Positions 1 to 64,000 of a stretch of 64,000 nucleotides of DNA are shown piece after piece; the stretch's first letter is position 1; every line of letters begins with the position of its first letter. The notes beneath the pieces were generated by a model. That model saw only the letters and a list, made by a program, of their open reading frames with translations. It had not been told where the DNA came from and did not search any database. A program made the translations under genes and the position numbers. Source of the DNA: Cymbomonas tetramitiformis (taxonomy: Eukaryota > Chlorophyta > Pyramimonadophyceae > Pyramimonadales > Pyramimonadaceae); NCBI GenBank assembly GCA_001247695.2, contig LGRX02003615.1, positions 49,918-113,917 of the forward strand, in the 5' to 3' direction.

Positions 1-397
1 AACACGTTGGTAAGATACCTCTTTGTTTAACGTAGTTTTTAGATTGTCCAAAACCGTTGATACCGTTGAATACTGACTCATGCCACTCGAAATAGCTATT
101 CCACCGCTGTAAATTTCTACACGAGAAATCAATTTTTCGATTCCATTTGGCAAAGTTGTGATAACTGAATCAGCTTGATTTGCGGCGTCCGTACAAGCTA
201 TGGCAGTATTGTTAGCACGACCTTTACAATGCATACTTAAACTTTTTCAGATTACACAAAACATTAACTGGAAGATTCAAAGTTATAACATCGTAAGGAT
301 TTACTTCGGTCAAGTTTGTTGTTTCAAGACGAAAATACTGAGTACTATATCCACTTAGTTTTTGAAGTCCAAATGCAAGACTATATGGTAAAGACAT
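1..397 (-). pseudogene. Candidate major capsid protein, N-terminal part, frameshifted and truncated by window edge
   Basis: Reading from the ATG at 397 gives about 57 codons beginning MSLPYSLAFG, ending at a stop close to 223. Directly after, a different frame continues open to the window edge from position 234, with segments such as LISRVEIYSGGIAIS. Together the two pieces look like the start of one beta-rich protein with a one-base shift near 225-234. The spacing of short beta strands, the LNLP segment and the GG-containing strand resemble the start of double jelly-roll capsid proteins of Polinton-like viruses, and the position next to another capsid-like gene fits. A TATA-rich stretch lies just upstream at about 400-425. 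The family call is from pattern memory, not alignment; the frame break is seen directly. Confidence 0.5.
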
Positions 398-1485
398 TTT
401 TCTATAATATATATAATATAATTTTGATTCACATATTCTTTTAATTTCAAAGATAATGCATAGTTTATAGATTGTTCATTTCCGCCATTTCGGGAAACGG
501 CTGTAGGAATTAGTCTGGATTTATTGTCGGTAATTGAAATTCTTAATTGAGAAAATTGAGAAGCTTGCACATCTATAAAAAAGTTTTCATCGTAATCTAA
601 ATAAGTGATAAATTGATTAGTTAAATCTGACGGTAACAATACTTTTCCTAAAATGTCACTACTAACGATTTGATTTTCTTTAAAATTATTTGAAAGATTT
701 GTGCTTTGTAAATTATTTGTGGGCAACGTTGATATTCTAAGATAAATAGCATCGTTTGTTTGTAAATTGCCAGGAAATTTGGAAATAAATACTTCATTTA
801 CAGTTTCGATATCGAACAAGTCTTTAATCTGTGAAATGTTCGTAAGACCAGCAACTGATTTGTTTGTTTCTCCCCCTATTATTTGGTCAACATCGTTATT
901 CTTTCCTGGTGAATTAAAGATATCATTTAATGCATCATCTAATGGACTTCCAGGCACTGCTTGAAAATCACCAGTTATTGAAAATGCAACAAATTTAATA
1001 TTGGGAGCAGGTTTACTAAGTGTAATCGTAAAATGTCCTGAAATTGCATCGTAAGTAACATCAACTCTATCCGCAGGCTTTGCAAACCCAAAGTTTGCAA
1101 CAAGAACATCTAAAATAATCGTTTCTAAAATCGTTTTTATATCGTCTAAATCTGTATAATTTCCATCAGGTATTCGACATTCATACAAATCATCAGAAGT
1201 TGTATTAGCTATATAGAAAATTCCGTTATATTCATTGATGGTATACCAAGTCTTTGAAGCCGAAAAACTGTTTACAATTATTTTCAATTTGTTTGTATTT
1301 TTATAGTTTGTTAATTGTGTTGGTATATTGATATTGATAATTCTGGAATCACCAAACGATGAAAGGTCTTCACTTGATAAATAAAGTGTACGTTCAGATA
1401 CAGTAATCACTCGGTAATAAGAAAACCCGCCGATAAGAAAGTAGCCAGCTTTTTTGATTTCTTCACAATATTTAACACATAACAC
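355..1485 (-). CDS. Capsid-like structural protein (penton / minor capsid candidate)
   Basis: About 376 residues rich in short beta strands, Asn, Thr and Ser. The C-terminal half (NDAIYLRISTLPTNN, then SQLRISITDNKSRLI) resembles the strand pattern of penton or minor capsid proteins of Polintons and virophages. It is followed on the same strand by the capsid candidate, overlapping its start by about 40 bases, as expected for a capsid operon. There is no in-frame ATG: the open frame begins at a GTG. An ATG at 1490 is in another frame and would join it by a one-base shift in the A-run near 1457, so either the start is mis-sequenced or this gene is also broken. A virion structural role is inferred; catalytic motifs are absent. 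Confidence 0.5.
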   Translation of the reverse strand: MLCVKYCEEIKKAGYFLIGGFSYYRVITVSERTLYLSSEDLSSFGDSRIININIPTQLTNYKNTNKLKIIVNSFSASKTWYTINEYNGIFYIANTTSDDLYECRIPDGNYTDLDDIKTILETIILDVLVANFGFAKPADRVDVTYDAISGHFTITLSKPAPNIKFVAFSITGDFQAVPGSPLDDALNDIFNSPGKNNDVDQIIGGETNKSVAGLTNISQIKDLFDIETVNEVFISKFPGNLQTNDAIYLRISTLPTNNLQSTNLSNNFKENQIVSSDILGKVLLPSDLTNQFITYLDYDENFFIDVQASQFSQLRISITDNKSRLIPTAVSRNGGNEQSINYALSLKLKEYVNQNYIIYIIEKCLYHIVLHLDFKN

Positions 1486-1548
1486 TCCATATTTAAGATC
1501 TCTATATAAATAAGAAAGTTGCTAGGCTGACCTAAAATTCCTGTTTTC

Positions 1549-1800
1549 TTAAAATCGAGTGTTTACTGTATTACACTCATGACTATCTCTATTTATAATA
1601 TCAATATAGTTTTTATTCATTTCAATATCTTCCATTGAATCTCTATTCAATGGTAAAGGTAATTCAATGTTTCCATTATACATATCGTCATATAGTTGTG
1701 GTCTTTTGATATAATCATCAACAATCAATTCAATATAAAATGTGGATAAATCCGCAGGGTACAAAATCTGAGCATTTTTGATTAAGTGTTCACGTTCCAT
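1549..1800 (-). CDS. Small hypothetical protein
   Basis: An 83-residue acidic protein starting at an ATG at 1800. It overlaps the last 11 bases of the upstream lipase-like gene on the same strand, so the two are probably co-expressed. I do not recognise the family. There is no signal peptide or membrane segment. It lies between the lipase-like and capsid-like genes, so a minor virion or assembly role is possible but unsupported. Confidence 0.55.
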   Translation of the reverse strand: MEREHLIKNAQILYPADLSTFYIELIVDDYIKRPQLYDDMYNGNIELPLPLNRDSMEDIEMNKNYIDIINRDSHECNTVNTRF

Positions 1801-3103
1801 AATTTACCAAAACATTATTATTTTTATCTGATATCACATTTTCGTTAATAGATGTATACTTATTTGATTGTGATTTCTCTATACTTCTATCAAATGATGT
1901 CATTCTTTGAGGACCTTTGTTTGATATATAATCAGCCAATAATCTTGCTTCTAAGGGTGCGTCGTCATGCAAGTAATTTTTGTCGATATCGAAATTCACT
2001 CCTAACAGTCCTAATGGATTCAAATCTTCTGAAATTCGATTGTTAAATTCATCACTTCCAACATTTTTTGATGAAAGATTTCTTGCGTCATTCAAAGCAT
2101 TTCCGAACATCAACACATCAAGTCCGGTCCCTATAGTATTAAATGTAGATTTCAATAAATTTACCTTATTAACTTTGTTATTCTTTGGCATTTGAAAGAA
2201 CTGTTTGAGATTATGTGGCGAAGTGATATATTGATACGGTGCTTTGAATAAATCATAAGGGTTCTTGTTTTCGAAGTAATAAAACAACTTTCTATTTGAA
2301 TTTGATGATATTTTTAAAGCTCCCGCAGTGGCCCAATCAGTTACAACTCGATGAATATTTTGCGGTGCATTTCCATTAACTTTAGGAGTATGTATATGTG
2401 ATAGAAATGGATTGAACGTCGTCGATTTAACATTGAATTTCTCACCGACATGAATGGATTTCGCACCGCCCAAAGATGTCCCTAACAATTCAATGTCATG
2501 ATTAGGATACTTTTTCAATGTGTCTAAATATACCTTTTCAGCTCTTAAAAATGAATCTCGTGTTTCATGTTTACCTTTAATCACCGAAAATATGTCCGCT
2601 TTATCTTCATTTAAGTAGGATGGATTTGACGACGCACCGTGATATGCAATATGTATTTGATTATTTCCATTATTGAGTACTACGGCGTCATAATTTGAAA
2701 GCTCCGGGTCGATATTGAATTGATTGTTGAGAATATCTTTATTCAATTGTCTTTGAGCGGTCACATAGGTGTTATGTTCATAACCGCCCGGAAATAATAA
2801 ATTAGATTGATAATTTCTTGAACCGAGATAAGAAGATATTCCAACATGGAGAGCCTTTTCCCTAAGACTATTGGAAAACGATTGTTGAATTTGTGACGGT
2901 TGCAAATCACCTAATTGTTTGAACAAGCTATTCATTTGAACTCTATATCGTTTCTTTTCACTTTCATTTGACTCATACCTTTTATTCAAATCTGAAACTG
3001 AATAAATATTATTGTTATTTTGAAAATTAAGTATCTTGTTCGATGAATTTAACACTTTATTGTTGCAGAAATTATTCAATGGTGAGCACAAAGACCCTTG
3101 CAT
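1790..3103 (-). CDS. Alpha/beta-hydrolase, lipase class 3-like protein
   Basis: A 437-residue protein with a nucleophile-elbow motif GTSLGG at about residues 208-213, preceded by the strand DIELL. This is the G-x-S-x-G pattern of class 3 lipases and other alpha/beta hydrolases. An upstream AYHG segment (about residue 154) could form the oxyanion-hole strand. The N-terminal 150 residues are Asn-rich and look unstructured; the C-terminal 100 residues are of unknown function. Lipase-like proteins are known in some Polinton-like viruses and virophages. Its position with the capsid genes suggests a virion-associated activity used at entry or exit, which is inference. The ATG start at 3103 is divergent from the DUF5754-like gene at 3131, so the 27 bases between them hold both starts. 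Confidence 0.65.
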   Translation of the reverse strand: MQGSLCSPLNNFCNNKVLNSSNKILNFQNNNNIYSVSDLNKRYESNESEKKRYRVQMNSLFKQLGDLQPSQIQQSFSNSLREKALHVGISSYLGSRNYQSNLLFPGGYEHNTYVTAQRQLNKDILNNQFNIDPELSNYDAVVLNNGNNQIHIAYHGASSNPSYLNEDKADIFSVIKGKHETRDSFLRAEKVYLDTLKKYPNHDIELLGTSLGGAKSIHVGEKFNVKSTTFNPFLSHIHTPKVNGNAPQNIHRVVTDWATAGALKISSNSNRKLFYYFENKNPYDLFKAPYQYITSPHNLKQFFQMPKNNKVNKVNLLKSTFNTIGTGLDVLMFGNALNDARNLSSKNVGSDEFNNRISEDLNPLGLLGVNFDIDKNYLHDDAPLEARLLADYISNKGPQRMTSFDRSIEKSQSNKYTSINENVISDKNNNVLVNYGT

Positions 3104-3130
3104 ACTAATATAATAACATAGACTATATAA

Positions 3131-3421
3131 ATGACTTGTAAGTATTCAATATCTCAATACACTAAAGATAAAGCAAACAAATTGAATGTATATGTCAAGA
3201 TATCAACAAATAAAGATAAGAAGATTGATGTATTTGATAAGACAAATCATAGAAAGATAGCGAGTGTCGGTGCGTGCGGTATGATGGATTATCCATCTTA
3301 TATAAAATCAAAAGGTATTCACTTTGCAAACAAAAGAAGAGAGTTGTATAAGCTAAGACACAATAAATACAGAAATAAGATAGGGACAAATAGTTACTAT
3401 GCTGATAAGTTGTTATGGTGA
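3131..3421 (+). CDS. DUF5754-like small conserved viral protein
   Basis: A 96-residue basic protein. The C-terminal pattern, with DYPSYI, RRELYKLRHNK and ADKLLW, matches what I recall of the small conserved protein (DUF5754 type) found in Polinton-like viruses and giant viruses: a DY motif, an arginine-rich R..YI.RH helix and a terminal W. Its molecular function is unknown. It is divergently transcribed from the lipase-like gene. The first residues (MTCKYS) are also the first residues of the SET protein at 9240, which may be chance. GC-richer, unrelated sequence begins after its stop. Confidence 0.6.
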   Translation: MTCKYSISQYTKDKANKLNVYVKISTNKDKKIDVFDKTNHRKIASVGACGMMDYPSYIKSKGIHFANKRRELYKLRHNKYRNKIGTNSYYADKLLW

Positions 3422-3627
3422 CAAATAAATAATTTACTATTTCTGTAATATGTTAATATTCAACAGCAATTTCTAAACAAATATTTTCACACACAAGGAA
3501 GCAAGGAGGCAATTTCACAGCAAGTTAAAACAGCAAGTTAAAACAAATTGCACTTGTCAAAAATAATATACACTTCAAAATATACAGTCATAAACTTTAT
3601 CAAAACAGTTGAAGTTTTCTACTTTTT

Positions 3628-4281
3628 CTATTCTGCATCGGAGGCTTCGGATTCCTCTTCTTCTTGTTCCCTTGCTGCACTGGCAGTTTGTGGGATGTTA
3701 ACTCGCACTGAACCAGTATCGAAAGAAATAAAGTCTTCTTCTACGAGCCTGCGGAAAAACAAAAGGTACCTAGCGGATTCTAGGTCAAGAGACTGACCTA
3801 CAAGCAAGTGAGCTTCCTGGTTTAGAAGACGTTTTTCAGTACGGCGGATCGCCTTCACCACCTTGATCGCTGGCACGGCTGGGGGAACCCGCAGTTCCAT
3901 ATCAGATACACTTTTTCGGATGTGTGCCATCTCGGCCCTGTAAAGCTGTAACTCTTTTCGCAATGACTGCACCTCTTCGAAATCGCTGGCAGCGGGTGAA
4001 GCAGATCGCCCACGGGCCGCTTGTAATACACGTTCCACAAACTGCTGAGTGAAAGCCGGGGATGCGAAATAAGCACAGATATCAGTTTTAACTGCGGTCA
4101 TAGCGTCTGCTATCTCTTTACGAAACGTGGCGTACGTGTTCCTGCTGAGGTTATTTATTTTTGCTTTTAACTTTCCCCAATAAAAGTCGTAGTAACCGAT
4201 GCTGACCCAGGGCCCGTCAGTTCGCCATTTTTTAAAATCGGTCGGACCAAGGTCTTCGTTGGAGTCGTCATACTCTTCCAT
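3628..4281 (-). CDS. Hypothetical coiled-coil protein
   Basis: A protein of 217 residues when started at the ATG at 4281 (MEEYDD). The frame stays open further upstream to 4413, but that extension runs into the MITE and is hydrophobic, so I prefer the internal start. The N-terminal part has several Trp and Tyr residues (WRTDGPWVSIGYYDFYWGKL). A central region at about residues 110-140 (VQSLRKELQLYRAEMAHIRKS) has heptad spacing suggesting a coiled coil. The C-terminus is strongly acidic. I do not recognise the family. It lies on the same strand as the gene at 5218-5877 and may form a transcription unit with it that was separated by the MITE. Confidence 0.5.
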   Translation of the reverse strand: MEEYDDSNEDLGPTDFKKWRTDGPWVSIGYYDFYWGKLKAKINNLSRNTYATFRKEIADAMTAVKTDICAYFASPAFTQQFVERVLQAARGRSASPAASDFEEVQSLRKELQLYRAEMAHIRKSVSDMELRVPPAVPAIKVVKAIRRTEKRLLNQEAHLLVGQSLDLESARYLLFFRRLVEEDFISFDTGSVRVNIPQTASAAREQEEEESEASDAE

Positions 4282-4374
4282 ATCTGCACATCGCAACACA
4301 ACAACACAAACAATAGTCAGTAACGATGCGAATAGAAAGAAAATGCGAAAGACAAGAAAAATAATACACCTTAA

Positions 4375-5217
4375 CCTCTTAGCCGGTAACGCTATTTCCG
4401 GCCAAAAAGGCATGTTTTGTGTGGGAAGCGGGTGTGGTGCTCACATACATAAGCATGCCACGGTGATTATATATGTTTTCGACACCTATCGCAACTACAA
4501 ATTGAGCTATTGTATATGAACATCTATGGCATATATATCGTGAGATATACCGATTATACAAGCAAAACTTCTCCAAATTTTAGCAATCGATTTTACGCAA
4601 AAGCGATTCTTGGTCGCCTAAGGTCTCTTAAGCGGTTGCCGGTTAGTACGATGCTATCGGCCTTGGCCATGTTTAAACTTTTGTCAGTCATATGTTGAGT
4701 TAAATGTGCCTACATCTCGATATACGTGGCCTTTTTACGAAAAAAACATGAAAAAAACATGCGATTCTTCAATGTTTTTCATACTTAAGCAATGTTTTCC
4801 ATACTTAAGCGACCAGTCTGCGTGTATTTCACATATAAGCGAGGATGTATAGCCCTTAGCACTCATATATTGATATGTGATGGTTGAATGTGGCATACCC
4901 TGAACATATATGGTCATGCACATTCATATCAACGTCAAAGTTGTCTAAATCATGCAGATTTGAGCCGATTTCCGTTTCAAAATTGGCTATAAAAAGCATT
5001 ATTGTCGGTTCAAATTGTTATGAATATGATAAGAGTGTATGTGTATCCCATACAAATCTGACATGGAGTGATGCATGCATGCTCACTATGCACACATACC
5101 CTAGGTTGTATCATGTCTAGAGTTCGTCTAACCCGTTTTGGTGAGCACACGTGCATGCGAAACCAAAAGGACCGCGGGTGGTTTGTTACGATATCGTAAC
5201 GGCTACCGGCTAAGAGG
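4375..5217. mobile_element. piggyBac-like MITE with TTAA target duplication
   Basis: An 843-base non-coding element with perfect 14-base terminal inverted repeats CCTCTTAGCCGGTA (4375-4388 and, inverted, 5204-5217). It is flanked by TTAA on each side (4371-4374 and 5218-5221). TTAA target sites with termini beginning CC are the hallmark of piggyBac-superfamily transposons. It has no coding capacity, so it must have been moved by a transposase encoded elsewhere. Internally it has a short direct repeat (CATACTTAAGC, near 4780 and 4801). The right TTAA supplies the stop codon of the 219-residue gene, so that protein was not altered by the insertion. Confidence 0.85.
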
Positions 5218-5877
5218 TTAAGACCTCTTTTGTCGTTTATTCGCTCCCAAAAGGTCCCCCAGGGTCGCAGCAAGACCCCTGGGAGCATCCGAGTCAGAGG
5301 CTCCAGCAGGTGGTGGGTTAGGAACCACATCCCCCAAAAGATCAATTTCCACCGACGGAGGTGCAATTGGTGTTTCAACCGCGGTCGCTACAGGGATTGC
5401 TACCAGAGGCTCGGTTCGCTTTGCACGCTTGGCTAGCAATGCTGCCAAAAGCTCGTCCTCGGATAATTCGTCCGAGGCTTTTACTACTTTGTCAGACCGT
5501 TTTAAATCGGCGGCTCGCTTGACCTTTCCACAAAGACTAACCCCCCGCTCGTGGTTCATAAAGGGGGGTAAGTTATCTAATTTCCCCAAGAGGACCAACG
5601 TCCTTGCAACTTGACTGTTGCTGGGGTCTTCTTCTACAAACTGAGTTACCCCACCCTGATAAAAAAGTTTTAAACCGATCTCCGACTTTAAATTCGGATA
5701 ATCCGCAAGGTATTTCTCGGCCGCATTAACAGCCCCACTACCTCCCGTAATTGCGGGACCCGGATTCTTTAACTCCTCTTGTTGCACATACACTTCTATT
5801 TGTTCTTCTATTTCTGCCGCGGCTTCACGCCTAACGTCATACTCTACAGCATCAATGTCTTGAGATTCGAAAGGCAT
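5218..5877 (-). CDS. Hypothetical acidic protein
   Basis: A 219-residue protein with a clear ATG at 5877. The N-terminal 35 residues are acidic and helical (EIEEQIEVYVQQEELKN). A central region (about residues 45-115) looks folded, and the C-terminal 80 residues are rich in Pro and Ala, ending in the basic string NKRQKRS that could serve as a nuclear localisation signal. I do not recognise the family. Its stop codon TAA falls in the TTAA target duplication of the MITE; the pre-insertion sequence would read the same stop. The same-strand gene at 3628-4281 lies downstream. Confidence 0.5.
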   Translation of the reverse strand: MPFESQDIDAVEYDVRREAAAEIEEQIEVYVQQEELKNPGPAITGGSGAVNAAEKYLADYPNLKSEIGLKLFYQGGVTQFVEEDPSNSQVARTLVLLGKLDNLPPFMNHERGVSLCGKVKRAADLKRSDKVVKASDELSEDELLAALLAKRAKRTEPLVAIPVATAVETPIAPPSVEIDLLGDVVPNPPPAGASDSDAPRGLAATLGDLLGANKRQKRS

Positions 5878-5994
5878 GGTGTTTTTACCTGCTTGAATGT
5901 GTTAATTGTGGGGCAGTTTGTGTACTTCAGGTGTTGTTGTAGCGAGGTTCTGAGAACATGCACCAATACTAGCGGAAGGTTGACCGAAATGTCG

Positions 5995-6480
5995 AACGCC
6001 ATCCAGAAATCCAAGCGACGCCACCAGAACCAAAATGACACGTACTTTAACTTTGTTACGCCACCCAGAAATTTACGGACGCCACCAACCAAATGACACG
6101 CATCGTGTAACTTTTGTTACGCCACCCGTAAATTTACGNNNNNNNNNNNNNNNNNNNNNNNNNNNNNNNNNNNNNNNNNNNNNNNNNNNNNNNNNNNNNN
6201 NNNNNNNNNNNNNNNNNNNNNNNNNNNNNNNNNNNNNNNNNNNNNNNNNNNNNNNNNNNNNNNNNNNNNNNNNNNNNNNNNNNNNNNNNNNNNNNNNNNN
6301 NNNNNNNNNNNNNTAAAATGACACAAACCAGAACTTTTGTTACGCCACCCAGTAATTTACGGGACGCCACGAAAAACAAGACGACACAGACGAAAACTGT
6401 CACGCCACGAAAAACGGGACGACACAGACGAAAACTGTCATCGACGCCACGGAAACTTTTTGGGACGCCACGAAACACGC
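5995..6480. repeat. Minisatellite interrupted by an assembly gap
   Basis: Degenerate tandem copies built on GTTACGCCACCC followed by AATTTACGG and on GACGCCACGAAAAAC flank an unresolved stretch. The unit is around 60 bases on the left and around 45 bases on the right. It appears to carry no gene. The gap of N bases at 6139-6313 lies inside the array, so the true copy number is unknown. Confidence 0.8.
6139..6313. other. Assembly gap, 175 N
   Basis: A run of 175 N inside the minisatellite. Both flanks carry the same repeat family, so the join is plausible but its length is not known. Confidence 0.99.
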
Positions 6481-6588
6481 CATGGCAGCACAAGAAACGA
6501 GGGTTAGTTTTTACTACCTTTTTTTCCCCCGGGCTGAAAATTTTATTACCTGGAAAAGTTAAAAAAATATATACTTTCTATACGTAGA

Positions 6589-6790
6589 ATTTCGCAAGGA
6601 ATCCATTTCTGAAGTCAGATTTGTAAAAATCAAAACAGAATTTTCAGAATTTAAGTTACACATTTTCGCGCGAAAAAGTAACTCAAAACGCACTTAGAAA
6701 AAATGAGCTTTTTATGTTCGCAAACATACTATAAACAAAAAATTTCGCAAGGAATTCGATTCTGAAGTCAAATTTGGGAATCTATTCTGA
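6589..6790. repeat. Degenerate direct repeat
   Basis: The string AATTTCGCAAGGAAT followed by TTCTGAAGTCA occurs near 6589 and again near 6747, about 159 bases apart, each followed by a variant of CAGAATTTTCAG or CTGAATTTTCA. The copies lie just downstream of the stop side of the methyltransferase gene. Function unknown. Confidence 0.65.
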
Positions 6791-6810
6791 ATTTTCAATG
6801 TTTTCTTTAG

Positions 6811-7503
6811 CTATTTCGAAATTTTTTTATCGATTTCAATACCTACATAATTTCTTTTGAGATTTTTACATGCCAAACCTGAATTACCAATACCCATACA
6901 ACAATCTAAAACATTATCGTAAGGATTTGAGTAAGATTTGATTATCCATTCGAATAAATCGTACGGTTTACTACAAGGATGTTTGCTATTGTAGTTTCCA
7001 TTCGAAAATTTGATTACACTTCTTGGATACCTTTTTCCATCTTTACAAATGGTTGGTGTCCTATCGGTGTAATGAGTGTATAATTCTGTCCGAGGACCTT
7101 GACCTTGTCTTACATAGGGTTTGTGACCTTCAATCATTATTGGATTATATGTTGGTAAATGTTTGTAAAAGACATATATCATTTCATGACTTCTCAAAGG
7201 CATTTGATTTGCATGATAAAAGCCTAATGACATTGTTTTCTCATATACGATATCATATCGAAACATCTTCTTATTACTTTCAATAATGGTATGTCCAAAT
7301 TTAGTGGTAGTAGTAAAGATATAGGCTGAATGTCTTTTACCTATTCTCATTAATTCAATCCATAATTTATCTAAATCGAAAGGAATCTTGTCCCAAGAAC
7401 AATTTGTTTGATTGTATGGTAAATCACAAATGAAAAGGTCTATCGAATTTCTTGGAATGTTAGGGAAAATGTTAAAACAATCATCGTTGTGTAAATTCAA
7501 CAT
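6811..7503 (-). CDS. DNA amino-methyltransferase (N6-adenine or N4-cytosine)
   Basis: A protein of about 230 residues from the ATG at 7503. It has the catalytic motif DLPY at about residues 23-26 (motif IV) near the N-terminus. The AdoMet-binding motif comes at the C-terminal end (VLDCCMGIGNSGLACKNLKRNYVGIEID; FxGxG-like with C in place of F), after a HPCSKPYDLFEWII segment. This order, catalytic motif first and AdoMet motif last, is that of beta-class amino-methyltransferases. The target base is not predictable. The open frame continues upstream past 7503 but would overlap the divergent cytosine methyltransferase, so the ATG at 7503 is chosen. Placed head to head with that gene, it suggests joint regulation of two DNA-modifying enzymes. 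Confidence 0.85.
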   Translation of the reverse strand: MLNLHNDDCFNIFPNIPRNSIDLFICDLPYNQTNCSWDKIPFDLDKLWIELMRIGKRHSAYIFTTTTKFGHTIIESNKKMFRYDIVYEKTMSLGFYHANQMPLRSHEMIYVFYKHLPTYNPIMIEGHKPYVRQGQGPRTELYTHYTDRTPTICKDGKRYPRSVIKFSNGNYNSKHPCSKPYDLFEWIIKSYSNPYDNVLDCCMGIGNSGLACKNLKRNYVGIEIDKKISK

Positions 7504-7547
7504 AGTATTAGTTTCTAAAAAATAAAAAATGGTTAAAATAAACATAT
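7504..7547. promoter_or_regulatory. Divergent promoter between two DNA methyltransferases
   Basis: A 44-base AT-rich spacer separates the start codons of the two divergent methyltransferase genes. It contains ACATAT just before the plus-strand start, similar to the TATATA-type strings seen before other genes of this element. A shared bidirectional promoter is inferred from position. Confidence 0.45.
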
Positions 7548-8222
7548 ATGAAAATATTAGAACTTTTTTGCGGAACAAAATCATTTTCAAAAGCATTAAC
7601 GAAAGAATCCCCAAATTGTGAAATAACAACGTTAGATATTCTATCAAAGTATAACCCAACAATACAATGTAATATTCTTGAATGGAACTATCAAAACATA
7701 TGTGTTCCTAAAACATTTGATATCATATCGGCAAGTCCACCGTGTACGGAGTATTCTAAAGCACACCGACGCAAACCGAGAAATTTAGTATTGGCGGACG
7801 CTATTGTAAAACGCACCATTGAAATTATTGTTTTTTTTTTTCAACCGACATATTGGTATATTGAAAACCCGGCTGACGGTGGATTGTTGCAACATAGAGA
7901 ATTTATGAAACCTTTAGAAATATACAAACACACATGTTGTTATTGTAAATATGGATTTCAATATAGAAAAATGACAAACATATGGACAAACAAAGAACAT
8001 CTAAATCTAGAAGTATGTAACAAATATACTCCGTGTGATATCAAACAACAATATGGCAAACACATGTATACCGCTCAACGCACACAATCATCAAATTCCA
8101 AAGACAATATAGGAATACGTAATGCATATGTCATTCCACAATTGTTAATAATAGATTTAATCAAAGATTTGAATATTAAAAGAAACAATCGAAAATTGTT
8201 TTTGGAGAATAGTTTCTTTTAA
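7548..8222 (+). CDS. C5-cytosine DNA methyltransferase (viral, stand-alone)
   Basis: A 224-residue enzyme with the motifs of C5-cytosine methyltransferases. Motif I is LELFCGTKS (residues 4-12). Motif IV, ASPPCTEYS (about 61-69), has the Pro-Cys catalytic pair. Motif VI is ENP (about 103-105), where most family members have ENV. A later segment YCKYG...WTN (about 131-147) is also shared with the C-terminal methyltransferase of Gypsy-1. It is much shorter than bacterial Dcm-type enzymes and lacks a recognisable large target-recognition domain. It transfers a methyl group from AdoMet to DNA cytosine. The role is likely to mark or protect the element's DNA, which is inference. The start ATG at 7548 follows an AT-rich spacer. 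Confidence 0.9.
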   Translation: MKILELFCGTKSFSKALTKESPNCEITTLDILSKYNPTIQCNILEWNYQNICVPKTFDIISASPPCTEYSKAHRRKPRNLVLADAIVKRTIEIIVFFFQPTYWYIENPADGGLLQHREFMKPLEIYKHTCCYCKYGFQYRKMTNIWTNKEHLNLEVCNKYTPCDIKQQYGKHMYTAQRTQSSNSKDNIGIRNAYVIPQLLIIDLIKDLNIKRNNRKLFLENSFF

Positions 8223-8255
8223 AAAAATAATAAACAAACTATACATATATCTTTA

Positions 8256-9170
8256 ATGAAGATTGTAAAAGTAAAAGATATGAACATCGATGTGCCAAAT
8301 GGAAGTGCTTTCAATATCAAAACCGGACCGAACATGTTAAAAGCTCATCAAAATTCAATATTTATTGGAAAACGTTCGTCTGGAAAATCAGTTGCGGTGA
8401 CTAATTATTTGAAAATGTTGAAAAAAGAAGGTTCATTACATCGTATATTTGTTATTAGTCCCACATTTAATTCGAACAAAAAACTGATGAAGTCATTAGA
8501 TATCGACTCCGAAGATGTGTATGAACCCGACGATGGTGTAAATGTTATCAATAATATTATTCAAAAAGCTGAAGAAGAAAGAGATTTATACTTGAAATAT
8601 CATGAAGATTTGAGAAAATGGAAATTGTTAATGGATAAATTAAATGATAGAAATATTTATATCGATGATATCGACCCAGAATTATTGTTAGAATTTTTGA
8701 CATCAGACGGCTTCGAAAAGCCCGTCCATAAATATAATGGCGCACGTCCTATATTGGCTGTTTTTGTCGATGATTGTCAATCAACGAATTTGTTTCGAAC
8801 TCCTAAATTTCTGAATTTTATCACAAGACATCGACATATAGCTGATTTTGAAACCGGTGGTGCTTTAGGAATAAGTTGTTTTATTGCTATTCAGAATTTT
8901 AAGTCTCAATTTGGTGGTTGTCCACGGGCCGTGAAGAATAATGCAACTTCTTTAGCTATATTCAAAATGAAAGACAAAAAAGAATTACAAGAAATATATG
9001 AATCTTGTGCCGGTGAAATTGACGAAACGACTTTCTATGAAGTATATGCACATGCTATCAATGAACCACATTCATTTCTATTAATCGATTTACATAAGAA
9101 AGACAATCATCCATCGATGTTTCGAAAACGATTTGATGAATTTATTATTCCTGAAAAAATAAATCCATAA
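8256..9170 (+). CDS. FtsK/HerA-superfamily genome-packaging ATPase
   Basis: A 304-residue P-loop ATPase. Walker A is GKRSSGKS at about residues 35-42; Walker B is ILAVFVDD at about residues 165-172. The length and motif layout match the A32-type packaging ATPases of Polintons, virophages and large DNA viruses, which pump the genome into the capsid. It lies 33 bases downstream of the cytosine methyltransferase on the same strand, with TATATAT and CTTTA before the ATG. The frame is intact. Confidence 0.9.
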   Translation: MKIVKVKDMNIDVPNGSAFNIKTGPNMLKAHQNSIFIGKRSSGKSVAVTNYLKMLKKEGSLHRIFVISPTFNSNKKLMKSLDIDSEDVYEPDDGVNVINNIIQKAEEERDLYLKYHEDLRKWKLLMDKLNDRNIYIDDIDPELLLEFLTSDGFEKPVHKYNGARPILAVFVDDCQSTNLFRTPKFLNFITRHRHIADFETGGALGISCFIAIQNFKSQFGGCPRAVKNNATSLAIFKMKDKKELQEIYESCAGEIDETTFYEVYAHAINEPHSFLLIDLHKKDNHPSMFRKRFDEFIIPEKINP

Positions 9171-9239
9171 CTTATGAAGAAAACATCTTGTGAACGGTGT
9201 ATAGCTATTTCGAAAAGTAGTGGAAATTAATGTAGAAAC

Positions 9240-9647
9240 ATGACTTGTAAATATAGTCCTTATTGTTATGTTCATAGAGTAGTAAATATAAAGGAAAGTA
9301 GTATTCCAAATTCAGGTCTTGGAGTATATGCCAAAGAAGACTTGAAAAAAGATAAGTTAGTTGGTCGATACACCGTCGGCACGCAACGATTGACAATGAA
9401 TAAATTACCTCCATTGAATCGAAGAACACACATTTGGAAAAAGAATAATAATCTGTTTTATGATGCATCGAAAACAAATTCAGTTGCCGGTAAGTTCAAT
9501 GATTGTACCCCTCAAAGTGCCAAAAGAATCAAATGCAACAATAATGCTAAAATAAATTCCGTAGGAAATGTTCGATTAAAATCTAATGCAAAAAAGAATC
9601 AAGAGATATTTGTTTCTTATGGGAAAGACTATTGGAAAGATAAATGA
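9240..9647 (+). CDS. SET-domain protein (candidate protein-lysine methyltransferase)
   Basis: A 135-residue protein with SET landmarks. An N-terminal segment SGLGVYAKEDLKKDKLVGRY matches the first SET strand pair. GKFNDC in the middle is in the place of the usual N-H-[SC]-C pseudoknot segment. The C-terminal QEIFVSYGKDYW matches the closing SET motif, including the catalytic-type Tyr in SYG. It is a minimal SET domain without pre- or post-SET parts, similar to the stand-alone SET proteins of some large DNA viruses. Substrate unknown; host histones or viral DNA-binding proteins are possibilities. It is intact and lies 70 bases after the ATPase gene. Confidence 0.8.
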   Translation: MTCKYSPYCYVHRVVNIKESSIPNSGLGVYAKEDLKKDKLVGRYTVGTQRLTMNKLPPLNRRTHIWKKNNNLFYDASKTNSVAGKFNDCTPQSAKRIKCNNNAKINSVGNVRLKSNAKKNQEIFVSYGKDYWKDK

Positions 9648-9660
9648 TACAAATATTATT

Positions 9661-10144
9661 TTAAAATTCTGGAAACAATGATTTGAATGTTTTATGAAAA
9701 TGAGGGTCTGAATTCAAAACGTCATGATAAGTCGGAGGTGCTGCGTTTGGCTTTCCTTCCGATTTTGAAACTTTGTCTTTCTTTTTTGATTTTTTGATAA
9801 TCACTTGAGGTTGATGTTCATCGTCACTTGAACTACCCGAAGTTTCACTATCAGATTCCACAACAATCACGGGTTTCTTTTTTGATTTTTTAACATATTT
9901 CTTGTCGATGATTTCGGGTTCTGATTTTTTTCGAATTTTTCAGTAATTTCAGGTTCTTTTATCGATGATTTTATTTTATTTTGAGCAGCCTCCAACACTT
10001 TTTTGTTTTCTAATTCTTTAGCAAGTTTGATATCCTTTTTGGCTTCAGAATTTTTTTTCTTGTTTCCATAGCTTTTAATCGAGCAACTTTTAATCGTTCT
10101 AGAGTAGCCTCATCAGTAATTTTTTCACCTTTCTTAAAACCCAT
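9661..10144 (-). pseudogene. Lysine-rich, low-complexity protein, broken in two A-runs
   Basis: From the ATG at 10144 (MGFKKGEKITDE) the protein reads in three frames that join into one Lys/Glu-rich product of about 160 residues if one base is added or removed in each of two A-runs, near 10053 and 9927 (T-runs on the plus strand). The last part, 9661-9870, is a 69-codon stretch with an acidic-serine segment (SDSETSGSSSDDE) and a KKSKKKDK basic patch. I do not recognise the family; composition suggests a nucleic-acid-binding or core protein. It is convergent with the SET gene, 13 bases apart. Homopolymer errors are as likely as true mutation. Confidence 0.6.
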
Positions 10145-10238
10145 ATTAGAATACACAAGAAAATAATTTTCTAATCATTACTTATCATTTCTATTGATTT
10201 ATATACAATAAAATATATATGTTAAAGGTATATAAACA

Positions 10239-10427
10239 ATGTTCGAAATAAATACCTGTGATGTCTTTCAATTTGGGACAATCATTGTTGCTTTGATTCA
10301 CGCTATAGGATATAACATGAGAAGGTCTCGATGTAAACAATTAGATTGTTTTTGTATTAAATGTGAAAGAGATATAATGAATTCAAAAGAACTAAGTAAT
10401 GATAAAAATGTGTTTGAACCTGCTTAA
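10239..10427 (+). CDS. Small hypothetical protein with a hydrophobic segment
   Basis: A 62-residue protein from the ATG at 10239, after a TATATAAACA string. Residues 10-25 (FQFGTIIVALIHAIGY) could be a membrane segment. It is followed by a Cys-rich part (CKQLDCFCIKC) with paired Cys that might bind zinc or form disulfides. Family unknown. It sits at the head of a plus-strand run of virus genes. Confidence 0.45.
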   Translation: MFEINTCDVFQFGTIIVALIHAIGYNMRRSRCKQLDCFCIKCERDIMNSKELSNDKNVFEPA

Positions 10428-10452
10428 AGATTATAAGTTCTATAATATAACA

Positions 10453-10785
10453 ATGAGTGAAATTGATACACATTCTCCTAAGTATATGAAGGTTACTTCT
10501 AAGAATGGTAAGGTGTATTATAAAAAGCCTTTAGATATGAATAGAAGAGACAAAGGGAAATATTATGAAGCCAACAAACCATTGTTACAAAAAAATCTAA
10601 CCTTAGACCGAATTTTGTTGAATAAAAATGTCGGTGTTTCAACGATGGAAAAGCATGGTATTGATAAAGTAAAAATTGTTGAAATATTCTCCAATAAAAT
10701 CAAAGAAAATCCTGAAGACTTTGAAAAATATATGGAAATTCAAAACAAAATTTTGGAAAGATTAAATGTAACAAAAACCACCTAA
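10453..10785 (+). CDS. Small hypothetical basic protein
   Basis: A 110-residue protein from the ATG at 10453 (TATAATATAACA upstream). An open frame extends 54 bases further upstream, but the TATA-like string then lies inside it, so the shorter start is chosen. The N-terminal part (VTSKNGKVYYKKPLDMNRRDKGKYYEANKP) is basic; the C-terminal part is helical. Family not recognised. It lies in line with the following gene, spacing 46 bases. Confidence 0.55.
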   Translation: MSEIDTHSPKYMKVTSKNGKVYYKKPLDMNRRDKGKYYEANKPLLQKNLTLDRILLNKNVGVSTMEKHGIDKVKIVEIFSNKIKENPEDFEKYMEIQNKILERLNVTKTT

Positions 10786-10831
10786 AGAATACGTTACAAT
10801 TCAATAATAAGAAATATATCATATAATAATA

Positions 10832-11413
10832 ATGCCTACGAAAAAGTCTAATGATAAAGACAAAAAAGATGATAAAGGCAAAGCTCCATTGACCAAGGCA
10901 AAGAAAACCAATCTTAAGAAAGTCAAAAACCATAGGGCCGGAAATTTGAAAGCATCAAGTTCAAGACAATTAACAAAGGAACAATGGAGTAAAATTAATC
11001 AAATTGAAAATAAGAAAATAGACAAAGAATTTAGCAAAGAAAATAAACAACAAAAATTACAATCAGAAATAAAGAAATTTGAAAAAGAAAATGAGGACTT
11101 AATAGTCCGTAATGAGTTGCTTTCTAGACAAGAATATGAAGAACAATTTACGGACAAAGACGTTACAAAAGATTTTGTCGATAAAGGTGGAAATTCCGGA
11201 GTATCTATGAAAATCAAATTTAATAGATCTCTTAGTAATCCTTTAGTTTATTGGATGAATTTAATGAATAAAAAAATTGACCAAGCTTCGGAAGATGTAA
11301 AACATTTTCAGTTTGGTGTAAACTTTCAAGACGGTTCTTCAGAATTTTTAAGTGCAAAAAATGAAATTGAATTTTATAAAAAAATTAGAAGGAATGATTC
11401 AGTCCGGAGATGA
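10832..11413 (+). CDS. Hypothetical lysine-rich coiled-coil protein upstream of the polymerase
   Basis: A 193-residue protein. The first 45 residues are very basic and low in complexity. Residues 50-110 are helical and rich in Glu, Lys and Gln (likely coiled coil). The C-terminal part (SNPLVYWMNLMNKK, then HFQFGVNFQDGSSEF) looks folded. Its end overlaps the start of the polymerase frame by 53 bases. In protein-primed systems the terminal protein is often encoded just before or fused with the polymerase, so this is a positional candidate for it. No diagnostic motif was found. Confidence 0.55.
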   Translation: MPTKKSNDKDKKDDKGKAPLTKAKKTNLKKVKNHRAGNLKASSSRQLTKEQWSKINQIENKKIDKEFSKENKQQKLQSEIKKFEKENEDLIVRNELLSRQEYEEQFTDKDVTKDFVDKGGNSGVSMKIKFNRSLSNPLVYWMNLMNKKIDQASEDVKHFQFGVNFQDGSSEFLSAKNEIEFYKKIRRNDSVRR

Positions 11414-14400
11414 GAGAGGAGCTGTGAATTTTATCACAATTTCTTTATTAAATTTCAAAAAAATAAATGGAAAAGGCCAACCATTGTCGGTGCCAAAATC
11501 TGTGGAGGAATTGAAACAAAAGAAGAGTTGCATTACCGTCAAGGATGAACAATGTTTTGCTAAATCTTGCATAATCATGAATTACAAAGATAAAAAAGAC
11601 AATGAAGAAATAACATACAATGTCTACAATAAAATTTGCAACAATATTAAAAATCGTTTAACAAGAGAAGCAATAATTTTAATGAAAGAATTAGAATTTA
11701 ATGCTGAAGACGGTATAGGTTTTGATGACATTTATGTCTTTGAAGAAAAATTCAACAAAAATATTACAATTCACGGAATGACTGATTTGGGTTGTACAAT
11801 AATGTATCCGCCAAGTAAAGAAGGTTTGCCCGACAGACCGGAATGGAATTTTGTTTATTATCATTTAAATTCAAGTATTGGACACTACGAACCAATAACA
11901 AAAATTGCAGCATTTTATGGAATAGCCGACCGACCACGGTGTTTTAAATGTAAAAGTAAATTGTGTGATTTTTCTAAAAAGAAAACCAAACCATTTATTG
12001 AGTGGGAGAAAGCTATATACTGTGAAGATTGTAATATGAAATTTCCAAATCAGAAATGTTACAATTTACACCAAAAAGGAACAGCTTGTCAACATTTCCA
12101 TAGGTGCAAAAATGAGTGTAAAAAAGTCTATGATATAAGAAAAGAAAAAGAACACATTTGTGGACATGAATTTTGTCCAAATTGTAAATTATATTGTGAC
12201 ATGAGCACACATAAAAATCAATGTTATGTTACCCCCAAAAAACCAAAAGACATCATTGATGAAAGTAAAATAGGATTTTTTGATTTTGAAGCATACAATG
12301 AAACAAAGCACGAAGTGAATCTGAGTGTGACACAATATTCTAATGGAGAGGAATTTATTCACAACAATATTGGAGAAGTTTGCAAATTTTTATTTTCAAA
12401 CAAACATAAAGGGTTTACTTTTATAGCACATAATGGTAGTAAGTATGATTATGTACTTATCATAGAATACATAATGACAACGATGGATGAAATTCCTGAA
12501 ACGGTACAAAATGGTGGTAAAATAATGTATCTAAAATATCAAAACGTGACATTAATGGATAGCTATCTACATTTAACAAGTCCATTGAGTAAATTCTCAA
12601 AAATATTCGATTTAAAAGGTGAGAAGAAAGGGTTTTTTCCTCACAAGTTTAATACCCCTGAAAATAAAAATTATGTAGGCGAAATTCCCGATATATCATT
12701 TTATGGTTATAATCAAATGAAAGAGGATAGCCGAAATGAATTTTTGGAGTGGCATAAACAAATGACAAACGATGGATATATATTTGATATGCAAAAAGAA
12801 ATATTAGATTATTGTCAAAGTGATGTAAGAATTTTACGATTAGGATGGATGGAATATAGAAAGAAAATTTTAGAAATTACAAATAAAGAAATTGACCCCA
12901 CAGCCTACTTAACGATTGCATCATTGACACAAACAATTCATAGGTATTTACATATGCCCGAAAATTCGATAGCTATTTTAAATACTGTCATCAAAGGAAA
13001 ACAACAATCAAAAATAGGTGACATTTGGTTGGAATATGTGAAACATACAAATAAAATTGATAATTTAATCAAAGAATATAACATTCGTCATTTCCATTTT
13101 GGAAACAATGAAAGGCACAAATATGTCGATGGTTATGACCCTGAAACAAATAATATATATGAATTTCTTGGAGATTATTGGCATGGAAATCCAAAAACAA
13201 ATGGTAAGAATATGTTTAGAAAGAATTATGCCACAAATAAAACATTTTATCAACTGTATGAAGAGACTAAAAAAAGATTGGAAAAAATTCGAAGTCTTGG
13301 ATACAACATAGAAATTATGTGCGAAAGTGATTTTAAAGAATTACAAAAAATGACCAAAATGTTATCGATTTCGTAAATAGTTATAACACACCTATCGTGT
13401 TCAGAGATGCATTATTTGGTGGGAGAACAGACCCTAAAAGATTGTATTATAAATGCAAAAAAGGAGAAACCATTCGGTATGTAGATTTCACAAGCTTGTA
13501 TCCTTATGTCTTGAAATATTGTAAATTTCCATTAGGTCATCCTACAAAAATATATCAAGAAATTGATTTAAAAGGAGTCACTGATATTGAACAATTCTTT
13601 GGAGTAATAAAATGCACAATAATTCCACCAAATGATTTGGAAATGGCAGTTTTACCATTGAGGACCTTGGGACAGTCTAAAATGGAGAAATTGACTTTTC
13701 CTTTGACAAAAATGACTGGAACGTGGTGCACGGAAGAAGTAAAATTAGCGTTGAAAAAAGGATACACAATTGAAAAAATACATCAGATTGTCCACTGGGA
13801 AAATACATCTTATACTATTTTTGAAAGCTTTGTCAATACATTTTTAAGAATTAAACAAGAGGCAAGTGGGTACCCTGAGTGGGTAAAATCTGATGAAGAT
13901 AAGGATTTGTACATCAAAAAATATTTTGAAAAAGAGGGAATAATGTTACAAAAATACAAAATAAAAGATGGAGTATGGGTAGATAATATTGATTACAATG
14001 AAGGATTAAGAACCATTGCAAAATTATTTCTAAACAATCTGTGGGGAAGATATTGTTTAAAACCAAATAAAAGACAAAATAAATACATGAATAGTGCTGA
14101 AGTATATGATATTCTATCAGATTCAAGAAACGATAATGTACTCATTCAGCCAATAAAAAATAAAAATGGTGACGTTAAATATCTATTAGGATTTAATATA
14201 TTGAGTGAATATTCTGAAACGAACTGTACCGTCAATGAAGTTATTGGGGTTTTTACAACTGCACATGCAAGAATAAAATTATACAATTTAATGGACGATG
14301 TAGGATTCGACAAAGTTTTATATCACGATACCGACTCAGTGGTATACATTGAAGATGCACCAAATAAACATATGTTCAACATTATGGACGATGTAGGATT

Positions 14401-14890
14401 TGGTAAAGTTCTATCTCATGATATTGACTCGGTGATATACATCGAAAATGAAACAAATAAACAAGTATACACATAACAACTTGGTGATTATCTTGGAGAA
14501 TTGACTGACGAGCTATACAATGATAAGAAAAAAATATATAAGAAATGTATTGAATTTGTATCAACAGCACCTAAATCATATTCTTTAAAATTTGATGATG
14601 AAACAACGATGACTAAGGTAAAAGGATTTCCATTAAATTATGAAAATTCTCAAAGTATCAATCATGAAGAAATCAAAGATATCATTTTATACAATCACGA
14701 AAAAATTGTGGAATTAAAATACGATGTTCTTAGAAAACCAAGAAAAATTGATGAAAACAAACATTATGCAGCTCTTGGTATAGAAACAAGAAGCGAAACA
14801 AAATCATTTTCATTAAATTATGATAAAGGATACATTCAGTGGGACAATTTCAATATTTTACCTTGGGGACATAAAGATATTCCTTTATAA
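11361..14890 (+). pseudogene. Protein-primed family B DNA polymerase, broken by one frameshift and one stop
   Basis: The first part (11361-13376) has a Cys/His-rich zinc-binding region, then exonuclease motifs I (FFDFEAYNE), II (FIAHNGSKYDY) and III (DYCQSDVRIL). A segment YEFLGDYWHGNP is typical of Polinton-type polymerases. A one-base loss in an A-run near 13345 moves the frame. The second part (13397-14476) has palm motif A DFTSLYPYV, motif B KLFLNNLWGRY and motif C HDTDSVVYI. A TAA at 14474-14476 then interrupts the same frame, which continues to 14890. Motif C lies in a tandemly duplicated 93-base unit whose second copy has HDIDS. This enzyme would replicate the element using a protein primer. 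The breaks and the motif C duplication indicate a non-functional copy. Confidence 0.9.
14291..14476 (+). repeat. In-frame 93-base tandem duplication covering polymerase motif C
   Basis: Two copies begin with ATGGACGATGTAGGATT at 14291 and 14384, a period of 93 bases (31 codons). The first keeps the catalytic HDTDS; the second has HDIDS and ends at the internal TAA. The copies differ at roughly one base in five, so the duplication is not recent, or it arose by recombination with a diverged polymerase. Confidence 0.85.
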
Positions 14891-14892
14891 TA

Positions 14893-16047
14893 ATGGGCAA
14901 GTCAATCACTGAAAAACAAATACAAGACTTTTATTTAGACCCCGAAATCGGATTAAGTGCTGTATCACCATTCACGGCCAAATTAAAATCTCTTGGTTAT
15001 AAAGTCACACAAAAACAAGTCAAGGAAGCTATAGAAAAAACTGAAGTTAATCAAACCTTTTCTCAAAAAAAGAAAATCAATAGAAAAGAGTTATTTCCTA
15101 TTTACGGCAAAGACCCTAATAAGAATTATGTTCAGGCTGATTTAGCATTTATTCCTGAATTCAAAAAACAAAATAGAGGTTATTCCGTTATATTGACGGC
15201 TATCAATATCAATGCAAGGAAAAGCTATGCATATCCATTAAAAAAAACTGTTAAACTTAAAAATAACAAAAACATTGATTATGCTGAAGGAATAATTCCC
15301 GCTTTCAAAAAGTTAATAAAAGATTCAAAAATGAATGTATTGACTACGGACAATGGTGTAGAATTTACAAATAAATCTATGAAAAAAATATTAAAGGACA
15401 ACAATATTGAGCATTATTTAAATGAAACCGAAGACCATACTACTATGGGTATGGTAGAAAGATTCAATAGAACATTAAAATTGAAATTTAAAAAAATAGA
15501 AGAAAGTAAAGACACCGTAAACTGGATTGATTATTTGGATTCTGTTGTCAAAAATTATAATAGTACACAAAATTCTGCAAATGTCGATAAATCAACTCCT
15601 GATAATATGAACCTAACAAAGACCATCAGAAATATTTTGTTGAAAAGGAATAAATTGACTAAGCTTCTTGAAAAAATAGATATAAAACCGGGTGATAAAG
15701 TTAGGATTAAAATTAAAACTAAAACGTTTGATAAAGAATCTCAACGATGGTCGACAAAAATATATAAAGTAAAATCTATGAAAGGATTGAGTTATATTAT
15801 CGAAGACGGTAAAGAAACTTTGGCACGTCGGTATAAACCACGCGAATTATTGGAAATTAAAGGTAACAATTCTAATAATAAGAAATCCACTGATGAACCT
15901 ACAGTTTCTGAATTAGTTTCTAAACAAAATAAAAAAGAAAGAACTCTTAGGAAAGAAGGTGTCTCATCTTCTAATCGAATATCTAAAAGGACAAGAAGTC
16001 AAAATAAAAATAATAAAGATAATGAAACGGAAATTGATTTACGATGA
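14893..16047 (+). CDS. rve-family integrase of Polinton type
   Basis: A 384-residue integrase with the D, D, E catalytic triad of retroviral-type integrases: QADLAFI (about residue 76), LTTDNGVEF (about 153) and MVERFNRTLK (about 188). The part after the core (GDKVRIKIKTKTFDKESQRWSTKIYKVKS) resembles the SH3-like C-terminal DNA-binding segment. The last 70 residues are basic and low in complexity. It would insert the element into host DNA, usually with a short target duplication. The ATG at 14893 follows the polymerase stop by two bases. The frame is intact, unlike the polymerase. Confidence 0.92.
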   Translation: MGKSITEKQIQDFYLDPEIGLSAVSPFTAKLKSLGYKVTQKQVKEAIEKTEVNQTFSQKKKINRKELFPIYGKDPNKNYVQADLAFIPEFKKQNRGYSVILTAININARKSYAYPLKKTVKLKNNKNIDYAEGIIPAFKKLIKDSKMNVLTTDNGVEFTNKSMKKILKDNNIEHYLNETEDHTTMGMVERFNRTLKLKFKKIEESKDTVNWIDYLDSVVKNYNSTQNSANVDKSTPDNMNLTKTIRNILLKRNKLTKLLEKIDIKPGDKVRIKIKTKTFDKESQRWSTKIYKVKSMKGLSYIIEDGKETLARRYKPRELLEIKGNNSNNKKSTDEPTVSELVSKQNKKERTLRKEGVSSSNRISKRTRSQNKNNKDNETEIDLR

Positions 16048-16076
16048 TTTTTATCAATTGTATTATATATATTGTT

Positions 16077-16274
16077 ATGGTAAGAGCTAATCAAACACAG
16101 GCTCAACGAAGGCTGAATGATAATGTTTATTGTGGATATAAAGACCCTGCACCCTCAGGTCGTCCGCTTGGAAATAAAATTCAATGTAAAGCTCGTCATC
16201 AATTAAGGCGGTATGGAAGAATTTTAAGACCACCTCATCCTGCGGATAGACAACAAAATAGACGAAACAATTAA
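16077..16274 (+). CDS. Small basic hypothetical protein
   Basis: A 65-residue Arg-rich protein from the ATG at 16077 (MVRANQTQAQRR), containing YCGYKDPAPSGRPLGNK and KARHQLRRYGR. An in-frame ATG at 16044 overlaps the integrase stop but adds only a hydrophobic leader made of promoter-like TATATATT sequence, so the shorter start is preferred. The family is not recognised with confidence. It could bind nucleic acid or chromatin; composition is the only support. Confidence 0.5.
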   Translation: MVRANQTQAQRRLNDNVYCGYKDPAPSGRPLGNKIQCKARHQLRRYGRILRPPHPADRQQNRRNN

Positions 16275-16298
16275 TATATATGTAATATTATAAAATAT

Positions 16299-16898
16299 AT
16301 GAGAAAGATATTGACTGATGATATTGTCAAACAATATTGTCTAAACGAATTAGGCTTTAGAAATGCTGCATCTAATAAATCAATATTTCATGGATACTCT
16401 AAATTAGCTTCTAACAATTATGCTATGACCGCTCCTTCTCAAAATAGTGTTGAATTCTATACTTCTATCTCCCAAAGTCCTTTGATAAATTCAGTTGATT
16501 TGATTCAAAATTTAAAAAGAAGTGATGTCAATGTTTTTGTTCCGGGAAAATATACAAGAGCGGACAATTTACAAAGGTTTGCAGATTTAAGTGAATCTGA
16601 TGTAGAAACTCCAAGAAGTTATGTATCACCTGATTCAGAACATGATGACGATGTTAAATATTTAGAAAGTTTGTCACCAACTCCAATAAATCAAGGAGAA
16701 TCTGGACCATCAAAAAGAATGACAATAAATCCTTTTTTAAGACAAGCATTATTTAATTCAGGTCAAAAGGATAGAACACCTTCGGCTGACGATGATAATG
16801 ATGATGCCGATGATACGAGTGATGTTCAATATATGGGTGTGGAAATGAGTCCTATTTCCACAAGAGCACAACGTGCAAATAGAGGTAATCAATTATAA
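16299..16898 (+). CDS. Hypothetical acidic protein
   Basis: A 199-residue protein preceded by AATATTATAAAATAT. The first 85 residues look folded; the remainder is Ser/Pro/Asp-rich, with a strong acidic run (ADDDNDDADD at about residues 160-170). Family not recognised. Its place near the right end with other small genes suggests an accessory or virion protein. Confidence 0.55.
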   Translation: MRKILTDDIVKQYCLNELGFRNAASNKSIFHGYSKLASNNYAMTAPSQNSVEFYTSISQSPLINSVDLIQNLKRSDVNVFVPGKYTRADNLQRFADLSESDVETPRSYVSPDSEHDDDVKYLESLSPTPINQGESGPSKRMTINPFLRQALFNSGQKDRTPSADDDNDDADDTSDVQYMGVEMSPISTRAQRANRGNQL

Positions 16899-16922
16899 AT
16901 AATAATATATCATAATATATAA

Positions 16923-17141
16923 ATGACTCGTGCTGAATGGAACGAAACATTAAAAAAATGTGCCAAAGAATATCATTCCAAAAAAGGCACGAAACCTCGT
17001 AAAAAATATTCCAAAAAGAAAAAGTTAATTAAATCTGCAAATATTCAATCACCACAAGTGACATCACGACCTATTGCAAATTTACCAACAAATAATAACA
17101 ATCGAGGACCTGCGAGATTTCCTTTTGATTTAATTGTGTGA
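16923..17141 (+). CDS. Small lysine-rich hypothetical protein
   Basis: A 72-residue very basic protein (KKGTKPRKKYSKKKKLIK in the centre), preceded by ATATATAA directly before the ATG at 16923. Probably nucleic-acid-binding by composition; family unknown. Confidence 0.5.
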   Translation: MTRAEWNETLKKCAKEYHSKKGTKPRKKYSKKKKLIKSANIQSPQVTSRPIANLPTNNNNRGPARFPFDLIV

Positions 17142-17229
17142 ATTTCTTCGGTTTTTTCATGGGGACAAAAAACCTCAAAAAAATAAAATCCACTTAAAGA
17201 GTTTAACTCGGTAGGATAAACCAAGCAAG

Positions 17230-17675
17230 ATGAATACTTCACATGATATTCAAAATCTTGTTGACGAAGTTAAAACAAAATTATCGAGTGACGAGTATTT
17301 GAAATTTTGCAATTTACTCAAAGAAAGGCATGAAGAAGAATCTCAAAACATTCTTTGTGAATTGATATATGTCAAACCAAGGATTGTTAAAGTTGACCCC
17401 GAAAAAATTTCGTCAGGTTGTTGTGATTTTTGGATGGATACCTCATTTACAAAAATATTAACAAAAATTACAAAGAAAGGTTATGAAAACATAAATAATG
17501 GAATAAATGAAAAAGGGTATCATCGAGACATCATTTGGATGCAAGCCATAAAGACTCCCCTACACATATTAAAACTAAACAATACTACGATTTAAATATT
17601 GAAAATGACGATGAAAAAGAATATTCGGCATATGTGGAATGGGTAAATATTATATCTTTAAAAATAGTGAAATGA
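17230..17675 (+). pseudogene. Hypothetical protein near the right end, frameshifted
   Basis: From the ATG at 17230 the frame is open for 121 codons to 17595. A coding-like frame continues in another register to a TGA at 17673-17675 (segment NDDEKEYSAYVEWVNI), so a one-base shift probably lies near the CCCC at about 17555. The intact protein would be about 148 residues. It is mostly helical at the N-terminus; family unknown. It is the last gene before the right boundary. Confidence 0.45.
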
Positions 17676-17930
17676 TTTAAGAACAATTAACATATATCTT
17701 ATTGAAACATTAATTAATTTACTTTTTATTTACTTTCAATTTTATCTTTATCTTTTTATTGTAGATTTTTTAATTTATTTTTTATTGTAGATTTTTTATT
17801 TATTTTTTATCGTACTCACATTTAATCACGTAATTTATTCCCTATTTATTACGTAATTATTTCTTTAGGGTTTTCTCTTGTATTTATCAATCATTTATTA
17901 TCGTCTTTAGGGTTTTGGGGGGGCGTTATA
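17676..17930. other. AT-rich right terminal region of the virus-like element
   Basis: No gene is seen. T-rich repeats of TTTTTTATTTATTTTTTAT type are followed by a local inverted repeat around ACGTAATTTATT and TTATTACGTAAT (about 17827-17861) and two TTTAGGGTTTT strings (about 17874 and 17905). A G-run at 17915-17922 marks the transition to host-like composition. This may be the terminal repeat, but the left end is not available to compare. Confidence 0.5.
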
Positions 17931-18719
17931 ATCGGCAGTATACTACTTCCATCCCTGTCCCACAGCTCAAGTTATACGAGTTCGAGATTCAACAATTCTA
18001 TATCACCAACGCGCCTGCACGCATATTGCACCCCAAATACCTTTCAGACATCTCCAAAGATCCCCCCATACGTTCGAAAAACTTAAATTAATCAGGTTAA
18101 GGAACCGCTGAAAGAAATCCTCACCTCCATTGCTGCCCATCGCTTGATTTCTCAGCGACCCCAACTCGTCGCATCAAGCAGAGTAAGTCGAGCCGGAAAG
18201 GAACTTCATGGGGATGTTAAGGAGCACCCTCGAGGTTTCAGTATATCGTGGACCGCTTAATCAACGAACTTTCCTAATAGCTGAATATTATATGCTGCGC
18301 GCGGTAACAGTTACATTTTTTTCAGTATACAATAAGCATACAAAACAGGCGTTTCCGCGGTTCGCGTAGGTTTTCTGGAAGGAAAAGGTAGGGAAATTCA
18401 GGCCAAAACACGAAAAGAACCAGAGGTTACGAGCTGCTTTCCATTGCTTTCTGTCGAGAATCGCGCGATCGGCCGCGCAGCGGCAAGCTCGTAACCCGTG
18501 GGCTTGCCAGAGTACCTCAAAATAGACATGACAATGGCGTTCCCACATCGGTAGGGGCGGGGTTGGGGAGGGAACACCATCCTTCCTACCTGACGCTTTT
18601 TGGCAGGGCCCTTACCATGTGCACCCACTATCGGGAAAGCCAATCAGAACATGCCAGCTCAAAGATGCCATTGCAATACGACTTTTGTAAGTGCACAAAT
18701 GGCAAATCACCATTGGTTG
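17931..18719 (+). other. Host-like DNA with exon-like scraps
   Basis: After a splice-acceptor-like CTGTCCCACAG, an open stretch of about 40 codons starts near 17967 (LKLYEFEIQQFYITNAP) and ends at a TAA. A second open stretch begins after another AG near 18096 (VKEPLKEILTSIAAHRLISQ) and runs about 55 codons to a TAA near 18260. They could be 3' exons of a host gene disrupted by the virus-like element. No family is recognised and nothing further is seen to 18719. Confidence 0.25.
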
Positions 18720-18857
18720 TCGATGACGAGCGAGCGACAAGAGGTAGTTATAGCTGCCACGTCAGACTATATGCTCTGGACTGTGCCGGAGGCGCAGTCC
18801 AGAGAATATACGTCTGACGTGGCAGCTATAACTAGCTTGTCGCTCGCTCGTCTTCGA
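18720..18857. repeat. Large near-perfect palindrome (foldback hairpin)
   Basis: Left arm 18720-18787 and right arm 18790-18857 are nearly perfect reverse complements. Examples are GACGAGCGAGCGACAAG against CTTGTCGCTCGCTCGTC, and AGTTATAGCTGCCACGTCAG against its complement. The loop at the centre is only a few bases (around GGA). It would fold into a hairpin of more than 60 base pairs as DNA or RNA. It could be a foldback MITE or a small-RNA precursor; no clear target duplication is visible. Confidence 0.85.
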
Positions 18858-19160
18858 CTGATCCTACGGTCGCACTGCTCGCTCAGACCCGAATGCTATT
18901 TCTTGCCACGTCACTATCATAACTTTTGAACTCTGTTTCCAAATCCTTGATGCAGAATTCTGCGAACCCCAAGATAGGGTTCCCAAGCGAAAAGGTATCT
19001 TCGCGTAGAATTAAGCGAATCGAACGATTGAAAGGTCAATTTGGGGCAGTTTTTGACGAGGAATACGGTGGTGACGTCAAAAACGCCGTACGGTAAAGCG
19101 GTTCTCCGGCAGCAGAGGCGCTGCTGGCCAGAGTGTCGAAGGACGTTGGGGATGGAGTAG

Positions 19161-19455
19161 TCGGCCAAAGCGACGGTAAAAAAGAAAAGACGGATGAAGG
19201 CCGATGACGGATCGTAGACAACCAATCACAGACGGTAGGCAGCTACGGACGGAAGTGGGCAAAGACGGAGATTGACGGAGTAGCCCACGAAGACGGATAA
19301 AAAAGTCGGCCAAAGTGACGGTAAAAACAAAAGACGGATGAAGGCCGATGACGGATCGTACCGTAGACCACCAATCACAGACGGTAGGCAGCTACGGACG
19401 GAAGTGGGCAAAGACGGAGATTGACGGAGTAGCCCACGAAGACGGATAAAAAAAA
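19161..19455. repeat. Two tandem copies of a 145-base GACGG-rich unit
   Basis: Copies start at 19161 and 19306 (CGGCCAAAG followed by GACGGTAAAA). They share the strings CGGATGAAGGCCGATGACGG, CAATCACAGACGGTAGGCAG and GGAGATTGACGGAGTAGCCC. GACGGA also recurs around the copies. The flanks (18858-19160 and 19456-20167) show no gene that I can support. Confidence 0.85.
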
Positions 19456-20167
19456 ATGACGGAGTTGACGGAGTTAGAATCGGCGGTCAGGCCGAAGCGA
19501 GTCAAAGAAACGACAAATGAACCACCACAGAAGTGGTCTGGCCCATAACCTGATGAAAGGAGTGATATATATATAAGGGATATATATCGCTGAAACACAG
19601 GAAACACAGGTGGTGATCCGGTCGGTCTAAAAACTACATAAGATAAAATACTTAGGTGTTTTATCGAGTGCGGTGCGGAACGGTCGGAGCGGTGGCAGAT
19701 GACAAAATGACGGGCACTCAAGGCGAGGGGTGAAACAAGGAGAAGCAGGCCCCCATACAGTGGGGGGGAAATCGGCTTCCCCGTGAAATTATGCTTTTTG
19801 AGGGTTTCAGCCCTAGCTCAGCATTTTAGGTCCATAGTCTGTACTCTTTAGGGTAATGATAGTATTTGCAGGCCTCAGTCCTTTGGCACGAGGGGCATGT
19901 GCCCGCATGCAGAAGGCTGGGGTCGGCAGTCGGGTCGTGGGACCCTGATTCCTGTCTGACGGGAGTCCTTGATTTTTGGCACTTCTGGATATGTCGTATT
20001 ATTATTTTTGTAATTCCACACGCAGTGCACCGGCCGGGTTCTGCACCGGCCGGGTTCCATTCACATATGTGTCATATGTGTCATGCAAGCTGGGCTATGT
20101 AGCCGCAGCTGATTAGAAAACCCTTCCCTTCTAAAAATGAAAAATCGAAGAATCGCTATGTGCGCTA

Positions 20168-20313
20168 TCATGTCATGTCATGTCATGTCATATCATGTCA
20201 ATGTCATGTCATGTCATATGTCATGTCATATGTCATGTCATATGTCATGTCATATGTCATGTCATATGTCATGTCATATGTCATGTCATATGTCATGTCA
20301 TATGTCATGTCAT
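20168..20313. repeat. ATGTC / TCATGTCATATG microsatellite
   Basis: A simple-sequence array built from TCATG pentamers that shifts into a regular 12-base unit, TCATGTCATATG, repeated about eight times. Related TGACATG strings occur at 27.54-27.70 kb. The sequence from 20314 to the enolase ATG at 20741 contains the presumed enolase promoter and 5' leader; no sharp TATA element is seen. Confidence 0.9.
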
Positions 20314-20740
20314 AATAAGAGACGATCTGTCCATGTCCTCTTGAATCGACGATAAAAGGAAGCATCGATCGGGCAGACCGAGGAAAGTTACTCAGCTTCC
20401 ATTTTATACAGATCGACGATCAACTGTATTAGTATACAAGGGATTACGGGACAGTAAGATTATTAATCGTAGGATTTGGATATTGGACGGAATAATTTGA
20501 TCTTACGACTATCCATGTAAGGATATTCGACGTCAGCATAGTTATCTGACGATTCTCATCCGATCGTTTCATGCACGCTTTCCCCAAAACAATTCCTCCA
20601 AAACCGCTACGTAAATGCTCGCAAGCCGCCCAAGATATCTCCCTCAACTTCACTGTAACCACACATTTCCTAAAGTATCTCAGCGCTTTCTTGCTGTGAG
20701 AAGAGCAGTTAGACCTCTACCAACTCGCAAAGTTATCACC

Positions 20741-23688
<2,948 letters not shown>

Positions 23689-25567
23689 GTTCTCCCGATT
23701 TTCTTGATGTATTTATTTTGTTCATAGATCTCTTTGTGAGAAACATAAAACTGGCTCTTACCGGCACTACAGTGATCATAAGATTACGGAATTTCAATAA
23801 TTTTCAAAACCTCAAATATTAATTGTTTCGTATAAATTGTTAGGATGTACTTCCTTCCTGCCTTTCCTATGCTATACTTTGCATTTTTTCCATGTCAAAT
23901 TACAGGACATTATGTAGTAGGACTAGTACCTTATGCAATGAAATGGAATTTTCAAAAACCGAGTCCGAATTTTCGCTGCATGGGAAATACACCACTGAGA
24001 TTCAAAATTCAAACCGCCGGGTAATCAGTAATCGCCGCGATTGCGCATTTCGCTTGTCGCGATTTTGCCGCCTCGCATCGCGTGCAAAACCGGTGGGAAT
24101 CGCTTACTCGATTTGTCCCACTATTTCACTATTTTAAAAAAATGTTTGGACAAGTTTCAACCATCAAGAAAGCAAGCGCGATCAAGATATGTAGTTACGA
24201 AAAAAGTTGTATGATATTTAGGGTCACTCCGAGGGATTGTTGTTGAAGCGACGATCGTTCGCGCCTACCTGCATGGCTTGTGCCGATGGTACATATATAG
24301 CGAAGAGTGCTATGTCGATATGCGGAACGTCGCCGCAGAGTACCTTACGCAAGCGACTGTTTGTTTAGGCAAAGTTCCACAATTTCTATACCCTGTTGTC
24401 CAAAGTTTTATTGGCACTGCTGTGCGGTTTGCTCATGGGCTGTCCACGCGCATGCAGCAATGCGCACGTGCTGCCTGCATTCGATAACGATAAAGTATGT
24501 GACACATCAGCACATACCATCGTCCACGCCGTTGTCGCGACGTGCAGGACGCATCATGCAATGGGCGAGAAAATAAACATTTGAAGATGTCAATTTGTCG
24601 TTGATGTTATGCCCGCGTATTGTTACGACACCGCGTGGCTCGACCGAGCGTGTATACAATATTCACGAGCGTGCTTCTGCGACTACCTTCGCCATATTGT
24701 GCTAGGAAGCAAGCACAAGAGCTAGAAAAATGGCTAAGTACAAAACGCAAGAGTACTCAGTACGGAGTACAGTAGGACCGATCAGAATCATGTTGATGTG
24801 AGGTGCCTAGCCTGTTGTACGGAGTACTCAGTACAGTTGAGTTATGGAAAGAGTTCATGAATGTATAAGAACTCGAAGTGTAACCAGTTTCGGAGATGAG
24901 AACTGAACTGAAAAAGTGTAACATAAAAAGTAAGAAACTGTAACCGCTGTATATTGTGTAATGAAAGCATACACTGAAAGCATACTAGGAAGAATAACGA
25001 AATCGTATTCCGAATAGTGGACCAACCGTAGTATCGAAACCATACCTCGTGCGGTCGTTTAATAAGTAGAAATAGATAAGTCCGAAACCGTAAAGAAGAG
25101 GATAAGCAAGGGTGTAGACTCCCACAAAATGGTAATTAGTCCGTTTTTCCGCGTTGCTTCCTTGATGTTTTGCGCAAATTCTGATTGAATGCAACCTTAC
25201 CTCGCGTGATTAGCTAGCATAGCACGTTCTACGAAATCGAGAATGCCTGTTCTTGTGCTTGCGTTTCGCGGCGTTGGTTGTGTTTGAGGGTTCCAGGTAC
25301 TCTTGGAGCCGCGTTGGCGTGAAGGAATTCAGCCCGACGACAATCGTTTGAGGTGCGCGCGTTGCCCCTTCTCTTGGCACGCATACGCACGCACGCATAC
25401 GCCGTAATTTCGGCACTCCGCAGGTACTGAAATCTCAAATCGTCTCGGATTTTCAGCAATCTCGACCCTTTGCGGCGGAAGCGCTGCGCAAATTTTTTAA
25501 AACTTGCGTAGCTTTTGCTGAATTTCGGGGTCGGTTTGGGATCTTGCGTGCCTCTAGTTTTAGTCCT
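23689..25567. other. Intergenic host DNA
   Basis: This is the 3' flank of enolase and further non-coding sequence. Two copies of a palindromic string, GTACTCAGTACGGAGTAC and GTACGGAGTACTCAGTAC, lie near 24758 and 24818. No coding region with recognisable content is seen on either strand. Confidence 0.6.
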
Positions 25568-25918
25568 CTAGTCCCCTCTATTCCGGGAATTGCCGCGCTT
25601 CGGCCGGTGTAAGCTGCGTGTGCTCACGCACACGTGGTGAATTTCTGAAGGCGGGTGCTAGTTGCCGCGCGTGGCGTGAGGCGCTTCCAATTGATTAGAT
25701 TGCACGCATACCACGCATAATGTTTCCGGATGGAGCTTTAATTTTCTAGTCCCCTCTTCTCCGGAAATTACCGCGCTTCGGCCGGTGTAGGCTGCTTGTG
25801 CTCACGCACGAGTAGTGAATTTCTGGATCGGCGGGTGCTGGTTACCGCGCGTGTCGTATAGCACCTCCAATTAGTTAGATCGCACACATAGCACGCATAT
25901 AATGTATTCGGATGGAGA
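25568..25918 (+). repeat. Two tandem copies of a 178-base unit upstream of a gag remnant
   Basis: Copies start with CTAGTCCCCTCT at 25568 and 25746 and share CCGCGCTTCGGCCGGTGTA, GTGCTCACGCAC and CGCATA.ATGT..TCGGATGGAG. They end at the start codon region of the gag-like remnant, so they may be its leader or LTR-derived promoter repeats. Confidence 0.8.
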
Positions 25919-27178
25919 GGAGTTCCAGGGTCGGTCGGGTCGTCGTGGGAGGGGTCGGGCCGGCGCCGCCCCCGGCTCGGCCGGAGGGTCCGGTCAGTCA
26001 GGATCTCGCGCTGCGGGTCTGTCAGTCGGCCAGGGCTCTTCGGAGTTCTGGGGCGCGGCTGGCAGGTCGGACAGCCGGGATTGGCGCTCCGGTGAGAGGG
26101 GGGGGGAGTGCGGCGTGCACTCGCACGCCAATACGGCGGTGGAGCCCTCGAGGCTACACCGGCGTGTACGCCCCTGAGGGCCCCTCCGGGGGTGTCGGGT
26201 GAGCCCCCCAGGGCCTCACTACCGGGAACCCCCTCACCAGCGAGAGTCAGTGGGGCCGAGCCGGTGTCCGAGCTCGCATTGAGCTCTACACTACGGCAAC
26301 CGGCGCGCCGGGAGCGTGCGTCGCCCGGAGCTCCGGCACCGGCGGCGAGCGCCAGCTCAGAGTCGGACTCGGACCGCTCGGCTAAGGGACTGAACCCCTC
26401 TACAGCAGCCCCCTTCTCCCCACCCCCTGCGTCCAGCAGGAGTGCGGGTAATAGGCTCGTCCGTCCGGAGCCGGTGCCGGAACCGGTAAGGTCCTCCCTC
26501 TCTCCCCTCGTGGGGTGCGAGCAAGGGAATCTCACCAGCGCCCCAGGGCGCTTGGAGATTTACCGAGCTAGTGACTGTAGCTCCCCTGCAGAAGAGGAGT
26601 TTGACGATGTCCGGCGCTCAGAGCTGCTGGACGTCGTCCAGTCAAGGGAGCACGAGGCTCGCATCCGGCTCAAGCCAGATTGGCGAGGGGAGCAACGTCA
26701 ATCCATGCTCGCATTGGCCCTCCGTCAGTGGAGTACCTGGGCGCTGGACTCAGCGCAACGACGCGCAAGAGTCTCCCTGCTAGCTCGTCAGCGCGCAACC
26801 GCGCGGCTTGCGTGGGTCGCATGGAAGGCCAGAGCGGACCGGTCAGCGCATCAGCGCGAACTCCGGCGCCTGGCATTCCAGACCTGGAAGGTCGTCACCC
26901 AGCAAGTTGCCCAACTTCAGGGCCTGTTTGTCAGAGGCAGTCGGCGTCGAGTCGAGTCCGCTTTCGTGGCGTGGCGCCAGCGAGTCGTCCAGTCGCAGGG
27001 TCTGTGGCTCAGGGGCAGTCGACGTCGAGCTGGGGCCGCCTTCATGGCATGGCGCCAGCAAACGATGCTCGCCAGGGAGAGGAGCACCTGGTGGGTTGGA
27101 GCCCGGAGCCACCGGATGACTCAGATGGTCGGGAGGTGTCTGATAAGGACGCACAAGCGAACCTTAAGATATATATGA
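25902..27178 (+). pseudogene. Gag remnant related to Gypsy-1 gag
   Basis: From the ATG at 25902 the frame runs into a run of nine G (26098-26106). The coding-like frame after it is one base back and stays open to 27178. The Gypsy-1 gag has the same layout, with nine G in the same codon phase and a following segment with ASLP.TP. The second half has repeated helical units with paired Trp (LRQWSTWALDSAQRRARVSL, WVAWKARADRSAHQ, FVAWRQRVVQSQ, FMAWRQQTM) resembling Sfi1-type repeats. No zinc knuckle, protease or polymerase follows, so it is a fragment. Gag-like identity rests on the shared layout and Trp repeats with Gypsy-1. Confidence 0.6.
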
Positions 27179-28799
27179 TATAATAAGATAGCGCAGGTGT
27201 TATTGAACAGTAACACGCGCACAGCTTATGAGCGGGTGATGAGTGCAGACTTCGTCCGAAGATACTGCTGTAGCACAACGCTATCTCATCTATACCGAAT
27301 GCCTCCCATCTCACATATGGTACCGCTATTGGGTTGTGAACCCGAGGCATTGGTTGAACGACTAGTATCGGCAGAACGAATGATGCGTTCGCCCTATGAT
27401 ACTCGCATGCTTGTTCCGCACATGCTAGAAGCGAAGATGATTTCTTCTCCGAACCGTTCGGTACTTCAAGATAGCATCTTGCTTCGCCATTCTCGAGTCG
27501 GACATACGGCCTCTCGATGACATGTGTCATTCAAGTCTTACCTTGAATAAATGACAGATGATGTGACTTATCATCTCGATGACATGTACAGTCATAGTCG
27601 ACCGTACTGACGACTGTCTGTCATTATAATATATGACATGACTCGACATGACATGACATGGTATTACATGTCTGACAGGAATGACACGTATGACATGTAT
27701 GTCATCGGTCATAACCCTGACAGATCTCCCCTCTCAAAAGAGTTGTGACCTCACAACGGGCATACCTTTGTATATGTCTTTGATGTCTTTGTTGTTGTTG
27801 CTTCTGCTGGTACCAGTCTTCTTACACCGATGTGAGGCGTCCCTCATGGTGTTTTTAGGATATTGGGGGGAACTGAGTCCACTTTAGTCCCTCACCTTAG
27901 GCATTTAGCCTTACAGTTCTTAGGATGTAGCCCCCATGAATTGCGTATCGTATTTCAGAGTGACGATTCAAGGTTCAATGAATCGCGTTTCGTGATACAG
28001 ATTGACGCTGGATTGCCGATTGATCTCTGCGTATCGTGTTTCAGAGTGACGATTCAAAGTATCCGAGGTTTACGTTACGGATTATTTGCGCTAGCCGTCG
28101 TCGCCTTTGCGAACGATGATCCCACGATTTAACAATTTATAATCGCACGATTCTCGGCCTTATATATATATAACTGATCGTTTGCTGTTCGTTTCCACAG
28201 TTATTATATATTGTGCACCCAACCTTTCCTCCCCTCCTGAAGCTACTTTGGAGGTTCACAGGCGGTCATGGGGAGCCCTTTGGATGTTTCCGGAGTTATT
28301 TCACCGGGGGCTTGTTTTAATGCAAACGGAGTGGCCCTGCTTAACGGGATTGGACTTATAATCCTTTACCCGGTCTGCTCAACTCCTCAATTATTGGTCC
28401 AGTACGCACGCTTTGACGAACATCTGTCGCGATGAGTGAGAGTGGATTCGCCACGTACTAATGTGAAATTTATTTTAGTTATGTTTGTCAGGCATAACTT
28501 AGGATCACAACTCCGTCTACCTCAGTCGATGTCTCCGGTAGCTTCGGATGACTGGCCACAGAATCCGATGACTAACCGCGGTCTTGGCAAAGGTAGCATT
28601 TAGCAGTTTTTATTTATCCACAGATATGATATCTCGCATGTGTGCGTATCTGTGCAAGGGTATGATTTTGTACAAGGCTCACTACACCTTTAGCAAGGAA
28701 GGATCAATTTCCCGCTTCTATGCAACATAATGATAAAACATTAAGAGCAAGGTATATAGATGATCGACATGTATTAGTATATATTACAAGAAGTAAGGG
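27179..28799. other. Non-coding sequence between two retroelement remnants
   Basis: The stretch contains TGACATG-type simple repeats (27.54-27.70 kb) and two copies of GCGTATCGT.TTTCAGAGTGACGATTC, about 81 bases apart near 27946 and 28027. A pyrimidine run, CCTTTCCTCCCCTCCT (about 28222-28237), could be the polypurine tract of the minus-strand Gypsy-2. If so, the 3' LTR of Gypsy-2 would lie below 28222, but I found no convincing match to the sequence above 34066. A string near 27914 resembles one unit of the 22-base repeat at 34331-34418. Confidence 0.4.
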
Positions 28800-28819
28800 C
28801 ATCAGGCTTAATATAATGT

Positions 28820-31800
28820 TTAGCCTTCATAGGCAGCTATCATGTCTGCTGCATTGGTCAGCTCTGTGGCTTTGACCCAGGTGTCATGCTCAGGGCCGTA
28901 GCCTGCATATCGCACTAAGTAGTACTTGGCACCTCTAGTGATCTTATCTGAGAGTATGTGTGATATCTCAAACAGTGGTTGCCCTTCTTCGGTGATCATC
29001 TGTGGCAGAGGCAAAGGTGCTTGGATCGAGTCATTATACAGCTCTATTCTGGATACAGGCTGTACTGGATGGATACGGATATCGAGGTCTCCGAAATCTA
29101 ACTCGTATGCACGCCCATGGCTTAGCACTTTGGAAATAGTAAACGGCCCAATATATGGCTGCTTGAAGTGTCTGCCTGCCTCTGTCAAACCAGTCCATTG
29201 GATAAACTCGGTCCGTAAAAGAACTTTCTGCCCTACTGCATATTGCCGGGGCATGTGAGTCTTATTGAATCTGGCTTGGCTAATTTCTGCTGCTCGGGAA
29301 ATGTTGTCTACCGCATTGGCATGAACAGCCGAGTACTGGTCAAAATGATCTCGAATAGCATTCTGTATTGGAACAGGAGCTTCTGGCGGAATAGTGATTG
29401 CCTGGTCATGAGGCGAAAGTGGCTGCGCCATCGAGTCGAGATAGAATGGTGAATAACCAGTAGATGCAGAAACTGTGTTGTTAATTGCAAACTCCACCAG
29501 AGGCAACTTGTCCTCCCACGAATTGGCTGAAGTATCATTGCAACAACACCTGTGGATGAAAAAAATACTATCTAATCAGTTTATAAACCAGAGGATGGTG
29601 AATATCGAATCAACAAATTGAAAAGTACCTGAGGATATCCTCAATGAAGGCATGGCTCCTCTCATTGGCTGCATTCGACTGTGGATGGTGTGAAGACGTC
29701 ATAGACAATCTCGTACCAGTAGATTTCCACAGTGTTTGCCAGAATGTAGAGGTGAATCTGGGGTCTCGATCTGAGATGATGTTCCTCGGAAGACCATGGA
29801 GCTTGAAGATATGCTGCATATATATAGAAGCAGTATGCTGAGCTGTCCAGGTCATGCTGAAGGGAATGAGATGACAGCGATGAGAGAATTGGCACATTAC
29901 CACAAATATACTGTCGTGCCCATTAGTGGTGATAGGCAGGTCAGTAATCCAGTCAAGAGATACATCAAGCCATTTTGTCTTAGGCACACAATATCGTATA
30001 TGTGACTGACCATAAGGTTTGTGTCGCCTCGTTTTCTGGCGTTGACAAACGGGGCACTCCCGAATGTACTGGATGGCTGCCGTCGTCATTCCTGGCCAAT
30101 AATATCGGCTACGCAGTAGATGAAGCATGCGATTTTTGCCTACATGACCAGAAATAGTGGCTGAGTGGCACTCATGAAGGAGAATGTGGCGAAGCTGTGT
30201 GATCTCACCGTCATCTGTAGGGACCTTGGCTGTAGGTGGAATGTACAGCTGTCTGCCATATATGGTCTTGCGATAGATCAACCCCTGAATGAGCTCGAAG
30301 CTGTAGCTGTTGACTGACTGTGATGAAGTCGATGATGTCAGCTTAGCCAATATAGTTTGTGCAAATGTGTCACGATCATACTGGGATATAATGATGTCGT
30401 GAAGCTGATGAGCTGATGAAGAAGATATAAGAGCAATGAATGTAGGATCTGCAGATGGCATGACTGGAACCTCGTTGATGTCTATATGTTGCAGACAATC
30501 AGTGAGTTCAAAGAGTGTAGAGATACGAGTGAGTGCGTCTGCAACCTTATTCTTCTCGCCAGAAATATGCTCTATTCGGAAGTTGTACTCGGAGAGCTCA
30601 TCCAACCACCTCGCCTGTTTGGGGCTTAGTGTGGATTTAGACTGGAAATAAACCAGTGGCTGATGATCTGAGCGTACAATAGTCTCAGGAGCTCCCAACA
30701 AGATGTGGCGAAAGAATCGGAAGCCCTCCACAATGGCAAATAGCTCGATCTCAGGAATAGGCCAACATCTCTGTGTATCGGAGAGAGTGACGCTGTGATA
30801 GCCACACGGCTTCATGCATTTTCCTTGGTCCTGTAGTACCACTTGACCAACATGTGTGCCTGATCCATCGACCTCCATAATAGATGGCAGTTTCTGATCT
30901 GGAAGTTGTAGTACTGGAGCATTGCAGATGGCACTTTTGAGGTTATCAAATGCCTGCTGCTGCTCAGATTCCCAGACAAATTCTGCATTATCTTTAAGGA
31001 GACGATTGAGCGGCTCGGCAATCTTGGAGAACTTTGGTATGAATCTCCTAAATTGACCGACCATGCCCAAGAATGACCGAAGGGATGGCTTGCCATCTTT
31101 AGCCATACGGCGTAGAGGCTGCTTTCCAACGGTAGGACCATAAGACACTGGAGGTTGTATTGCCATGACTGCTCGGATTCTGTCTTCGATGATGGATAAG
31201 CCTGCTTCAGAGATGTGATGTCCGATAAAGTCTATGGATCTGACGAACAACTCCACCTTGGAAGGCCTGATGAAGAACTGGTGATCTCTGCAACGCTGGA
31301 GAAACTGTCGGACATGACTCACGTGGCTGTCAAAGCGTCCGGACTGTATACAATAGTATCATCCATGAAAATGGCAAGGAACCGATCGATGAAGTCGAAG
31401 AATGCCCGATTTCCTACACGTAGAGCTGTTGCAGGAGCATTGGTCAATCCGAAAGGCATAACTGTCCACTCATAGGAACCGTATCTGGTGCGAATAGCTG
31501 TTTTGTGAATGTCATTTGGATGTATAGGGATCTGATGGAAAAACTGATTGAAGTCAAATCTGCTAAACCATCGTGCACCTTTTAGCTGTTCAAGAAGGGT
31601 GTCGTGAGGTGGCAATGGATACGTGTCCTTAATTGTGATGTTATTAAGGGCTCGATAATCACAGCACACCCTCCACTTCCCACCTGGCTTAGGAGCGAAA
31701 ATGATAGGACATCCATATGGAGATGATGACGGACGAAGGTTACCCAATTCGACATATTTGATGATCTGTCGTTTGAGCTCTTCCATCATGGGCACTGGTA

Positions 31801-32596
31801 TGGTACGAACTGGCTGCGATGGCGGCTTGTGCCCAGGTTCAATGTTGATTCGATGATAACCACCTTCAAACCGTTCTGGCCTATGACCAGCTGGAAGATC
31901 CTCCTGGAATATGTCTGAAAAGTCTTCCCTCATTTGATCACGTGCTGCTGTGACCTCTGGGTCTTCCATAGTGGTGTCTGAGTCTGCTGCTGCGAAGACC
32001 AGTTCACCATCGACCTCTGAGAGAAAGAAGAGATAAGCTACGGCCTCTTCAGCCGAACCACTGGATCGAATACGACGTAGGTGCTTTCTCATGGTGGTGG
32101 CACTGACCAATTCCATTTCAGGAAGGCCATCTGAGCCTGGAGTCTGTTCAACTCTGGATAATACTGTGCGAACACTGGAGCCTGATGAGTGCTTCCTAGT
32201 GATCGTCAGATTTTTGGACTGGAAGTCAATGTGTGGATTTCTCCTCTCCAACCAATCTTGACCCAGGATGACAGTGAAGGGTTTCATGTCAATGATGTAG
32301 AAATCCTCTGTGTCCTTATACTTACCCAGCGTGAATGTAGCATTGGGAAGATAGGATGTGCAAGGTAGTTGGCTTCCTCCAGCCAATCCCACTGAGAATG
32401 ATGAAGAATCTGTGGGTGTTATACCAAGCTGAGCAGCGAACTGTCTGTCGATGAAAGACGATGTAGCTCCTGGATCTACCAATATATGAGTACTCTGTCC
32501 ATATACTTTCCCTTTGTACAACAACAGCTTCTTCTGTGATTTCAGCTGTGCTGTCTGAGACTGCATCTGTGCGATGTGCTCTGAGGGAGTGTCCAT
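28820..32596 (-). pseudogene. Gypsy-2 pol: protease, reverse transcriptase, RNase H, integrase, chromodomain
   Basis: From the ATG at 32596: an aspartic protease with VDPGATSSF (Pro in the usual Ser/Thr place), reverse transcriptase with VCCDYRALNNIT, FSRFDFNQFFHQIPI and the catalytic FMDD. A one-base loss near 31330 shifts the frame. The second part (31322-29610) has the thumb, RNase H, an HHCC zinc finger (ending CPVCQRQ) and an integrase core with DWITDLP, SDRDPRF and the Glu in NAANERSH. After the intron the last part (to 28820) has the integrase C-terminal domain and a chromodomain (SHILSDKITRGAKYYLVRYAGYG...DTWVKATEL). The chromodomain would direct insertion to marked chromatin. Confidence 0.9.
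29550..29628 (-). other. Apparent 79-base spliceosomal intron in the Gypsy-2 integrase
   Basis: On the minus strand the coding sequence ends CTCAG, followed by GTACTTTTC and, 79 bases later, by TTCATCCACAG. Removing it joins EDIL(R) to CCCNDTSANSWEDKLPLVEFAINN in frame, which restores the expected integrase continuation; left in, it gives an in-frame stop. Donor GT, acceptor AG and a T-rich stretch before the acceptor are all present. Confidence 0.7.
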
Positions 32597-32685
32597 CTGC
32601 TGAAACTGTAATGTCAGACTGGAAAGGACTTCTTCTGAGATACTCTCAACCCGGCCACTTGCTTCAGTGGCATCTTCAGGCTGAT

Positions 32686-34065
32686 TTACCTCGAGGGTGC
32701 TCTCAACACTGGTACCTGTGCAGTACCCTGAGAGTTTCCCTGAGGAGCTGGAGCTGAAGCTGGAGCTGGAGTTGCAACTGCTGCATTGATGCTGTGCTGA
32801 CTCTTTAACTCCTTAACCAGGGTGTTGATTGTATTGATGAGTTTGCCGGACTCATTCTTAGCACCCTGATTCTGTTGCTGCTGTCTCCTGAAAGGATTCT
32901 GAGCTGGTGGCTTGCCTTGTATGGCTTTTCCATCTGGGGTCTTGGTGGAATAACAATCCTTTGTGGCGTGATTGGTACGACCACAACGTTGGCAAGGCTG
33001 AGAAGGATTTTGTGCTTTTCCTTTCCCTTTACCTTTGCCTTTTCCACCTTTCCCTTTGCTCCGATTCTGATTGGCATTTGAGTTCTGATTGCCATTCTGG
33101 CTCTGATTCCAGTTCCTGTTGGATTTGTCATATGGCTTTCTGCCACGCCCCTTGTCCTTGTCCTTTTTGACTGGGCCTCCTGATGACTGCTCCTTCTGCC
33201 CCCGATAGTGAAGGGTCTCTGACTGCTTCGAATGAACAACATAATTCAAGTCGAGCAGTATCCGTGTGGTTTGTGGCCACGACAGATTATTCCTTTCATT
33301 CTCTGTTAGGAATCTTAAGTGGAACTGTCTGCGGAGATCAGGGTCCATGTTGCTGACAAATCTGTCCTTTATTAACACATCGTCCAGATCAACTGTTGCT
33401 AAAGCAGCCAGTGACGTAAACGTGCGCAAATAGTCTGAGAAAGTCTGGCTCCCTTGAGTCAGTGCCATTAGGTGTTTCTTAGCCACTGATCTTTTATGGG
33501 GGTTGCCAAACTGACTGAGGAAAATCCTTCTGACCCTCTCATATGTGGCATCTGGTTGCTGTGCCACGACCTGGAATTAGTGTCGGTCATTGTTTTGGAT
33601 AAGCGTCAGAAATATTGTGATCAAGTCCTTGTCTGGAACTCCTGGATAAGTGAACTGGAAATATCGGTCCACTGTGTCCAACCATACTTCTGCGTCCTGT
33701 CCTGCTTTAAATTCCTTAGGTGGTGTCATTTTCACCTTTGGAACCAAAGTGGGTGGAGCTGGTGCTGGAACAAAATCATCATCAGGATCTGTAAAAACTA
33801 TTGGAGCATTATCTTCTGTATACTCATCTTCTGGTTCCTTTGGTTCATTCTGAGGATCCTTATATCTGCTCATGTCGGGCCTCATGCGACTGATATTGTC
33901 GAAGTACCCTATTTGGTCGAATCTGGTCTGAGTATTGTCATAACCAGCGATCCACTTGGGAATCTTGAACCGACTGTATGCATCATAGGAACCTAAGATG
34001 TCAAAGAACCATGTTGATGGATCTGCATTGATGGCTGGGATTTCTGGTTCTTCCTCTTCTGCCAT
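32686..34065 (-). pseudogene. Gypsy-2 gag with zinc knuckle, one internal stop
   Basis: Starts at the ATG at 34065 (MAEEEEPEIPAINADPSTWF). The first 160 codons include the start of a retrotransposon gag domain (DAEVWLDTVDRYFQF). A TAA at 33577-33579 interrupts the frame, which then resumes in the same register to 32686. The second part completes the gag fold (RRIFLSQFGNPHKRSVAKKHLMALTQ), then a Lys/Gly/Asn-rich linker and a CX2CX4HX4C zinc knuckle (CQRCGRTNHATKDC). Gag would form the particle and bind the element's RNA. Simple nonsense mutation is the likeliest reading of the stop. Confidence 0.85.
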
Positions 34066-34724
34066 CTAGAGAACAAAACACAACACAAAAGATGCCTTCA
34101 GCTAACTGAGTGTGTGTGTGGTATATATATAGTATATATATCTATGTTATATACATATAGTATATCTGTATGTTTATATACATGTAGTATATTTGTACAT
34201 TATATTGAGGTAATTATGTATATATATATCCACCTTCTTCCCCCCTCAAGGAAGTGTGAACATAAGGCAGTTGTCAATTGCCCTTATACCTCATGATATA
34301 GCATGCAGTCCTTATAGGAAGCAGCTGTTACAGTTTTAGGGTTGCAGCCCTACAGTCTTTGGGTTGTAGCCCTGCAGTTTTTGGGTTATCGCCCTACAGT
34401 TCTTGGGTTGTTGCCCGAAATATTGTCATGTCCGTGCTGATTTCAGCATGACAAATATGCCAAACACGAAGTGTTTCCTATTATATAGGTGGCATTTAGG
34501 GTATGTTACGTTACAGTGACCCTTATCCCCCACAGTGATGTTAGGGTGTTACTTGCCATCAGTAACCCTAAAATATGTTAAATTAAAGCAGTATAAACAT
34601 TTTGCAAAGATATTTAAGCAAAACTGCATTTAATTTTTCACTGTGTGTCACGTGGTTTTTTAGAGGTACGTTACACAAGGACAGGCAGAACTCGAGGTGG
34701 CCGAATGAGGTTAAGAATGCCCAG
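34066..34724. other. Non-coding sequence between Gypsy-2 and RE-A
   Basis: It contains the Gypsy-2 leader side, a TATA-rich tract (34118-34225) and a 22-base tandem repeat (34331-34418). The open frame of RE-A extends back to 34602 without an ATG, possibly after a TTTTTTAG acceptor near 34665. Parts may belong to the 5' LTR of Gypsy-2 or of RE-A; I could not pair either. Confidence 0.4.
34331..34418. repeat. Four copies of a 22-base tandem repeat
   Basis: Units beginning CAGTTTTTGGGTTGTAGCCCT-like at 34331, 34353, 34375 and 34397 have a constant 22-base period and moderate divergence. A single similar unit occurs near 27914. Confidence 0.85.
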
Positions 34725-37700
34725 ATGCGTGCTTACAACATCGCGCACCGCTTCGACAACCACAAGATGGGGATCACCACGAAGGAGTGGCTTAAGCTGC
34801 CAGAGGCCAAGCAGAAGCAACCGCAGCAGCAGCAGCAGCAGCAGCAGGTGGCGGCCAGCGCTGAGGTCAAGGAGAAGCTCGCTGCAGAGTTGACAGGCCT
34901 TCAGACAGGGACACCTCCAAAGGGGGACAAGGGCGCCGATGCACAGGCCCAGTCAGAGGACAGCGATGCTGAGACTGAGTACAACTCCAACTTCAACCAG
35001 CAGGCTGAGTATGAGGAGGATGAGAGTGACTGCCCTGCTGATGATGGGCTGGAAGATAGTCATGATGTTGGCATCAGTCACGCACCAGGTCTCCAGGCCA
35101 GGGCCGCAGTCGCCCTGGGCAGCACTCAGAAGATGCAGAGCTTCCAAGTCAAGACGCCGGAGGAGTTCGACAAGGCCGCTCAGGTGCCCACAGCCGTTCC
35201 TCCCAACGTCCTCAGCAGGAAATTTCACCTGCTGGCGTCCAACCTTCGCAGTTCCGTGCGCACTTGCTCGCAGATTGCGGCCATCTTGATATCCCAGCAC
35301 GCCATCGACCTCCCAAAGGACATCGAGAACCTCCTGGCGCTGGAGGAGCTCATGGGCAACGAGCCGAATAATGCGACAGAGCAACCCACCGAGGTCAACG
35401 AGCATGAACTTGAGGACGCGCACGCCACAGTGGTGCAGGGGGTAAGAGAGGGAGCAGATAGTGCAGAACACCGCACGATCGAGGAGGTGCCGCTGGACGA
35501 GATGCCCGACGGCGTGGTCGACAGTGCCGCCGCCCGGTGTGCAGCCGCTGCCTGTGTGAACGACCTGGGGGTGGTTGACTTCAGCGACCATGGACATGTA
35601 CGAGCTGGCACCATCAAGACCCGCGCCTACGACGTGCTGAGGGCAAAGATGAAGCAGCACCTGGCCGACGAGCAGGTGTTGCTGATGACTCAGGTGCAGC
35701 CCATCTGCAAGTTGCAAAATGCCACCCTGCATGAGGGTCTGGCGTTGGTGTCGTCTGGTGGTGAGCTTATGCTGTATCGGGCAATCCTCATGGACACCGG
35801 CGCCAACTGCAACATCATCTCCATCGCGGTCGTGAGGCGGCTGGGCCTCACGGTGTACGAGGCCAGCACCGACGCCAAGGTCACCAGGTGTGACAACAGC
35901 CCCACGAAGTTCACGCATTACTGCTATGTGGACGTCATACTGGCTGCGGGCACACCGCACATGACGCTTCACCGGTTGTACGCCTTCGTGACCTTCGAGC
36001 CCGAGAACTCTTGGGATCTGCTGATAGGCACCGGGCCGCTGAAGAACTCCTTGATGATCGACATCAAGCTTGGAAGTGGCGTGGCCGTGTCACATGCGCC
36101 AACGATTTTGGGCATGGATGCTCAGGTGGTGCTTCTGTTGGTTGACATGACGCCACCCAGGCGTCCCCACCTGCCCAGGCGGGTGGACCCAGTGGTGTGT
36201 CTGAAGTCGGAAATCTTTGGGCAGGGAATGGAGTGTGATTGGCTAAAGCACCCACCTCTGAGCACAAGGGAGGAGAGATTTGCTGCTTCTGGGATTCAGC
36301 CTGAGCACATCGATGACAATGACGAGTCACCATTGGGGTCACCAGCGCCTTCGCCAAGACCTCCTGCTGAGCGCCCACGACCTCGAGCCATCACGCGAGC
36401 GGAGCTCGAGGAAAGGTGTCGCCATCGGACGTGTCCCCTTGAAGGCGGCCGAAGGAGTGGCCTGGCGTCTCTGGCGCCCGCCGTACAGGCAGCATCGGAG
36501 CGCATGCTCGAACAATTTTACGAAGAGCCGAACCCCTGGAAGGGTGGACACGCGAGGTGGGTCACTGAGGACCAGGTTGCTGGGGATCGTCCGTCTCTGG
36601 ATGCCCCTCTCGACTACAACTGGGCGGATCAGAGACTGTACGTGGACCGGCACCATGTCGCGCGTCTCTGCCGCATCCTTCAGGACCCAGCCCAGGACAT
36701 GCCGACCAGACCTTCCCAAGATCATGTCTGCGTGGAATTCGCCCGCTGTCTCGAGCAGAAGTGGGTGACGGTGGACCAGCTGATGCCCCCTAACTGGCTG
36801 CACGTGGACCAGAAGCTGGATCACGACGAGGAAAAGGACCGCTGGGTGCTCGATGGCAGCTACATGACGCACGTGCCGTCCTCTGCCAGCAAGCAGGATG
36901 TCGTCAAGCCTAGGGAGAGAGGCAGATCGCGCGACGACCTCAACCCGATCCAGAGACCGCATGACACGCTCCAGGCGTTGTTCAAGTACCCCAGTGGTGA
37001 GGTCACTGGCACCCTTATGTGGGACCTGAAGGAGCGCGTCCTCTGTGTCCAACCGAGCACAGCCACGCAGTACCTCGAATTGATGCGCTGCACGTTGGAT
37101 CATGCGCTCGTGTACAATAGTGAGGAGTTGCTGGACGAGCTCCAACTCCCTCACTGGTATGAGAGCACTGGTGTCTGGACATACCAGCTGCTCAGGTACC
37201 TCTGCCCAGTGGACATGGAATCCCTCTCGGATGGCATACTCCGGCGATATGATCGACATGGCAGCAAGGGGCCACCTCTAGAGCTCGTCTCGCTGGGTTC
37301 GAACACCAAGTACTACCCAGTGGGGGATGGTCTTGGGGGGCCTGGCAGGGTGTTCTCCGAGAATGCCGCTGCCCAGGAGTACGTGCGCCTGGGGGAGATG
37401 AGGAAGATGCTCAAGTCAGTCAACACCAGGCAGCAGGGCTACGATGCGCTTGATGCAGATGCAGTGCGCAGGCCACCACCGCCCAACGACATGGTCAACA
37501 CAAGGCTCACGAAGCGAGCCCCTACGCAGCCACCCGCTCCTGCCGCAGGGGCAGGACCATCTCAGGCTGCCGCAGGACCATCTCAGGCTGCTGCTGGCCC
37601 ATCTCGCGCGGCCGCAGGACCATCTCAGGCTGCCGCTGGACCGTCTCGTGTCAGGTCCATCAGCAGCTCACCGCCGCGCATGTTAAGCATCGCGCATCGC

Positions 37701-38313
37701 CCAACGCCGTCGCCGCAATCCAGCGACATTGGGCCAGCGGACAATCCTCATGAGTTGTCACCTCGACTCGTTTGCGCCACCGCAGCTTGGCCGTCGAATC
37801 CTGCTGATAGCCCTACTCGAGGGGGGTCGCCCCCTGCGTCGCCTGCTGCGAGCAACGTTGGCTCATGGGCAAACTCGATCCGTGTCTCACGTGATGCCCG
37901 ATCACGTTCCCCGGGAGGCCCGCCTCCTACGCCTCCGAGTCCACCACGGGCGCATCATCTGTCTCAGTCCCCTGCGAGGGCGCCTCCATCTCCATCGGGG
38001 TCAGATTGGGATGCCGTGCAAATGGCCACCTCATCCGTCAGTTCAGTGGGCAGATTTCTGTCCGTGGAGGAGGTGAGAGCCTTGAAGGATCGCCGCAACC
38101 TCACCGTCTTTATGGTGAAGTTTGGCTTGACATTCGTTGACCGTTGCAGGGGCCAACGAGTCGTGTATGAGCTTGGCGTGTGCAACCAAGAGCGAGGTCT
38201 CAGGCTGCGGAAGTATCCGGGCATCACCAGCAAGGTCGCCAAGAAGCATGACAAAACCATCGCTTGCGGACACCGGGTCTGGCGCCTCCCTCTTGGGGGA
38301 CAGACGACGTCTG
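34725..38313 (+). pseudogene. RE-A gag/protease polyprotein, 5' part, interrupted by Gypsy-1
   Basis: Nearly 1,200 codons open from the first ATG at 34725. A poly-Gln run lies near 34818-34850. An acidic, low-complexity region is followed by a retropepsin-like site, ILMDTGANCNIIS (around 35785-35820), and LLIGTGPL downstream as expected for the second loop. The later part has a Pro/Ser-rich region with five GPSQAAA-type repeats (37552-37650). The frame stops two codons inside the Gypsy-1 LTR. Joined across Gypsy-1 with one copy of the 5-base duplication, the same frame continues at 53355-54097. It belongs to a retroelement whose pol is seen at 54.9-56 kb. The 5' end and LTR of RE-A were not found. 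Confidence 0.75.
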
Positions 38314-38828
38314 TGTGCTAGGACAACACACGGTGTCATGCGCGGATGACTCAGCAATGTCATACATGCCAGAAGTGTCATACGCGCCTTACAGCATTAG
38401 CGCCCGAGACCCCTGTTGAGGAAGAGACCCCCCTTATATGGGAGTACACAGTACCACTGTACTGTGTAATAATGTGACATGTAGAATACTGGCACATCAT
38501 ACTGCATGATAATGTAGTACAAGCATATGATAGGTTGATGAGACTTGGCCATGCTGACTAGGATTACCTCAGAGAGCTGAGTGAATAAGTAATGGCCAAG
38601 GCCAAAGAAACAGTTGAGATTTCTAGAGTAAAACAGCCGCATGGCAAAAAGTCAATATAATACCTAATTCTTACTGCAAATATATGCACTGAGTCTGGAC
38701 ATAGTTCCTAAGAATCGACATAGCTTGATTAGTCTTATATAGTGCATAATATAGAACCTTGCACTATATATGATCCACAAGTAGTTTCACAGTCACTGTC
38801 AAGTAGAGGTTTAGTACTGCCTCCTACA
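38314..38828 (+). repeat. Gypsy-1 5' LTR
   Basis: Starts TGTGCTAGGACAACACACGG and ends CTGCCTCCTACA, i.e. TG...CA ends. A TATA-like CCTTATATGGG lies near 38432, followed by GTACACAGTACCACTGTACTG, probably part of the promoter. The upstream 5 bases GTCTG are the target duplication. Confidence 0.95.
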
Positions 38829-38831
38829 AAA

Positions 38832-38840
38832 TGGTATCAG
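38832..38840 (+). promoter_or_regulatory. Gypsy-1 primer-binding site, initiator-tRNA-Met type
   Basis: TGGTATCAG begins three bases after the LTR. This is the start of the sequence complementary to the 3' end of plant-type initiator tRNA-Met, the usual primer of Gypsy elements. Complementarity after TGGTATCAGA is poor here (AACTGG). The same string recurs at 39424-39432. Confidence 0.75.
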
Positions 38841-38851
38841 AACTGGAAAAC

Positions 38852-38922
38852 GCCGAGAGAGGGTTTGAACCCCCGACCTCTCGATTGCTAGCTGAGCGCT
38901 CTAACCACTGAGCTATCCCGGC
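38852..38922 (-). tRNA. tRNA-Ala(AGC)-like sequence, copy 1
   Basis: On the minus strand it reads GCCGGGATAGCTCAGTGGTT and onward, with acceptor pairing GCCGGGA/TCTCGGC, a D-arm GCTC/GAGC and a 7-base anticodon loop CTAGCAA (anticodon AGC). A TTCAAAC T-loop follows. Internal Pol III boxes fit: TAGCTCAGTGG (A) and GGTTCAAACCC (B). It is one base short around the T-stem and the anticodon stem is imperfect, so it may be a tRNA-derived relic rather than a working gene. No CCA is encoded. Confidence 0.6.
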
Positions 38923-39116
38923 AATTGGATGTCAATTCATCCAACGTATAAGCTCTTGTAAGAGCACTCAGATGTCTCTCCCCCCCCCTTACCTAGGGGC
39001 AGCCTCGGCCAGTGACGTGGGCGAAGCTGACTGCGCGGCAGAGCACCGCCAGAACCCAGGACTGATCAGGTCCCGGGCAAGGAAGAGACACCTCAACGGT
39101 ATCAGAACTGGAAAAC

Positions 39117-39187
39117 GCCGAGAGAGGGTTTGAACCCCCGACCTCTCGATTGCTAGCTGAGCGCTCTAACCACTGAGCTATCCCGGC
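39117..39187 (-). tRNA. tRNA-Ala(AGC)-like sequence, copy 2
   Basis: Identical by eye to the copy at 38852-38922 and in the same position within the second 265-base unit. The same caveats apply. Confidence 0.6.
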
Positions 39188-39346
39188 AATTGGATGTCAA
39201 TTCATCCAACGTATAAGCTCTTGTAAGAGCACTCAGATGTCTCTCCCCCCCCCTTACCTAGGGGCAGCCTCGGCCAGTGACGTGGGCGAAGCTGACTGCG
39301 CGGCAGAGCACCGCCAGAACCCAGGACTGATCAGGTCCCGGGCAAG

Positions 39347-39412
39347 GAAGAGAAAGAAGCCTTCCAACGATTGAAGTCAGCATTGATTTCAGCACCAATC
39401 CTCGCCCTACCG
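39347..39412 (+). pseudogene. Fragment of Gypsy-1 pol (post-RT region) in its own leader
   Basis: Matches pol near 48527-48592 without a difference that I can see (encoding EAFQRLKSALISAPILALP). It is bounded by microhomology at both junctions. Non-functional as protein. Confidence 0.85.
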
Positions 39413-39432
39413 GACCACCAAAATGGTATCAG

Positions 39433-40694
39433 TGTGCTACGCACCACCACCACTACCGCTTCCACAAAATTTTTCTGCTTTGAGATTGTAACTCTTCCGG
39501 CGAATTTGCGTGTGCTTCAGTTTTTCGAATGGAATTTGAGCTCTCAAGTTACTAGCGCGTTACATAACTTTGGGTCAAGCACTGGCCAGGAGAGTCGTTT
39601 GCGACTTCCTTCAGCGAGATGACTTGTGGCACTGTCGAAATTCTTCTTCGAGTTACTTGTAAAACGTAATCTCTCTTCGCGGATTGCTTCATGATGGTTT
39701 CTTCGTGCAGCTGCGCGTGCTTTGCAGTCTTATCTGCTGTGAGTGCCTAGTGCGCACGCAGTTCTTCGCTCAGATGTTCGTTATGGCGTTTGTTCCTCAG
39801 CAACAAAAGTTCTTAGAATTGTCGAATGCAGCTTATACTCTCTTCGCGCCGTGATCTGTGATGGAAAATTTCGGCTCGCCTAGTGTGAGGCCTCCTACTG
39901 TGGCACAGTGTGCCACAAATAAAGTAGCCTAGAGCTATCTTTCGTCTAGCGTTCGCTCTGCGCCTGGGGCTCGCAAATTATCTTTACAAATTATGGCAAT
40001 TTTTGCGGGTGCTGCTTAAATTCGAGTTTGGGAATGGTCGAAATTGTACTTCTGGCCGCTGGCCTTATGTTCGCGCTCTTGACGCGCTGGTCAACGACTC
40101 GTCGTTTTTCTTGCTCGCTGGCAGCTTTGCGCCGTTAATTCTTCTCGGGAATTGTGCCAATTGGTCAGCGTTTTCCGCGAGATCTTCGTCTACACTACCC
40201 TCTGCGATTGGGATGTGTGCGCGATGTTCTTCTTGGGCTCGGAATTGGCGTGATGCGACTTCAGATTAGCGCTGTTCCGCTGGCGTGCGTGTTCTTCGTC
40301 GAGTGTCTTTGCGACTGAGTGGGATTACGCAATTTTATGCTTGGGAATTCGAAAATGTTCTCTGAATTGGCAGATGCGGCTTGCGTTCCTTGCCCTTAGG
40401 CTCTGCAGCGCTCTAGCGTTCTTGGCAGGGGGCTAGCCCTGAGTGGTATCGCGCTGCGACGTTGCTTTGACTTCCGTGGGCCGATCGTTAACCAATTTGG
40501 CTCAATTTGTTTTCATCTTGCCTCTTCGAGTTTGCTGGAAAGCTTTGATTGAGATTTGGCAGCGGCAGTTGTTTATTTGCTGTTGGGATCCTGCGTCTTC
40601 GCACTTAACACTATACGCCTGTACGGCGGAAGCGCTGGCAGATTTTTCAGAATCAGATTGCTGCGTTTCTCCACCATCTTAAACGACTTTTTCA
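39433..40694 (+). other. Gypsy-1 untranslated leader
   Basis: About 1.26 kb between the second primer-binding-like string and the gag ATG. No conserved protein is seen; short open frames occur (for example 40003-40269) but look incidental. A long leader of this kind could hold packaging or translation-control signals. Confidence 0.6.
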
Positions 40695-43600
40695 ATGTCC
40701 TCTTCACGGCAAGCTTCTTCGCTGTATGTGCCGCCTCAGCGGCGCTCGGGGGTGGCGGAGGCTGCTTCTGGGCCCTCCGGGCTCTCTAGCTCGGCCCGGG
40801 TGTTTCAGCTCCGGGATGGGCTTGGGGCTTTGGGGCCCACCCCGTACTTTGTCCCGGAATGGGAGGCGCCAGCCGGGGCGCGGCGGGGCAGCAGGGGGGG
40901 GGAGCAGTACAACGCTCTCTGGAGGGCGAATACGCGCTTCTGGCGAGCGCGCCTCTACCTCAAGAGGAACGTCGCACCCAAGCATCGCTGCCTGCCACGC
41001 CCACGAATTTCCCCGACAGCTCGCGTGACTCTCCTGGGCTGGTATCTTCCAATGTACGCACGTTTGAGTGCTACTCTACACCCCAGCAGCGTGCAGGGGG
41101 TGCAGGTGCCTCAGGTCTACAACGTAGCCAACCAGCTCTCGAGGAGCTCAACACGGTCGCTATAGCCACCGCTCATAATTTGAGATCATCTCCTCATAGC
41201 GAAGCTGTAGTTGACCATTTGCCTTTGGCACCAGAGCATCTCGTTGGAAACCAGACCCATGAGAGCAACATATTTACGCCTAGGCGTGAAAGTGCTCCTC
41301 CAAGTGGCGAGCGCGGTTTGTCAAGCGTGAACGAGTGGAGCGTCAGGCTGGCACGCCAAGCTGTAGCAGTGGATATTCTAGCGGTATGTGCATTGCGTAA
41401 TTGGTGGAGTACTTGGACAGCACGAGTGCTCAGCGGGCGTGTTTCATCTGCACTTACGACATGGCACCTACGTGCCCGTCTCGCGCGCATGCGTGTTTCC
41501 CTTACAGCATGGCACGAGCGAGTTCACCGCAAGAACCAGGTCCAACGCAAAAAGCAAGATTTTGCTGGACACGCAAGTTCACGATTGGCGTCCCGGCTCT
41601 TGAGTGCATGGCGAGAAGAACAACGTCGTGTAAAAGAGATCACTCTCGAAATCACGGCGTGCAACATAGCCCGGTCCGAGTTCTACGTGAGGAAGTGTAT
41701 GAAAGCGTGGAAGGCTACCGTGGACTTCGCTTCCAAGTGCACCACCTTTGCGGTCCAGCGTGAACAACATGTGAAGCGCGAAGTCCTCCACGAGTGGTCA
41801 GCTCTGACGGACACGCCTGACGTGACCCCGAAGCAATGGGCGACCTTGCGTAGACATCTTCGCCGCCTGTGTGGCCAAGAAGACTCCATCGCTGCAATCA
41901 CATGGGAGGTGCAGCTGAGAACGAAGAGTGGAGAGCAACGCGTGATCCCATCTCGTGGACTCCTTCTGTCGCATGTTACCTCAGCAAACCACCATTATCA
42001 TCACCTCCACTCTGCACGACCACTCGTCACGACCATCCCAGCCAACCGGCCTGCAAGGCTGGTGCGGTTGGGAGTGAGCGTCGAGGAGGTGATAAAGACT
42101 CTAAGGCGTACAACCACCGTGGGAGCAAGTGTTCAACAGCATGGCGCACAATCTGTACCTAGCCGCAACCCCTATGGCGTCTTGTCGTCTGAAGATGACT
42201 CCACGATCGATGAGGAAGACGTTCATTCCGCTGACTCCGCCCCACAACCACCTCGATCAAAAGCTTCATCCGCCCCACGACCCACACAACGAGAACGTGC
42301 TGTACCTGTCCAGGCTTTGACGGAGTTAGCCCACGAGAAGGAGGTGGCGAAGCAGGAGCGGAAGCGGCAGAAGTTGGCCAAGCGCAAGCTCGCCAAGGCT
42401 CGACGTCGCAGTGACGAAGGTAAACTGATGTACGACTCCACCTCTTCGTCCAGTGAGGAGAAGTCCACACTTTCATCGTGTCAAACATCTTCTTCTGAAG
42501 CGCTCTCCTCTGACGCCTCGCACACCTCTTCATCAAGGAGCTCTCGGCGAAAGGGTGGACGCCAACGGCGGCGCCAAGCTCAAGTCACGCGACACGAGCG
42601 GCAACTACGAGAGCTGCAAGAGGAGTCCGAACGAGTCGCGTTAGATGCGGCCACTGCGCACCAAGCGCAGCTCACAGCGTTGCGCATGGACATGCACAAT
42701 GCCGTGGAGGAAGCAACCCGGATGCATCAGGAGCTCCGCACCACGGTGTGCCAAGAAGCGCGACGGGCCGCTCTCGAATCTGCTGAGGAGCAGATAGCGC
42801 GCATGCAGCATGCCGCGGACGTTGTCTCGCATCAGCATGAGCAAGCTGTAGCATCGCAGGCGGAGGAAGCTGCACGTCATCACCAACAACTTCGAGAAAT
42901 GCAGCGCGCCGCGGAAGAGCAACGCCAGCAACTTGACCAAGCAGCTCGAGAGCAACGACTGCTGGAGCAACAAGTGGCGGAGAGCAAGATAGTGGTGCAA
43001 GCCGCCCTTGAAGCCGCTGACGGACGAGCGCACTCACGGCCAGAACAACCACCTAATACCCCCGCGAGCTATGCGACCGTCACAAGTGACGCTCAAGAAG
43101 CTGAACACGAAGCTCTGATGGTGCCCCCGTCAGCCACGACTGTGGACGTACGGGGCCACAAAGGCGTGACGTTCGAGGAGGACGCCTCCAAGCGTGCATC
43201 TTCCCCCACGAGTGTGCATGACCGCCTAGCCAAAATGGATTGGAGGTCCATTAGTGTGCCAGCCGTTACCGCTATCCGTGCACACGTGGAGGAGCACTTA
43301 CCTGGCCACGTGGGCAAGATGGAAGCGGAACGCATGTTCTGTGACGTAGCAAGAAGGTACCGAGACCATGACCTAGCGTCTGGGTGTGGACCGCCGGTCT
43401 CCGAAGCCCCGGCCTCTCAACTTCCTTCACCACCTTTGGCGGGAACGGCGATCGTTTGTTGCGTGTACGACGAAGTCGCGTCCAGCACGTCCAACGTTCC
43501 GTGCTCGAGATGCGCTCGTAGCCCGCAGCCCCCTGTAGCCATATGGAATTGCGGGCTTACAGCTCTTTCAGACTTGTCGGAAACCACTCAATTCCTGCCG

Positions 43601-45034
43601 TTGTGTATATATTGCACGCGCGGGGTTTGGCCGGGAGCCTTTGACCGCTTCCCTTCAGTGACCCCGAGGCCATCCTCAGCAATTGGTGGGACCAGTGGGG
43701 GCGGCGGAGGCGACGACGATGGAGGCGATGGTGATGACGACGGTGACGACCCGGGAGGACCCGGTGGCCATCAAGGGGGGGGGAATGAGCCGCCTGGCGA
43801 CCCCACTTCTGACGCGCCTAGCGACCCCTCGCGGAATCTTGGAGATGGACGTCGCGGCCATGGCGGGGGCGGAGGCGGTGACGATCCGCCCGACGATGAG
43901 ACGTCCTACAGCTTCGGTTCGAGTAGGAGGTCCTCGTACAATGATGGCAGGCAGCAAAGGGAGGAGTACACGAGGCACTCATATGCCCTCAAGGCCGCGA
44001 AGGACATCATGTCCTTGTACTCAGCACCGCTGGAAGGGTCCACGAACCCCTTCGGCCCGCTGTTGCGGTTCGTGGACGAGTTCGACAGGTGCTTAGCCCT
44101 TCCAGTGGTGCTCCTCGCGATGAACACCCCGTGCAACGTGCCCAACGGAGCGTTCGAGCTCGGAGAGCCGATTCTCTCGGTGCATATCTTGTTGAAGGAG
44201 ATCACCCAGCATTGCTTCCCTACGCCTAGCTCCGAAGGAACGGAGCTGCGAGGGGTTCTCCTGGATGCCGAGGCGGACAAGTCGTTGAACCTTGAGAAGG
44301 TCATTGTGCCGCTGGCGAAGCTGATCGTGCCGCTGAAGAGTGAAATGGCCACCTTGGGCTCGTTCCTACGCCGAGTACGCCAAACTCAAGGACGCATGGC
44401 GACACCGCGCAAAGTGCGCGAGTTTTGGGATGGACTGCATCTAGCCCATCGCGTAGTGACCATGTTGGCGACACACGAGCTCACCACACCGGTTCCGGAA
44501 TCCGACCTCCTGGACGTCTTCCTCTCGGGCTTATCCGCGGAGGTACGGAAGGAGGCGTTCGAGATTGCAGAGCGGAAGGGGACCCCCTTGATCCTCCTCG
44601 ACCGCGCCCTTCCAGCCAGTCGACGCCTAGCGCTGGAATACGCCATTGAGGCGGAGTTGCATTTGAACAACGCGACGAGTAGGAGAGCGCCAGTGCAGCT
44701 ACTGGCAGCGGTGGAGGTCTCGGAGGAGCTACTAGCTCTAGCCGAAGATCGTCCCGCGGGTGCAACTCCTACTGGGCAACGTCTGGGCTCCCCGGAGTAC
44801 ACTGGTTGCAGGTTGTGCCAAAGCAAAGAGCACTATGCTCGAGAGTGCCCACAGGCTGCTCTTCGTAAGAAGGAGTGGGCCAAAGCACTTCTGGCTGAAA
44901 CTTTGGACATGGTCATGCACGAAGTGGAAACGGATGAATACTGCGACGTGCTCAACGCGGTGTTGCCAAAGGAACTAATGGATTTTGCCGCGGAGGACTC
45001 CCTCGAGCTCGGAGTACCCTCCAAGTCCCAATGA
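40695..45034 (+). CDS. gag: Gypsy-1 Gag with Sfi1-like Trp repeats, coiled coil and zinc knuckle
   Basis: Starts at the ATG at 40695 (MSSSRQASSLYVPPQ) and reads to a nine-G run (40894-40902), after which the main frame, one base back, runs to 45034 (1,391 codons from the in-frame ATG at 40859). Either a -1 slip in the G-run joins both parts or translation starts at 40859. Region 1 has helical repeats with paired Trp (ALRNWWSTW, ALTTWHLRARL, SLTAWHERVH, LLSAWREEQRR, CMKAWKATV). Region 2 is a long Glu/Gln/Arg coiled coil (about 42,550-43,030). A Gly/Asp-rich stretch follows, then a retrotransposon-gag domain (from about 43,980) and a CX2CX4HX4C knuckle (CRLCQSKEHYAREC, 44,811-44,852). It is far longer than typical Gypsy Gag. 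The stop overlaps the pol start as ATGA. Confidence 0.85.
40893..40903 (+). promoter_or_regulatory. Candidate -1 frameshift site A-G9-A in gag
   Basis: The codons AGG GGG GGG GAG in the first frame become AGG GGG GGG GGA after a one-base slip back. The gag remnant at 25902-27178 has A-G9-A in the identical codon phase (26097-26107). A conserved slippery site is a good explanation; a shared homopolymer length error is the alternative. Confidence 0.5.
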
Positions 45035-48000
45035 GCTCGGGCCCACATCCCCGCGATGAGCCCCCCTCCTACCTCTCGGAGCAGCAGTTGCGGGAGAAGT
45101 GGAGAAGAGCCCGTCGACGTCAAAGGCGGAGTGCTCCTTGCACAGGATACCTAGACTCCGATGAGCTCAACATGCTACCCTCGCGGGCGATGACTAGCCC
45201 TCCTCCCGCGCCGGAGCGTCAAGTGGTCGAAGCTCGCCTTCGCAAGGAAGCCAAGTCTCCAGTGTGTACGAGCGAGGACCTCACAGACGACTCCCAGCAC
45301 GTTGAGAAACGGCACCGACGTACCCTGAAGGTGACCGAGAGCTACCGCGTGCACTTGGAGCCAACGGGCCAACCATTGCAAGGTTGGCAATTTCGAGCTG
45401 TCCGAGGGCAAGGGACGAGCGCTTTACGCTCCAAAGTGGGCACACGGGGCTTGAGGTCCTCCATCAAGGCTCTGGAAACGGACCTTGCACCGCCCCGTAC
45501 ACCTCCGCGGAGCACGAGCCCACCGCTTTGGAGAGCCGGGCATCGACGCAGCAGCCGAGGACCCACGCGGTCACCAACGCACAGCGCGGTTACCGCCAAC
45601 AAGCGAGAAGCTCGAGCTCGGTCACCCTTACCCGCAGCCCTTAACAAACTTAAAAGGCTGCAAGAATACCGACGACGACGTCAAGACATCCAGCTTGGGC
45701 GTCGACCTCGTACGCCCTCACCTAACGGCAGCACGACTGCCGAGGCAACCTCAACCACATGGAGTGACCGCCCCCGACCATGGCTGTCACCGACCCATGC
45801 AGCTCGAGCTGAAGGAGCACCAAGGAGGAGGTGGCTCAGTGGGCTGGAGAAGGTTCGCCAACGAGAGAAGCTTAAGCGGGATTATGCCAGTGGCCTCCCA
45901 TATTTGGAGCGGGACTCTCCTATAGACGAAGAGCTACTGCACATCTTAGCCAAGGAACAAGCGCAAGAGGAAGTAGAAGATGGACTCCTCCAGTACGCAA
46001 GTGACTTGGCGACGAATGATATGGCGCGAGCAGCGAAGGACAAGGTCATCCAAGTGGCCTTGTACCCACCTGATCACCCACCCAGGGACCTGGTGCAGAC
46101 CGCCACCGCTCAAGGGCTCTTGGCCGATGCAGGCACCTACGAGTTACCATGGGACTCTGACATGGACGACCCTCCTGACCTAGGCGACCCTCATGCCAAG
46201 GACGACCCCTTCATATGCCAGCTCAACAGCATCATCGACAGTGGGGACATGAGCCCTGGCTGGAGTGATCTCTTGGCGGCTGTATCAACATCGCGAGCGC
46301 CACCTCGACAGATCAACAATTCCAAGGCCCCCACCTTGTTGTTGTTCTGGGCGTACGTGAACGGTCGTCGCGTAAAGGTGCTGGTGGACAGTGGGTGCTC
46401 CACCAACATTATCTCGGACAAGACTGTACGCAGCATTCCCTCCCTGACGCCTCGACCTCACGAAAACCCCATGCGAGTGCGAGTAGCCGACGGCGCGTCG
46501 TACGATGTCAACACGTGCGTCCGTCCTCGACTGCAAGCAGAGACCACCAAGGGGTTGTACGTCAAGCAATTGGAGCTCAGAGTGATGCCCATTGATCTTT
46601 GCGTGGATATTATCCTTGGAGGACCTTGGCTAGCCTCTCACTCCCCAGTCACCCTGGATTACTCCCGATGGGGTTCCATCCGGTTTGGTTCTGGAAGCAA
46701 GAGAGTGGTCATTACAGGCTGCTCTCCGGGAACGCCAGACCCCTCAAGACCCAAGGATAAGGCCATGGCGTTGGTACAAGGAGTCTTGTTGGACCCCAAA
46801 AGGGTACGCAAGGACCTTCGAGCCCTCCAATCTAAGGATGAGTGTGCCTTCGTGGTGTACCTAGCACCCGACGGCACCTTCGGGGCGGTCGCCTGTAATG
46901 AAGAGACCGACGCCGAGACCAACGCCAAGCCCAGGGACGCTTCGTCCGAGCGTTGCGCCACGTCTAGCTCTGAGCAGCAAGACGCCCAAGTCGCGGGCGC
47001 CATGGACTCCTCCCAAGCGGATCTGGGTGAGACGGACGCGCCTGCGCTGATGTCCGCGTCAGACACTGACTCCGAAGCCGAGGACGCTCTACTCCTCCGG
47101 GAATCTGTGCGGCCTAGCCCAGGCACCAGTGACGAGGACCACTTGGATAAGGTGTACGCAACAGTGGAGTCCACCCGCCCACAAAACTTTGACGTGGTCG
47201 CGCTGGAGGGTGCTGTTGGCCCCCCGGCGGACAATGCGCCATCCAACAACCTACATCTGGGGTTCTTCCAGAGCAAGCGCGAAGCTTTGGGAGCATTTGC
47301 TTTATTACCTGAGCACGTACGTGCCCAAGCAATCGACGACCACGCGCAAGGGAAACCACCCACCTGGCATGCCGAAGCCGCAGCCGCGCTGGAGCAGGGA
47401 AGGCGCTTACTCCGCGAACGTCGGCCGCGACGCAAGCGTGTGCGCTGGAGCGACGAGAAGCCCCATACTGAAGGTTTATCTCAAGAGCAGGCCGCTCCAG
47501 TGGCCGAGGAACCACCGTCACCGCCGCCCAAGCCCCATGCCATGGAAGCGGAGGAGCCGGACGAGATTGACGAGACAGTGTCCCCGGAGATATGGCAACA
47601 GCTGCGCGACCTTGAGGAGGAGTTCAGGGACGTCATATGTACGGAGCTGCCTGACTCCGTCCAAAGCCGCGACTACAAGAACAACATTCGCTTGCGATCC
47701 GACTGGAGTGGGCAGCCGCTACATCGGCGTAACTACAAGTTGTCGCAAGAGGAGCTTCGGCAACTTCGTGCACAACTTGACGAGCTGTTGGCCAAGGGGT
47801 ACATCCGTCCATCGGCGTCTCCCTGGGGTTGTCCGGTACTTATGGTGCCGAAGCCGAGCAACCCTAAGGAGCTGCGCTTGGTTATCGACTACAGGTCGAT
47901 AAATGAGATCACGGTCAAGGACAAGTACCCTCTTCCTGACGTACAAACCCTCCTCGATGACCTACAAGGAGCAACCGTCTTCTCCACAGCAGACGCCTTG

Positions 48001-51000
48001 TGGGGATTCTGGCAAGTTCCCATGGAACAGGAGGACATCGAGAAGACAGCCATGACCACCCACTTCGGAGCTTATGAGTGGCTGGTCATGCCTATGGGAC
48101 TGAGCAACTCACCGAGCACGTGGCAAAGAATGATGACGCAGTACCTCGGACACCTACCCTTCTGCAGAGTGTTCGTGGACGACATCATGATTTTCAGTGA
48201 CACACCTGAGCAGCATGTCGGCCATGTACGAGCTGTATTAGCGGCCTGTCGCCAGCACAAAGTATACCTCAAGCGGAGCAAGTTGAAGTTGTGCATGCGA
48301 GCAGTACGCTTCCTTGGCCATGTGTGCAGTAAGGAAGGTTGTCGCCCCCAACGCGACAAAGTTGCCTCGGTTCGCGACTGGCCGGAGCTCGAGACTGTCA
48401 CCCACGTGCGCCAATTCCTTGGAATGTGTGGCTTTTACCGGCGGTACATCCAGTCCTTCGCTCACATTGCCCACCCTCTCACTCGCCTCACGAAGATGGG
48501 AGTGCCATGGACTTGGGGCAAGGAGGAGAAAGAAGCCTTCCAACGATTGAAGTCAGCATTGATTTCAGCACCAATCCTCGCCCTACCGGACCAGCGCTCA
48601 GCAGCCGATGGGTCTCGCCCATTTTGCGTGCAGACCGACGCGAGTGCGGTCGCACTAGGAGGCGTGTTGATGCAAGACCTGGGACGAGGTCTTCAGCCGT
48701 TGGCCTTCGAGAGCAGGCAATTCTCCTCGGCCGAGCAGAACTACCACGCTGGGGAGCGGGAGCTGTGCGCCATCCACCACTGCACCACAGTGACGTGGAG
48801 GCATTACCTTATATTCACCGACTTCAAACTCATGGGTGACCACAAACCCTTGCAGTGGCTCTTCGCGCCGGCTCGGGAGCTGAGTCGACGCCAAGCACGC
48901 TGGTATGAAGACTTGGTGGAAGTGGGCGTGCACCAAATGGAGCACGTACCTGGCCGATGCCTAGTAGTTCCGGACGCCCAATCCAGACGACCAGACTACA
49001 AGCAGTCATCCGCCAGAGAGGGGCTCAAGGAGAAGGGCGTGGTCGACCGGGACACAGACGAGCCTCGTCAGAGTGTGCCAAGGGAGTCGGCTGAGAGCTC
49101 AACCCCCGCCGATCCCACCTCAGTATTCGGTGCAATCGACGAGGACGACACCGACGAAGAGCCGTCCGAGAAGCCTGCTAAAGTCAAGACCCTTGAAGAC
49201 CCCATCTCGGTGCTCGACTCCACGTTTGATTACTCCGACTCTGAAGACGAGTCTGTACCTCCGGTCAGCCCCCCGTTGGTCGTTGGGGAGCTCACTCATC
49301 TGAATGGGCTCACCTGGGTGGAAACCCCCGACCTGTGGGAAGACGCAGCTGAGACGTTGCACACCGCGGAGCGCGCCTTGCATGAAGCCACCCTTGCGGG
49401 CGTCACTACTCGCTCTCGCTCGCAACCGGAGCAAGCCCCCTCTCCAGCCCCCTCAACTCCCCTTAGTCCTTCCCCTCCCAGCAAACAAAGTTCCCCTCCC
49501 GCGTCAAGCTCCCACTACGATAACGTGGTAGACCGGCAGGACTGGAAACTGGTAAAGGAGAAGTTCGAAGAGATCTCAGCGCAGTACGGCCCGTTCGACG
49601 TGGACGCGTGTTGTGACTCCATGGGCGTCAACCGCCAGGTGGACACCTATTGGACGGAGTGCCTCAAGCAGCAATGGCGGGGAAAGCACGTCTGGTGCAA
49701 TCCCCCCTACACCAAGGATAGCAACCTCATTGAGAGGATCCTACGCCACTTTATGGCTGAGTGGCGCGCCGACCCAGAGAACACGTCGGCGATGTTCCTA
49801 CTGCCGGACTATGACGCGTCCTGGCGCACCCTTATCCAGCCCAAGTACGGCCTGCACGTGGTCAAGGTGTTCGACCTCAAGGATGCCAAGGGTCACCCTA
49901 CATGCTTGTTTGAGTCACCAGATGGAGGCCGACCAGCGCTGCGGTGGCCCGTGCTGCTGGTGTGGGCGCCAGCGGCCAGCCGGACTCGGCCTCGAGCGAA
50001 GAGTGCTCGTGCGCCCGCCGCTCAAGGTGCAAGCGAGCCTATGGTCACGTCAGGGCCAGCGGCCAAGGCACGCGCAACCAAAGGACCACTGAAGGCATGC
50101 CAGTTCGTGAAAGCACTACGCGCGGAGTACGAACGTAGCCCTTACCTCACGATGTTAAAGGAAGAGCTTTTAGCCGCCCCGCACCAGCGCACGGACACCT
50201 TCCGTATGGTTGACGACATGATCTGGCGCATCGCGGAGGGACGCTACCAGCTGGTGTTGTCATCCGACTCTCCCCTTCGAGAGATAGTCATGCGTGAAGC
50301 GCACGAGTCTCCCGCGGCGGGACACACCGGACGAGATAAGACTCTTGCTCGGATAGTGCGGCGGTTCTGGTGGCCTCGCATGAACAAAGACGTCACCGAC
50401 TGGACCCGCTCGTGCTTGATATGCCAGCAGACCCGCCCGAGGAACAGCTATCCGGATGGCCAGCTGAACCCTCTCCAGGTCCCGGTCAGGCTGTGGCAGG
50501 TGGTGAGCATTGACTTCGTCACAGGTCTGCCGCGCACGGAGCGGGGCTACGACGCCTTCGCCACGTTCACGGACAAGTTGTCCAAGATGGTGCACGTGGT
50601 CCCCATGCTGTACTCTGACAGTTCCGCTGAGCAAGTGGCACGAATGTACTTCGACCATGTTTGGCGACTGCACGGTGCTCCCATGAAGATCGTTTGTGAC
50701 AGGGACTCTCGCTTCCGTGACGCCTTTCATATGGAGTTGCATCGCCTTATGGGGGTGCAGGTGGCCTCCACTACGCCGTACCATCCACAAGGGGACGGTC
50801 AAGCGGAGCACACAAACCACACGGTGGAGCGCATGTTGCGCGCCTACGTTGACGCAAACCAGACAGACTGGGATTTGTGGTGCACCCCGGTGGAGTACGC
50901 CATTAACGACTCCAGGTCCGCGGTTACTGGATTCACACCCTTCGAGCTTTGCTATGGGCATGCCCCAGCGTCGCAGCTCGACTTCTTCGTAGAAGCTGCA

Positions 51001-52779
51001 TTGGCCTCTCGTAGGGGCCGCGCCAAGGGGGGGAGAGGGGACGTCGTGAAGAAAGGCACGGCCCACGAGACCGCCCGGCAGTTTGTTCAGCAGTTGCAGA
51101 CTGCTCGCGATAGGTTGCTGGTAGCTCAGCAGCAGCAAGTGGCCCAGTATGATGCTCGCCATCGCGCTCGCCGGTACGCAATAGGTGACATGGTGTGGGT
51201 GGACGCCACGCATCTCACCCAGCCCGGGGATCGGGGCCTACACAAGAAGTTGCTGAAGAAGCGCCTGGGTCCGATGGAGGTGCTGGAGGCCTTCCACAGC
51301 GACCGGCAGATGGAGCTCGCCACCGAGGACCGAGGGGCCCCCGCGGCTTACCGCCTGAAGCTACCACCACAGTGGAAGGTGCACGACGTCTTCACCGTGG
51401 ATAGACTCACCCCAGTGGAGTCGGGCCAGGACAAGTTCGCGGACAGGAGTGCGGAGATTCCGCCTCCCCCTGTGGACGTGAGCGGTCGTAAGGAGATGGC
51501 GGTGGAGTGCATTGAGAGGTCACGCACGAGGAGACGTAGCGGGCGGACATGGACGGAGTACATGGTCAAATGGGTAGGTATGCCGCGCTCCGAGAATGAA
51601 TGGAAAACTCGCGAGGACCTCGAATTCGATGGAGTTGGCCGAAAAGGGATACCTAACCGCGCTCTTCAGGAGTTCGAGAAGGTCGAGGCCAAGAGGCAAG
51701 AACGTGAAAAGAGTAGAGTCACTCGCAAACGCGAGGAGTCAGCAGGAGCGATATGGTTGACGGATCCTGAAGAGTTACAGGCGGACGGAATGGCGTGGAT
51801 CCCGGAAGAACGGGCCGACGACGAGGTGGGCACATTCGCGACGGTGTCGTCCACCAGTTTCATGCCATCCCAAGGACCTGGTCGAGGAGCGGCACGCCTA
51901 CAGCCGTCTCGACGCCCAATACGGATCTTGGTGTTGTTTTGTGGCACAGGCTCCGTCGAACGACAGTTCAGCAAGCAGTTTCCTGGGTGTGAGGTAGTCT
52001 CGGTGGACATCCAGAACCGATGGAAGCCCACTCACTGCGAAAACGTCCTGCACTGGGACTATCGGCAGTTCTCGCCCAAGCACTTTGACGTCATTTGGGC
52101 GAGCCCTCCATGCACGGAGTATAGCCAAGCCAAAACGGTAGGGATACGAAACTTGCGTGGTGCTGACAGACAAGTGCGGAGAACGCTGGAGATCATCAAG
52201 TACCTCCAGCCGAGCTTCTACTTCATCGAGAACCCGCGTGGCCGAGCTCCTCATGGGTTACACACTCGCCGATGCATGCAAGGGTTGCCACCTCCGCATC
52301 TGGCTACGTATTGTAAGTATGGTATGCCCTACAAGAAGCCCACCCACTTCTGGACCAACGCGCCTATCGCCACTCTGAAGTCTTGCGACCCCGAAAACCC
52401 CTGCGACTTCAAACGCCGTTATGGGCGGCACGAGAAGATGGCGCAGAGCGGCTCCGCCAGCAGAGTGTCGGGCGACCCTAGACCAGGCATGGGAGCTGGA
52501 TGGCACGTGTATGGCATCCCCGCAGCCTTGCTTAAACAATTATTCAGCTCTCTACCGGTGGAACAACCCGTGGGGGCAATCGCAGCGGTGTGTGAATACC
52601 TAGCGGAGCTGCTTTGGAGAGATGAAAATGAGACAGGTCTCAACGATGAAAGAGTCTGCGTTAATCCGGAAGAAGCTGACGAGGAGCCGGTGACCTTGAT
52701 GCCGGAGTACAGCCCTACGCCGCCACCAGTGATGTCCGACGACAGCGAGTGGGACACCATGGGCTCCGAATCAGCCTAA
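45031..52779 (+). CDS. pol: Gypsy-1 Pol: PR, RT, RNase H, Dam-like MTase, integrase, chromodomain, C5-cytosine MTase
   Basis: An uninterrupted 2,582-residue frame whose ATG overlaps the gag stop (ATGA). Protease: VDSGCSTNIIS, about residue 452. Reverse transcriptase: about 880-1060, with LVIDYRSINEIT and FVDD. RNase H: from about 1198, FCVQTDASAVALGG. Dam-like N6-adenine methyltransferase domain: about 1515-1650, with FDVDACCD and catalytic NPPYT at about 1556. Integrase: zinc finger ending CLICQQ, then IDFVTGLP, VCDRDSRF and Glu in GQAEHTNH, about 1755-1930. Chromodomain: about 2160-2220, ending YMVKWVGMPRSENEWKTREDL. C5-cytosine methyltransferase: about 2295-2505, with LFCGTGS, ASPPCTEYS, IENP and YCKYG...WTN. 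All catalytic motifs are present. The C-terminal enzyme is homologous to the one at 7548-8222. DNA methylation by an integrating complex could mark new copies or alter host silencing, which is inference. Confidence 0.93.
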   Translation: MSSGPHPRDEPPSYLSEQQLREKWRRARRRQRRSAPCTGYLDSDELNMLPSRAMTSPPPAPERQVVEARLRKEAKSPVCTSEDLTDDSQHVEKRHRRTLKVTESYRVHLEPTGQPLQGWQFRAVRGQGTSALRSKVGTRGLRSSIKALETDLAPPRTPPRSTSPPLWRAGHRRSSRGPTRSPTHSAVTANKREARARSPLPAALNKLKRLQEYRRRRQDIQLGRRPRTPSPNGSTTAEATSTTWSDRPRPWLSPTHAARAEGAPRRRWLSGLEKVRQREKLKRDYASGLPYLERDSPIDEELLHILAKEQAQEEVEDGLLQYASDLATNDMARAAKDKVIQVALYPPDHPPRDLVQTATAQGLLADAGTYELPWDSDMDDPPDLGDPHAKDDPFICQLNSIIDSGDMSPGWSDLLAAVSTSRAPPRQINNSKAPTLLLFWAYVNGRRVKVLVDSGCSTNIISDKTVRSIPSLTPRPHENPMRVRVADGASYDVNTCVRPRLQAETTKGLYVKQLELRVMPIDLCVDIILGGPWLASHSPVTLDYSRWGSIRFGSGSKRVVITGCSPGTPDPSRPKDKAMALVQGVLLDPKRVRKDLRALQSKDECAFVVYLAPDGTFGAVACNEETDAETNAKPRDASSERCATSSSEQQDAQVAGAMDSSQADLGETDAPALMSASDTDSEAEDALLLRESVRPSPGTSDEDHLDKVYATVESTRPQNFDVVALEGAVGPPADNAPSNNLHLGFFQSKREALGAFALLPEHVRAQAIDDHAQGKPPTWHAEAAAALEQGRRLLRERRPRRKRVRWSDEKPHTEGLSQEQAAPVAEEPPSPPPKPHAMEAEEPDEIDETVSPEIWQQLRDLEEEFRDVICTELPDSVQSRDYKNNIRLRSDWSGQPLHRRNYKLSQEELRQLRAQLDELLAKGYIRPSASPWGCPVLMVPKPSNPKELRLVIDYRSINEITVKDKYPLPDVQTLLDDLQGATVFSTADALWGFWQVPMEQEDIEKTAMTTHFGAYEWLVMPMGLSNSPSTWQRMMTQYLGHLPFCRVFVDDIMIFSDTPEQHVGHVRAVLAACRQHKVYLKRSKLKLCMRAVRFLGHVCSKEGCRPQRDKVASVRDWPELETVTHVRQFLGMCGFYRRYIQSFAHIAHPLTRLTKMGVPWTWGKEEKEAFQRLKSALISAPILALPDQRSAADGSRPFCVQTDASAVALGGVLMQDLGRGLQPLAFESRQFSSAEQNYHAGERELCAIHHCTTVTWRHYLIFTDFKLMGDHKPLQWLFAPARELSRRQARWYEDLVEVGVHQMEHVPGRCLVVPDAQSRRPDYKQSSAREGLKEKGVVDRDTDEPRQSVPRESAESSTPADPTSVFGAIDEDDTDEEPSEKPAKVKTLEDPISVLDSTFDYSDSEDESVPPVSPPLVVGELTHLNGLTWVETPDLWEDAAETLHTAERALHEATLAGVTTRSRSQPEQAPSPAPSTPLSPSPPSKQSSPPASSSHYDNVVDRQDWKLVKEKFEEISAQYGPFDVDACCDSMGVNRQVDTYWTECLKQQWRGKHVWCNPPYTKDSNLIERILRHFMAEWRADPENTSAMFLLPDYDASWRTLIQPKYGLHVVKVFDLKDAKGHPTCLFESPDGGRPALRWPVLLVWAPAASRTRPRAKSARAPAAQGASEPMVTSGPAAKARATKGPLKACQFVKALRAEYERSPYLTMLKEELLAAPHQRTDTFRMVDDMIWRIAEGRYQLVLSSDSPLREIVMREAHESPAAGHTGRDKTLARIVRRFWWPRMNKDVTDWTRSCLICQQTRPRNSYPDGQLNPLQVPVRLWQVVSIDFVTGLPRTERGYDAFATFTDKLSKMVHVVPMLYSDSSAEQVARMYFDHVWRLHGAPMKIVCDRDSRFRDAFHMELHRLMGVQVASTTPYHPQGDGQAEHTNHTVERMLRAYVDANQTDWDLWCTPVEYAINDSRSAVTGFTPFELCYGHAPASQLDFFVEAALASRRGRAKGGRGDVVKKGTAHETARQFVQQLQTARDRLLVAQQQQVAQYDARHRARRYAIGDMVWVDATHLTQPGDRGLHKKLLKKRLGPMEVLEAFHSDRQMELATEDRGAPAAYRLKLPPQWKVHDVFTVDRLTPVESGQDKFADRSAEIPPPPVDVSGRKEMAVECIERSRTRRRSGRTWTEYMVKWVGMPRSENEWKTREDLEFDGVGRKGIPNRALQEFEKVEAKRQEREKSRVTRKREESAGAIWLTDPEELQADGMAWIPEERADDEVGTFATVSSTSFMPSQGPGRGAARLQPSRRPIRILVLFCGTGSVERQFSKQFPGCEVVSVDIQNRWKPTHCENVLHWDYRQFSPKHFDVIWASPPCTEYSQAKTVGIRNLRGADRQVRRTLEIIKYLQPSFYFIENPRGRAPHGLHTRRCMQGLPPPHLATYCKYGMPYKKPTHFWTNAPIATLKSCDPENPCDFKRRYGRHEKMAQSGSASRVSGDPRPGMGAGWHVYGIPAALLKQLFSSLPVEQPVGAIAAVCEYLAELLWRDENETGLNDERVCVNPEEADEEPVTLMPEYSPTPPPVMSDDSEWDTMGSESA

Positions 52780-52819
52780 CGACTGTGCATCTAAGCACAA
52801 GCGAGGACGCTTCCCACCT

Positions 52820-52833
52820 GAAGGGGGGGGGAG
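52820..52833 (+). promoter_or_regulatory. Gypsy-1 polypurine tract
   Basis: GAAGGGGGGGGGAG lies immediately upstream of the 3' LTR (one base from its TG), the expected place for plus-strand priming. Confidence 0.9.
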
Positions 52834-52834
52834 T

Positions 52835-53349
52835 TGTGCTAGGACAACACACGGTGTCATGCGCGGATGACTCAGCAATGTCATACATGCCAGAAGTGTC
52901 ATACGCGCCTTACAGCATTAGCGCCCGAGACCCCTGTTGAGGAAGAGACCCCCCTTATATGGGAGTACACAGTACCACTGTACTGTGTAATAATGTGACA
53001 TGTAGAATACTGGCACATCATACTGCATGATAATGTAGTACAAGCATATGATAGGTTGATGAGACTTGGCCATGCTGACTAGGATTACCTCAGAGAGCTG
53101 AGTGAATAAGTAATGGCCAAGGCCAAAGAAACAGTTGAGATTTCTAGAGTAAAACAGCCGCATGGCAAAAAGTCAATATAATACCTAATTCTTACTGCAA
53201 GTATATGCACTGAGTCTGGACATAGTTCCTAAGAATCGACATAGCTTGATTAGTCTTATATAGTGCATAATATAGAACCTTGCACTATATATGATCCACA
53301 AGTAGTTTCACAGACACTGTCAAGTAGAGGTTTAGTACTGCCTCCTACA
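52835..53349 (+). repeat. Gypsy-1 3' LTR
   Basis: 515 bases matching 38314-38828 with two mismatches noticed. Followed directly by the target duplication GTCTG at 53350-53354. Confidence 0.95.
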
Positions 53350-53354
53350 GTCTG

Positions 53355-54097
53355 CCAACCTGCTGGAGGCTATCATGTCGGCCTATGCTGATCTGTCGCA
53401 CCATAGCTCAGGGCATAGGCGCGCAGGGGGTCATGCGAGGAACATCGAGTTCTCGCTGTGCACCTACGTAGAGCTTGGGTCAGCACACGTGCTGCGCTGC
53501 ATGGCGCACCCGAATGCCACGCCGGTGCACTACATCTTCATGGAGGACCAGCTATGTCATACTTGGCACGCTGAGTTCACAAACGAGTACTTCATGCGAG
53601 ACGACCGGAAGTTCACATGCTTGCAGTGGGGGACCAGGGACGTGGCCGCGCCATGGTTGCTGCCAGCCCTGGGGGCCTTGGAGGCGCGTCGTCTTCCGCC
53701 GCCGCCGCCCGCCCATCAGGCTCGAGTGGCCGAAAGGCCCGAACACATGGATACGGCCTGGCAGAGGAATGTGGACGAGGTTCGCGACCCCCCTGCGCGT
53801 CATCAGTGCCGGCCTTCTGTCAGAGCGTCTGAGCATCGACCGGGCGCGGGCGGTGCTGCGCGCTCGTCTGCTCCTTCCGTTGACCGCCATGGGACTGCTA
53901 CCCATGTCGTCCATGCGTCAAGGGCGTCCAGGATGCCGGCCAACCATGACTCACGGCGTCTTCCTTCTCCGACTGCTTCGGTGTGCAGCGAGGTGGCGGA
54001 GGCGTTTGAGCGCTACACAGACGAACAACGTGAGGCGCAAAGACAGCAAGCGTATTTTCATCAGGGCTCCCCGGGCACAGCGGGCGGGTGGCCCTGA
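53355..54097 (+). pseudogene. RE-A gag/protease polyprotein, 3' part after Gypsy-1
   Basis: Continues the frame of 34725-38313 once Gypsy-1 and one GTCTG are removed (GQTTS then ANLLEAIMSAYADLSHH). About 247 codons to a TGA at 54095-54097. The part near the start (ANLLEAIMSAYADL, then EFSLCTYVELGSAHVLRCMAH) looks folded; the rest is Pro/Arg/Ala-rich and low in complexity. Family function is not recognised beyond belonging to the RE-A gag region. Confidence 0.75.
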
Positions 54098-54863
54098 TGC
54101 ACAACCAACGCTGTGGCCGTGGGCTGCCTGCACAGGCAGTCCACTTGAGGCCAGGTGTCCTGCGGGCGTGTGTCTCGCTTGCGGGCAGTGCAGTGGTTTG
54201 GTGGTGGCTGGGATGAGATCCCGTGCCCATGGTCGCCGTTTGGGCGATGTGGGAGGCAATGGCATGGCACTTGACATGGTGCCCTTTTCGAGTTTGGTGG
54301 AGGCGCTGCGTGGCCTCGTTTTTGGACCAGCTGCCAGTGTGGTGGTCGTCTGCTCGACGTTATCCCCGTCGTGCATATTACGACATTTGGGTCTTATCGG
54401 CTCTCGCCTGCATTTGGTACGTTGGGTTGCTTATCTTGCGCACCACGGGCATCTATGCTGGCGTGCACCGTGTTCGTGCAGGAGGTTGGATGGTGGTGGT
54501 TTCCTTGGCATGCTGGTCCCATGCAGTTCCCTTCGGGGGGTGGTCGTTTCCTTGGCATGCTGGTCGCAGTGTGCAGCCGCCCTCCTCCTCGTGGTCCTCG
54601 CCTGGCTTTGGGTTTGCACCAGCATTTACACTGAGGACGTGGCGCGCCACGCCTCCTGTGTCGTGGACGACCCTCTGGACGCAGGTCACATTCGACGTGA
54701 CCGTGGATGGACTGTTCCGTCCCTGCGTTGGTCCCAAGTTTTCTTGTTGGGCCGCGTGTGCCTGCCCACTTTGCCGGCCAGGTTGGACAAGCCTCGCTTT
54801 GCGGCGCGCTGGGCGCAGCTTCGGCGCAATCTCCGACTTCATCGCATCGCGCAGGCCGCCTAA
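54098..54863 (+). other. RE-A spacer between gag and pol
   Basis: GC-rich sequence with a repeated GGTTTCCTTGGCATGCTGGTC motif (three copies near 54499, 54547 and upstream variants). A frame is open over 53475-54863, but it overlaps the RE-A gag frame and has no recognisable domain, so I do not call it a gene. Confidence 0.4.
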
Positions 54864-55970
54864 GTGGCGCTTGTCCTCGCAGTCGTGGTCTCCACCGCCG
54901 CTGGTGGGAGTACTCGCTTGGCGCACGGGGGGTGGAGAGTAATGGCGTGCTTCTTCGCTTCGAACTCGCCGGCAGCCGCAGTGCATTTCAACAGAATTTT
55001 GCGATTTTTTCTGCTTTTGTGCGGAATCTTGTGGGTCGCTGGCAAGCTGACCGAGAGTGTGCCTACGTACGATGTCATGTCACCCACGCGCAGTGCCTGG
55101 GGTGCGTCCCCCTGCACTTCTTGGGAGGCTCAGCAATCCTCGAGGCAATGGGAGCCGGGCTGGGAAGCCAACGTCGCGGAGCAGGATGAGGTCTTGCCGT
55201 ACACCGTGCTGGACGAGCTTCAACCTCTAGGTGACACGACAGTGACCAAGGACGAGGCAGCGTGGCTCGACACTGAGCTCAATGCCACGTTTGGAGGACA
55301 TCCTGACTTCAAGGAGGAGCACTGGGAGGAAATGCGAAATGTTCTTCGCAGGTGCAAGACCACTTTTGCCAACAGTCCTCACGATCTGACAGGCTACAAG
55401 GGCAAGGCGGAGCACAACACGTTCTCCATTCCTTTCGTAGACGAATCCAAGGCCGCCTACCAGAGACCCAGGAAGTACAGCCCGGGCGAGCAGGAAATCA
55501 TCGATATCCACTGCAAGGAACTTTTGGAGTATGGCTTCATAGAGCCTGCAGCCAAGCATTGCAGGCATGCGAGTAACGTCGTCGTGGCTGGCAAGAAGGA
55601 TCATGAGACTGGCCTGTGGACCCAGACGAGATTCTGCGTGGACCTCAGGGGTGTCAACCGGCACTCCCTCAAAGACAATACGCTGCCACATCGACCAGAG
55701 GAGCTCTATCAGAAAGTGGCGAAGGCCAAGTTCAAGACCACGCTGGATGCCACCAAAGCCTTCCACCAGATTCCCATGGCCACGGAAGAGGACAGGAGCA
55801 AGACGGCGTTTTGGTGGAAGAATCAGCTGTACCAGTACACCTCGATGCCTTTTGGGGCAGCTGGAGCCACTTCTGCGTTTGTGAGAATCATGGACTACGA
55901 GTTACGTCACTTGCAGCATTGTACGGTGGCATACGTCGACGACGTAGTGGTCTACACGGATTCCACGCCT
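54864..55970 (+). pseudogene. RE-A reverse transcriptase, cut by the LINE
   Basis: A Gypsy-type reverse transcriptase: RFCVDLRGVNRHSLKDNTLP (motif 2-3 region), FKTTLDATKAFHQIPM (catalytic Asp), MPFGAAGATSAFVRIMD and VAYVDDVVVYTDS (catalytic YVDD). The frame is open from about 54864, but recognisable sequence starts near 55180. Two codons after YTDS the LINE begins, so the thumb, RNase H and everything downstream are missing on this side. Confidence 0.85.
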
Positions 55971-57392
55971 AAAATACGAATATAAAATGAAAACAAGCTT
56001 GAACGGACGACATTGGACATTTAGCGAATTGCTCCAGGAGCTCTACGTAAAAATGTTAAGTTTTGTAAAAACAACCCCAGCAGAGAAATATTTTAAGGAG
56101 ACAACCAAGGGTTACACACAAAGACATATTGGGAAGAATGAAGCCCAGATGTGCTGCAAAAAGGACGGGACGACGTCGCAGACATATGTAACGCGTAACA
56201 AGGAGAACAGTGTAAAATCAGGAGAACATGCACGCTGGCAGAACGATAGGGATAATAACAACAAGAGGAGCCCACAAGATACATTGAACGGGAAAAGGCT
56301 GACTACAACAACCTGCACAACTATATGCAGGGAAATGAGGGGAAACCCTAACCCAAAGGGGGCGTACCTACAGAGAAAGGGGGGAATAGGGGCACATAAT
56401 AGCAAAATTAGACGGAAATATTTTACACAGGGCCTACAAATGGCAAAATACGAATGTAAAATAAAAACGAGCTTGAACGGACGACATTGGACATTTAGCG
56501 AATTGCTCCAGGAGCTCTACGTAAAAATACGAAGTTTTGTACAAACGGCCCAAAGGGGAAAATATTTTGAGGGGGCACCCATAGGGCATCCACAACCAAG
56601 GATTGAGGAAAACAAAGCTCAGAAATGCAGCAAGGGGGGTATAAGGAGACGGAAGGAGTGCGTAACGCGTAACAAGGGAGGCAGTACGGGGGGAGGAAAA
56701 CACAACCAAAGGGGATGCGCAGTGAATAATAGACATGAAGACAACTCACAAGGCACACTGAAAGTTGGGGAGCCGGTTAAAACAAACCGCACGGATACAC
56801 ACGAACAACCGAGAAGAAACCCTAACCATGGGGATGCATACCTACAGGATACAAGGGGAACAGCAGCATATGAAGACAAAACCGACAGGAAATATTTTGC
56901 ACGACGGCTGAAAGTTGTAAAATGCGAAAGTAAGGAAAAAATAAATGAGAAAGAACGGCATTGGACATTACGTGAATTGTGCTGGGAACAATTCGAAAAA
57001 AATCGGAGTCCTGCAGAACTGAAACCCGGAACGAAATATTTTCGGGGAATACCCCAGGGGGGCACTCAGCAACATAGGGATAAGGGCGAGCCCCAAACAA
57101 GCAGCAAGGTGAGCATAAGAAGGCCACACATATGTGTAACGCGTAACAGAAGATATTTGAGATGGAACGGAACACAGGTAAGCAGCGAGAACAATGCTAG
57201 AAGACCATGCAAACAAGGGGAGCGCAGCAAGGAAAACAACGTGAAGTATGGGGCACCTAAGAACAGGAAAAATGAGCAAACCATATACAGCACACGGGGG
57301 GAAGCTTGTCGAAAGGACCGCACCCACGATACAGCTGTGATAACAGCGATACTAGCTATTTGCGTTGCGATTACGGTCTTGACGAAATATAA
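55971..57392 (+). repeat. Three 474-base monomers at the LINE 5' end
   Basis: Copies start at 55971, 56445 and 56919 with AAAATACGAAT.TAAAAT or a variant. The period is exactly 474 bases (158 codons), so the reading frame is kept. Copies 1 and 2 are close at the start (TSLNGRHWTFSELLQELYVK); copy 3 is more diverged (ERHWTLRELCWEQF). Each copy contains a KYF motif and a VTRN motif. Confidence 0.85.
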
Positions 57393-58305
57393 TATGGGCG
57401 GACGAAGAAGACCAGCACAAAAACCAACACAAAGGGTGCGGATAACAGCAAGCAAGGAGGCCAGCAGGAGGGCGGGAACGGGAGTGCTGAATGAAGCACC
57501 GGAAAGGGAGCATGCGACACAATGCATGCAGAGAAGGAGCACAGCAGCAACAGTAATAACCCGGCAAACAACTGAAACTAGAAAGGGAAATGAAGAAATG
57601 CCAAGAAGGGAGGACAACCGACACCAAGAAACAATACAGGAAAAACCCCCAAAGGTCCCCAGGTGGTTAGCCACAGCAGAAGAGGGGGAACAAAGGGCGA
57701 ATTTCATAAAACACCTCACATATTACCTACGGGCGAACCGGCAGGAGCATGCATACGCACACAAAAGAGGAAGGAGATACTGGAGTGAACACGCGAAAGG
57801 GAAAACATACAGGTGGGTACAACGTACCAAATATGACAGGCCACAACTAGTTAGAAGCAACCAGGTCGTAAGGCAAGAAACAAAGGATAGGAACCACAGT
57901 AGATGGGTACGAAAACACAGCGAGATGCGCCGAATGACAAGCGAAGGCCGGAGCATGGCAAAAATGGTAGGGGCCCAACTAATGACTATGCACGTAACAC
58001 TAGATGTGCTAGGCACTCTGGCTGAACAGATGGAGCAGGCACAACTAGTAACAAAAAGCCCACGACAAAAAGCGAAACCACAGGTCAAAACGATGGGTAA
58101 GAAACCGGCGGTAGCACATGAGGAAGCCTTAGACACAAGACCCAACAGGAAAGCTGTGCGGGTGGAGGATAAGGGTGGGAATGCCGAAGCGAAACTACAG
58201 CCCTCCCACATAGGGGGGGGGGAACACGTTCGGACGAGAAAATGGAAGGGCAGTACCCCAAGAACTCCGTCACGCAGGGGATATTTGCGGAGGATGGGAA
58301 GCTGA
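55987..58305 (+). CDS. LINE ORF1 protein, repetitive and basic
   Basis: 772 residues, very rich in Arg, Lys, Asn, Thr and Gln. Residues 1 to about 470 are three imperfect 158-residue repeats. A hydrophobic helix, AVITAILAICVAITVLTKY, at about residues 452-470 could cross a membrane. No zinc knuckle, RRM or known ORF1 domain is recognised. It overlaps ORF2 by 64 bases in another frame. It may start further in, if the monomers act as promoter rather than coding sequence. Confidence 0.5.
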   Translation: MKTSLNGRHWTFSELLQELYVKMLSFVKTTPAEKYFKETTKGYTQRHIGKNEAQMCCKKDGTTSQTYVTRNKENSVKSGEHARWQNDRDNNNKRSPQDTLNGKRLTTTTCTTICREMRGNPNPKGAYLQRKGGIGAHNSKIRRKYFTQGLQMAKYECKIKTSLNGRHWTFSELLQELYVKIRSFVQTAQRGKYFEGAPIGHPQPRIEENKAQKCSKGGIRRRKECVTRNKGGSTGGGKHNQRGCAVNNRHEDNSQGTLKVGEPVKTNRTDTHEQPRRNPNHGDAYLQDTRGTAAYEDKTDRKYFARRLKVVKCESKEKINEKERHWTLRELCWEQFEKNRSPAELKPGTKYFRGIPQGGTQQHRDKGEPQTSSKVSIRRPHICVTRNRRYLRWNGTQVSSENNARRPCKQGERSKENNVKYGAPKNRKNEQTIYSTRGEACRKDRTHDTAVITAILAICVAITVLTKYNMGGRRRPAQKPTQRVRITASKEASRRAGTGVLNEAPEREHATQCMQRRSTAATVITRQTTETRKGNEEMPRREDNRHQETIQEKPPKVPRWLATAEEGEQRANFIKHLTYYLRANRQEHAYAHKRGRRYWSEHAKGKTYRWVQRTKYDRPQLVRSNQVVRQETKDRNHSRWVRKHSEMRRMTSEGRSMAKMVGAQLMTMHVTLDVLGTLAEQMEQAQLVTKSPRQKAKPQVKTMGKKPAVAHEEALDTRPNRKAVRVEDKGGNAEAKLQPSHIGGGEHVRTRKWKGSTPRTPSRRGYLRRMGS

Positions 58306-61300
58306 ACATGTACCAAGTGGACCTTGCGCTCGAAACACTGGAAGAAAACCCTCCGGGGTCAACAACCATACAAGAAATACTGAGGCTGTTGAGGGAAAAT
58401 GACAAAAAATTTCTGGAAATGATAAAGGGAAAAGCCGCCGAAAGGGGTGGCACCCAGATACCAGTAGTGGGAAACGGACACTGGCTACTACTGATGGTAG
58501 GAGTCTGCGTCGCAAGGGGTAACCGCACGTTACAGGCCTATGTATACGATTCTATGGGCGTGGAAAGGCAGACACGGAAGAAAACCGCCCCAGGGCACAT
58601 GGGAATGACGGAGGAACTACAAGTAGCAATAAGCAAATGGGTAACAGACAACAAGGAGGCAATGGGGTGCCGGGAAGCCAGAGCCACGCCAATGTATGAC
58701 AGGCACCAATATGACGCATACAGCTGCGGCGTCTGGGTGATATATGTTGCAGAGCTATGGCAACAGTGGCTGTTAGAAAGGAAAGGAGCTTGGATACAGT
58801 ATGTGTACACAATCACACTCCAAACCAGTCGATGCGTTACACTACACACTACGGAAATAGTGAGCAGATGTAGGGACAGATTCAGACCGACGATAAGGGC
58901 GGCCATTATGAGGGAAAATATGCCACATGCAGAACAGGACACGGATGAAGTCGAGCTGACAAGGGAGGCTCCAACAAAAGGGACCGGGGCACAACAGGCG
59001 CAAACTCAAGGAACGTGTGCGGCGGATGCCTTCATGAGGGAGGTGGTGCGTGGCCGCACAGGGGAACAGGTGGAGGATATGATGCGACAACAAGGGGTGG
59101 GCATACAAACAATAATGAACGTTCAGGAAGCACTCCAAGCGCTACAACAAGAAACTGACGCCCTCATAGGTGAAACAATGAGAAAACTGTCAACAGACGG
59201 CCGAACCCAAATAGCAATAAGAGATGGAGAAAAATGGGCAATGGTGATGTTCACAATAACACGCCAGGACATGCAGGCGCACGTGTGGCTACCTGCTGGA
59301 GGAATAGAGAAACAGGACGAACTACTAACAGCTGTAGATGTTTGGACCATACTGCGGGAAGCTTATGACCTGCAAAAGGTACAATACAGTGGACTGAAGA
59401 CACATAGCACACCACCGGAATGGGAAAAATTCAGCCAAGGGGAGCAGGCGATACGAGTGGCGGGGAGCTGGAAATACTGGCATGTTGATGGCAAACCAGG
59501 GCACTTCAAGCTCGGGACTAGAAACACGGCACAGCCACAGGGGGAGACTCGAGAGAAGTGGCAGATAACAGAACAAACAACTGGACTGGCTGAGGAGAAC
59601 ATAAGAAGCGACAAACGGAAGGATGACGGCAGGGCGCCTACTATAGAGCAACAGGCCACAGGCGAAGCAAAGGAGGGAAAGGACACAAAACCCACGGACA
59701 AGCTGGTTCAGGCCACGCTGCAGTTCTGTCCGGAAAGCACAGAACAAGCAAACGAAAGGCTAAAGAGGGAAGCAGGAACGGCGACAAGAAAAAAGCTACG
59801 GCCCCATGCAAGCGCCAAGAAAAAGCCGCCACCTAATACACCAACAAAAACGAACAAAAGGGACAAAGAGGAGACCAAAGGGTCCCTGGAGGCACTAAGA
59901 CAATGGGGTGGGAACATGCCAAAAACGGAGAACCTAAACATTGAAGAAATGCGAGAAGCACAACCACATACCATAAATTTCCTAACATGGAACATACAGG
60001 GTGCCCGGCACTCACTGTACGAACTGGAGGAACAAATGAATAAATGGGAGATAGATATAGCAATAGTTACGGAAACCAAGACTGCGAATGAGGAAATAAA
60101 AAGGCACTTCAGAAACAAGAAACAGTCAAACATATGCACGAGTATACCGAAAGGGGAAGGGGAGGAAGATAAGAGCAACCACACGGCAGGCCTTGCCGTA
60201 ATACTCACAGGGGAGTATGCCAAACCACATAACTACACCGAGGTGCAGGTACCACACCTACAAGGAGTGCTCACACACACACTGCTCCACTTCCCGGGGG
60301 AAAAATATTTACACCTGATAGGGGTATACTACCCGGTGGAAGGGAAAGACGTGGCAGAAGAGGCACGAGGGGAACTCGACAGAGAGGCAGCCAGGAGTGG
60401 CATACGGGAGTATGTGCGAATGGTGACCTCAGCCAGCGAAAATGCGGCAGGGCAAACAGTACTAATTTGTGGGGACCTGAATGCCACCACGGGAACACCG
60501 AAGAACAGCAGGGACAAAGAATGGAACAAAACTATGGAAGCCACGGGTCTGCAAGATGTGGGAGGGACCAGGGAAACAACTCTAACATGGCATGACCGAA
60601 GGAATATAGACAGAATGCTGGCAAGCAAAGCAGAACTACAATACTACACGCAACCAACGGCAGGCGAACTCACTGAGATACACACAAGCGACCACAAAAT
60701 GGTCTGCACAACGCAATTGGACCTAAAGGCCTGGGGGACACACAGACCGACGGCACAAAAGCCACAACGTGCAAAAGCAGACAGATTGAAACTCCCACTA
60801 ACAGAAGCAGAGGGGCACACCCTCAGGCAAACCCTGGACGCTGCATACACAAAGGAACTACAAGTAGAAATGCAAGAAGCAATAAACAGAATAAAAACAG
60901 GAACTAACACAAGGCACAGAAAAAGGGCAATAGACTACGCGGGAGAAGTGGTTGCAAAAATACTGGGGGAAGCAAGAGACGGGGCAATGATGGATGTCAA
61001 CTTACCGAAACAAGCGGCGGCACCAGAACAACAACATGAACTACACCTCCCGAAAACCCTCCGCAAGGAAAGGGACGGCCACCTGAAAGAAAGAAACAGA
61101 TGCCGTGAGAACATAGCATTATGGAAGAAAGACATAGAAGCACGAGAACAAGCAACCGAGGAAGTACGGACGGAAGATTTCGACAACCGAACAAGCGAAA
61201 TGAGGGAATGGGAGCAATGGGAACGGGAACAGAAAAAGCTTGCAACAAAAGAGGCAAGAAAGTGCATTAAAGAGCACGAGGTAAACCGAAAACAGAAAAC

Positions 61301-63796
61301 AAGAATGAAAATGAGAGAAAGATATTGGGGCAACATAAAGCACTACCACAAAATGATATACAAAAAAGAGATAGAAAATGGAGCAGCACCAGCTGCAGCA
61401 ATACAAGCAATAGAAACGATACAAGGAGAGCTAGTAGTAGGGCACCAAAAAGTAGCACAGGCAATGGGTGAGCACATTGCGCGGTCGGAACCATACAAAA
61501 TGAGGGAACCAGAGAAAGGACTTAAGAATACGCCACCCTGGCTTGACGAGAGGTACAAGAACTACATGAAGGAAAACCAATGCACAAGGCCGGACCAAAC
61601 AAAGGTGAACTTGAGGGTGGACAAAGAAGCCTACCGGCAAGCGGTGAAGAAAATGAAAACCAACAAAGCGGCCGGGCCCATGGGGATACAAAATGAAATA
61701 TTGAAACAAATGCCGGACAGATTCCATGACCAACTGTGTGAACTTATGGAACTAATGTGGGAACACAGACACACTCCCCTACCATGGAAAAAAGGCTACT
61801 TCTGCTTCCACCACAAACAGGGTGAAGTAACAAAGCAACAAAACTACCGACCTATAGCACTACTGGATTGCCTGTTCAAATTGTACACTACAGTACTGGT
61901 CAGTTGCTGGCTGACTTCTGTGAAATAAACGGCATGCTCTCGGAAGCACAAGAGGGCTCAAGGGAAAACCACAACACAATGAAGCAACTCACCAGGGTAA
62001 CCAATGCTATTGAAGACGCCAACCTCTCCAAACGAAACCTACATGCGACCTACGTGGATTTCGGAAATGCGTATGGGTCAGTTGACCACAAAAGACTCAT
62101 TACTACACTAAAACACCTAGGGGTGCCACCACAACTCACTGAAGCTGTTAGGGATATACTGGGCGAAAATGAGGAGGACTCCATGCAAATGAGAGCAAAG
62201 ATAGGGGACCAGGTCTCGGAAGAGGTGCCAATAAGAAGGGGGATTCTGCAAGGGGACAGCATGAGCCCATTGCTATTCATACTATACCTGGAACCTCTCC
62301 TTAGATGGTTAGAGGTAGGGGACCATGGGTACCAGCACAAGTACGCGACCGACAAAGGGCTCAGAGGGGAACTGAGAACCTCCTCGGGGGCGTTTGTGGA
62401 CGACCTAATTATACTAACCAAACTAATGACAGGGATGGAGCAACAACTGGAGAAACTCTCGGCATTTGGAGACTGGAGTGGACTCAGAATAAACGAGGAA
62501 AAAACAAAGATAACAGGGGTAGAACACGGCAACAAAAATGTGAAAGAAGGTAGACACCAAGGGGTGAAATGCGGAAGTCGAACGCTAAAGGTCCTTAAAG
62601 CTGGAGACACCTACAAATACCTAGGGGTCCTACTCAATATGCTGGGGACATGGAAAGAAGAAAAAAGAAAGTCACTACAGGAGCTCAAACGAAGAATAGA
62701 CGCACTACTGACCACCCCCCTCACACAAAGACAAAAAGAGTACTCCTTGAAGTCGGCCATACTAGGGAAATTCAAATACGGACTCCACCTCGGGATATAC
62801 ACACAGGGTGAAATACAGCAGGCTGAAAACCAGCTGGGAGCCGCGATGAAAAGAATATATGGACTCCCGGCGAATGGCACACCCAATGAACTAAACACGG
62901 AGGAAAAAGAGGAATATGGACTGGGACTCCAGTCCCTACAGGCAATATATGCACAGGAAGTCTACACGGGACTGGCAGGGGCTATTCAGAGTGAGGAAGA
63001 CAAAGGTGTCCAGATGGAATACGGCAAAAGGGAGAGAAACCTCCAGACCAGACAAAGAATGTCACAAGTCAGCAGGTCCACAGCCGGGCTACTGGAAAAA
63101 CACTTCGAAGAAAGAGGACACAGCAGCACAAGGAGCAAGCTAAAAATGGGACTGCAGACACAAACGAACACTCTGAGGAAAATGAATGCTCTGAATGAAT
63201 ATGGGATACACGTAAAAGGGGTAGGGAGCCACATGCAGGAACTGGCTAAAGAAACACTACCTATAATGAGACAGCTGGGAAAGGCTAAACGGGTATACAC
63301 AAACGCGGAAATGGAGGGCACCACCAGAACAACCAAGCACCTCAGGAGAATGGATACGGAATACAGAGACCCACAGTCGCAGCCCGCGACGACAGGCTCC
63401 GAAAAAATGGGGACAGTAAATGTAATACGGGAAACGAAAACTCAGCAAGCTACTAAGCAAATAAACTTCACCAAACTACTCACACTATTCAGGAACTACC
63501 CGGACCTCAAGAACCTAACCACAGCAGACGGGAAAAGTGCTATACCGATAGAAACACTGAAAGCAACAGGTGGAAGGAAACATGACAACAAGACGGCAAC
63601 AAAGATAGCACAAGGCATGCTGCACTTATACCCATACATTTGCGAAGCACAGCCCAACGACATTAAGAAACCAGGGGACCACTGGGACCATGTGTGGAAC
63701 AGAAGGCTAAAACCAGAATACATACAGGAACGGAAAACAGGAGAGCTAGAGAAGTACACCAAAAGTACGTTAAGTATGGAAAACATAAGCGACTAG
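58242..63796 (+). pseudogene. LINE ORF2: Ulp1-like cysteine protease, APE endonuclease, reverse transcriptase; frameshifted
   Basis: From the ATG at 58242. A C48/Ulp1-like protease has His in GNGHWLLLMV (about residue 79), Asp in AYVYDSMG (about 105) and Cys in DAYSCGVWVIY (about 161). An APE endonuclease starts at about residue 578 with NFLTWNIQGARHS, then VTETKT, CGDLNATTG and TSDHKMV (about 817). Reverse transcriptase starts at about 1110 with NKAAGPMGIQNEILKQMP and NYRPIALLDCLFKLYTTVL. A one-base shift near 61895 moves the frame; the remainder (61900-63796) has SEAQEGSR, ATYVDFGNAYGSVDH, RRGILQGDSMSPLLF and the catalytic FVDD, then a 350-residue C-terminal region without a recognised zinc finger. 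It would cut target DNA and prime reverse transcription there. The single shift makes this copy recently dead, or is an error. Confidence 0.85.
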
Positions 63797-64000
63797 GGAG
63801 TTTGAGGTTCGGTCGGACGGTCTGTCCAAGATCAAGGACTATGATGATTGGATGCTGAATCCGTCCATCTTTCAGTTCCTGGATCCTTGGATCGCTGGGG
63901 GGTATTGGCACACCTGTGATCGGTTTGCTACAGACAAGAACTGTCTGCTGCCCCGTTTCAACAGTGCATGGTACTGCCCCGGCACCTCTAGGGTGGATAC
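63797..64000 (+). pseudogene. RE-A pol fragment: start of a Dam-like methyltransferase domain
   Basis: Open to the window edge, with DYDDWMLNPSIFQFLDPW then CDRFATDKNCLLPRFNSAW and CPGTSRVD. The DRFA...N...RFNS...PG...VD pattern is the N-terminal half of the Dam-like domain that follows RNase H in DIRS and some algal Gypsy polyproteins; the NPP motif would lie beyond the edge. About 250 residues expected between the YVDD side at 55960 and this point (thumb and RNase H) are missing. Confidence 0.6.

What the first reader, a model, noticed from the sequence alone, without database searches (positions are those of the whole stretch)
7548..8222. The virus-like element and Gypsy-1 carry homologous C5-cytosine methyltransferases
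The stand-alone viral enzyme and the C-terminal domain of Gypsy-1 pol (about 51,916-52,540) share, in the same order, LFCGT.S, ASPPCTEYS.A, RTIEII/RTLEII, QP followed by IENP, YCKYG..Y.K and WTN. This goes beyond generic motifs; ENP instead of ENV and the YCKYG...WTN tail are specific to this pair. It suggests gene flow between a DNA virus and a retrotransposon within one host lineage, or convergent capture from one source.
Basis: seen in the sequence. Interest (0 to 1): 0.9.

Follow-up and report, generated by a model that had tools for sequence, protein, structure and literature searches.

The report
Related DNA methylases in two parasites
In the genome of a green alga, a virus-like element and a jumping gene each carry a small enzyme that probably adds methyl groups to DNA; the two enzymes belong to one large family, but the evidence speaks for separate, older acquisitions rather than a recent handover between these two parasites.

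Summary
The homology is real: the 224-aa viral ORF (7548-8222) and the C-terminus of Gypsy-1 pol (about 51919-52566) align at 40% over 220 residues, E 5e-49. The signature is not specific to the pair: of 295 rows held, ENP occurs in 289 and YC.YG..[YF].K in 232. The host is Cymbomonas tetramitiformis. In a 100-row tree the viral enzyme sits with DNMTs of this host's other Polinton-like elements (99/98), the Gypsy enzyme with pol-type and a few stand-alone DNMTs (99/95), and many stand-alone enzymes lie between. A joint clade is rejected (AU p 0.010). The pair (42.0%) is no more alike than other viral x retrotransposon pairs (mean 42.2, n=330). Recent exchange in this host is therefore not supported; separate, older recruitment from one compact DNMT family is. 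The Gypsy pol also has a Dam-like domain; the order RNaseH-Dam-integrase-chromo-DNMT recurs in two diverged pols. Pooled dN/dS is 0.14 (Gypsy) and 0.29 (viral copies), below 1. Likely role, inferred: methylating the element's own DNA. Activity, target site and methylation were not tested.

The parts
7548..8222 (+). Compact stand-alone C5-cytosine methyltransferase (224 aa) of the Polinton-like element; predicted catalytic Cys66 (TGT at 7743-7745) in SPPC, motif VI is ENP
   Evidence: PF00145 E 1.6e-4, 21.6 bits, just under the cut-off of 22; phrog_757 'DNA methyltransferase' E 1.1e-11; alignment A5
6811..7503 (-). N6/N4-type DNA methyltransferase divergently paired with the C5 gene (ORF 6811..7662; coding part probably starts near 7503, by eye)
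   Evidence: PF01555 E 1.7e-22; NCBIfam adenine-methyltransferase matches far below their cut-offs; at least a piece of it adjacent in 30 of 30 loci L001-L030
8256..9170 (+). P-loop ATPase, read here as the viral packaging (A32-type) ATPase
   Evidence: AAA_7 E 9e-5, below cut-off; no PHROG match; the A32 label is by recall; downstream of the DNMT, whole or in pieces, in 30 of 30 loci L001-L030
11352..14476 (+). Family B DNA polymerase of the same element, in two ORFs (11352..13376 and 13397..14476)
   Evidence: PF03175 E 3.7e-22 and 2.5e-31
14893..16047 (+). rve-type integrase of the same AT-rich stretch
   Evidence: PF00665 E 1.2e-6, below cut-off
38314..38828 (+). 5' LTR of Gypsy-1 (515 bp)
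   Evidence: 99.6% identical to 52835-53349, 2 mismatches; begins TG, purine-rich tract before the 3' copy (by eye)
52835..53349 (+). 3' LTR of Gypsy-1 (515 bp)
40859..45034 (+). Gypsy-1 gag-like ORF (1391 aa) with a weak zinc-knuckle match
   Evidence: zf-CCHC_2 E 0.0013, below cut-off
45031..52779 (+). Gypsy-1 pol (2582 aa): protease, RT, RNase H, Dam-like, integrase, chromodomain, DNMT
   Evidence: Pfam matches (integrase core rve below cut-off, integrase zinc-binding domain above)
49531..49740 (+). Dam-like N6-adenine methyltransferase match between RNase H and integrase (pol residues 1501-1570)
   Evidence: PF05869 E 1.4e-9; 40-43% identical stretch at the same place in L169 and L280
51499..51627 (+). 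Chromodomain (pol residues 2157-2199)
   Evidence: PF00385 E 2.8e-6
51919..52566 (+). C5-cytosine methyltransferase domain of Gypsy-1 pol (residues 2297-2512); predicted catalytic Cys at residue 2361
   Evidence: PF00145 23.5 bits, cut-off 22; blastp with the viral ORF E 5e-49

Best explanation
Both genes encode members of one compact (about 205-225 aa) C5-DNA methyltransferase family that also occurs in phages and in other Polinton-like elements and retrotransposon pols. The viral gene belongs to the set carried by Polinton-like elements of Cymbomonas. The Gypsy domain belongs to a separate set, in which an enzyme of this family stands behind the chromodomain of a chromovirus-type pol that also carries a Dam-like domain; this pol diversified deeply and multiplied. 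The likeness of the two window genes is family likeness, not a recent exchange. Most likely action (inferred): each element methylates its own new DNA. The Gypsy enzyme would be carried to the cDNA or insertion site by the integrase-chromodomain part of the polyprotein; the viral enzyme would act with the neighbouring N6/N4 methyltransferase on viral DNA before packaging, against restriction nucleases or host recognition. Shown: homology, domain order, phylogeny, dN/dS below 1, copy number. Inferred: catalysis, target site, purpose, direction of capture (stand-alone enzyme into pol).
For: Trees. PLV set of 15 rows 99/98; retro rows plus A2 (27 rows) 99/95; those plus A1 and N7 (52 rows) 100/94. 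AU rejection of PLV+retro as one clade, p 0.010 and 0.0105. Average identity of the pair. In 38 of 38 own-genome loci with a PLV-type DNMT that I examined (L001-L030, the first being the window's own copy, and L272-L279) an ATPase gene related to the window's, whole or in pieces, lies within about 2 kb. Six of those DNMTs put in the tree, and the five of them used, fall in the PLV set. Same RNaseH-Dam-INT-chromo-DNMT order in Gypsy-1, a second host subfamily (L280) and contig L169. Pooled dN/dS 0.138 for Gypsy-1 DNMT (30 copies), 0.289 for close PLV copies (30), 0.13-0.18 for four wider PLV pairs. At least 150 Gypsy-1 DNMT matches at 97-100% identity (150 scored of 7,973 candidates). De novo CG methylation in yeast is reported for SymbioDIRS-Dnmt3 domains, with self-methylation of cDNA proposed (PMC5890265, passages).
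Against: Where the intermediate stand-alone enzymes (A1, A2, N7, N32) come from is unknown, so the donor of the Gypsy domain is not identified. The retro set alone is weakly supported (71/48); A2 could be its sister or be derived from it. dN/dS of the close PLV DNMT copies (0.289) is higher than that of their neighbours (N6/N4 0.150 in 21 rows, ATPase 0.132 in 26), so constraint is weaker there. No CpG depletion in either element (observed/expected 0.92 in Gypsy-1, 0.99 and 1.05 in two PLV stretches, 0.87 in the Gypsy DNMT stretch; 0.70 and 0.85 elsewhere in the window), so there is no clear footprint of long CG methylation. The enzymes match only about the first 110 of 324 positions of the C5 family profile. 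In PMC5890265 the KnitGypsy-Dnmt3 and SymbioLINE domains showed no activity in yeast, called inconclusive there. The window viral copy has Ser at a nearly invariant Trp site.
Confidence: 0.65

Rival explanations
1. Direct transfer of the DNMT gene between a Polinton-like element and a Gypsy element inside the Cymbomonas lineage.
For: Both element types are abundant in the same genome; a Ty3/Gypsy element inside a PLV of this species is reported (PMC10675990, passages); all six strict motifs co-occur only in the two window proteins and one nearest relative of each; in one of nine 40-column windows the pair is 3 points more alike than any other retro row is to the virus.
Against: AU test p 0.010 and 0.0105; pair identity 42.0% against a mean of 42.2% over 330 PLV x retro pairs; in the other eight windows the pair does not exceed the best other retro row.
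Confidence: 0.06
2. The Gypsy domain was captured once from a eukaryotic small DNA virus (another PLV lineage or a relative), with A1 and A2 being viral kin of the donor.
For: With the 'other' rows as outgroup, the retro rows sit inside a series of single-domain enzymes; the members of the wider clade whose context I know are PLV-borne (38 own-genome loci) or in retrotransposon pols; no A1, A2, N7 or N32 member among 129 IMG/VR and 66 GTDB loci.
Confidence: 0.38
3. Both were taken independently from phages of the bacteria that this alga eats.
For: Related compact enzymes occur in Caudoviricetes, an inovirus and a haloarchaeal virus; the host is a bacterivore (PMC10675990, abstract).
Against: In the trees that hold identified phage rows (8, 4), these lie outside the clade that joins the PLV, retro and intermediate rows (100/81). 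The 100-row tree held no identified phage.
Confidence: 0.13
4. The domains are inactive passengers carried along by element replication.
For: Only the N-terminal part of the C5 family profile is matched; the window viral copy has lost a nearly invariant Trp; about 44 of 150 viral matches listed have an internal stop (counted by eye); most viral elements of this host are reported as transcriptionally silent (PMC10675990, section 6 part 1).
Against: Catalytic SPPC and EN motifs kept; dN/dS 0.13-0.29; 145 of 150 Gypsy-1 matches listed without a stop (counted by eye).
Confidence: 0.14

Closest known systems
KnitGypsy-Dnmt3, SymbioDIRS-Dnmt3 and SymbioLINE-Dnmt (PMC5890265, passages)
   Same: A C5 methyltransferase built into a retrotransposon ORF, in one case a Gypsy pol, with purifying selection reported
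   Different: KnitGypsy and SymbioDIRS are described as Dnmt3-related. Here the kin found are compact phage/virus-type enzymes and the pol also carries a Dam-like domain; no Dnmt3 was put in my tree
Cymbomonas high-copy scaffolds with chromodomain, RNase H and cytosine methyltransferase (PMC5741210, passage seen)
   Same: Probably the same class of element in the same alga (inference)
   Different: In the passages seen, only three scaffolds above 10,000x coverage are mentioned; no element, Dam domain or virus link
Polinton-like viruses of Cymbomonas (PLVA, PLVB, PLV2; PMC10675990)
   Same: Low-GC elements with polymerase, ATPase and integrase-type genes in the same genome
   Different: The words methyltransferase and methylase do not occur in that paper's main text; capsid genes and subgroup of the window element were not identified here
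Compact phage DNMTs (phrog_757; Bacillus phages BM15 and CM1, Haloferax tailed virus 1, Inoviridae sp.)
   Same: Single-domain enzymes of like size with ENP and related motifs
   Different: 26-35% identical to the window enzymes, outside their clade in the tree

Membership tests
C5-cytosine DNA methyltransferases (PF00145) | SAM-binding motif I, catalytic Cys in PC (motif IV) and EN (motif VI); motif names by recall | tested here: met
   G9, C66, E106-N107 invariant in 60 aligned rows; Pfam matches, the viral one 0.4 bits under its cut-off
C5-cytosine DNA methyltransferases (PF00145) | Match over the full domain including the target-recognition part | tested here: inconclusive
   Profile match covers about positions 1-112 of 324; structure prediction could not be run
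Ty3/Gypsy chromoviruses | LTRs, and protease-RT-RNase H-integrase-chromodomain order | tested here: met
   515-bp LTRs 99.6% alike; Pfam order
Ty3/Gypsy chromoviruses | Chlamyvir clade of algal chromoviruses | not tested
   no RT or chromodomain tree was built
Dnmt3-type retrotransposon DNMTs (KnitGypsy-Dnmt3) | DNMT domain derived from Dnmt3 | tested here: inconclusive
   Profile search of solved structures gives 18 hits: DNMT2-type 2, DNMT1 16, no DNMT3; no Dnmt3 rows were put in the tree
Polinton-like viruses | PolB, packaging ATPase and integrase or transposase gene | tested here: met
   PolB by Pfam; rve match below cut-off; ATPase by weak P-loop match and position
Polinton-like viruses | Major and minor capsid genes | tested here: inconclusive
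   ORFs 355..1485 and 1790..3103 gave no capsid family in Pfam; a relative of 1790..3103 lies about 3 kb from the DNMT in L272, L274 and L275

The most novel reading that the evidence does not exclude
One family of mobile-element DNA methyltransferases has served both DNA viruses and retrotransposons of algae. A virus-borne enzyme was captured by a chromovirus pol that also holds a Dam-like domain, giving Gypsy elements that mark their DNA at both cytosine and adenine, while Polinton-like viruses of the same host carry their own paired C5 and N6/N4 enzymes. The two kinds of parasite may thus write overlapping DNA marks in the same nucleus, as shared camouflage or as a weapon against each other or against giant viruses.
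Probability: 0.3. Interest if true: 0.75.

Novelty: new variant of a known kind. Interest (0 to 1): 0.45.

Why it matters
Retrotransposon-borne cytosine methyltransferases have been reported from dinoflagellates and charophytes, mostly as Dnmt3-related domains. A phage/virus-type source, joined to a Dam-like domain in a high-copy element, would widen where such domains come from and makes it testable whether a retrotransposon can set both 5mC and 6mA on its host genome. It also shows that motif likeness between two parasites in one window need not mean transfer between them.

Tried and rejected
Pair-specific signature: rejected by counts over 295 rows. Recent gene conversion: not supported by identity and sliding windows. 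Joint origin of both methyltransferase pairs: the PLV N6/N4 enzyme and the Gypsy Dam domain show no similarity (best E 0.66 over 6 residues). CpG depletion as a methylation footprint: none clear.

Context of the intermediate clades: eight scans of viral contigs. Searches gave phage-type rows and one PLV outside the clade (L032); one search gave a fragment of a phage-type enzyme (L267) and one unrelated contig; one search gave four contigs with no relative; two searches gave none. One GTDB scan gave 67 loci, 66 with an extracted ORF: L169 is a clear retrotransposon DNMT, L229 a 49-bit best hit to that set, 64 outside. The P0126 search of the own genome, meant to find A1 members, gave 150 matches at 50-55%; the four loci I fetched from them are PLV-set members, so no A1 member is shown there.

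Not known: whether the L169 subfamily also lives in Cymbomonas; the search with P0191 did not complete. A pol fragment of the same branch, P0121, finds no own-genome match above 46% (101 scored of 10,324 candidates), which suggests that this branch is not from this alga.

Rows dropped: in the 103-row tree nine retro rows that are fragments or near-copies were left out (P0111, P0112, P0123, P0136, P0141, P0154, P0177, P0209, P0216), 36 'other' rows were picked by hand, and L032, L034, L035, L037 and L039 (three of them long branches) were left out; all nine identified phage or viral rows (L031-L039) were in the tree. In the 100-row tree representatives of each group were picked by hand and no identified phage was used. 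Group labels A1-A4, N7 and N32 were read off earlier trees, so the AU tests used groups seen beforehand; A1, N7 and N32 are not clean clades. Of 36 rows labelled retro (or P0150/P0156 beside them), 9 have a chromodomain match at E 0.01; the rest are so labelled by tree position and length. None of 48 A1/A2/N7 rows has a retrotransposon domain; N32 was not scanned. P0150 and P0156 were labelled A2 and retro. P0241 fell outside the PLV set and was left out of its AU test.

Structure prediction was asked for eleven times with A5 and once with A6 and never accepted.

Full report
WHAT IS THERE. The window is G000:C2903:49918-113917 of an 851.7 Mb assembly. A named Cymbomonas tetramitiformis protein (CYMTET_48611, P0113) is found in it once at 100% over 253 of 253 residues, so the host is taken to be that alga. 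From 6 to 18 kb the window is AT-rich (27-32% G+C, against 44-68% from 18 kb on) and holds a Polinton-like element: PolB in two ORFs, an rve-type integrase, a P-loop ATPase, an N6/N4 methyltransferase and the 224-aa C5 methyltransferase. I found no capsid gene by Pfam. Further right lies Gypsy-1: 515-bp LTRs with 2 mismatches, a gag-like ORF and a 2582-aa pol with protease, RT, RNase H, a Dam-like domain, integrase, chromodomain and the C5 methyltransferase domain.

OBSERVATION. The two enzymes align over 220 residues at 40% identity, E 5e-49. They are features of a large family rather than of the pair: of 295 rows, 289 have ENP and 232 have YC.YG..[YF].K. All six strict motifs together are found in four rows, the two window proteins and one nearest relative of each. 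Ranked by blastp score among the 295 rows held (self counted), Gypsy is 84th for the virus and the virus 97th for Gypsy.

PHYLOGENY. Two protein searches returned 107 relatives of the viral enzyme (all listed) and 2,921 of the Gypsy domain (best 120 listed); a third, with a profile of 21 intermediates, returned 7,992 of 8,000 scored candidates (best 120 listed). IQ-TREE trees of 103 and 100 rows agree on the main point. The viral enzyme sits with other PLV enzymes of the same genome (99/98). The Gypsy enzyme sits with pol-type enzymes plus a stand-alone group A2 (99/95), and these join the stand-alone A1 and N7 rows at 100/94. N32, which includes P0272 from a Tetraselmis gene set (organism read from the entry name, by recall), is a further stand-alone group. 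Identified phage rows lie outside (8, 4; none was used). Holding PLV and retro rows together is rejected (log-likelihood lower by 36.7 and 38.6; AU p 0.010 and 0.0105). On the tree alignment the pair is 42.0% identical; over 330 PLV x retro pairs the mean is 42.2, s.d. 2.7. Hence no sign of exchange between these two elements or in this host. Support for the retro rows alone is weak (71/48), so one or several captures cannot be told apart.

WHERE THE RELATIVES LIVE. Own genome, PLV type: at least 150 matches at 72-100% identity (150 scored of 7,425 candidates), about 44 of them with an internal stop (counted by eye). In 30 of 30 loci L001-L030 at least a piece of the N6/N4 gene and the ATPase gene, whole or in pieces, flank the DNMT. 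Eight further loci (L272-L279), chosen by me from the hit lists, also have a related ATPase gene (39-41% identical to the window's in seven, 91% in one) within about 2 kb, in differing arrangements. Own genome, Gypsy type: at least 150 Gypsy-1 DNMT matches at 97-100% (150 scored of 7,973), 145 without a stop, and further subfamilies. L280, from one of them, and L169, a contig binned with a Verrucomicrobium (TMED86, a marine survey by recall) but encoding a pol, both show RNase H, Dam, integrase, chromodomain and DNMT in that order, with DNMT identities to Gypsy-1 of 47% and 40% and Dam identities of 43% and 40% (the order of the other domains in L169 and L280 was read by eye). The dual-methyltransferase pol is therefore deeply diverged. 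P0121, a pol fragment of the L169 branch, has no own-genome match above 46% (101 scored of 10,324), which suggests that it is not confined to this alga; the direct search with P0191 did not complete. Phage records with related enzymes: 11 and 12; seven loci taken from them were placed in the tree, outside. Of 195 IMG/VR and GTDB loci compared by blastp, 193 had their best match outside groups A1-A4, N7 and N32; the exceptions are L169 and one weak 49-bit match, L229.

SELECTION AND FOOTPRINT. Pooled dN/dS is 0.138 for 30 Gypsy-1 DNMT copies and 0.289 for 30 close PLV copies (dS 0.024 and 0.021). The PLV neighbours give lower values: N6/N4 0.150 (21 rows) and ATPase 0.132 (26 rows). Window against L272-L275 gives 0.13-0.18, with dS above 1 in three of the four pairs, so those are rough. 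CpG observed/expected is 0.92 in Gypsy-1, 0.87 in its DNMT stretch and 0.99-1.05 in two PLV stretches, against 0.70 and 0.85 elsewhere in the window, so there is no clear sign of long CG methylation followed by deamination in these elements.

HOW IT MAY WORK. The SPPC cysteine and EN are invariant in the aligned rows, so methyl transfer to cytosine is likely but untested. Placement of the domain after integrase and chromodomain suggests delivery to new cDNA or to the insertion site, in line with the self-methylation proposed for other retrotransposon DNMTs. In that work SymbioDIRS-Dnmt3 domains methylated CG de novo in yeast, while KnitGypsy and SymbioLINE domains showed no activity, called inconclusive (PMC5890265, passages). 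For the virus, pairing with an N6/N4 enzyme suggests modification of viral DNA. Protection from restriction enzymes of rival giant viruses or of the host was proposed for adenine methylases of cryptophyte PLVs (PMC12220804, passages); a defence role for retrotransposon methylases was speculated in PMC6338049 (part 2 of its main section read).

LITERATURE. PMC5890265 (passages) reports DNMTs in LINE, DIRS and Gypsy elements. PMC5741210 (passages) reports three Cymbomonas scaffolds above 10,000x coverage with homology to a chromodomain peptide, RNase H and a cytosine methyltransferase. PMC10120064 (passages) labels an MTase in a PLV figure legend and Ty3/Gypsy near or in PLVs. PMC10675990 (abstract, section 5, section 6 part 1, passages) describes the PLVs of this alga; its main text has neither 'methyltransferase' nor 'methylase'. 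PMC12344493 (passages) reports DNMT3s embedded in LTR Copia and DIRS elements, and 'orphan' DNMTs held to have come through viral sources. PMC12477816 (passages) reports an N4/N6-type methyltransferase gene in an algal DNA transposon. I found no description of a Gypsy pol with both a Dam-like and a C5 domain, nor of the PLV-retrotransposon family link, in the listings and the passages read; [quoted passage not shown] Most subscription papers are not held there.

VERDICT. A sound observation with an over-read signature. The pair is an instance of a wide family. The more interesting thing is the deeply diverged dual-methyltransferase Gypsy and its place among stand-alone enzymes of which those with a context known to me in the wider clade are borne by Polinton-like elements.

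Noticed in passing
window 11352-14476: The PolB gene of the Polinton-like element is split into two ORFs (11352..13376 and 13397..14476), so this copy looks broken there.
   Followed up: no
window 38830-39353: Two identical 259-nt copies, 265 bp apart, lie directly behind the 5' LTR of Gypsy-1.
   Followed up: no
L169 13-3978: A contig in a GTDB Verrucomicrobiaceae genome (TMED86) encodes a Gypsy-type pol with Dam and C5 methyltransferase domains; probably a mis-binned eukaryotic contig.
   Followed up: partly
L032 2631-3530: A viral contig with an ATPase-like ORF and two long capsid-sized ORFs, read by eye as a Polinton-like virus, carries a divergent compact DNMT (33% to the window's) that falls outside the clade of the window genes.
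   Followed up: partly
L278 1039-3429: Polinton-like elements of the same host differ in the large genes next to a DNMT of the same set (a 796-aa ORF that looks like a primase-helicase here, other large ORFs in L276 and L279); read by eye.
   Followed up: no
window 56000-64000: Strong positive AT skew (0.36-0.53) over 8 kb with overlapping long ORFs on the + strand (55987..58305, 58242..61928, 61868..63796); not identified.
   Followed up: no
P0272 (EukProt entry jgi/Tetstr1): A stand-alone compact DNMT cluster with 23 member sequences, named after a Tetraselmis gene set (organism by recall), a genus known for Polinton-like viruses.
   Followed up: partly
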